DNA of 37,640 nucleotides from an uncultured Candidatus Berkelbacteria bacterium (lineage in GTDB: Bacteria; Patescibacteriota; UBA1384; CAILIB01). A model generated the notes under the pieces. The model had not been told where the DNA came from, did no database searches, and worked only from the letters and a program-made list of their open reading frames with translations. Below, one piece after another: positions 1-37,640 of the stretch. Location: assembly GCA_903834195.1 (NCBI GenBank), contig CAILIB010000019.1:1-37640 (forward strand), in the 5' to 3' direction. The stretch's first letter is position 1, and each line of letters begins with the position of its first letter. Both the position numbers and the translations under genes were made by a program.

Positions 1-15
1 CTTTTCTTACCCGCC

Positions 16-288
16 TTACTTTACGAGATGACGTAGTGCCTTTCCAGCGTGGAAACGAGGAAGACGAAGCTCAGGAATTTGGATGTGTTCTTTGTTGTGT
101 GGGTTAACGCCGCGACGTGCCTGACGAACTCCAACATCGAATGAACCAAAACCAGTGATGGTTACTTTTTCATTCTTGCTAAGAGCACCAGATACGAGAT
201 CAACTACAGCGTTTACTCCGGCGGCGGCTTCCGCTTTTGACAAGCCTGTTTTCTTTGCGACAGCGGCGATCAGTTCGACTTTGTTCAT
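16..288 (-). CDS. hup: HU family DNA-binding protein
   Basis: MNKVELIAAVAKKTGLSKAEAAAGVNAVVDLVSGALSKNEKVTITGFGSFDVGVRQARRGVNPHN is typical of HU. Confidence 0.96.
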   Translation of the reverse strand: MNKVELIAAVAKKTGLSKAEAAAGVNAVVDLVSGALSKNEKVTITGFGSFDVGVRQARRGVNPHNKEHIQIPELRLPRFHAGKALRHLVK

Positions 289-322
289 GGAGAACGTATT
301 TAATTTTGATAAAAAGTAAGGA

Positions 323-1108
323 CTAGAGTGCGGTTCGACGGATATGCTCGATTCGCAGAGCCTGCTGTGAATCGGTATCGATTTCGCAGAAAACGGCTCC
401 TAGCTCACATTGTCCTGATGCCACATTATATCGCCATGGCAGGCCTGTCAAGAAACTTTTTAACACCTCTTCTTTATCCGCTCCTAGACTAGAATCCTGT
501 GGACCCGTCATTCCGATGTCAGAAATAAATCCAGTTCCCTTCGGCAATACCTGACAATCAGCTGTAGGAACATGTGTATGTGTACCAACTACAAGACCAA
601 CTCGTCCGTCAGCGTACTCTGCCAACATGCGTTTTTCACTCGTTGCTTCAGCGTGAAAATCAACCACATTAATATCAGCTACAGGATGCTCTTTTAGAAC
701 TTTATCTAGTACATGAAATGGTGATTCTACATTGGCACCGGTAAACACACGGCCAATCAAATTAATCAGACGCAGTCGCTTCCCTTTTACCGTTAAATCC
801 AGGTATCCCTTACCCGGGACATTTGTATAATTTGCAGGTCTCACAATCATTATCTCGGGTCGATCCAAGTACGGCACAATGTCATTTGATTGCCAAATAT
901 GGTCACCACTTGTCATGGCGTCAATGCCCATTTTCATCAACTCTTCGTAATGAGCCTTGTTCACTCCTTTTCCGTGAGTAGCATTTTCACAGTTCGCAAA
1001 AACAAGATCGGGCGAATATTCAGCTCTCAGCTTTGGTAGCCATTCTGCGATAGTGTCACGCCCAGGCTCACCAACAATGTCGCCGAAGTAAAGTATTGAA
1101 ATTTTCAT
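323..1108 (-). CDS. YmdB family metallophosphoesterase (2',3'-cyclic nucleotide phosphodiesterase-like)
   Basis: Motifs YFGDIVGEPGR, FANCENATHGKG, DFHAEATSEK, VGTHTHVPTAD match the YmdB/TIGR00282 family. Confidence 0.93.
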   Translation of the reverse strand: MKISILYFGDIVGEPGRDTIAEWLPKLRAEYSPDLVFANCENATHGKGVNKAHYEELMKMGIDAMTSGDHIWQSNDIVPYLDRPEIMIVRPANYTNVPGKGYLDLTVKGKRLRLINLIGRVFTGANVESPFHVLDKVLKEHPVADINVVDFHAEATSEKRMLAEYADGRVGLVVGTHTHVPTADCQVLPKGTGFISDIGMTGPQDSSLGADKEEVLKSFLTGLPWRYNVASGQCELGAVFCEIDTDSQQALRIEHIRRTAL

Positions 1109-1145
1109 AGTGGAATACTAGCAAGAGATACGCAAAACAGCAAAG

Positions 1146-1577
1146 TTAAAACCCGAGACTTTTAAGGACAGCATCGTGATGGAACGAAATATCCTCAGGC
1201 AGTACATGAAAAAATTGCAGTGCTTTAGTTTCTTCAGTTGCATGCATTGCACCCAGTAATTTAACACGATACACAACATCAACCACATGTCCTCGAGGGT
1301 CTGCATCCAGATTTTCAAACACACCTAAAAGCTCCGAACCACTCTCAATTTCAGCGCCCAATTCTGTAGTAACAACTCTTTCAATACAGTTTTGAATAGT
1401 TTCGTTTTTTAGTAAGAAACTACCTGGGTAATGCCAACTCCCCTTCTTTGGCTCAATTGCGCGCTGAGTAAGCAGCACTGCACCCGATTCATCTTCGACA
1501 TGAACATTAATTGCGATTCGAGGCACCCATTCAAAAGTTTTGAGAAATAATTCGTGTGGCAATTTTTCAACTTTCAT
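1146..1577 (-). CDS. NUDIX hydrolase with GDP-mannose mannosyl hydrolase-like variant box
   Basis: YPGSFLLKNETIQNCIERVVTTELGAEI; the ER..xxEL form recalls the GDPMH variant rather than REXXEE. Confidence 0.75.
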   Translation of the reverse strand: MKVEKLPHELFLKTFEWVPRIAINVHVEDESGAVLLTQRAIEPKKGSWHYPGSFLLKNETIQNCIERVVTTELGAEIESGSELLGVFENLDADPRGHVVDVVYRVKLLGAMHATEETKALQFFHVLPEDISFHHDAVLKSLGF

Positions 1578-1658
1578 AGGGATCTTTTTACTTTATTTTC
1601 ATCTTTTAGAGTATCAGCAGATTGACATTTTAGCAAAAATAAGCTATAGTAGCCGATC

Positions 1659-1853
1659 TTGAAAAAGTTCTTAAAGGAGCACGGCATTTGCGTAGCTCTC
1701 TGGTCGTCACTTGGCTGCTACGTATGTATGCAATACACACATGCACCAGCCGTACTAAAATCGTACGGCTGGGTAGTACCCGTAGCAATCCTCATTTTAG
1801 CGGCATTTTCCACAAGAGAACGCCGTCCGTCAAAAAAGCCCGCCACCTCGTAA
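1659..1853 (+). CDS. small hydrophobic protein (TTG start)
   Basis: 64 aa with hydrophobic segment YGWVVPVAILILAAF, followed by a terminator; no recognised family. Confidence 0.4.
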   Translation: MKKFLKEHGICVALWSSLGCYVCMQYTHAPAVLKSYGWVVPVAILILAAFSTRERRPSKKPATS

Positions 1854-1873
1854 GAGGCAGCGGGCTCATTTTT
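1837..1873. terminator. bidirectional intrinsic terminator between convergent genes
   Basis: AGCCCGCCACCTCGTAAGAGGCAGCGGGCT hairpin, A-rich on one side and T7 on the other. Confidence 0.8.
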
Positions 1874-1886
1874 TTGTCAGAATACC

Positions 1887-3371
1887 TTAGCTTGCAAACG
1901 CGACTGAACGAGTCTCGCGAATAACGTTAACTTTAACCTGACCAGGATAGGTCAACTCTTCCTCAATCTTCGCAGCAATGGTCTTAGCCATCTTTGCAGC
2001 TTCAAGGTCGTCAATCTCACCCGGACGAACAAATACACGTACTTCACGACCCGCCTGAATTGCGAAAGACCGCTCTACGCCCGTAAATGCATTCGCAACG
2101 TTCTCTAGGTCGCGCAGACGCTCAACATACTCTTCATACGAGCCACGACGCGCACCAGGACGTGCTCCGGAGATAGCGTCAGCTGTACGAATAATCCATG
2201 CTTCGGTAGTTTCTGCAGCCACGTCATCGTGGTGAGCAATAATCGCGTGCACAATTTCTTCAGCAAGTTTGTACTTACGCGCAATGTCAGCCGAAATGTG
2301 GTGGTGAGGTGCTTTAATATCATGATCAAGCGCCTTACCTAAGTCGTGCAGCAAGCCAGCTGTACGTGATACTTGAACGTTTGCCCCCAACTCTTCAGCA
2401 ATAAGACCAGAGATTTTGGATACTTCAATCGAGTGAGCTAACATATTCTGGCCATATGAAGTTCGGAACTTCAACTGACCAAGAATACGGACAATCTCCT
2501 TTGGAAGACCTGAAACTTTAGCTTCAAGCACCGCAGCTTCACCCGCTTTGCGAATTGTTACATTCACTTCTTCAGTGGCTTTCAGCACCAATTCTTCGAT
2601 ACGAGCTGGTTGAATACGCCCATCACGAATCAGCTGCTCAAGCGCAACACGACCGATTTCACGACGAACTGGATCAAACGAGCTAATCAGAACTGTATCC
2701 GGACTATCATCAATCAGAAGATCAACTCCAGTTGCTTTTTCAAAAGCAATAATGTTACGACCTTCTTTTCCAATCAAGCGACCCTTCATTTCATCACTTG
2801 GAATAGTCACCGCGAATACAGTATTTTCAGCAGTTACATCTGAAGAAATACGCGCCAAAATAGTGGCTAGACGCTTACGCGCCTCTGCCTCAACTGCAGA
2901 TTCTGTTTCTTCATCAAGAGCACGCATTCGCTTGAGAATGTCGTCCTTTTGACTCTTTTCAACCAATGTCAGAAGCGCAGTTTTTGCATCTTCCTTGGTC
3001 ATTTTAGCGATACGTTCCAGAGAAGCCTGTTGCTTCTCACGAATATCCTTAATCGCTTCTTTAATCTCAAGAACTTCTTCGTTCTTGCGTTCCCATTCCT
3101 GGCGAAGCTTTTCCTGATCTTTAGAGCGCTTATCAATGCTCTCTTCACGGTTCTGGAGCGACTTTTCAAGTTCGCGCAAAAATTTCTGACGATCTTCAGC
3201 TTCTTTTAGTAGCTCTGAACGACGCTTCTCAGCATCTTCTTGAGCACGTTTAATGAGGCGTTCAGCCTCTTTCTCGGCACTCTTGTTACGGTTCTTGTTA
3301 CGAGATTCGCTCACGAAAAAGCTACCCGCTCCTCCACCCACAAGGCCTAGAATCAACAGTACGATTTCCAT
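1887..3371 (-). CDS. rny: Ribonuclease Y
   Basis: N-terminal TM plus coiled coil, KH domain (GRLIGKEGRNIIAFEKATGVDLLIDD), HD domain (HSIEVSKISGLIAEELG..AGLLHDLGKA). Confidence 0.97.
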   Translation of the reverse strand: MEIVLLILGLVGGGAGSFFVSESRNKNRNKSAEKEAERLIKRAQEDAEKRRSELLKEAEDRQKFLRELEKSLQNREESIDKRSKDQEKLRQEWERKNEEVLEIKEAIKDIREKQQASLERIAKMTKEDAKTALLTLVEKSQKDDILKRMRALDEETESAVEAEARKRLATILARISSDVTAENTVFAVTIPSDEMKGRLIGKEGRNIIAFEKATGVDLLIDDSPDTVLISSFDPVRREIGRVALEQLIRDGRIQPARIEELVLKATEEVNVTIRKAGEAAVLEAKVSGLPKEIVRILGQLKFRTSYGQNMLAHSIEVSKISGLIAEELGANVQVSRTAGLLHDLGKALDHDIKAPHHHISADIARKYKLAEEIVHAIIAHHDDVAAETTEAWIIRTADAISGARPGARRGSYEEYVERLRDLENVANAFTGVERSFAIQAGREVRVFVRPGEIDDLEAAKMAKTIAAKIEEELTYPGQVKVNVIRETRSVAFAS

Positions 3372-3649
3372 TTAAGCCCTTTCGAATCACGCCGGGCTCA
3401 CGCAGCAAAAAACCCCGTTATTACACGGTATAGGAGAACAAATTACTTGATATTGCTGTGAAAGATGTGAGCATACGTGCGGTGATGTCGGTTTCTATCT
3501 TTGATTAAATTTCCGCATGTCTTGCGACAAAGTCAGAGTAGCGGATTTGGGTATTAAATGCAATTGACCGTGGCAAAATTTTCAGGTAGAGTTGCCTGGT
3601 ATCAATAGAGAAATTGATCGAGGAATTACACATAGTATTCCTCGGGGTC

Positions 3650-3666
3650 CGATCGCTACGCGATCG
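3650..3666 (+). repeat. leader hairpin CGATCGC-TAC-GCGATCG upstream of tRNA-Pro
   Basis: perfect 7-bp inverted repeat with TAC loop. Confidence 0.7.
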
Positions 3667-3721
3667 TAGCCCTCCTCGGAATCCCACTGCGAAAGTAAGC
3701 TTTCGCGCCGGTATTCCTCGT

Positions 3722-3797
3722 CGGGGTATAGCACAGTTGGTAGTGCGCCTGGTTTGGGACCAGGAGGTCCTCAGTTCGAGTCTGAGTACCCCGACCA
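3722..3797 (+). tRNA. tRNA-Pro(TGG)
   Basis: CGGGGTA/TACCCCG acceptor, anticodon loop TTTGGGA, TTCGAGT T-loop, encoded CCA. Confidence 0.95.
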
Positions 3798-3801
3798 TAG
3801 T

Positions 3802-3834
3802 GAAACGCTCACCGAAAGGTGGGCGTTTTGCTAT
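3802..3834 (+). terminator. intrinsic terminator after tRNA-Pro
   Basis: AACGCTCACC GAAA GGTGGGCGTTTT. Confidence 0.75.
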
Positions 3835-4006
3835 ATGTGAGATTATTCTCAGACTCGAACGGGAAAGGGGTCGGGAAAACTCTAGTTTTCCCGTGGAGGA
3901 AAGCAGGTTCACAAAGTGAACCGTTGGAAACCTGTGAATGTTCTGGGGGAACATTCACTTACCATGTGCAAACTTGCCATTATCAATGGGTTTCCAAGGC
4001 CGAAGG

Positions 4007-4032
4007 CAGTGAGAGTCTGAGTACCCCGACCA
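4007..4032 (+). repeat. duplicated 3' end of tRNA-Pro including CCA
   Basis: CAGTGAGAGTCTGAGTACCCCGACCA matches tRNA-Pro 3772-3797 at 24 of 26 positions; followed by its own hairpin and T-run. Confidence 0.85.
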
Positions 4033-4144
4033 AGAATCAGAATGCTCAAATTAAATTGAGTGTTCTGATTTTTTGTAACACACTCTTTCCCCAAACCCAC
4101 CTTTCTGGTATAAAAGGTAAGCACACACCAGGTAAGTCTGACGT

Positions 4145-4219
4145 GCGGGTATCGTATAATGATTTTTATATCTGCCTTCCAAGCAGAGGATACGGGTTTG
4201 ATTCCCGTTACCCGCTCCA
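4145..4219 (+). tRNA. tRNA-Gly(TCC) with non-canonical D/T loops
   Basis: GCGGGTA/TACCCGC acceptor, TCTGC-CTTCCAA-GCAGA anticodon arm, encoded CCA; T-loop TTTGATT. Confidence 0.9.
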
Positions 4220-4261
4220 AAGAAAAGAGGTCTCTCTTAGCCAGAGGCCTCTTTTCTTTGA
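4219..4261 (+). terminator. intrinsic terminator after tRNA-Gly
   Basis: AAAGAAAAGAGGTCTCTC..AGAGGCCTCTTTTCTTT. Confidence 0.75.
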
Positions 4262-4351
4262 ATTCAATTTAATTGCTACAGGTAGACAAAACCTGTTATT
4301 TATGGTACAAATAAACATCACCGTAAGGTGAAATTCCGATCAGAGGGTACT

Positions 4352-4585
4352 ATGAAAAAATACCTTGGATGGCTCACATTTTTCGCTGTCATTATGTTGG
4401 GACTTGCGAGTCTCGCACAATTCGACAAACGAGCCTTCATGGCAATCAGCTTAGTAGAACCAATACTTCTCCTAAGTATCTACTCTACAATCTTAAGCAG
4501 TCAAAGACGTCCTGCACTACTAGCAATGATAACCGTCATTGTGTGCGGGGACATCCCGATTGCCTACTCCACCCTTTTTGGGTAG
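4352..4585 (+). CDS. small membrane protein, hypothetical
   Basis: ATG with upstream AGAGGG; MKKYLGWLTFFAVIMLGLASLAQ..; followed by a strong terminator. Confidence 0.55.
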   Translation: MKKYLGWLTFFAVIMLGLASLAQFDKRAFMAISLVEPILLLSIYSTILSSQRRPALLAMITVIVCGDIPIAYSTLFG

Positions 4586-4619
4586 GAACCCCGGACGAGA
4601 GAATCCCTTCTTTCGTCCG

Positions 4620-4670
4620 AAACCTTGAATGTTCAAGATAAAACTTGAGAATTCAAGGTTTCTTTTTTAC
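4620..4670 (+). terminator. intrinsic terminator
   Basis: GAAACCTTGAAT..ATTCAAGGTTTC followed by TTTTTT. Confidence 0.8.
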
Positions 4671-4729
4671 CCTAGAAGTTTCCTATAAAATAGGCTATAG
4701 TCGGTAAGTCCTAAACAGATTGTATATAT

Positions 4730-4806
4730 GGTGGCTGTGGCGCAGTTGGTAGCGCTCCTGATTGTGGCTCAGGTGGTCGTGGGTTCGAGTCCCATCAGTC
4801 ACCCCA
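4730..4806 (+). tRNA. tRNA-His(GTG)
   Basis: G-1 present opposite C73, loop TTGTGGC, encoded CCA. Confidence 0.94.
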
Positions 4807-4871
4807 ACGAAAATGAAGAGGTATCCCCTCTTCATTTTCGTTGTTCCACAGCACCCTCCAAATATGATAGG

Positions 4872-6677
4872 ATGAGCTCTATGTCTTCTGAAAAAACTCA
4901 AAAAACTACCCACGGAATAGGTATCTCCTACCTTTTCCAGTTCATGCCAAAGTATGCCGGACTTATCGTCACGAGCATGTTCTTTTTGATATTAGCTACT
5001 GTAGCTTCAAGCCTACAACCGGTATGGCTCAAGAAAATTATCGACCAAATTGCTGGTGGCACAACACTGCAAGGGTTATCTGCCCTCCTCATAACCTATT
5101 TTGGATTAAAAGCTTTTGAAGCACTTTTTGAGTTTATCCGCGATGTAAGCTTCGCTCCGGCTGAGATGGGTATTTGGCGGAGTATTTCAGAGCGCCTATT
5201 CTCACACATGATCAGCCTGCCAGTTAGTTATCACAATGAACAACGTGTCGGTGGAACATCTCGCAAAGTTTCCCGTGGCGGACGCGCCGTCAGTTTCATT
5301 CTTGATTTTCTGATTAGTAACATCCTACCGACTATTTTCAGTATTATTTTTGTGACTGTTGTTCTCTTTCGTTTATATGCTCCAATTTACGCTGTCATTA
5401 CCTTCCTAACAGTTGCTGCATATACTGCTTTTACGCTGTACGCTACCGATAAACGCCAAAAATATCGTCTCGCTGCCAACGAAGCTGATGATGAGGTTTC
5501 AGCTATAGAAGTTGATTCGATTGGAAACATCGACACGATTAAATATTTCAATAACGAACCCTTCCAGTTACAACGCTATTTGCCAGTTATTAATAAACGG
5601 TACAACTTAAGTGTTGCCTCCAATAACCTTTTTGCACTTATTAGTGGTGTGCAAGGAATTATTCTCCTGGTTGGAATGGGAACGATTTTATACCTTGGAA
5701 TTCTGCAAAATTTGCGTGGCGAGCTTACGATTGGAGACCTTGTTCTTCTAACCACCTATGTAACTCAACTTGCCTCACCTGTAGCAGTGCTTGGTTTCAT
5801 CTATCGCCAGATTAAAGACGGCCTCGCTGATTTAGATGGTATGGCCAAAATTATGGCCGAAGAGGTGACGATTAAAGAACCTGAACATCCGGTTCATATT
5901 GAAGATCCTAAAGGCGCGGTTGAATTTAGTAATGTCAGTTTTAAATATGCAACCGGGCGACAAGTTCTGAAAAATGTTTCCCTCTCAGTAAAGCCTGGTG
6001 AAAAAGTTGCCTTTGTCGGACCATCGGGAGTTGGAAAGTCTACGATTGTAAAACTTATGTTCCGCCTGTACGAAGTTACTGACGGGGCTATACTCATTGA
6101 CGGCGTTCCCCTAGCTGACATTAGCAAAGAGTCTCGTCGTGATATATTTGCCATTGTGCCACAGGAGCCTGTTCTCTTTAATGCCACCATTTCTGAGAAT
6201 ATTCGCTTTGGTAAACCTGATGCTACCGATGCAGAAGTCGAAGCTGCAGCCAAGCTTGCCAATGCCCACAATTTTATTGCAGCACTTGAGAAAAAGTATG
6301 AAACTACCGTCGGTGAACGTGGAGTAAAGCTATCTGGTGGCGAAAAACAGCGCGTTGCCATTGCTCGTGCCATCATCAAAGACCCCCGTATTCTTATATT
6401 TGATGAGGCAACTTCAGCGCTTGATTCGCACAGTGAGGAAATTATTCAGGAATCACTGCAGCGCGTTTCAAAAGGTCGCACTACGATCGCAATCGCCCAC
6501 CGCCTTTCAACAATTGCCGACTCTGATGTGATTTACGTTTTGAAAGATGGGAAAATTGCCGAACAAGGAACTCATAATTTATTGCTTGCTAAGGGTGGAA
6601 TTTACTCCGAGATGTGGCGTATTCAGGCTGAGCAACGTGAGGCTGAAGAGGTTCTTGAGGCTTTGCCGGAGGATTAA
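4872..6677 (+). CDS. ABC transporter, fused permease/ATP-binding half-transporter
   Basis: Walker A GPSGVGKST, signature LSGGEKQR, Walker B ILIFDEATSALD; the ORF-track start at 4728 lies inside tRNA-His. Confidence 0.93.
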   Translation: MSSMSSEKTQKTTHGIGISYLFQFMPKYAGLIVTSMFFLILATVASSLQPVWLKKIIDQIAGGTTLQGLSALLITYFGLKAFEALFEFIRDVSFAPAEMGIWRSISERLFSHMISLPVSYHNEQRVGGTSRKVSRGGRAVSFILDFLISNILPTIFSIIFVTVVLFRLYAPIYAVITFLTVAAYTAFTLYATDKRQKYRLAANEADDEVSAIEVDSIGNIDTIKYFNNEPFQLQRYLPVINKRYNLSVASNNLFALISGVQGIILLVGMGTILYLGILQNLRGELTIGDLVLLTTYVTQLASPVAVLGFIYRQIKDGLADLDGMAKIMAEEVTIKEPEHPVHIEDPKGAVEFSNVSFKYATGRQVLKNVSLSVKPGEKVAFVGPSGVGKSTIVKLMFRLYEVTDGAILIDGVPLADISKESRRDIFAIVPQEPVLFNATISENIRFGKPDATDAEVEAAAKLANAHNFIAALEKKYETTVGERGVKLSGGEKQRVAIARAIIKDPRILIFDEATSALDSHSEEIIQESLQRVSKGRTTIAIAHRLSTIADSDVIYVLKDGKIAEQGTHNLLLAKGGIYSEMWRIQAEQREAEEVLEALPED

Positions 6678-6735
6678 TCTGTTCAGATTGTATCTGTTCT
6701 GCTAGAATCGTGGAGCTGAACAGATTAATCCTCCG
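6667..6735. repeat. 20-bp perfect inverted repeat around the tRNA-Arg promoter region
   Basis: CGGAGGATTAATCTGTTCAG (6667-6686) and CTGAACAGATTAATCCTCCG (6716-6735), 29-nt spacer. Confidence 0.9.
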
Positions 6736-6746
6736 TTCACTCACTC

Positions 6747-6823
6747 GCGCTCATAGCTCAGCTGGATAGAGCGTCTGTCTTCGGAACAGAAGGCCGGGGG
6801 TTCGAATCCCTCTGGGCGCACCA
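6747..6823 (+). tRNA. tRNA-Arg(TCG), anchor of the cassette array
   Basis: GCGCTCA/TGGGCGC acceptor, loop CTTCGGA, TTCGAAT T-loop, encoded CCA. Confidence 0.95.
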
Positions 6824-6945
6824 AAGTTGTCAATATGCAAAAAACACCTTGTGAAAGGTGTTTTTTGGTGTTCGAACTTTTTTTACTCAGCTCGTTTAAA
6901 TCAGATTAGTGCGCTTTGAACCCTGGAGTGAGTTGAACTTTTTGC
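6818..6945 (+). repeat. cassette junction A (tRNA-Arg 3' end plus hairpin plus TTGAACTTTTT arm)
   Basis: GCACCAAAGTTGTC..AAAAAACACCTTGTGAAAGGTGTTTTTTGGTGTTCGAAC..GAGTTGAACTTTTT. Confidence 0.88.
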
Positions 6946-7015
6946 CATTAAATCAGCAGATCGACCTCTGAACTTATCAATAATTTTCAAAATAGATTCA
7001 TGATAAAATAATCCT

Positions 7016-7690
7016 ATGTTTACCTATGATCACTTTATCGAATTACATAATTGGCTCACCGAAAACTGGTCGGGCTATGTTTCAATAATTGAGGGCGGAT
7101 CAACGTCTGCGGGTGATCCCATTATTTTAGGTCGCTCTGATTGGGAGGTCGCTATCGTTGCAGATAACATTAGTGAAAAAGATAGGATTAGCCTTGCGAC
7201 ATACCTTAGATCATTTCCTCAAGATGATCGTCTAGAACTTGTCTACCGCTCAAAAGAGGAACTCTTAGGTAATTCCCAGAGTTCTCATCAATTAACTGGC
7301 AAGTTTAGAAGTAAGACCCTCTTTGGCGAAGACTTACTTGATCAAATTCCACTTCCTGACGTAAGTATTATTGAAAAAGCATGGAGATCTGGCTTGAAAA
7401 TGACAATCTATAAAATTGATAAATACACGGTAAATGCTTCAATTTGGTCTGACGAACGAATTCGCAAAGCATTTAGACAAGTTTTTAAAGATGCTTTTCT
7501 CAACCTGCAACTAAAATCCTGGTGTGACACAGAAAACTTTCCAGTCACACGTAAAGATGTAGTACTCGCATATTCTTCGCCCGAACTCGCAGATGTGTGG
7601 GATTGCTTACATGGGATAAACGATGCAAACCCAGATGTAATTCTAGAAACTGCTAAGCGGTTAAAGCTACTTCTATCCGAAATCGCATAA
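7016..7690 (+). CDS. hypothetical protein, possible nucleotidyltransferase fold
   Basis: complete ORF; GGSTSAGDPIILGRSDWEVAIV loosely recalls an NTase active-site motif. Confidence 0.7.
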   Translation: MFTYDHFIELHNWLTENWSGYVSIIEGGSTSAGDPIILGRSDWEVAIVADNISEKDRISLATYLRSFPQDDRLELVYRSKEELLGNSQSSHQLTGKFRSKTLFGEDLLDQIPLPDVSIIEKAWRSGLKMTIYKIDKYTVNASIWSDERIRKAFRQVFKDAFLNLQLKSWCDTENFPVTRKDVVLAYSSPELADVWDCLHGINDANPDVILETAKRLKLLLSEIA

Positions 7691-7911
7691 GAAGTTACGT
7701 TACGATATGAGAGGTTTGAAATTAGATCTCGCATTCCTCTTCTACCACTATCGAATCAGCTTCATTATTGCCCCTTCTGAATTGCCCAGTCTATTTCATG
7801 AAGAGTACTAGCTAGGAACCCTTAAGGAATCAATTCTGTCAAGTAATTAAAGATTATTGACACGTCTTTGATATGGGATTAGGCTTTGCCTAATCCCAAT
7901 AAGCCAATACT

Positions 7912-7955
7912 GCTTCATGGAGTGCGATCCCTTAAGGGATCGCACTCCATGAAGC
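7912..7955. repeat. 44-bp perfect palindrome
   Basis: GCTTCATGGAGTGCGATCCCTTAAGGGATCGCACTCCATGAAGC. Confidence 0.97.
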
Positions 7956-8088
7956 TAAACAATGGGATTTCTGTAGTTGTTTTTATATTACTTTTCCTAT
8001 TTACTTGTTGACAACAAGCTCATTATTGGTATATAAATAGTACTAGATAAAGGGTTACTGCGAATGCGGGGGCCCTTTTTTGTTTTAT

Positions 8089-8823
8089 CTATGGATATAT
8101 AAGAAAATCCCTAGCACTAATCTTTTCTTTTACAGTGGAATAATGAATCTCATTTCCATCTGGCTTAGGAGCTTTTCCAAGAATATGACGACCGATAGGT
8201 GTAACTATAAGGTCAGCCAATTGAAGGCCGCTTAAATTATCTTTTTTGTCCTTAAGCATGAACTCTTCTATCCGCCCAGCAACTTCTGATCCCTTGAAGA
8301 ACTTTGTGCCTGAATTTTTAGCTCGTATAAATGCAATGTCTACTTTATTATTCTCAGTATGAGTCCGTTTTTCAGGATAAATCTTGCAAGTGCGTCGTGG
8401 ACCGCAGAGAATAAGTACTTGGTTCAAAATAAAATCAAAGGTAAAGAGGTATGGGTCATTCTGACTATCTTCAGGTAGTTCGGAAACCTCGTCTTTCTTC
8501 ACCGCGGCAGAAATTATCTTTATTGACGTCCTTTTGATCAAAGAATTCATCTCACTATAAAATTCAGCTCTAAAGTCACTATTGAAAAACTTATGCGTAA
8601 GGGAATCACTCGCCTTGCCGGGACGATTAATCTCTGCGGTATGTAAGTGATATTCTCTATTTCCAAAAAGTTTTTCTTTTAGATTCTTAAGTTCTTCATC
8701 AAATTGATGATACGAAGAATCATCTTTGAAACAAACCGCAGCTAGAACAAAAGCGTTATACAGATTATCTGAGGTGCTTTGTTTGAGATTATGATCACCA
8801 GATTCGTCAATAAATACATGCAT
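8089..8823 (-). CDS. DUF3800 domain-containing protein
   Basis: MHVFIDESGDHNL N-terminus and C-terminal LQLADLIVTPIGRH are typical of DUF3800. Confidence 0.87.
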   Translation of the reverse strand: MHVFIDESGDHNLKQSTSDNLYNAFVLAAVCFKDDSSYHQFDEELKNLKEKLFGNREYHLHTAEINRPGKASDSLTHKFFNSDFRAEFYSEMNSLIKRTSIKIISAAVKKDEVSELPEDSQNDPYLFTFDFILNQVLILCGPRRTCKIYPEKRTHTENNKVDIAFIRAKNSGTKFFKGSEVAGRIEEFMLKDKKDNLSGLQLADLIVTPIGRHILGKAPKPDGNEIHYSTVKEKISARDFLIYP

Positions 8824-8878
8824 AAGATATTGTTATGAATGTAATTATACCAATATCTTCCCGACCTTTTTACTAATT

Positions 8879-9098
8879 TTACTCTTTCAAGAGCGCCTGA
8901 TTAGCATCCTCGTAACTTCTTCTAAATTGATCCAACCACTTTAAAAAGAGTTCGAATGAAAAGTCCCCAGGGGCACCAAAGTTGTCAGAATACAAAAAAC
9001 ACCTTGTGAGAGGTGTTTTTTGGTGTTCGACATTTTAATACTCAAGTTATTTAAACCAGGTTAGAATACTTGAACCCTGGAGCGAGTCGAACTTTTTG
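8879..9098 (+). repeat. cassette junction B
   Basis: AGAGTTCGAAT..CCCCAGGGGCACCAAAGTTGTC..hairpin..GGTGTTCGA..GAGTCGAACTTTTT. Confidence 0.88.
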
Positions 9099-9278
9099 TC
9101 AAAATCACTCAATCTAAAATAGGTATTAAAAATCCCCGATACGAATCCTATTTAGCCTATGTTTCAGTGATTCACACGTTATAGTGTTGTAATTCTGAAA
9201 GCCATGTCATCTATTTGCTGTAAAAAAATGGAGCCCAGCGGGCTCCAAACGGACAAGAAGGTCAGTGTAGCAAGAAGA

Positions 9279-10046
9279 TTAACTTGTTCGAGCTACGATA
9301 GTTATAATTGCATCGAGAAATTCCTCGGAACTCATATCATTGCCAATGAGGCCAGGAGCCCATTTGAAGGGTTTGTTTTCTGGGTCGCTGGTAAGCTGCT
9401 CGAACTCCTCCTCGGTCAAATAACGATCCGGACCGCTCCGCTCTTTGTCATCCACGTCGGCGAATGCCACGCTGTGTGTCTTAACGACATAGAATGTGTT
9501 GTGTGAGAGGCGGGATTTTCTCGGAGGAAGCATCTTCCAGACTTTCTCGATGAGCGGCTTACTGAGCGTAACGACAACCCTCTTTGAATCATCAGCGAAG
9601 ATTGCTGGGAAAAAGCCCATTAACCCATGCTCGAGAGAAAGAAAGTAACCTACTTGAAGCTCATAGCTCGATGGGTCGCCTTTCAGTACCTCAAAGAGGT
9701 TGAGCGGGCAGCCGTTCTCGTCAGTTCGCTGCTCCGGATTGGTACGAGATCCAATTCGTGCACGTTCTTCTGATTGCTCTACAGCGTAAAGCTCCGCTGC
9801 CTTTTCTCCTGTTACATGGCCAGACTTTGAGTGCTGGCAATTGTTACAGAGTGGAGCCCCGCAGCCGAGGCCTCCCATTTGGGCATCGCATGAGCGAGTT
9901 GCCTTTTTCTTGCATGAGACGCACATCAATTTCTCGTGCTCGTCGCACCAACCGTTGTCAGTTGGCTTGCCGCATCCGTCAGTCCAAGCTGGACGGAATT
10001 GGCAGGGTGTCGAAGGGGGTGGTTCTGGTAATTTGATACTTGCCAT
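9279..10046 (-). CDS. hypothetical protein with Cys-rich, probably zinc-binding N-terminus
   Basis: start taken at MASIKLPEPPPSTPC; CGKPTDNGWCDEHEKLMCVSCKKKATRSCDAQMGGLGCGAPLCNNCQHS. Confidence 0.72.
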   Translation of the reverse strand: MASIKLPEPPPSTPCQFRPAWTDGCGKPTDNGWCDEHEKLMCVSCKKKATRSCDAQMGGLGCGAPLCNNCQHSKSGHVTGEKAAELYAVEQSEERARIGSRTNPEQRTDENGCPLNLFEVLKGDPSSYELQVGYFLSLEHGLMGFFPAIFADDSKRVVVTLSKPLIEKVWKMLPPRKSRLSHNTFYVVKTHSVAFADVDDKERSGPDRYLTEEEFEQLTSDPENKPFKWAPGLIGNDMSSEEFLDAIITIVARTS

Positions 10047-10204
10047 GAGTTCTCCAAGGTTCAATATGCTCTTGAATAATACCTCTCGGGTACTTTTCAA
10101 AGAGTTTGTGGCTATTGTAGCAGGTTTTATCAATATTTATAGGTTAATTTGGGTAAGCCGAATTCAATACTGAATGCACCACCTTCCACCTATACACATG
10201 TCAC

Positions 10205-10440
10205 CTAGAGTTCACCTTTGTCTTCTGGTATTATCAGATTAGCTGCCTCGAGATTTCTCATGAATTGGTCAAGCCATTTGAGAAAAAGTTCGACAGGCGG
10301 CGCCCCGAGGGCACCAAAGTTGTCAAAATGCAAAAAACACCTTGTGAGAGGTGTTTTTTGGTGTTCGATATTTTAATACTCAAGTTATTTAAACCAGGTT
10401 AAGTTGGTTTACTCCCTAGAGTGAGTCGAACTTTCTCGAC
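10205..10440 (+). repeat. cassette junction C
   Basis: AAAAAGTTCGACAGGCGGCGCCCCGAGGGCACCAAAGTTGTC..hairpin..GGTGTTCGA..GTGAGTCGAACTTTCTC. Confidence 0.88.
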
Positions 10441-10506
10441 TTCGCCTAAATATATTACTGTTTCTAAATCAGCTATTATAATTTGTAAGGATACATAAAT
10501 CTAATT

Positions 10507-11439
10507 ATGCACGAATACCCAGATCCCTCTCCCTCCATAGAGCAGGAAACCAAAATCATTACTGAGGAAGAGAAATACAATGAAAGACTTCAGCAAGAGT
10601 TGCCATATTTTGTGAATCACATTAGTCAGCCTGATCCTGATTCAGATATGGCAGGAGAATGGTTGGGCGAGATCACTGAACAAGACATCGTTAACTTTGG
10701 TGATCTTTTACAAACAAGTCAGGGACGCTACTGCCATTATAGTAATGCCGTCCGATACTTTCAGATTTCAATACCAACTGAGAAGCTGAAATCTATAAAA
10801 GATTATCTCCTTTTTGACCCAAGAGCACTTCAATATTTTGGAGAAAAATGCGGATACAGCGAAGAAGAAGTACAGCATTTACTTCCATTAGCTGCAGAAA
10901 ATCAGGAGAAAGTGCATACGGCAGCCAAATCCTCTTCTCAACGAAGGATTGAAAAGCAGGAAGCAACCGATCTGCTTCGCATAGAAAAGGGTTATGACAT
11001 ATCACAGGCGGCTTTCGATTCAGCAATTGAAAAGAGTGAGTACGAAATTGCATTGCATATTGCAAATTATCCACAAGAAAACACTTACATTGACCCTAAA
11101 GATAATCTACTCAAATGGGTGAACCAGTGGTCTCCTGAAAAGATTCCTCATCTTTCTGAACTATATCGCAACCAAGTTTTAAGCGAGGTTGCAATTGCAG
11201 AGCAGTTCCCTTATTGGCATACCGGCGACAATGATAATTTTACTACAGGATTAATGCGTTCAGGAGAATATTATAAGGCTCAGCAACGCGCAGAAGCTGT
11301 TGTATCTTGGGCAGGATCTGAGCTTGCCGTTAGCCATGCCCGCTACCCCTCAGTTCCTGAGCTTTTTATTGATAAGTTTAGGGTTGCACAAGCTATTGAT
11401 TTAAAGTTTAATGAAGCACGTCTTAATAGGAATAGATAA
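10507..11439 (+). CDS. hypothetical protein
   Basis: 310-aa ORF filling unit C-D; no recognised family. Confidence 0.75.
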   Translation: MHEYPDPSPSIEQETKIITEEEKYNERLQQELPYFVNHISQPDPDSDMAGEWLGEITEQDIVNFGDLLQTSQGRYCHYSNAVRYFQISIPTEKLKSIKDYLLFDPRALQYFGEKCGYSEEEVQHLLPLAAENQEKVHTAAKSSSQRRIEKQEATDLLRIEKGYDISQAAFDSAIEKSEYEIALHIANYPQENTYIDPKDNLLKWVNQWSPEKIPHLSELYRNQVLSEVAIAEQFPYWHTGDNDNFTTGLMRSGEYYKAQQRAEAVVSWAGSELAVSHARYPSVPELFIDKFRVAQAIDLKFNEARLNRNR

Positions 11440-11461
11440 AGCCAGTTGATATTTCTGATTA

Positions 11462-11625
11462 CTAGAGTTCACCATCTTCTTCTGGTATTATCAGATTAGC
11501 TTCCTCAAGATTTCTCCTGAATTGGTCAAGCCATTTGAGAAAAAGTTCGACAGGCGGCGCCCCGAGGGCACCAAGTGTGTATAAAAGCAAAAAATCCCTT
11601 ACACGAGGGATTTTTTGGTGTTCGA
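11462..11625 (+). repeat. cassette junction D (hairpin sequence changed, structure kept)
   Basis: AAAAAGTTCGACAGGCGGCGCCCCGAGGGCACCA, then AAAAAATCCCTTACACGAGGGATTTTTTGGTGTTCGAT. Confidence 0.86.
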
Positions 11626-11643
11626 TATTATTGGCATCAGACT

Positions 11644-12411
11644 CTAAATACCTGATTTCGCTCGAGTATATTCCAACACACCTCGCTCTAGCTCCGATGC
11701 AGTGAAATGGTCAAGGCGCTCTAAAATCAATACTAATTCCATGTGCCACGCATCTGGCTTTAACAAATCGAAAAGCTCGGCGCGAACAGCATCATGATAG
11801 TGTTCGGTAACCCAACCAACTGTGTAGTCCCTAAATGTTGCAATACGGTTCTTTGCAGGAAATGAAAGTGGAGCGCCCATCTTAATCTGAGTCAGGCCAT
11901 TCTTTGTGTCTTCACTTAACCCTTCTAATCTGCCAAGAATATCTGTATAGGATGTTGGCAACTCACCATGGTCAAGAAGAAGGTTCTTCCAGATGTTCAA
12001 CAAAAATTTGTTCATCCAATACGATTCAACATCACAATAATCGCTGACTTTTGCCTTTTGAAGCTGGTCCTTTAGTTCAAACAAGACAATGTATGACCAG
12101 AAAAGTGTGTTGTGCGCATGCTCTCGAAAATCCCTAATAGGTTCAGCTGTCCTATCTGTTCGAACGGAAATAGACGGGCATGAGAGCAAAATGTCTTTGG
12201 TACATTCTTCAATTTCACCCCGCAACTGCTTTAAAACTGAAGGTGCAACCTCACCATCTGAAAGTAAATCAATATCAGAAAGTGAAAAGAACTTGTCCAC
12301 AACAGGAACGAGATGCTGTTCGTGATCCAACCAGGAGCCCCTGAACCTCAAGTCGTAACGCGTCAGTACTTTCCCTACTTTGTTAGTGAGTTTGGAGCGG
12401 ATATCAATCAT
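11644..12411 (-). CDS. hypothetical protein
   Basis: preferred start MIDIRSKLTNKVGK; divergent from the PEP-mobile-domain gene. Confidence 0.7.
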   Translation of the reverse strand: MIDIRSKLTNKVGKVLTRYDLRFRGSWLDHEQHLVPVVDKFFSLSDIDLLSDGEVAPSVLKQLRGEIEECTKDILLSCPSISVRTDRTAEPIRDFREHAHNTLFWSYIVLFELKDQLQKAKVSDYCDVESYWMNKFLLNIWKNLLLDHGELPTSYTDILGRLEGLSEDTKNGLTQIKMGAPLSFPAKNRIATFRDYTVGWVTEHYHDAVRAELFDLLKPDAWHMELVLILERLDHFTASELERGVLEYTRAKSGI

Positions 12412-12477
12412 TAACAATCTGCTAGTTTTCTGATATAATGTAACTATCAAAGGCGTAATAATGCAAGGCGGCAATTT

Positions 12478-13578
12478 ATGGAGGATGAGCAGTTAGCTAA
12501 TATTTATGCGACACAAAAATCCTTAACTGAATGGTTTAAGGAAATTGGCCACCCTGATGCCGAAGCATTGCAACGCGAAGATAGCGAAAAGAGTGATCGT
12601 CTCAGGTTATTACATGAGATCGCGGGTTTACCCTATGGCGAGCGAGTGCGGTTCGATGCGGTTGAGGTAACCAAAGATAACCCCGCCTTTGCCATGTATC
12701 TAGACGAGCATAGAAGTAAGATCTGTGGATTGCGTCTCGTTCCTAAGGAAGACAACTTGCCCAAAATTCGTACTTTAGGAAAAAGTGTCGCAGATGCCTT
12801 CTCCTGGTTTCAGGAACAGGCAGTTGATCAAAGCCGGTATTGGGTTGATTTCTTCCCTATAGAAGCAGAGGATCTTTGGGCTACCATATTCATTGTCAAT
12901 CAGTATGGAATTCATGGTGAGATAATTGCCGGAAGCCACCATCAGCTGACTCAGGGCGTTCATGATCACACACCTCTAATTGTCTTTGACTTTGACTTCA
13001 AGAATTGGCATCTTGAACCACAAAATCCAGGAGCCAAGGATCATCTACGTTCCTTGATCGAACATCTTCATATTACAGACGCCGCCGTGCGCTCAGTGCT
13101 AGAGAAGGAACTCAGCGTAACTTTTGCACAAGATTATATTGAAGGGTACTGGGAAACGACACATTCCTCAGAGGTGACGCGTTTTATTGATTACAGCCCG
13201 CGTATAGGCAAAATGTACGCCGATTTACATGTAATGACGCCCCAGAAAAACCTCAAGGCCTCTCTTCATGGCCATACAGGTGGTCCCGGCAAAGCAGATG
13301 GAACCGCTAGAATCGTCCTTCCTGAAGCGATCGCTTCTACAGATTTTAGTGAAGGAGAAATCCTCATCTGCCCAGTAACAACGCCAGACTACATTCCACT
13401 GATGCAAAAGGCCGCCGCGATTGTGGCTGAGGGTGGTGGTATTCTTTCACACGCAGTCATCATTGCTCGCGAAATGAAAAAACCCTGCATAGTTGGGGTT
13501 TCCGGTGCTATTACTACGCTTAAGAACGGGCAGTTTGTTAGCGTCGATGCCGATTCTGGAACGCTAACCCTAGACTGA
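12478..13578 (+). CDS. protein with C-terminal PEP-utilising enzyme mobile domain
   Basis: GTARIVLPEAIASTDFSEGEILICPVTTPDYIPLMQKAAAIVAEGGGILSHAVIIAREMKKPCIVGVSGAITTLKNGQFVSVDADSGTL with swivelling-domain GGxLSHAxIxARE motif. Confidence 0.9.
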   Translation: MEDEQLANIYATQKSLTEWFKEIGHPDAEALQREDSEKSDRLRLLHEIAGLPYGERVRFDAVEVTKDNPAFAMYLDEHRSKICGLRLVPKEDNLPKIRTLGKSVADAFSWFQEQAVDQSRYWVDFFPIEAEDLWATIFIVNQYGIHGEIIAGSHHQLTQGVHDHTPLIVFDFDFKNWHLEPQNPGAKDHLRSLIEHLHITDAAVRSVLEKELSVTFAQDYIEGYWETTHSSEVTRFIDYSPRIGKMYADLHVMTPQKNLKASLHGHTGGPGKADGTARIVLPEAIASTDFSEGEILICPVTTPDYIPLMQKAAAIVAEGGGILSHAVIIAREMKKPCIVGVSGAITTLKNGQFVSVDADSGTLTLD

Positions 13579-13600
13579 GATAGATAGAGCTATAAACTAC

Positions 13601-13832
13601 CTAGAGTTCGCCCTCCAAATCTGGTAATATTGAATTTGCCTCATCATATCCTTTCATCAATTGCTTATACCACTTGATTAAGAGTTCGAAGGTATGTGCA
13701 CCAGGGGCACCAAAGTTGTCAACATACAAAAAATACCTTGTGAGAGGTATTTTTTGGTGTTCGATATTTATTTTGCTGTGGTATTTAAATCAGGTTTGGA
13801 TGCTTTGAACCCTAAGGTGTGTCGAACTTTTT
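13601..13832 (+). repeat. cassette junction E
   Basis: AGAGTTCGAAG..CACCAGGGGCACCAAAGTTGTC..AAAAAATACCTTGTGAGAGGTATTTTTTGGTGTTCGAT..TGTCGAACTTTTT. Confidence 0.88.
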
Positions 13833-13936
13833 AGATACATATTACATATATAAAACCTTCTATCTCATTGACTTTTCTCTCGTTTTTCCCTATTCTGGCA
13901 GCCAGCATACGCAATACAGGTACGAGGTAAAAACCA

Positions 13937-14737
13937 ATGCTAACGTTCCAAGATCTAGATACACGTGGCCTTGCAAAGAAAGGCCTACAAAGCTACAACC
14001 GATCCCAATTGCCAAAAGGCGTGAGTGTCATTTCACTCCCACCAATTGCTATTAGGCTCCCCGGCGAAAACGTCGACTCTGAGCTCATGCTCAAGATTCG
14101 CCTTAACAAAACGACTATTGAGCGAATGTGGGTTTTCACTCACTTCGACCAATCTTTCTTCCCAAGCGCCGACTTCAGTACTGTTATCCTGGCTGCAATC
14201 AATGGCCTTTCGGTCATACAGCAGTTTGGTGTTCTAACGGTTAATCTTCTTCCCGATATCCAGTACAAAGCTGGATGGAGAGAGCCCGATGGAGGTACGC
14301 CAACATCAATCGATGTCTGGGCGGTAACTGATGAAGAGGCAGCCGATATGGCTACCGATTACATCATCAATACCTATGAAGGGTTGCGCAGCCGATGCGG
14401 TAACCCCTACATCGTCAGAGTCAACGAGCAAAGGAATCCGATTGCCCCGCAGAAGACGCTCAGCGTCAACGCTCGGCCATCACTAAGGAATCCAAGCAAG
14501 TACACGCTTACGTACGAGGAGCTCAACAAGCCAGAAGGCATCAGCCAACCATTCACTACAACGGAAGGCCCCATTGCCGCAACGCTTATGGCGGCTCAAT
14601 ACCTGGTCGATAAGTACGGCCCTGGTATAACCGGCGCGGTTTACATGGCCGTCGATCCCATTCTTCGTGACGACAATGACGAGATTGTCGCCATCTGCTT
14701 CCCGTTCAACGAAACTAAACACCCCGCTGGCGTCTAG
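13937..14737 (+). CDS. hypothetical protein
   Basis: 266-aa ORF filling unit E-F; upstream ACGAGGT; no recognised family. Confidence 0.75.
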   Translation: MLTFQDLDTRGLAKKGLQSYNRSQLPKGVSVISLPPIAIRLPGENVDSELMLKIRLNKTTIERMWVFTHFDQSFFPSADFSTVILAAINGLSVIQQFGVLTVNLLPDIQYKAGWREPDGGTPTSIDVWAVTDEEAADMATDYIINTYEGLRSRCGNPYIVRVNEQRNPIAPQKTLSVNARPSLRNPSKYTLTYEELNKPEGISQPFTTTEGPIAATLMAAQYLVDKYGPGITGAVYMAVDPILRDDNDEIVAICFPFNETKHPAGV

Positions 14738-14818
14738 CGCCAGTATTCCACCACGAGCTTTCGAATGACTGTTCGTGGGGAAATCAGAGGCATTAACCAT
14801 TTAATATTTCTGACTTCT

Positions 14819-15008
14819 AGAGTTCACTATCTTCTTATGGTAATATCAGATTAGCAGCCTCGAGATTTCTCCTGAATTGGTCTAGCCATTTGAGAAAAAG
14901 TTCGACGGGCGGCGCCCCGAGGGCACCATACACAATACTCCTATTTCATTCCTTGTCCTCCCGAAAATAGTACGGATGCGGGGGAATGAAATAGGAGTAT
15001 TGTGTATG
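14819..15008 (+). repeat. cassette junction F with 26-bp inverted repeat in place of the usual hairpin
   Basis: AAAAAGTTCGACGGGCGGCGCCCCGAGGGCACC, then CATACACAATACTCCTATTTCATTCC (14927-14952) / GGAATGAAATAGGAGTATTGTGTATG (14983-15008). Confidence 0.88.
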
Positions 15009-15135
15009 TTCAGAATGAGGATTCGAGTACCTTGTCCAAACTTGGTGCGCCGCAGGCTATAATCGAATCCCTACAAAAAATCTATCGCTCAAAAATATGA
15101 AGGATTTCAGTGTACAAAATTCAATATGAAACTAA

Positions 15136-15681
15136 CTATTTGACCTCATGTAACTTAGAAATATCCCCAACCCAATCAACTCGCTCAGGCAATTCAATCT
15201 TTCCATACAGTGCGTGTGGTGCATTAACTCTTAGTGCCCACCCATTATCTCCGTACGACCAATGCCACCACTCATCCACATAACTTGTAAGGCCCGTAGG
15301 CTCTAGGATTTTCCACAGCAAAGCCCGGTTAGCAATTGCCTCATCACTGAGACCTTCAACTGAAACAGACGCAGATTGCCAATCAATTCTAGAAAATGGA
15401 GATGTAAAATCGAGACTCTTTCCGTCAGTATCAACAATATCTAAATCTACAGCACCACCTGTAAGATGTGGCGGCGGTGTAATTGCATCAGGTGGTGCAC
15501 TTCTCTTACCAGCTTCGATTTCAATCTCTTTATCGCTCATTTCAGGAAACTCTTTCTTTACACGGTCAAGAGTATAGGCATGCATAGCCCGCTGCACCGA
15601 GATTGGACGATAGCCTTCTATAACACTTAGAAATAAACCTTCAGGGAGTGCTTCAGCGGCCTGGACAAGCATATTAGCCAC
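15136..15681 (-). CDS. D-alanyl-D-alanine dipeptidase (VanX-like); N-terminus uncertain
   Basis: EGYRPISVQRAMH, PPPHLTGGAVDLDIVD, DEWWHWSYGD; the frame stays open upstream to about 15845. Confidence 0.85.
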   Translation of the reverse strand: MANMLVQAAEALPEGLFLSVIEGYRPISVQRAMHAYTLDRVKKEFPEMSDKEIEIEAGKRSAPPDAITPPPHLTGGAVDLDIVDTDGKSLDFTSPFSRIDWQSASVSVEGLSDEAIANRALLWKILEPTGLTSYVDEWWHWSYGDNGWALRVNAPHALYGKIELPERVDWVGDISKLHEVK

Positions 15682-16003
15682 CGATTGGCGGACAATGTGT
15701 GTCCGTGGAAAATCAAATACAGGATGCGCTGGTGAAACAATAAGTTTTGGAGATAACCCTAGAAAATCTATAAGGGGCTCACCAGTATCTTTAATTATTA
15801 CCTTATCGAGTTCATCCTGATCCTCACCTGGAGAATTTATTTGTGCTCATATTTTTACTAGGTTTACGTAACACAAGAATAGCAAATCAAAAACAACTCA
15901 TATAGATAATTAAAAAATCCACCACTTCAAATTGTGCGTTAAAGTTATAAACATATAAAAAAGAAGAGGATCACACGGATCCCCCTCAAATACAAATCTT
16001 TTC

Positions 16004-16642
16004 TCAAGATCTTAGAACCTGCTTTTCCAACTCCTCAAGGTCCAACATGAACTCTCTTAGCCTGCCCGGCTCTATGGGCTGCTTAGAGTCGAAGTCTTTA
16101 ACCATACGTTTTAACTGGACTGAGAGTCGAATTAACTCATTCTTTGAGGCCTTATTGCCAAAACCAGACAAATAAATCTGTAATAGCTTTTTCAAACTCA
16201 GAAGAAGTGCTGCTGCACACGTCCCCTGCTGAAGTTCTTCACGCGGCATCGTTCGTAACGACTCTATTGTGCGTTCAGTCCACAAACGAACTGCACGTTT
16301 TTGGTAGTAAAACCGACAAAAGTGCCAGATTGTGAAACAGAACCCATAGAAACCTACTATGCAGGCCACTATGTAGAACCACATGAACTCCCTAAGGTGT
16401 GGAGTGGTCGGGTGATGCAAGGTGCGGTCGTAGATGAGCATGAGGCCAACAAAACCAAAAACGAGCCCACCAAGCAGGTACATACCAGCTCCATCAAGAG
16501 TATCGTCGTTCATTTTGTGAACCTTCTTTCGGTCTGCGGTGAAGTGAACAATGATGCCAACCAGAAGGCAGAATAGCGTGCTATAGAACAGCACCCATTC
16601 AAAGTCGTAAAAATTCCTGTAATGATCCTCGTACATTTTCAA
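16004..16642 (-). CDS. hypothetical membrane protein
   Basis: several hydrophobic segments followed by a soluble C-terminus. Confidence 0.7.
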   Translation of the reverse strand: MKMYEDHYRNFYDFEWVLFYSTLFCLLVGIIVHFTADRKKVHKMNDDTLDGAGMYLLGGLVFGFVGLMLIYDRTLHHPTTPHLREFMWFYIVACIVGFYGFCFTIWHFCRFYYQKRAVRLWTERTIESLRTMPREELQQGTCAAALLLSLKKLLQIYLSGFGNKASKNELIRLSVQLKRMVKDFDSKQPIEPGRLREFMLDLEELEKQVLRS

Positions 16643-16769
16643 CTCTCCTCGAATCTGGGAGCACTATACCATTTTTATATAAGATTAGCAATGTACTAGG
16701 ATGTTTTGAATTTAGTTTATTGAACACAACACCCCAACCTGGTAATAATAACCAGGAGGTACATGAATC

Positions 16770-17189
16770 TTGAACACACAACTTGAAAATCCGACAAAAA
16801 ATGGTGTTCCTGATTCAGGACCACCCACTATCCCTCCAATTGAGGAATCCGCATACAATCCCTGGAACTTGCCCCATTGCCACTTCTGCAGAAAAGAGGA
16901 CGGAGACCTCGGTAGTGGACTTCTCTCTTTACATCCTCCAACACGTGAGTTTTGTCACTTTTCGTGCTACAAGGACCACATGCACTACAGAATTGGTGGC
17001 AAATTTTACTCAAAATTCACAGATATAGCACTAATATCTTCTGCCGGTGCATTTCTCACGAGTAATACTCCTTTAGGAATACCACTATTTGGAATGTGTA
17101 TTGCTTTGCTTATTGTCCTTTTTCTAGTAAGCACCATCAACCTTTGTTATTATCTCTGGAAATACATTCCGGAGGATAAACTCAACTAG
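16770..17189 (+). CDS. hypothetical membrane protein with Cys/His N-terminal motif (TTG start)
   Basis: HCHFCRKEDGD..FCHFSCYKDH then two TMs; AGGAGG at 16753. Confidence 0.6.
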   Translation: MNTQLENPTKNGVPDSGPPTIPPIEESAYNPWNLPHCHFCRKEDGDLGSGLLSLHPPTREFCHFSCYKDHMHYRIGGKFYSKFTDIALISSAGAFLTSNTPLGIPLFGMCIALLIVLFLVSTINLCYYLWKYIPEDKLN

Positions 17190-17198
17190 TTGAATCCC

Positions 17199-17241
17199 GT
17201 CCACCTTCAGCAATCATGCAGAAGGTGGTCTTTGTTTATAG
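17199..17241 (+). terminator. intrinsic terminator
   Basis: CCACCTTC..GAAGGTGG followed by a T-rich tract. Confidence 0.65.
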
Positions 17242-17289
17242 TAACCACCTACCAATCTGCTAAACTATACACAGACACTAAAAAATACC

Positions 17290-18663
17290 ATGTCAAAAAG
17301 ATCAAACCCTTGGCTCCTCCTTTTTACCGTACTATTCGGTATTCTTCTGGTCGGGATAGATCGCACAGTCACAAATCTTGCAATTCCTCACATCATCGCC
17401 CAATTCAATATTGATGCTTCTACGGCAGGATGGGCAGCAACCTCGTACATTATTACGAGCGCCGTATTTATCCCAGTTTTTGGAAAACTGGGTGACATGT
17501 ATGGCGACCGACGGATTTTCGTTGGGGGTATGATAGGCTTCATAATCACCTCAATTGTGACTGCACTAGCCTGGAACATGCCTATTTTAATTGCATTTCG
17601 CGCACTTCAGGGAGTGTGTGGTTCGGCAATTGTACCAACTGCCATGGCTGCAGTTGCAAAACAGTTCACTGAGAATTCCTCACGCGCGCAGGCTCTTGGT
17701 TTTTTGGCTACTGCTGGAGCCGGTGCCGCAACTGTTGCCCCACTTGTAGGAGGTCCACTAATCGACAATTACGGTTGGAGAAGCGTCTTTTTTATCAACT
17801 TACCTCTCGGTATTATCGCCGTAATACTTGGTATTCTCTATATCCGCAATGATCGCGTCGAAGCCAAACACTCCTTCGATATCATTGGCTCTATCCTATT
17901 AGGCCTCTCATTATCTGGTCTTGTACTTGTAATCGATCGAGGAAGTGCCTGGGGATGGACCTCACTGGGCTCAATTATTTGCTACATAGGCAGCGTCTGC
18001 TTTTTTGCCTTATTCGTCTATGAACAAGGCCGCGCTGCCGATCCTATTATTGATCTTACGCTGTTCAAAAATACGACAACCAGCGGCGCACTAGCGACCT
18101 CCTTCTTTGTTGGCATGTCGCTATACAGCGTAACCCTATTGATCTCACTTTTTGCACAGCAAAAACTCGGCTATACAGCTACTCAAACTGGGTACCTCTA
18201 CCTACCGATGACCATTCCGCTCATTTTTCTCTCACCCGTAGGAGCTAAAATCTCCAAATTACTTCCGCCGCGCTTTGCCATTGCAATTGGGGTACTTGGA
18301 GCTGCTGGGGGAATTTATCTGCTTTCACGTGCCGATATCTCACTCGGATTACGCGCTGTCGCATTTCCAATGGCCGTATTCGGTGCCTTCTGGGCAATTA
18401 CCTCAGCACCATTGAGTACTGCCATTGCGAACAGTGTGCCAAAAACCCACCTCGGTATGGTTTCTGGGTTACGCACTCTTGTACTTAGTATTGGTGGCGC
18501 CATCGGAATTGCTGTTGCAAGTAGTGTCTATGCAAGCAATGCAGCAGCTGGAGTTTCTTCTGAAACTACCTTCCACCAATTGTACGGAATATCAGCAATT
18601 GTACTCGTAATCGGTGCAGGGCTTGCACTCTTTATTAAAGAAAAGTCGAGCGATTACGCCTAA
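17290..18663 (+). CDS. MFS transporter, EmrB/QacA (DHA2)-like
   Basis: GIDRTVTNLAIPHIIAQF..WAATSYIITSAVFIPVFGKLGDMYGDRRIF. Confidence 0.92.
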   Translation: MSKRSNPWLLLFTVLFGILLVGIDRTVTNLAIPHIIAQFNIDASTAGWAATSYIITSAVFIPVFGKLGDMYGDRRIFVGGMIGFIITSIVTALAWNMPILIAFRALQGVCGSAIVPTAMAAVAKQFTENSSRAQALGFLATAGAGAATVAPLVGGPLIDNYGWRSVFFINLPLGIIAVILGILYIRNDRVEAKHSFDIIGSILLGLSLSGLVLVIDRGSAWGWTSLGSIICYIGSVCFFALFVYEQGRAADPIIDLTLFKNTTTSGALATSFFVGMSLYSVTLLISLFAQQKLGYTATQTGYLYLPMTIPLIFLSPVGAKISKLLPPRFAIAIGVLGAAGGIYLLSRADISLGLRAVAFPMAVFGAFWAITSAPLSTAIANSVPKTHLGMVSGLRTLVLSIGGAIGIAVASSVYASNAAAGVSSETTFHQLYGISAIVLVIGAGLALFIKEKSSDYA

Positions 18664-18671
18664 ATAAGATA

Positions 18672-20138
18672 CTAGGCGCTGTACACGCTAGAACTCGTCG
18701 TACCGCCAGTACCCGTCCAGTTAGTATGGAAAAACTCGCCGCGAGCTTTATCGGTGCGCTCATACGTATGGGCTCCAAAATAATCGCGCTGTGCCTGAAG
18801 TAAGTTAGCTGGAAGTTCAGCACTGCGGAAGCCATCATAAAATGAAAGAGCCGAACTAAAGGCTGGAACCGGAATGCCAGCCTTTACTGCAGTAGCAATT
18901 ACCGTACGCCAAGCATCTTGAGCCTCTGTCAGTACTTTAGTGAAGAATGGATCAAGCATCAGGTTCATTAGAGCTGGATCTGCATCAAATGCTTCCTTAA
19001 TTTTACTTAGGAAGCGACTTCGGATAATGCAGCCACCGCGCCACATCAGTGCAATACCGCCGTAGTTAAGTTCCCAACCATATTCTTCGGCAGCAGCTCG
19101 CATCAACATATAGCCCTGTGTATAACTTACCATTTTGGACGCATAGAGTGCCTGTCGAACCTGTTCGATAAACTGCGCTTTATCACCAGTAAATGTTAAT
19201 CGTGGACCATTCAGAACACCTGCAGCACGTACTCGCTGATCTTTAAAGGCTGAAATACAACGCGCGTAGACAGCTTCACTGATCAATGTTACTGGCTGGC
19301 CTAGTTCTGCGGAGCTAATTACTGTCCACTTTCCAGTCCCTTTTTGACCCGCCACATCGAGAATCTTATCAACCAATGGCGCACCGTCAGCGTCCTTGTA
19401 GGCAAGAATTTCGGCGGTAATTTCAATCAGGTAACTATCAAGTTCACCCTTATTCCACTCAGCAAAAACAGTAGCCATTTCATCAGCAGATAATCCAAGG
19501 TACGTTTTGAGCAGACTATACGCTTCACCAATTAGCTGCATATCTCCGTACTCAATGCCGTTGTGAACCATTTTCACATAGTGACCAGCACCACCCTGAC
19601 CTACCCATTCACAACACGGAGTTCCGTCTTCAACTTTGGCTGCAATACTCTGGAAAATTTCCTTCACAGCTGGCCATGCTGCAGGCGAACCACCTGGCAT
19701 AATAGAAGGACCACGTCGGGCACCTTCTTCACCACCGGAAACTCCAGATCCAACATACAGCAATCCTTTGGATGCCAGATATTTTTCTCGACGATCAGTA
19801 TCTGCAAAAAGTGTATTTCCCCCGTCGATAATAATATCTCCAGCTTCCAGATGGGGAATCAATTCCTCAATTGCATCATCTACAGGCTTTCCAGCCTTAA
19901 TCATAAGCATGACACGTCGAGGACTTTTCAATGTTCCTACCAATTCTTCAATGGAGTGCGTACCAATTACCTGCGTACCCTTTGCTTCGTTCTCCAGGAA
20001 ATCATCAACTTTGCTTACAGTTCGATTAAACACAGCCACAGTGTAGCCATGATCATTCATGTTGAGTACTAAATTCTGACCCATTACAGCCAGTCCAATG
20101 AGTCCAATATCTGCTTGAGGTGTGGTTTCTGTATTCAT
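18672..20138 (-). CDS. gnd: 6-phosphogluconate dehydrogenase, decarboxylating
   Basis: IGLIGLAVMGQNLVLNMNDHGYTVAVFNRT; GSGVSGGEEGARRGPSIMPGG; KMVHNGIEYGDMQLIGEAY. Confidence 0.97.
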   Translation of the reverse strand: MNTETTPQADIGLIGLAVMGQNLVLNMNDHGYTVAVFNRTVSKVDDFLENEAKGTQVIGTHSIEELVGTLKSPRRVMLMIKAGKPVDDAIEELIPHLEAGDIIIDGGNTLFADTDRREKYLASKGLLYVGSGVSGGEEGARRGPSIMPGGSPAAWPAVKEIFQSIAAKVEDGTPCCEWVGQGGAGHYVKMVHNGIEYGDMQLIGEAYSLLKTYLGLSADEMATVFAEWNKGELDSYLIEITAEILAYKDADGAPLVDKILDVAGQKGTGKWTVISSAELGQPVTLISEAVYARCISAFKDQRVRAAGVLNGPRLTFTGDKAQFIEQVRQALYASKMVSYTQGYMLMRAAAEEYGWELNYGGIALMWRGGCIIRSRFLSKIKEAFDADPALMNLMLDPFFTKVLTEAQDAWRTVIATAVKAGIPVPAFSSALSFYDGFRSAELPANLLQAQRDYFGAHTYERTDKARGEFFHTNWTGTGGTTSSSVYSA

Positions 20139-20155
20139 ATGCTCACTATACCGAA

Positions 20156-20461
20156 TCAGAGCATGAAAGTGTACCTCGGATTTTTCGCGTCAGCAAGCAT
20201 CTCTCGAATTTCGTCAGAAACTCGCTTGTCTCGCTCATCAAAATACTGTGCTACGTTTTCAAGTTTCTTCTGCTGAACTTTGGTCAGCTTCTGATAGGTA
20301 TCCTTTTTCACAACCTCCCGATCGGCATTAGCAAGCTCAGCGAGAACCTTGAGTAATTCTTGCTTCTTTTCCTCTGGAGTCAGGCTAGGAGAGAGCGATT
20401 TCAACTTCCGATTCAGTACGGTTCTGTAGCGTTCGGTTAAGTACTTCGCCTGTGTTGTCAT
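20156..20461 (-). CDS. hypothetical protein
   Basis: MTTQAKYLTERY start preceded by GGAG; overlaps the upstream gene out of frame. Confidence 0.65.
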   Translation of the reverse strand: MTTQAKYLTERYRTVLNRKLKSLSPSLTPEEKKQELLKVLAELANADREVVKKDTYQKLTKVQQKKLENVAQYFDERDKRVSDEIREMLADAKNPRYTFML

Positions 20462-21866
20462 AATATTCTCCGTCAACATTAGGTTGTGAGATTGTTATTC
20501 GTAATTCTGGTTTTCCATCAGTTCCTCGTACAGTCTCCATAGTCATCTCTGTACCTGGCCGGATTTCACCCTCCTGTTCGTCAAATTGTCCTTCTTGCCA
20601 AGCTTTGTTTGTACCATCTACTTCTATTCCGTGTATCTCGACTTCGCAAATTGCAAACTCAGTCCCTATTTCAGTTTTTACCTCATTTCTGAAAGCAGGT
20701 AAGTCACCTTGGTTTTTTACTAGGATTTCAGCGATTTTCATTTTTGTGTACTGTTCTTGGAGTGCAACCTCCAAGGCTTTCGGATGATCGGTATCTCCGC
20801 TATACATGAACTCTGCGCCTGAATCATCATCTTTGTGGTTCTCTAGTCTACCCTCTCCGGCTTTTATGTATGCCACAAGCAGTCGAGCAAACTCTTGTGT
20901 ATGTTGGGTAAATTGTTCACCTGGAGTTGCATTTGATTCAACTTTTGCCGAAATGTTCCATTGCTCTTGCTGTTCTATAGTAGGTTCTGGTTTTTCAACC
21001 TGCTGTTCTGCAACTTCTACCGCAACCGCTTGCTCTGGCTTAGGATCTTCTATTTTGAGCATTCGTGCAACTTCAGTTTTCAGTGCAGTTTGATTTTCTG
21101 GAGCTAATTTCTCAAGGCTTATTCCTACTTTTTCAAGTTTTGCTTCAATGTGGAGCTCCACCTGCTCTTCTTCGTGAACCTCGATTTTTGCAGTTTCTTG
21201 TTGTGCTATTTCTGGTGATTCAACTATGTGCGTTTCAGTTTCAAGAGCTACCTCTGGTTCATCGTGCACTTCAATTTCTGCCAAGCCAACCATTCCATCT
21301 ATTTCAGATTCAACTACTCCTACAGCTTCAGTTTGATCGTCCAAAAAAACCTCATGTTTAGCAATGAGGTCATCTTCTAGCGCTGTTAATTCTGCAGTAT
21401 TTTCTTCGAGTACTATTTTTTCTGGAGTTTCAGGTTCAGTAGCAATTCTATTCTCAATAGTGCCATGAGGATCAAATCCAACCTCATGTACCATCTTTCG
21501 AGTCGGAATAAACTGCTCTTGAGGTTTTTCAAGCGGGCTTAGTTTTTCGAGTACCGAAGGTTCTTCTGCAGTCTGTATGGCCTCAGTTACAATTTCTGTT
21601 TCAGGTTCGGCTTGAGATTCTATTGTAGGCAGAATTACTTCCGACTCTGGCTGAGTATACTGTCTGTTGAATTCAGCAAGGTCTGCATCAAGTGTTCCAT
21701 CTCGCTCTGGGAGTGCATCGTACACTTCGTCCGGTAGACCTTCGCCTATATTGAGCTGCTTAAGATCCAGATTCTCAGCCTCGAAAGATGGCTGTTGGAT
21801 TTTGGTTTCTACAGATGCTCCTGTAATTTCAGCTGAAGTGCTTGGATTTTCGAGTGTTTCTTGCAT
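20385..21866 (-). CDS. hypothetical acidic Glu/Val/Thr-rich protein
   Basis: 493-aa ORF with low-complexity acidic repeats, e.g. EIEVHDEPEVALETETHIVESPE. Confidence 0.75.
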   Translation of the reverse strand: MQETLENPSTSAEITGASVETKIQQPSFEAENLDLKQLNIGEGLPDEVYDALPERDGTLDADLAEFNRQYTQPESEVILPTIESQAEPETEIVTEAIQTAEEPSVLEKLSPLEKPQEQFIPTRKMVHEVGFDPHGTIENRIATEPETPEKIVLEENTAELTALEDDLIAKHEVFLDDQTEAVGVVESEIDGMVGLAEIEVHDEPEVALETETHIVESPEIAQQETAKIEVHEEEQVELHIEAKLEKVGISLEKLAPENQTALKTEVARMLKIEDPKPEQAVAVEVAEQQVEKPEPTIEQQEQWNISAKVESNATPGEQFTQHTQEFARLLVAYIKAGEGRLENHKDDDSGAEFMYSGDTDHPKALEVALQEQYTKMKIAEILVKNQGDLPAFRNEVKTEIGTEFAICEVEIHGIEVDGTNKAWQEGQFDEQEGEIRPGTEMTMETVRGTDGKPELRITISQPNVDGEYYDNTGEVLNRTLQNRTESEVEIALS

Positions 21867-21943
21867 GTATGTTGTTACGCGATGCTCAAATCGCTGTTAC
21901 AGTAGCAGGTTTTCCTATTTTTGTCTAGTAGCTATAATCTCAC

Positions 21944-23113
21944 TCAAAAAATGGCTTTTTTCGAATGTTTAAACGATCCGCGTAGCAAAAATACTGTTGG
22001 TATTATTAAAATTTGAAACAAGAGAAGTGCGTGTGCCGCTGAAAATCGGTCTGCTAGAAGACCTATTACAATAGCCATTATACCGTAGAATACACTTCCG
22101 AGGAGAGAATTTAATGACCCCATTGTTGCACGATGCTCGCTACTAAATTCTTCTTGAAAAATTTTTGCCTCAGCAACTTGGTACGGTCCAAAAAGTGCAC
22201 CACTGAGGACAACTAGAATTGGAGAAACTACACTAGGAAACGCAAAGGCAAGAATATTCACTACTCTATCAACCCAAAAGTCGACAAAGAGTGTTCGTGC
22301 CTCGCCAAGTTTTTTCACAATTCGATCACCAAATACAAAACTAAAATAGACGATCAATTTATTAAATGCATTAACAATACCGAGGAGCCAACTTGGAATT
22401 ACAGTTGCGTAAAATGCAGGTAAGAAAGAGTATGAACTTTCCCCTAAACCTCCTGATATAATCGAGAAAAGACTAAACAGGCGCAAGCGTTTATTCGTGA
22501 TAAACAAGCGAGTTGCTTCACGTAAATGCGCGAATGGATTCTCAACCGTTACACCATGCGTCCGAGTATTTGGAATGAATACACTAATAATGAGACCAAC
22601 CAAAAACGGTAACACGCTAAGCCATGCTAAAAGCGTAAATGAATACTGAAGGAGAAAACCACCGAGTACGGCCGAAACCCCCATTGAAATTTGTACCCAA
22701 GAATTCATCTTTCCATATACGTGGCCATACGATTCTTTTTCCCCTGATTGTTCCATGACCTCGTATAATAATGCGTCATTATTTCCACTGTATAATGCCT
22801 GGCACAACCCCATTAATGTCGCACCTATAAGCAGTGATGCATATCCCAGCCCTGTAGCGTAAGAAATTGCTCCGAGTAAGGCAGCTACTGTACCTGCAAC
22901 CAACACTCGTTGTCGGCCCCATAGGTCGGAGAGAATTCCTGTTGGAAGCTCGAATAGTGATGAACTGATTAATAGTACTGTATATACACTTCCTGCAAGT
23001 GCGTAACTTCCGCTTACATGCGCAAAGAAAAGTACTACTACTGGTCCCATTGGGACGAATGTAATTGCACTATTGAACCAGGTAATTAACTTGACTGTTC
23101 GGGTATGCGACAT
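21944..23113 (-). CDS. MFS transporter
   Basis: SSSLFELPTGILSDLWGRQRVLVAGTVAALLGAISYATG. Confidence 0.88.
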   Translation of the reverse strand: MSHTRTVKLITWFNSAITFVPMGPVVVLFFAHVSGSYALAGSVYTVLLISSSLFELPTGILSDLWGRQRVLVAGTVAALLGAISYATGLGYASLLIGATLMGLCQALYSGNNDALLYEVMEQSGEKESYGHVYGKMNSWVQISMGVSAVLGGFLLQYSFTLLAWLSVLPFLVGLIISVFIPNTRTHGVTVENPFAHLREATRLFITNKRLRLFSLFSIISGGLGESSYSFLPAFYATVIPSWLLGIVNAFNKLIVYFSFVFGDRIVKKLGEARTLFVDFWVDRVVNILAFAFPSVVSPILVVLSGALFGPYQVAEAKIFQEEFSSEHRATMGSLNSLLGSVFYGIMAIVIGLLADRFSAAHALLLFQILIIPTVFLLRGSFKHSKKAIF

Positions 23114-23273
23114 ATGTTTACTATATCGTTTTTTGACTGATTTTAATTTATTAACTGGCTCTAAAAGGCAAAATCTGTTATTATTTCGTCTGTTCTACCA
23201 ATTTCTTCGATATCAATTCCTCGTTCGCTCACATTCGGACAAGCTAGCTTGTCTAAGTACACCTGTTCGTCCC

Positions 23274-23319
23274 CGATATCTACGATATCGTGTACACTCG
23301 TCCGATATCTACGATATCG
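23274..23319 (+). repeat. two tandem copies of CGATATC-TAC-GATATCG upstream of tRNA-Arg(TCT)
   Basis: hairpins at 23274-23290 and 23303-23319, each preceded by a CGTCC tRNA-5'-end-like sequence. Confidence 0.85.
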
Positions 23320-23376
23320 ATTCCTCGTTCGCTCAACAAAAATGTAAGCTAGCTTCCATTTTTGTCTCACTCACTC

Positions 23377-23453
23377 GTCCCGATAGCTCAGATGGATAGA
23401 GCGGAAGCCTTCTAAGCTTCAGGTCGCTGGTTCAATTCCAGCTCGGGACACCA
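23377..23453 (+). tRNA. tRNA-Arg(TCT)
   Basis: GTCCCGA/TCGGGAC acceptor, loop CTTCTAA, encoded CCA. Confidence 0.95.
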
Positions 23454-23455
23454 GT

Positions 23456-23491
23456 AAAATAGCAGCCTCAAAAAATGGGCTGCTATTTTAC
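23456..23491 (+). terminator. intrinsic terminator after tRNA-Arg(TCT)
   Basis: TAAAATAGCAGCC..GGCTGCTATTTTA. Confidence 0.75.
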
Positions 23492-23554
23492 TTGCGGCAG
23501 TACTTTACCGAGCGTATATTCACGATATATTCACATTTCTTCACACATCATCAT

Positions 23555-24118
23555 ATGGCTAAAATGTACCGCGAAGTTGAAGTTAAATATCCACTGAAAA
23601 ATCCAGATCATGTTCGAGAAGTTCTTACCAAACTTGAGGCAAAAAGTACGAGCAAAGCTCAAACCCAAGAAGACACTTACTACGTTCCTGCTCATCGTAA
23701 TTTCTTAGAGCCAGACATTGTTTCTGAGTGGCTTAGAATTCGGATTACTCCGAAGAAGTGTTCGATCAACTACAAGCTTTGGCTACCTTTTGGGTCTGAA
23801 AAACCAACCCACTGTGATGAGTATGAGACAGAAGTTGAGAATCCAGAAGCACTTGAAATGATTTTAATGTCACTAAATATGACTAAAATCGTTACTGTAA
23901 AAAAGGAGCGCTCAACTTGGCTCTATAAAGATATTGAGATTGCACTTGATACGGTTGAGGGATTGGGGACGTTTATTGAACTTGAAGGAAAATCTGATTC
24001 TGAGGACGTGTCAGCGGTGTATGAGGTTCTGCAAAAAATGAAAGATATTCTTGAGGCTGACACGCTTGAGCAGGACTATCGCGGGTATCCGTACCAGCTT
24101 TTGCATCGTTCAAAATAA
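23555..24118 (+). CDS. CYTH domain / class IV adenylate cyclase-like protein
   Basis: MYREVEVKYPLKN.. EVEVK motif, RIRIT, ERSTWLYKDIEIALDTVEGLGTFIELEG. Confidence 0.88.
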   Translation: MAKMYREVEVKYPLKNPDHVREVLTKLEAKSTSKAQTQEDTYYVPAHRNFLEPDIVSEWLRIRITPKKCSINYKLWLPFGSEKPTHCDEYETEVENPEALEMILMSLNMTKIVTVKKERSTWLYKDIEIALDTVEGLGTFIELEGKSDSEDVSAVYEVLQKMKDILEADTLEQDYRGYPYQLLHRSK

Positions 24119-24268
24119 ATGGGTTGTAACTACTAGAAATACCTGGTTTGATGTGGTAGTATAACGAGCGAGCAAAAAGAGCGCTTTTTGAGTTCTTTTT
24201 ATAATATTTATATCGAATGCACTCGGGTCAATGTTACTACTTCACAATTCCGAGAACATAGTCGGGTC

Positions 24269-24293
24269 AATCTTTTTCCTACGGAAAAAGATT
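24269..24293 (+). repeat. leader hairpin AATCTTTTTCC-TAC-GGAAAAAGATT upstream of tRNA-Lys
   Basis: 11-bp perfect stem with TAC loop. Confidence 0.8.
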
Positions 24294-24347
24294 ATACCCT
24301 CGCTCGCTCACATTCGACAAGTAAACTTGTCTCATGTTCGCTCACTC

Positions 24348-24422
24348 GGGTCTATAGCTCAATGGTAGAGCAGTGCCCTCTTAAGGCATTGGTTCTGAGT
24401 TCGAATCTCAGTGGACCCACCA
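24348..24422 (+). tRNA. tRNA-Lys(CTT)
   Basis: GGGTCTA/TGGACCC acceptor, loop CTCTTAA, TTCGAAT T-loop, encoded CCA. Confidence 0.93.
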
Positions 24423-24447
24423 AAAAATCATTACAAATCATCAGTTC

Positions 24448-24981
24448 ATGCGTCACTCATTGAAGTTCACTGCAGCGTTTCTGTTTTCAATTTTGGTTCG
24501 CCTGATTCCCTTTCGACCTGCAAATGTGGAACCGCTCATGGGTACCCTTATGCCATTTGGAAGCAAGTTCAACGTTTTTAGTAACGTCGCACTCACCATG
24601 GGAAGCATGCTGATTTACGACAAATTAACTGCATTTGGTAGCTGGAGTTGGGAAACCGCTATTACCTACGGAATCGTTGCCGCAGCCGCATCACTGTACT
24701 TCAAGCGTTTTACTCCGTCTCGCACGCACTACGCCGGGTTCGCAGTTGTTGCCACGTTATTCTACGATTTTGTTACCGGACCACTTTTACCATCACTGCT
24801 CCATAACGGAAACTTTACCACTCTCGCCGTTGCACAGATTCCATTTACGATTAGTCACCTCTGCGGAAATGTAATTGTCGCCGTGGTACTCAGCCCGATC
24901 ATTCAAAAATACATTGTCGAAAATCCTAACTGGGAGTTCTCATTCAACCCAGTCAAGGATACAAAAAAATCTGCAGCCTGA
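24448..24981 (+). CDS. multi-pass membrane protein, possibly ECF S-component-like
   Basis: RLIPFRPANVEPLMGTLMPFG then several TM segments. Confidence 0.65.
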   Translation: MRHSLKFTAAFLFSILVRLIPFRPANVEPLMGTLMPFGSKFNVFSNVALTMGSMLIYDKLTAFGSWSWETAITYGIVAAAASLYFKRFTPSRTHYAGFAVVATLFYDFVTGPLLPSLLHNGNFTTLAVAQIPFTISHLCGNVIVAVVLSPIIQKYIVENPNWEFSFNPVKDTKKSAA

Positions 24982-24998
24982 GCCTGCAGATTTTTTGT
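24962..24998. terminator. bidirectional terminator between convergent genes
   Basis: AAAAAAATCTGCAG..CTGCAGATTTTTTG. Confidence 0.8.
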
Positions 24999-25005
24999 TT
25001 CTCTG

Positions 25006-25371
25006 TTATAGGGAAGCGTACTTGAACGAAAGCTGCTCACCATCTTTTGACTGGTACGCACCAGCACCAACACTTGCATCAACACCATTTACTTGGAATT
25101 CCCAATAGTGAGTTGAATCTGCAGCCCGACCATTAATTGTGGTCACTTCTTCACCGAAGCTGTATGTTTTTGTTACAACTGTGTATTTTGCCTCTAAAAG
25201 CTGGAGGGCAGTTTTACCAGCCTGACCTTGCACAGTGGCAACATCAACTGGGGTCGCACTTACAGCTGTAGTAGGTGCTGTATCTGAATTATGACGACTA
25301 ACAAGTACTCCTGTTACTCCGCCCGCCAAAACGAGAATAACAACTATAGGAAGAAGAAAACGATTCTTCAT
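25006..25371 (-). CDS. DUF4430 domain membrane-anchored protein
   Basis: signal/TM N-terminus; TALQLLEAKYTVVTKTYSFGEEVTTINGRAADSTHYWEFQVNGVDASVGAGAYQSKDGEQLSFKY. Confidence 0.85.
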   Translation of the reverse strand: MKNRFLLPIVVILVLAGGVTGVLVSRHNSDTAPTTAVSATPVDVATVQGQAGKTALQLLEAKYTVVTKTYSFGEEVTTINGRAADSTHYWEFQVNGVDASVGAGAYQSKDGEQLSFKYASL

Positions 25372-25467
25372 ACGGGTATAAAAATATCCACCGCGAGCAC
25401 GGCAGATTAACTGTTAAATTTCCTGCTCGGGAATGATCGGAAGAAATTCATACTTTATATGAATTTA

Positions 25468-25590
25468 TCTTCAGCACGGGTGGTAATCTGGCTAATGGGC
25501 GAACCCAATTACAGTAGCGGCACTGCGGTCGATTTGAACGACACTTCCCCACACTTCGTCTTAGGAACGAAGCTAAACGTACTTCAGTAA
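25468..25590 (-). promoter_or_regulatory. cobalamin riboswitch-like leader upstream of the DUF4430 gene
   Basis: minus strand GGGGAAGTGTCGTTCAAATCGACCGCAGTGCCGCTACTGTAATTGGG..CCCATTAGCCAGATTACCACCC resembles the conserved core (GCxACTGTAA, GCCAGA). Confidence 0.78.
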
Positions 25591-25751
25591 TGTGAATGAT
25601 CTATTAACACTCTAGCAGGCTTTATGAGATTGGCAAATCTGTAATTATCTGCTAATGTATGTAGCGTTACGCAATAGAAAATTTTTTTTATGTGCGAAGC
25701 AATGTTGTAATACTATTTACGAACATAAACCGAACGTGCTACATTAACAAT

Positions 25752-26186
25752 ATGAAGGAATGCAGCCGCTGCAAATTGATTAAGGTTGACTCTGCTTTTT
25801 CGTACAAAGACAAAAGCAAAGGTTCACTAAATCCATATTGTCGCGAATGTAATCAAGAATACCAAAAGAGACACTATCTTCTGAACCGTGAATACTATGC
25901 TCATAAAAGAGATGTGTACAACAATAGTGTTTTGACAAGCAACCGTAAAAAAGTAATCGAATTTTTACAAACTCACCCATGCACTGATTGTGGTGAAAGC
26001 GATATTCTTGTACTTGAATTTGATCATGTACGAGGTGAAAAGAGAGAAGCAATATCAAATCTACTTACCAAATCAGCATCATGGAAATCAATTTCTACTG
26101 AAATAGAAAAGTGTGAAGTCCGTTGTGCAAATTGCCATAAGCGCAGAACTGCAAAACAGTTTGGTTGGTATAAATCGATTAACTAA
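25752..26186 (+). CDS. HNH endonuclease-like protein
   Basis: CSRCKL..CRECN zinc motif; PCTDCGESDILVLEFDHVRGEK..CEVRCANCHKRRTAKQ. Confidence 0.85.
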   Translation: MKECSRCKLIKVDSAFSYKDKSKGSLNPYCRECNQEYQKRHYLLNREYYAHKRDVYNNSVLTSNRKKVIEFLQTHPCTDCGESDILVLEFDHVRGEKREAISNLLTKSASWKSISTEIEKCEVRCANCHKRRTAKQFGWYKSIN

Positions 26187-26210
26187 TAATTTCCTTCATA
26201 AACTGTACTT

Positions 26211-26285
26211 GGTGCCATCATCTATCGGTTAGGATACCTCCCTTTCACGGAGGAAAGAGGGGTTCGACTCCCCTTGGCACTACCA
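26211..26285 (+). tRNA. tRNA-Glu(TTC), attachment site of an integrative element
   Basis: loop CTTTCAC, GGGGTTCGACTCCCC T-arm, encoded CCA. Confidence 0.94.
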
Positions 26286-27811
26286 ATTGTTCCCTTGTCA
26301 CCTTTGAAGGTCTGAACTAGCTTATAGGAGCTATCAATCAGGGTGTTCGAATACGCTTTCCCGTCCCATACCAATCCAGAGGGGAATATCGAACACAACA
26401 GAGTACGCTTCTCGTCAAGAGTCGCTGCTTCGTTGCCGTATGTCTGTTTTAAATTACCAAGTTTTTCCTCAATAAAGCGTGTAACCTTCTCAAGGTTGTA
26501 GTCAGTCAGTACATCATCGTTTTTTGCGATCTGAAGAGCTCTGAGCTTCTGTTCAATCACTAGGTTCTGTTCCTTGAACATCTCGTCTGAGTAGATACCA
26601 GTTAAATGCTTTTCAATAAGCCCTTGGCGCAGCTCGTAGAGCTTTTTAAGCTCACCATCAGCCTGCTCACGTCGTTTCTTGAGTGAACTAATACGTTGGA
26701 AGTAAGTCTTCCGAAGAAAGGCATTGAATAGATCAATGGTTTCCTTCGTAGGAGTAATACTCTCCAAATAAGTACTGGTGTAATTCTCTAGGGTAGCAAC
26801 TGGGCAGGACTTCAAGCAGCGGTTCGGACAGAAATAGTAGGGGTAAAGAGCTTTCTTCCCCTTACTTTTAGCTCCTGTATAGGAGCAGCCACAGAACTTA
26901 CACTTCACGATTCTTCGCAAGGCAAATTCCTTATTGTCCCTACACCTTCGAATGCTCGGTGCGGTATTGTTTCGATTTCTGCCGTCAATGATATCCTGAA
27001 CTCGGTAGAAGTCAGATTCCGAAATCATCGGAGTATGCTGGCCGAGTACTTCGTCACCCCATTTAGGTGAGAGGACTTTTCCTGCATAGAATTTATTGTG
27101 GAAAATTCTTCCAGCAGTTTGCTGCCGAAATTCATATCCCTTTTTACCGCCGTGCCCACTCTTGAGCCCTTTTTCGTTAAAGTAGTTCGCCATATCTAAT
27201 AGGGTCTTAGTGCCGGTCGCCATCAATCGCCAGGCCTCTTTCACCACTTCAAATGTCTCCGGATCCTTTACTGCATAGCCACTCTGGTTAAGATAACCTA
27301 CTGGCACAGGCCCGTTACACAAGCCATTGAGAAACCGTGCCCGTAAGCCGTTTTTTGTCCGCTCACTGCGCACATCGTTATCCATCTGAGCAAAGCCAGC
27401 AAGCATAGTTTCTACAAACTTTTCTGTTGGACTGTTTCCCGTAGGCTCTGAAGCTGAAATAAGTATCTGGTCATACTCAGACAGCTTTTTTCGAATTGCC
27501 AAATAATCTGATGTTTGCCGAGATATACGATCAAGACGATATACAATTACTGCCCGAACCACTTTTCGGTTCTTGCGGCAAAAATCCAACATTTCTATAA
27601 GTGCTGGACGACCTTTGATGGTTTTGGCCGAACGCCCTTCTTCTCGAAATGTTTGAATGATTGATAGTCCCCGTTTACCAGCTTCCTTCGTACAAATATC
27701 AAGTTGCGTTTCTAACGAGTAGTTCTCTACCTGCTCCTCAGTTGAGACACGCAAATAAAGCACAGCCCCTTCCGTTGGCTTTGCTGAAATACTCAGCACT
27801 GATTTTTCCAT
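26222..27811 (-). CDS. large serine recombinase
   Basis: YLRVSTEEQVENYSLETQ..VIVYRLDRISRQTSDYL resolvase catalytic domain, Recombinase domain, CxxC zinc ribbon, coiled coil; 3' end overlaps tRNA-Glu. Confidence 0.95.
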   Translation of the reverse strand: MEKSVLSISAKPTEGAVLYLRVSTEEQVENYSLETQLDICTKEAGKRGLSIIQTFREEGRSAKTIKGRPALIEMLDFCRKNRKVVRAVIVYRLDRISRQTSDYLAIRKKLSEYDQILISASEPTGNSPTEKFVETMLAGFAQMDNDVRSERTKNGLRARFLNGLCNGPVPVGYLNQSGYAVKDPETFEVVKEAWRLMATGTKTLLDMANYFNEKGLKSGHGGKKGYEFRQQTAGRIFHNKFYAGKVLSPKWGDEVLGQHTPMISESDFYRVQDIIDGRNRNNTAPSIRRCRDNKEFALRRIVKCKFCGCSYTGAKSKGKKALYPYYFCPNRCLKSCPVATLENYTSTYLESITPTKETIDLFNAFLRKTYFQRISSLKKRREQADGELKKLYELRQGLIEKHLTGIYSDEMFKEQNLVIEQKLRALQIAKNDDVLTDYNLEKVTRFIEEKLGNLKQTYGNEAATLDEKRTLLCSIFPSGLVWDGKAYSNTLIDSSYKLVQTFKGDKGTIGSAKGSRTPLSSVKGRYPNR

Positions 27812-27813
27812 AG

Positions 27814-28170
27814 TTATTCTCCCTTCACTACTTGGGTTAATGTTTGGTTATTAAAGATACTGCGCTCGAACGCATCCATCCAGCGCTCAATAAGATACTG
27901 AAATTCTGTGATCTTTACCTCAAGGTCTTGATCTGAGAGGTTCATAACCGAAGATCCAAGAATTCTTCTCGCCTGCGTAAGCCGTGTTTCTTCCTGTTGC
28001 CCTTGAAAGAAAGATGACAGCCCATGCTCTAGCGCCTTTGTTCTCTCTGGCGAAAAACCTTGCAGAACTTGCTTACTAACTAAAGGAGAATACTCCATCT
28101 TTTCTCTACTTAATGGAGATGGCGACATTTTCCTTTCTGCTTCGAGTTCTAGTAATAGTTGGGGGCTCAT
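27814..28170 (-). CDS. hypothetical protein upstream of the recombinase
   Basis: ORF ends 2 nt before the recombinase start; probably same operon. Confidence 0.65.
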   Translation of the reverse strand: MSPQLLLELEAERKMSPSPLSREKMEYSPLVSKQVLQGFSPERTKALEHGLSSFFQGQQEETRLTQARRILGSSVMNLSDQDLEVKITEFQYLIERWMDAFERSIFNNQTLTQVVKGE

Positions 28171-28182
28171 AGTATATTATGC

Positions 28183-28223
28183 TATCCATGTACGGATATA
28201 TAATACTATCCACTAGCGGATAG
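28183..28223. promoter_or_regulatory. two tandem operator-like palindromes in the recombinase operon promoter
   Basis: TATCC-ATGTAC-GGATA (28183-28198) and CTATCC-ACTAGC-GGATAG (28206-28223). Confidence 0.65.
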
Positions 28224-28378
28224 TGTCAAGATTTAAAGTATGCAAAAAATACTCTCCTGAAAGGTACTTCGAACACCCCTAAAATATCCGTTCTTAAAGA
28301 CTCAAACCCTCCCCTGTCACGCTTGAGCCTTTAAGACCAAACACTTTAGAGGTTGAAATAAGCAACGACATTCGATGT

Positions 28379-28912
28379 TTAGAAATTCACACCCTCTTCC
28401 CTAAAGAACTCAACAACACTCAGACAAACCATCCCTTGATCATCGCAAACATTCGGAATTTTGGGTGATTTTGTTACTGAAATTTGTGTTTGTCGCTTTT
28501 CTAAAGTAACTACTGTAAGATTCCGTGCCTTTGAAAGCCCCACAATATGAAGGTCGTTAGAATAGCCAGTGGCACTTGCGTAAGTTGGGAACCTATTTAC
28601 AATGCTTCTCATTGAGGTCAGCTGTGCATCATCGATGTTAACAAATGCATGCGCATAGGTTTGAACCCACGCATCCACTTCTGGGTTTCCCCACTTTTTT
28701 AGCTCATCAGCAACTACTTTAGGCATAATCATCTGACCTGAAGCAATTTTTTCTTCAATAAAGCCCCAGGCACTAGCAAAAACATCTTTGCCATAGGTCT
28801 CTTCGGGCGTTAGCTTCAGAAAGCTACTAACCACATTAGTATCCAAGCAATATTTTGGGGCTAATTCAGGAAAAAGATCAATTTGTTCCGGCATGAGTAG
28901 CCCTTCCTCCAA
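28379..28912 (-). CDS. DUF4411 (PIN-like) protein, probable toxin
   Basis: KYCLDTNVVSSFLK..ASGQMIMPKVVADELKKW..SNDLHIVGLSKARNLTVVTLEK. Confidence 0.85.
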   Translation of the reverse strand: MEEGLLMPEQIDLFPELAPKYCLDTNVVSSFLKLTPEETYGKDVFASAWGFIEEKIASGQMIMPKVVADELKKWGNPEVDAWVQTYAHAFVNIDDAQLTSMRSIVNRFPTYASATGYSNDLHIVGLSKARNLTVVTLEKRQTQISVTKSPKIPNVCDDQGMVCLSVVEFFREEGVNF

Positions 28913-30035
28913 AGAGGATCTTTCGATACCCTTCTAGATTCTTTTGAGCAACCCCTAATGCTCTGCTTACGTCCTGATAACTGATTCTGCCTTCGCCGTA
29001 CGCTGAAAAAACGTCTGTTGAGTAAAGAGTACCGACGCTTTTAATCTTATTCTGATGCCAATTTCCGTGACCTGATTGGTCCACTTCACTTGCAGGGGCT
29101 TCCACTCTCTCTTCATATGCATATGTATATGCAAAATCAGTAATATAACCCAGATTCTTCAACCTAGTTAAAATCGCAAGTTTACTTATCTTAAAACACT
29201 TTGAAAGCTCAGTTACCAAAACTGAATCTGCTACATCCGTTAAATCAAACTGCCTACCATGGATAAGATCGGCCAATTCACGTTTTGACACCAAGAAAGA
29301 GGCCGCAAAATTATTACAAAATGGCTCAATTGTATTAGTGGTGCTAAGATCGCAGATACCCGTATTCTTTAACAAAATATGACATAGCTCGTGAAACAGA
29401 GAGAAAATACGCGCGTATGGAATATCTTTAGTACTCACCACGATTATCGCGTGTCTTTCACTCATCATTGAGAACGCCCGAACTTGATCGAGAGGCAGTG
29501 GCTTCTCTGAAACATATATCCCCAAAGACTGTATCTTTGCCTTCCAGTATCTTAAGGCTTCGAAATGATCCTTAATTTTCAGAACTTCTTCAAGAGAATA
29601 TCCAATATGTTCACGCATCAATTCGGCGAGTCTCTCGTAGTTATTCACAGATTGCCCGTCAACAACCGGAAGGCTAAGTATTCTATTAGGATCAATATCT
29701 TCGGCAAAACTAAGAACATTCGATGCTTCTTCAAGATATACGGCCATTTCAGGACTAACATGATGTTCCTGATTGGCAACGGTACGATTATCTTGTCCAA
29801 ATGCCGGAGCTGTAGGGGGCGCATCCAAAAGAAAGACTGTCCAAGGTTTATAGAAGACTTTTGCTAATTTCTCAGCGCGACTTAGGCTAATTTCCGTATT
29901 TTCGGAAATCATTTCCTCTAATTCAGCTAAAGAAATTCCAGCTTTTTCCGCGACTACATTACGTGGAATCGCTGCATACTGCGTTAGCAAGCTTTCTAGG
30001 ACTTCCGCTTTTACTAGTATTTTTGGATGACTCAT
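28878..30035 (-). CDS. ImmA/IrrE family metallo-endopeptidase with N-terminal HTH
   Basis: RIFSLFHELCHILL zinc motif; overlaps the DUF4411 gene. Confidence 0.9.
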   Translation of the reverse strand: MSHPKILVKAEVLESLLTQYAAIPRNVVAEKAGISLAELEEMISENTEISLSRAEKLAKVFYKPWTVFLLDAPPTAPAFGQDNRTVANQEHHVSPEMAVYLEEASNVLSFAEDIDPNRILSLPVVDGQSVNNYERLAELMREHIGYSLEEVLKIKDHFEALRYWKAKIQSLGIYVSEKPLPLDQVRAFSMMSERHAIIVVSTKDIPYARIFSLFHELCHILLKNTGICDLSTTNTIEPFCNNFAASFLVSKRELADLIHGRQFDLTDVADSVLVTELSKCFKISKLAILTRLKNLGYITDFAYTYAYEERVEAPASEVDQSGHGNWHQNKIKSVGTLYSTDVFSAYGEGRISYQDVSRALGVAQKNLEGYRKILFGGRATHAGTN

Positions 30036-30178
30036 TGGTATTAGAATAGCACTTTAAAATGAACACTCCATAAGTACTTGTCTAGCAACAAAGAAAGACA
30101 ACACATTAGTTGCATTTGTTCTTTTCTTGAACTGAACCAAAAGGTATTTGATCATTTGGTGAACATCTTGGCTGAATC

Positions 30179-30820
30179 CTATGGATTTCCCGAAAGGAAT
30201 ATCCTCGGATCCACCGGAATACCAAATACATTAACTTGAAAATGAGTATGCGGCCCCGTAGACCAGCCGGTACTGCCTCGAGTACCGATAATGTCGCCCA
30301 TCTTCACCTGTTGCCCCACAACCACGCTAAGGGTATTCAGGTGGCCGTAAATCGAAGTTACATGGTGTCCGTTGTCTATTTCCACGTGCGTACCAAAACC
30401 CCAACTTAAGCTCCCTGAATAGGTCACGGTACCGGCCATAAAGGCGGCAACGGGTGTCCCCACCTGGTGGTTAGGATCAGCAATATCAATACCGGAATGG
30501 AGGGGTTGGTAGGGCGGATCGGGTGCACCAAACTCTAAGGTCACCACGCCAGATACCGGCCACATGGCAGGGCCCGTGATTGTATCAACAATTTTCCCTG
30601 TTCCTGGGTCGTGGATGTCCACACTGATGTTCTGTGGGGTAGAACCCGATCCAGTACTCGCAAGAACTGAGGAAATACTGCCAAACCCGAGCTGCGTCAC
30701 CACAATAGCGAGGCCAATGGGCAGGAGCATTATGATACAAAGAGTGGCAAAAATAATCTTGATCTCTCGCTTAAATGAGAGCATCCCCGATATCACAAGC
30801 CCCCACACGTTCGGATTCAT
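30179..30820 (-). CDS. M23 family metallopeptidase, T4SS-associated
   Basis: HSGIDIADPNHQVGTPVAAFMAGTVTYSG..GHHVTSIYGHLNTLSV..GPHTHFQVNV. Confidence 0.92.
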   Translation of the reverse strand: MNPNVWGLVISGMLSFKREIKIIFATLCIIMLLPIGLAIVVTQLGFGSISSVLASTGSGSTPQNISVDIHDPGTGKIVDTITGPAMWPVSGVVTLEFGAPDPPYQPLHSGIDIADPNHQVGTPVAAFMAGTVTYSGSLSWGFGTHVEIDNGHHVTSIYGHLNTLSVVVGQQVKMGDIIGTRGSTGWSTGPHTHFQVNVFGIPVDPRIFLSGNP

Positions 30821-32622
30821 TTCTTTTCCTTTGACTTCTCTGCTGGGTCAGTCGTGATAAGGGGGTGCTCGTCTTCTGAGGCAGTGATCTTCACAATGAC
30901 ATGGTGCTGATCAGCGATGATCAAAGCCTCACCTCGTTCGCAGGTAAGGAGGAACTTCTGTTCGTATTCAGAGAGGTGAAACTCTTCTGCTACGTGCCGG
31001 ATGGTGGTGGTGTCTTGGCGCATCAGAATACGTAAGGAAGCCTGGGAAGCAATGGCACGGCCATAAGCAGACTGTAAGAAGTCATTTGCCTGCTGGGAAA
31101 TAATGGAAACTCCTAAATAGTACTTGCGAGCACGTCTGACCATTCCGGCGATAAAGCGAGCAGATTCCTCGTGTTCCAAGAGGAGCCAGGCCTCATCAAT
31201 TACGAGGAGCCGCTTTTGCAATGAGCTCTTCACCTGATTCTGGACAAACTGCGCAATCACCAGGTGCATGATCTGCCTAAGAGATTCTGGCAAGTCCTTG
31301 GTATCGAATACCACCAAGCGGTTATCCAGCTCAATGTTGGTGTGGGCATCAAACACTTCCGCCAGTGATCCAGTAACGTACTTTTCTAACCGCTGACAGA
31401 GTCGTAGTTCTTTAAGCGATTTAAGAACTAAGAAAAAGTCATTGAGGGTGGGATACTGCTTACTTCCCTTTTTGGGTGAAGATCCTTTTGAGGTTACTCC
31501 GGCATACTTGTATGTTTTAAGAATCGCCTTATCCACCACTGACTTCTCCTCAGGTGAGAGTCCTTCTGCCATCAAGGAAATAATTTCCGTTAAGGATTGC
31601 ACATGATCTGCAAAGGAATCGGGATCGGTAAAGGCGTTCACTGAGAGGTCAAAGGGGTTAATCTTCTCTTCTGAATGCACGGAAAGCTTGATATAGGTAC
31701 CTCCAACAGACTGAGATAATTGGCGGTACTCACGCTCCGGATCAATCACAATGACTTTGGTGCCTTGCATGAGGTGGCGCAATATTTCCACTTTAGCGGT
31801 GTAACTTTTCCCGGATCCACTTTGAGCAAACAAGATACTATTGGCATTTGGCAGGCTAAAGCGGTCAAGAATCACCAATGAGCTATTTGAACGGTTAATG
31901 CCGTATAAAATACCGGTTTCTTGCACCAGCTCTGAGGAAACAAATGGAAAAGTGAGAGCAGCGCTGGAGCTATCCAAGTTTCGCTTTTGGGCTAAAACGT
32001 TTTCTCCTCGGGGCAAGATAGACTGCAACCCTTCAAGTTGCTGATACATCGCCGATTTCATATAGAACAAACGGGTAGCCAGGATATGCTCCAAAAGTTT
32101 GGTGGTTTTTTCGAGCTCAGCCACCGAATCAGCGAAAATGCAGAGGTAGAGCGATACCTGGAACAAGTTCTCCTGCCCTCGCTGAATCTTGTCCCGAAGG
32201 GCAATGGCCGATTCAAGGGGGTCGGTAAGCTCTGCCCCCACAATCTTTCCAGCTCGCTCCATCGCACGTTTAGTTGAGGTAAGCTCAGTGATCTTTCGGT
32301 TGAGCTTAGGGAGTGCCAATGTGGCTTCAATTGGCTCAATATGAAAGCTGATGTCGATGTTGTGATTGAAGTTAATCAGGTGATTAAGCCAACCGGAAGA
32401 TGCTGTGTAGGGATAGCCGGAGATGAACAGGGTGCGAACGTACCGGTTATCAATCACTAAGTACGAGCGGTCTTCCTCCAGGCCGGAATACGTGATCACA
32501 TCTAATTGATCCTGCTCTCCCACGTGAAACTTGAGGGTATCTTCTTTGCGCTTGCGTTCAGAGACTTGTACAGCAGATTTTGCTTTTGGTTTGGTTTTAT
32601 GGGAAGTCGAGAACATGAGCAC
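30817..32622 (-). CDS. VirB4/TraC-type conjugation ATPase
   Basis: Walker A AQSGSGKSYTAKVEI, Walker B RLLVIDEAWLLLEHEESA. Confidence 0.93.
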   Translation of the reverse strand: MLMFSTSHKTKPKAKSAVQVSERKRKEDTLKFHVGEQDQLDVITYSGLEEDRSYLVIDNRYVRTLFISGYPYTASSGWLNHLINFNHNIDISFHIEPIEATLALPKLNRKITELTSTKRAMERAGKIVGAELTDPLESAIALRDKIQRGQENLFQVSLYLCIFADSVAELEKTTKLLEHILATRLFYMKSAMYQQLEGLQSILPRGENVLAQKRNLDSSSAALTFPFVSSELVQETGILYGINRSNSSLVILDRFSLPNANSILFAQSGSGKSYTAKVEILRHLMQGTKVIVIDPEREYRQLSQSVGGTYIKLSVHSEEKINPFDLSVNAFTDPDSFADHVQSLTEIISLMAEGLSPEEKSVVDKAILKTYKYAGVTSKGSSPKKGSKQYPTLNDFFLVLKSLKELRLCQRLEKYVTGSLAEVFDAHTNIELDNRLVVFDTKDLPESLRQIMHLVIAQFVQNQVKSSLQKRLLVIDEAWLLLEHEESARFIAGMVRRARKYYLGVSIISQQANDFLQSAYGRAIASQASLRILMRQDTTTIRHVAEEFHLSEYEQKFLLTCERGEALIIADQHHVIVKITASEDEHPLITTDPAEKSKEKK

Positions 32623-33211
32623 TCCTGATTAAGGCTTGGGCTAGGGGCTGTGTTTTGGCTGTTTCCGGTTGGTAGAAGCTGTAGAAGAGATCTAAGATTT
32701 CAAGACTGGAAAGCGGTCTGGCGGTCATGCCCATCTTCTCCATCCCCTTCACTAATATTTCCTGTTCGAGCATCAACTGTTCACGAATAAGCGAGAAGTC
32801 GGCAGTTTCCTTGTGATCGTATGAAACGATGAGGTAGAATCGGCGCGACAAGATCTTGTTGCCAGCAACAAGTTTGCGGATGAAAGAACTGTAGTTTTTG
32901 AGCTGGGTCTTGTACAAGCCTTCTGTTTCACTGCTTCTGGCAATGGCAAAATCCTCGAGGTAGCGCTCCACATCGAGCTCCCGAACTCTCACCAAGATCT
33001 GCACTGAGCTTGTTAAGGAATTTAGGAAGGACTGGAAGGTATCGATGATGGCATCCTGCTCATCCATACTCTGCAGCTCAAAGTTGACTGAGGATGTAGC
33101 CAATACGGTGCGATACCGGTTGCCAGGAAGTATCAGCACCCCATCCCGCACTTCTTTAATGCCAATTTGGGTACGGGCAGATCCTTTAGCTTTGGGCTTT
33201 GATTGAAACAT
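32597..33211 (-). CDS. T4SS protein, TraC/VirB4 N-terminal-like
   Basis: small protein preceding VirB4; QSFLNSLTSSVQILVRVRELDVERYLE; 26-bp overlap with virB4. Confidence 0.75.
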   Translation of the reverse strand: MFQSKPKAKGSARTQIGIKEVRDGVLILPGNRYRTVLATSSVNFELQSMDEQDAIIDTFQSFLNSLTSSVQILVRVRELDVERYLEDFAIARSSETEGLYKTQLKNYSSFIRKLVAGNKILSRRFYLIVSYDHKETADFSLIREQLMLEQEILVKGMEKMGMTARPLSSLEILDLFYSFYQPETAKTQPLAQALIRSAHVLDFP

Positions 33212-33692
33212 TGATTCCTCCTTTCTCCGCTTGGGTAAAGCCGATGGTTAGTCCTTTATTTGCCAGTAATTCAGAGAGTCTGAGGTGTTCTGGGAAGGTT
33301 AACAGTGCTGGCACTTCCTCAGTTGATTCTACTTTCTTCGGAGCGTGTGCCACCTTTTCTTCCTTAGGCTCAGCTACGATGTCGCGGTGAATCATGTCAG
33401 CTTTGGTGTAGATATAGATCCGAGGACGTGCAGCAAACCTGAGGTACACAAGCAGCCAATCCATCACCACTTTGCCTTTTATTCTCAATGACAGGCCTCC
33501 AAACACCATGAACTGCAGGGCAATCAGGACAATTTTGATGGCATTCAGTTTGTCATGCTGGGGTATAACCACATAGATGGCCGAACTTGTGATGAGGGGC
33601 AGAATCAAGAGAATAATCTGCGTGAAGCTCAAATTCCCCGCAACTTTGTCTTCGACGGTGGTGATTTGTGCTGGAACAACGGTAGTTTTCAT
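33186..33692 (-). CDS. PrgI family protein
   Basis: preferred start MKTTVVPAQITTVEDKVAGNLSFTQIILLILPLI; longer track start overlaps the VirB6-like gene. Confidence 0.8.
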   Translation of the reverse strand: MKTTVVPAQITTVEDKVAGNLSFTQIILLILPLITSSAIYVVIPQHDKLNAIKIVLIALQFMVFGGLSLRIKGKVVMDWLLVYLRFAARPRIYIYTKADMIHRDIVAEPKEEKVAHAPKKVESTEEVPALLTFPEHLRLSELLANKGLTIGFTQAEKGGINVSIKAQS

Positions 33693-34939
33693 TTCCCTCC
33701 TCCGACCACTTTCGCAGCACCAGTAGCACTCATGACATTCAAGACCTGTCCACCGAATTTCTTGAACATGCCGGTTGCTTGTGAGGCTAGCACCAGCTGC
33801 ATGGCGTTCGTGGTACTTTTCAGCAAAATACTGAAGAGTGCCACGCCGATGAAGATAGAAATTAAGGGGTTGGTGCCAATTTGTCCGGGAACGGTTAAGA
33901 ACGCAGAGGCAAGCTGGATAATCACCACGTGGACAAAGATGCTGAAGATGGTGACTAAATAGGCCTTTGCAGAACTCACCGCGTAGCTCGTGAAACCTGG
34001 AATCAACCAGAGTAAGCACATAAAGGGTGCCATCACGGCACCGAGTGCCAAGAGCATGAGACGGGTGATGTAGAACAAGAGCAAGATTGCACCAAGCACG
34101 ATGAAGATCACCATGAAAATAAGAGTAATAAGTGCCGTACCACCAGCAAGCAAGGTGGTAGGGTTAAAAGCATTGAGGATCCAGGCTTGGCCAATCCCAC
34201 CTGTCGCCGAAAGCACTGCATGCACTAATACCTGACAAAGCGAGATCACCCAATCAATCAGGAATATCGAGGTATTTGCTGCAACGAACGCTAAGGCAAT
34301 CCTAGGAAACAACTCCTTCAAGTTCATCTCTTCAAACCCAAAGGTGGTTGCGGACATAACGTGAAAACCGAGCAAGGCAATGCCAAGGACAAAGAGTGAG
34401 TCAACAATCCCCACGGTGATCAGCCAGAAGTCAAACACCACTGAGTTAGTGGCGAGTGAAGGAGTATTCGTGAGAAAGCTTGTGATGGCGTTCATGATCG
34501 GAGCAGTCGCCGATTGAATGATGTTCTGCAAGAATCCTGCCACGGCATCAAGTAAGATCTGCGCCAAGGACGAATCAGGTGGTGCCGGCTGTATAGGGGT
34601 TAGTCCAAGCGTGGTGCCACCCCCGGTACCGGCAGTGGTGAGAGCGCCGGTTAACAGGGACGCTATCACCCCTGCCCCAATTACCAAAACGAGCCCAATC
34701 AAGGCTCGATGAATAATTCGCTTGGCGTCTTCTAATGCAGCCGGATTGCCTGAGGAGGTCATGTAGCGATACCCACCGACAATGAGAAAGAATACGGCCG
34801 CTATTGCTGCTAAACCGATTAAGGTTGAGAGCGTATCTGAGGTATACCGTGACACCTCATCCCCTCCCGCAGCAAAAGCGACAGCCGGAAAACAGACCGC
34901 AAGAATGGATACCGAAAAAATCGAGAGGAATTTTTTCAT
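33689..34939 (-). CDS. VirB6/TrbL-like multi-pass T4SS membrane protein
   Basis: signal peptide and many TM segments in T4SS context. Confidence 0.78.
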   Translation of the reverse strand: MKKFLSIFSVSILAVCFPAVAFAAGGDEVSRYTSDTLSTLIGLAAIAAVFFLIVGGYRYMTSSGNPAALEDAKRIIHRALIGLVLVIGAGVIASLLTGALTTAGTGGGTTLGLTPIQPAPPDSSLAQILLDAVAGFLQNIIQSATAPIMNAITSFLTNTPSLATNSVVFDFWLITVGIVDSLFVLGIALLGFHVMSATTFGFEEMNLKELFPRIALAFVAANTSIFLIDWVISLCQVLVHAVLSATGGIGQAWILNAFNPTTLLAGGTALITLIFMVIFIVLGAILLLFYITRLMLLALGAVMAPFMCLLWLIPGFTSYAVSSAKAYLVTIFSIFVHVVIIQLASAFLTVPGQIGTNPLISIFIGVALFSILLKSTTNAMQLVLASQATGMFKKFGGQVLNVMSATGAAKVVGGGK

Positions 34940-34960
34940 GAGTTGAAGTTCTGGTATAGC

Positions 34961-35296
34961 CTACTTAAACGCCGTGGTAGCAATACCGGAGACGATGTTA
35001 GAAAGCACGAAGGCCCCAAGGACAACAGCAAGACCAACTCCGGACCATACCAGCGTTTTCTTAGACTTGTCTAAGTGCTCAGGGTTTCCAGAACTGGTGA
35101 TATACCCCACACCCCCTAATACAAAAAAGCCGGCCGCGATGAGGCCGGAAAAGGTGACGAGTACCTGGATGACATTCTGGATGAAGGTTTGCACCTTGCT
35201 GATATCTCCTGAATCCGCAAGAGCAGGACTGGCCCATGCCGCAAAGAGGGCAAGTGTTACGTACGCAAGTTTCGCTTTCTCAAGAGTCTTGTGCAT
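34961..35296 (-). CDS. TrbC/VirB2-like pilin-type membrane protein
   Basis: signal peptide plus two TMs, GYITSSGNPEHLDKSKKTLVWSGVGLAVVLGAFVLSNIV. Confidence 0.78.
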   Translation of the reverse strand: MHKTLEKAKLAYVTLALFAAWASPALADSGDISKVQTFIQNVIQVLVTFSGLIAAGFFVLGGVGYITSSGNPEHLDKSKKTLVWSGVGLAVVLGAFVLSNIVSGIATTAFK

Positions 35297-35572
35297 AATC
35301 GGGTGTCTTTCTCAGGGTGGCGTGTGCCGTTATTCCCTGTGGTTATTGGTTAGTTCGCTTAACAAACAATTTCTACGCCACTGGTCTATCACACTATTTT
35401 CATACGTGTCAAATATTTTTAGCTCTCAGAGCCATTTATAATTTTGTGTTCGGTATCTGTTTGAATCTGTTGCAGAATTACTTTTCCGAACAAAAGATTA
35501 TACACACCAAAAAATATTGCTTTCGCAGCTCCTAAAAGCAAAAATAACCCTCAAGATACCAAATATGGAGAA

Positions 35573-36622
35573 CTAAATTGCGTAGTTCTGTGCTGCAAAT
35601 TTTGCTTGCTCAAGAAGCACCTGTTTTGCGTTTCCGAGAATTCCGAGTTCGTAAAACGCAAGAATAGCGAGCTTGTAGGTGGTCACATTTACCGCGCGAA
35701 GTGAGAGTGGGAATGAGTCATGAGCAAAGAGAATAGCGTTCGCCAAAATACGCCCGGTGCGCTTATTGCCATCGTTGAATGCCTGTAGGTAACTCACGTA
35801 GGTCATCGCTACCAGTGCTTTCTCAAAAATACTCTCCTTTGAGTTAATAACCTTACAGAGATTTCTTAACTCTTCTTCAAGTTTGAATTTGTTGGTAAGG
35901 GGCTGGTAGACCGAACCGGTGATGCCGACACCGCGCTCTCGAATTCCTGAATCAAAGAGTCCTTCGGCAAGGTGGTGGTGGAGTTCAATCACCGTTTGAA
36001 CACTGAGTTTCTCCCTAAAAAGATCAGCATGCTCAGCTGAAAAATCAAGCGCATGTTTATGATTTAAAATCATCTGCGTCTCTTCTTTTGTTTTCCCTCG
36101 TGCTTCTATACCCTCTTTGATGAGTGTTTCTGTTTCAAGGAGAGAGTAGGTGTTTCCCTCAAACTGTGATGATTTCCAGGAGAGTTCGATCGTTATGCGT
36201 TCACGTTCACGACGAATGATATCCGGAGGTGCTGAGAGTAATTTTGCTTGGAATACGTCATGGAGCTGCTGTAACTGTCTTTCTTCGGGCTCAGAAAACA
36301 GACTGCTCTTTTGCAGGAGTTCTAGCCGAGCAAAATCGTAAGGAATAGTCTGTCGATTTTCTGCTGCAAGCAGGCTTTCTAACGTCTGTTCAGAAAGGGT
36401 AACCCCGATGACACCGCGTGGAGTAACGAGATAGTTCGTAGCGCGTGCTTCACCACTTCGCTCAACAATGCCAGCCTCCTGGAGTTCTCCCAAGTCACGC
36501 TGCAGTGTACGCTCCGTGACTTCTTGAAACAATGAGAGAGAATGGAGCTCTGCGAGCGATGCACTTCCGGTGAGGAGGGCTGCAATGATCTGCTGCTGTC
36601 GGGTAGTTAAATTCATACACAA
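35573..36622 (-). CDS. Fic family protein with N-terminal winged helix
   Basis: TVIELHHHLAEGLFD; Fic core LQAFNDGNKRTGRILANAIL (HPFxxGNGRxxR-type variant). Confidence 0.9.
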   Translation of the reverse strand: MCMNLTTRQQQIIAALLTGSASLAELHSLSLFQEVTERTLQRDLGELQEAGIVERSGEARATNYLVTPRGVIGVTLSEQTLESLLAAENRQTIPYDFARLELLQKSSLFSEPEERQLQQLHDVFQAKLLSAPPDIIRRERERITIELSWKSSQFEGNTYSLLETETLIKEGIEARGKTKEETQMILNHKHALDFSAEHADLFREKLSVQTVIELHHHLAEGLFDSGIRERGVGITGSVYQPLTNKFKLEEELRNLCKVINSKESIFEKALVAMTYVSYLQAFNDGNKRTGRILANAILFAHDSFPLSLRAVNVTTYKLAILAFYELGILGNAKQVLLEQAKFAAQNYAI

Positions 36623-36785
36623 AGTATACCACAGTATCCCGACAAAATATGTTTAAATAGCGACAAATTGTCGCGATTCACTACCTGCATTGATACGATT
36701 ATCAATTTATAAGCTCTCACAAGCTCTTTACAACACTTCGCACGATGTGATACACCACGAGTATAAAAACATAACGGCAACGTTC

Positions 36786-37640
36786 ATGCAGCTGATGAGC
36801 CCGTCGCAAACCAAAACGATGATAGCGGCAGTTACCCAGTGGGTAGTGTTTTGGTATCAGCGCTTTACCTCAGGGGGTATTCACGGCATGGAGCTCCATG
36901 CGGCGCAAATTGTAGGCGCACTTCTGACCCTCCTTGCGCTCACTAAAATTATCTCAACGACCATCCGGCTCTCGCATCAACTGCGGGAGCCGATTTGTTT
37001 TCTGGAGGTAACACCGCCAGAAACAACCCACATAGAGCCCCTTGCCACCTCAACTCTCTTTACCCTCATTGCAGGAATCTTGGGTGACCAACCATTCCTG
37101 AACCGCCTACTCCTTAAAAATCTATCGATATCCTGCGAAATCATCTCCGAGAAAGATTCTGGCATCCGCTTCATTCTCCGAGTACCCAAACATCTAGCTC
37201 CCCTCATTGAAAAAACTATTCATAGCTATAGTACAGGGCTTAAAATCAGACAGGTAGATGACTATTTCCAGGAAGAAATCGCACGAGGCATGGTGTCTAG
37301 AATACTATCTTGGAAACTAACGCGGCCGTGGCCACTACCGCTATCTGAACCAGAAAATCTTACCCATGACGATCCCTTAAGCTACCTCACCGGCAATATG
37401 TCACAGCTTGAAAATGGTGAGATGCTGGCACTCCAGTTGGTAATGAGTCCCACCAGGAAAGGGAGAAAAGTTCGGAAAATATTTCATCTGATCCAACGGA
37501 ATCGGTTTGTGGAATGGATCAGGAATACCAGCACCCCAGCTGCGATTAGTGTCGCAGGACCAATCCTAGAAGGAATGATTAAACTTGCCCTCACTCCACT
37601 CATGTTTGTGGCAGGAGAGTTAACTGGAAACAAAGACATC
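36786..37640 (+). CDS. large partial CDS running off the window; possible conjugative coupling-type ATPase N-terminus
   Basis: open from ATG 36786 to window end (MQLMSPSQTKTMIAAVTQWVVFWYQRF..LPLSEPENLTHDDPLSYLTGNMSQLENGEMLALQLVMSP); missing from the ORF track. Confidence 0.75.
   Translation, partial: MQLMSPSQTKTMIAAVTQWVVFWYQRFTSGGIHGMELHAAQIVGALLTLLALTKIISTTIRLSHQLREPICFLEVTPPETTHIEPLATSTLFTLIAGILGDQPFLNRLLLKNLSISCEIISEKDSGIRFILRVPKHLAPLIEKTIHSYSTGLKIRQVDDYFQEEIARGMVSRILSWKLTRPWPLPLSEPENLTHDDPLSYLTGNMSQLENGEMLALQLVMSPTRKGRKVRKIFHLIQRNRFVEWIRNTSTPAAISVAGPILEGMIKLALTPLMFVAGELTGNKDI

Follow-up and report, generated by a model that had tools for sequence, protein, structure and literature searches.

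Tandem elements at the 3′ end of a single gene are familiar from SCC, which target rlmH, have CcrA/B/C as recombinases and include elements without a recombinase. In phage Mx8 (intP/intX) the attP of a tyrosine integrase reportedly lies inside the gene, and integration alters the C-terminus of the product. Mycobacteriophage BPs shows integration-dependent immunity, with attP in the repressor gene and an altered C-terminus (PMC4557955). The ssrA islands of Dehalococcoides are described as lying in tandem behind a structural-RNA gene, with short repeats of its 3′ end delimiting them and the CcrB-like serine recombinase DsiB at the RNA-proximal edge; islands without the integration module were suggested to be possible cis-mobilizable elements (PMC3146451). 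In the suicidal tyrosine integrases of the SSV type, attP lies in the integrase gene, which is split on integration into a tRNA, and excision may need a related intact enzyme; a 2021 review regarded self-disrupting recombinases as exclusive to archaea (PMC8371274).

Here we analyzed 37,640 nt of contig CAILIB010000019.1 from an uncultured Candidatus Berkelbacteria bacterium (GCA_903834195.1), hereafter the window. Downstream of tRNA-Arg(TCG) it carries an array of five units of 1.2–2.2 kb, each with one or two unrelated genes. We consider it very probable that these are tandem, CIME-like non-autonomous elements whose flanking att arms belong to a large serine recombinase (LSR) with the CCA of tRNAs as its insertion site. 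Units were delimited by the repeat boundaries and their proteins assigned with Pfam (with NCBIfam as well for cassette 4):

6747–6823, plus strand: tRNA-Arg(TCG), the array anchor (attB arm B, CCA encoded; ARAGORN, Rfam)
6824–8978, unstranded: cassette 1, 2155 bp, a 224-aa protein without family (7016–7690, plus) and a DUF3800 protein (8089–8823, minus)
8979–10316, unstranded: cassette 2, 1338 bp, a Cys-rich 255-aa protein without Pfam family (9279–10046, minus)
10317–11573, unstranded: cassette 3, 1257 bp, a 310-aa protein without family (10507–11439, plus)
11574–13712, unstranded: cassette 4, 2139 bp, a 255-aa protein without family (11644–12411, minus) and a 366-aa protein with a PEP-utilising mobile domain (12478–13578, plus)
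13713–14928, unstranded: cassette 5, 1216 bp, a 266-aa protein without family (13937–14737, plus)
14929–15008, plus strand: stretch past junction F, largely a 26-bp inverted repeat without P′ motif (repeat and motif comparison), presumably the original tRNA flank (B′)

A preliminary description of this DNA had reported that the tRNA-Arg 3′ end is echoed in five downstream copies, and copies of GGGCACCA indeed lie at 8971–8978, 10309–10316, 11566–11573, 13705–13712 and 14921–14928. Of its spacings, 2155, 1338 and 1216 bp agree with the unit sizes obtained from repeat spacings and core coordinates, and 1258 and 2138 are corrected to 1257 and 2139 bp. AAGTTGTC follows copies B, C and E, as described there, and also stands after tRNA-Arg(TCG). 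The array was rightly said to lack an integrase: Pfam and recombinase profile searches found no recombinase gene in 6824–14928. As in CIMEs and accretion arrays, the units are without integrase or transfer genes and have att sites on both sides, with P and P′ at every internal junction. The cargo labels fared less well. An NTase-like assignment found no support in Pfam, NCBIfam or PADLOC, the last of which gave no match either in the window cargo or in the first genes downstream of it, and the VanX-like gene proposed as possible further cargo is located outside the array.

The junctions are composite. To the left of GGGCACCA, junctions B–F have about 105 bp in common, and some 120 bp to its right recur in A, B, C and E. 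Repeat comparison gave two families, one of 168 nt with five members (67–88% identical to the reference copy) and one of 124 nt with four (72–82%). The left (P) and right (P′) arms are as follows:

6824–6943, plus strand: P′ joined to the tRNA, with AAGTTGTC, the hairpin AAAAAACACC..GGTGTTTTTT, GGTGTTCGA and a distal inverted TTGAAC (motif and repeat comparison)
8879–8983, minus strand: P of junction B, recombinase C-terminal tail ..DNFGAPGDFSFELFLKWLDQFRRSYEDANQALLKE-stop (tail search)
8979–9097, plus strand: P′ of junction B (motif and repeat comparison)
10205–10321, minus strand: P of junction C, tail GALGAPPVELFLKWLDQFMRNLEAANLIIPEDKGEL-stop (tail search)
10317–10436, plus strand: P′ of junction C (motif comparison)
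11462–11578, minus strand: P of junction D, intact tail ..ELFLKWLDQFRRNLEEANLIIPEEDGEL-stop (tail search)
11574–11629, plus strand: diverged right arm of junction D, hairpin pairs TCCC..GGGA in place of CACC..GGTG, GGTGTTCGA retained (motif comparison, direct reading)
13601–13717, minus strand: P of junction E, tail ..FELLIKWYKQLMKGYDEANSILPDLEGEL-stop (tail search)
13713–13832, plus strand: P′ of junction E (motif and repeat comparison)
14817–14930, minus strand: P of junction F, where the array ends distally, tail interrupted by an in-frame TAA (translation)

Read on the minus strand, the left arm encodes the conserved end of a protein, FGG-LDALSFEHLLAWLDQLRQ-stop. Differences among the five window arms number 44, 43 and 92 at codon positions 1, 2 and 3, and a pooled codon-position test, with one frame-shifted cassette counted in, gave p = 0.03. 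GTTCGA does precede each copy as first noticed, at a constant 29 nt from its start to the end of CCA in B–F (24 nt in the tRNA), and the shared junction is longer than had been claimed. Since the left arm is protein-coding on the minus strand, the copies are not, beyond GTTCGA and the acceptor/CCA end, the T-arm mimics that they were taken for; the spacing differs and a T-stem is missing. An integron attC was also rejected, the junction core being CACCA with no GTTRRRY on inspection, as already stated, and IntI being absent. A 211-bp junction query matched only the six array copies in its own genome, GGGCACCAAAGTTGTC with up to two mismatches occurred four times in the genome, always inside the array, and TTTGAGAAAAAGTTCGA had 6 matches in the window against 0.38 expected. 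The repeat is therefore far beyond chance and is not the genome-wide terminator element that had been considered as an alternative. Within P′, a GAGTCGAACTTTTT-like site lies at 6930–6943 of the tRNA-joined arm, and GGTGTTCGA stands at variable spacing (about +46, +58 and +80–90), which is unusual for a compact serine-recombinase attP. A consensus terminator scan was overall not above chance, with the junction D hairpin among those listed, and an Rfam search of the window returned tRNAs only, so that the junction corresponds to no known RNA family.

The tail peptide occurs in 15 of 55 genomes of the class Berkelbacteria, mostly at tRNA-like CCA cores and often in tandem arrays. As the preliminary description had anticipated, a recombinase co-occurs with the repeat: PF07508 was found in 14/15 genomes with the tail and in 15/40 without it (Fisher p = 0.00018), LSR genes being common within the class by profile search. 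A set of 22 LSRs forms a supported clade (100/99). Its genes run head-on to tRNA 3′ ends and read into the tRNA antisense, with the tail at the opposite end of the element. All members with a called tRNA overlap it, in the same frame in 16/19 cases, counts that are not phylogenetically independent; the recombinase gene thus lies at the element end, beside the att site. LSR elements with a tail 5–24 kb away were found at tRNA-Pro (G017), -Ser (G033), -Leu (G024) and -Glu (G025), and in G024:C3 where no tRNA was called. In 5/5 of these elements the LSR frame runs on into the tail frame at TTTGG, and fusion of the two element ends at the CCA core yields one in-frame gene. With a profile of the joined C-terminus, integrated copies give two split half-matches, and one natural locus (L190, in G055:C2) has a single ORF across the core, ..GYSNQQISPLYQYISHFGDDNVSFGD-PNALSFEPLLSWIQKLM... 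These in-frame joins and the natural ORF indicate that attP lies inside the LSR gene, as in suicidal recombinases, and hence that the window cassettes are elements without an LSR that have attP arms at their borders. The P arm, with GTTCGA at a fixed −29, and the P′ motifs are common to LSR elements and cassettes, which bears out the earlier proposal of a recombinase encoded outside the array. Odd annotated LSR C-termini (GIRTLE, GSRTHD, GNRTPV) are accounted for as residues derived from tRNA antisense. One LSR (L042, in G038:C39) enters the core in a frame other than that of the tail; a frameshift, a sequencing error or a different lineage are candidate reasons. One G033 cassette is frame-shifted, and together with the stop in tail F this suggests that some cassette copies may be dead. 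Neither searches of viral contigs with the tail and with the window LSR nor searches with the joined C-terminus among plasmids and phages returned anything useful; an LSR of the clade does lie at tRNA-Phe on one viral contig (L213), in integrated form.

The window itself contains a member of this clade at a second occupied site:

26211–26285, plus strand: tRNA-Glu(TTC) (ARAGORN)
26222–27811, minus strand: LSR with Resolvase and Recombinase domains and a weak Zn ribbon, its 3′ end reaching into tRNA-Glu antisense (domain search, tree)

It has the domains of an LSR (PF00239, 5.7e-31; PF07508, 8.2e-11) and heads an ICE at tRNA-Glu, outside the array. NCBIfam relates it to CcrB (1.4e-22) and CcrA (2.4e-16), but with 80 bits against a CcrB cut-off of 900, and a tRNA rather than rlmH as target, it does not belong to SCC. 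From its sequence it is a candidate source of the recombinase activity acting on the array; no LSR targeting tRNA-Arg(TCG) was found in the genome, which is 75.65% complete.

In many relatives, each genome compared being a different species, the next tRNA follows tRNA-Arg(TCG) after 5–530 bp, compared with 16.5 kb here, and where the tRNA order is the same the site is empty. Arrays with other cargo (AbiEii, Fic, RloB and DUF4143-type ATPases) occur at tRNA-Ser, -Leu, -Asp and -Arg, and small cassettes recur in several families, one array (G178:C7) having a 160-bp unit without a listed gene. The array is thus not invariant among relatives, and the proposal that small cassettes were inserted repeatedly and site-specifically at the 3′ end of a tRNA gains support.

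We propose that in autonomous relatives attP would lie 25–35 codons before the stop of the LSR gene, which faces the tRNA. In the excised circle the LSR would end ..FGG-LDALSFEHLLAWLDQLRQ... On integration its body would stay by the tRNA and take its last residues from tRNA antisense, and the tail codons would move to the far end of the element. The end of the recombinase gene forms part of its own attachment site, and integration is thus predicted to swap the last 25–35 aa and to keep the catalytic domain. In each window cassette, P carries the LSR tail codons and P′ the motifs found next to the LSR (AAGTTGTC, GGTGTTCGA, distal TCGAAC), with a terminator-like hairpin in the place of that gene. 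Circles would be inserted beside CCA by an LSR supplied in trans, giving tRNA-P′-cargo-P-P′-cargo-P..., and the reconstituted empty site would read tRNA-CACCA-TACACAATACTCC. The cassettes may still be mobile, and the tail may act as a switch.

Alternatively, the LSR elements could be old arrivals whose recombinases were deleted and which are now immobile, with no mobilisation in trans. The TAA in tail F, the diverged P′ of D and the failure to find an LSR at tRNA-Arg fit such a fossil island, but four of the five tails are open, the P′ motifs and the hairpin are retained, the latter with paired changes, and both similar cassettes in several families and the abundance of LSR genes speak against it; we regard it as possible, though doubtful. 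Accretion by a tyrosine recombinase, whether of XerC/D type or from a lost phage, is very improbable: such integrases usually target tRNA 3′ ends and arm-like repeats flank the core here, but the left arm shares its reading frame with serine recombinases, the block identical between tRNA and copies is short for tyrosine integrases (~8 bp), and the only PF00589 gene found in the genome is on inspection a stand-alone XerC/D-like gene with no tRNA in 15 kb around. Tandem duplication and divergence of the tRNA-downstream region, despite P′ arms that are 72–82% identical among A, B, C and E, is scarcely credible given the unrelated cargo, a last junction of P without P′, the adjacent tRNAs of relatives and equivalent structures with other cargo at other tRNAs.

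The reading as tandem CIME-like elements offers a concrete way for reduced-genome Patescibacteria to gather accessory genes at tRNAs. With a conserved 25–35-residue tail predicted for the circle alone, a directionality switch becomes open to direct testing. Tentatively, Berkelbacteria and other Patescibacteria might possess an LSR counterpart of the integron, in which an LSR with attP in its own gene would gather small cassettes at tRNA CCA ends, a change of the C-terminal helix upon integration would serve as the switch from one state to the other, integrated or circular, and the arms would also be spare helix copies. Integron arrays likewise consist of small, mostly single-gene tandem units with a common recombination site and an enzyme from elsewhere, whereas here there is no IntI or attC hairpin core GTTRRRY, the att arms are double-strand LSR arms and cargo lies on either strand. 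The kind of structure is already known from tandem CIMEs, Dehalococcoides ssrA islands and SCC; what is new is that one-gene cassettes occur at numerous tRNAs and that a serine recombinase splits itself. SCC has related recombinases and tandem, partly recombinase-less elements, but these are much larger and target rlmH, and the window LSR scores below the curated Ccr cut-offs. The Dehalococcoides islands share tandem units, repeats of an RNA-gene 3′ end, a serine recombinase and module-less members; they use tmRNA only, integrate at the T-loop and span ~12 kbp with a multi-gene module, in contrast to many tRNAs, CCA, 1.2–2.2 kb and a C-terminal swap here, and DsiB islands are not known to have attP inside the recombinase gene (PMC3146451). 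Mx8 and BPs also have attP inside a gene and a C-terminus altered by integration, but in a tyrosine integrase and a repressor, and neither is known to form cassette arrays. The arrangement of attP in the element's own recombinase gene was found described only for archaeal tyrosine integrases. SSV-type integrases share this position of attP and the split at a tRNA (PMC8371274); they are archaeal tyrosine recombinases, whereas the present case, set against the archaea-only statement of the 2021 review, would be a bacterial serine recombinase that splits itself by integration, loses only 25–35 C-terminal residues and keeps its catalytic domain.

The genome (1.13 Mb, 46 contigs, 75.65% complete) carries, on contig C19, which makes up the window, five units of 2155, 1338, 1257, 2139 and 1216 bp downstream of the array anchor:

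6747-6823, tRNA-Arg(TCG)

Junctions B-F have about 105 bp in common to the left of GGGCACCA, and junctions A, B, C and E about 120 bp to its right. A genome-wide search showed that the junction is confined to this array. In cassette 1, a perfect 44-nt palindrome (7912-7955) separates the two genes.

Empty sites are present in relatives. In G038, G051, G052, G050, G025, G014, G002 and G003, tRNA-Arg(TCT) lies 5-530 bp behind tRNA-Arg(TCG), whereas in the window the distance is 16.5 kb, with 8.1 kb contributed by the array. The insertion is lineage-specific. The 8.4 kb from the array end to tRNA-Arg(TCT) (14929-23377), with genes including a VanX/M15-like peptidase and an EmrB-type MFS transporter, may likewise have been acquired, since both tRNA-Arg genes are adjacent in relatives.

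Minus-strand translation of junctions B-F yielded one conserved C-terminus (e.g. DNFGAPGDFSFELFLKWLDQFRRSYEDANQALLKE-stop), and similarity between units stops at its stop codon. The five left arms display 44, 43 and 92 differences at codon positions 1, 2 and 3, respectively. The junction left arm is protein-coding; the tail of copy F contains an internal stop. The tail is class-wide, as profile searches detected it in 15 of 55 class genomes and in 20 of 381 sampled phylum genomes, and among the matches the open frame carrying it never exceeds 172 aa. Tail codons start at the core, and for most copies this core is a tRNA-like CCA end read in antisense (TTTGGCGGA, TTTGGTGCC, TTTGGTAGC); GTTCGA starts 29 nt from the core in the copies aligned there.

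Contigs with tandem tails beside a tRNA, or with three tails
Own contig C15, tRNA-Ser CGA
G033:C15, tRNA-Ser CGA
G190:C4, tRNA-Leu
G178:C9, tRNA-Asp
G178:C7, tRNA-Arg TCG
G043:C39, three tails, no tRNA on the contig

Cargo in arrays elsewhere includes AbiEii, two Fic proteins, RloB with an AAA ATPase, two AAA_14/DUF4143 proteins, and radical SAM, HD and GH15 proteins. On G178:C7, a 160-bp unit between two tails (L142, about 3557-3717), with no ORF of at least 80 aa listed, is possibly an empty cassette.

The large serine recombinase (LSR) domain PF07508 occurs in 29 of 55 class genomes: 14 of 15 with the tail versus 15 of 40 without it (Fisher p=0.00018). Many class LSR genes face a tRNA head-on, and their reading frame runs on into the tRNA's antisense strand. 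In five elements the LSR and the tail occupy opposite ends, 5-24 kb apart, and four of these have a tRNA called beside the LSR. All five keep one reading frame from LSR to tail across the TTTGG core (e.g. ..FRAILDLQSNPVSFGG + LDALPFEHLLAWLDQLRQAFEENESPDYSI-stop). In integrated copies a joined-sequence profile gave a separate match to each half, but in G055:C2 one natural ORF spans both (..GYSNQQISPLYQYISHFGDDNVSFGD-PNALSFEPLLSWIQKLM..). By sequence, the tail belongs to the LSR. In G038:C39 (L042 / L015) an LSR adjoins a tail in a different frame, which may reflect a frameshift, an error or another lineage.

In a tree of 39 LSRs, the tRNA-overlapping split LSRs fall into one clade of 22 (support 100/99), and all members with a called tRNA overlap it. 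The frame at the core is identical in 16 of these 19; owing to shared descent, the counts are not independent. Two of the three exceptions, L123 and L213, have tRNA ends without TGG, which displaces the reference base. L213 (1313-2968) is an IMG/VR viral contig whose clade LSR overlaps tRNA-Phe, and viruses may use the same recombinase. A clade LSR also heads an element in the window:

26222-37640, ICE-like element at tRNA-Glu(TTC), far end past the contig end; LSR, DUF4411/PIN, M78 peptidase, M23 peptidase, TraG/VirB4-like ATPase, PrgI, T4SS pilin, Fic

Outside the clade, on a long branch, an LSR of the same genome (G000:C38, L136 5830-7443) reads into a sequence resembling a tmRNA (ssrA) 3′ end. 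A second group of class LSRs (L097, L101, L104, L107, L114) ends short of a convergent tRNA, leaving about 140-365 bp between gene and tRNA.

We propose that attP lies inside the LSR gene, 25-35 codons upstream of its stop. Crossover would occur at or within CACCA, because the tRNA has GGGCGCACCA where all copies have GGGCACCA, pointing to an element-derived GGGC, and because copy F diverges immediately 3′ of CACCA. On integration the LSR body would stay at the tRNA, gaining last residues coded by the tRNA antisense, and the native tail would move to the element's far end. Right arms coded by the LSR gene and right arms of cassettes both carry GGTGTTCGA, with an AAnGnnnCA-like motif on the inner side and an inverted TCGAAC distally. 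Cassettes often have a hairpin at that place, and in the window its changes are paired (CACC/GGTG in A-C, TACC/GGTA in E, TCCC/GGGA in D). The window cassettes are therefore LSR-less elements. While the architecture, its distribution, the in-frame continuity and the empty sites are demonstrated, we infer that the cassettes would be mobilised in trans by an LSR (perhaps the one at tRNA-Glu, perhaps another), that the system may be currently active and that the C-terminal swap may have regulatory meaning.

A limited search of the open-licence literature found no report of a serine recombinase with attP in its own gene, or of such cassette arrays in Patescibacteria. The tyrosine recombinase of the bacterial phage Mx8 has attP inside its gene, and related recombinases operate in SCC. 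Archaeal tyrosine integrases resemble the Berkelbacteria LSR in carrying attP within their own gene, an arrangement described as exclusive to archaea (PMC8371274). The LSR islands at Dehalococcoides ssrA are, like the window array, in tandem at a structural-RNA gene, with some members lacking an integrase (PMC3146451).
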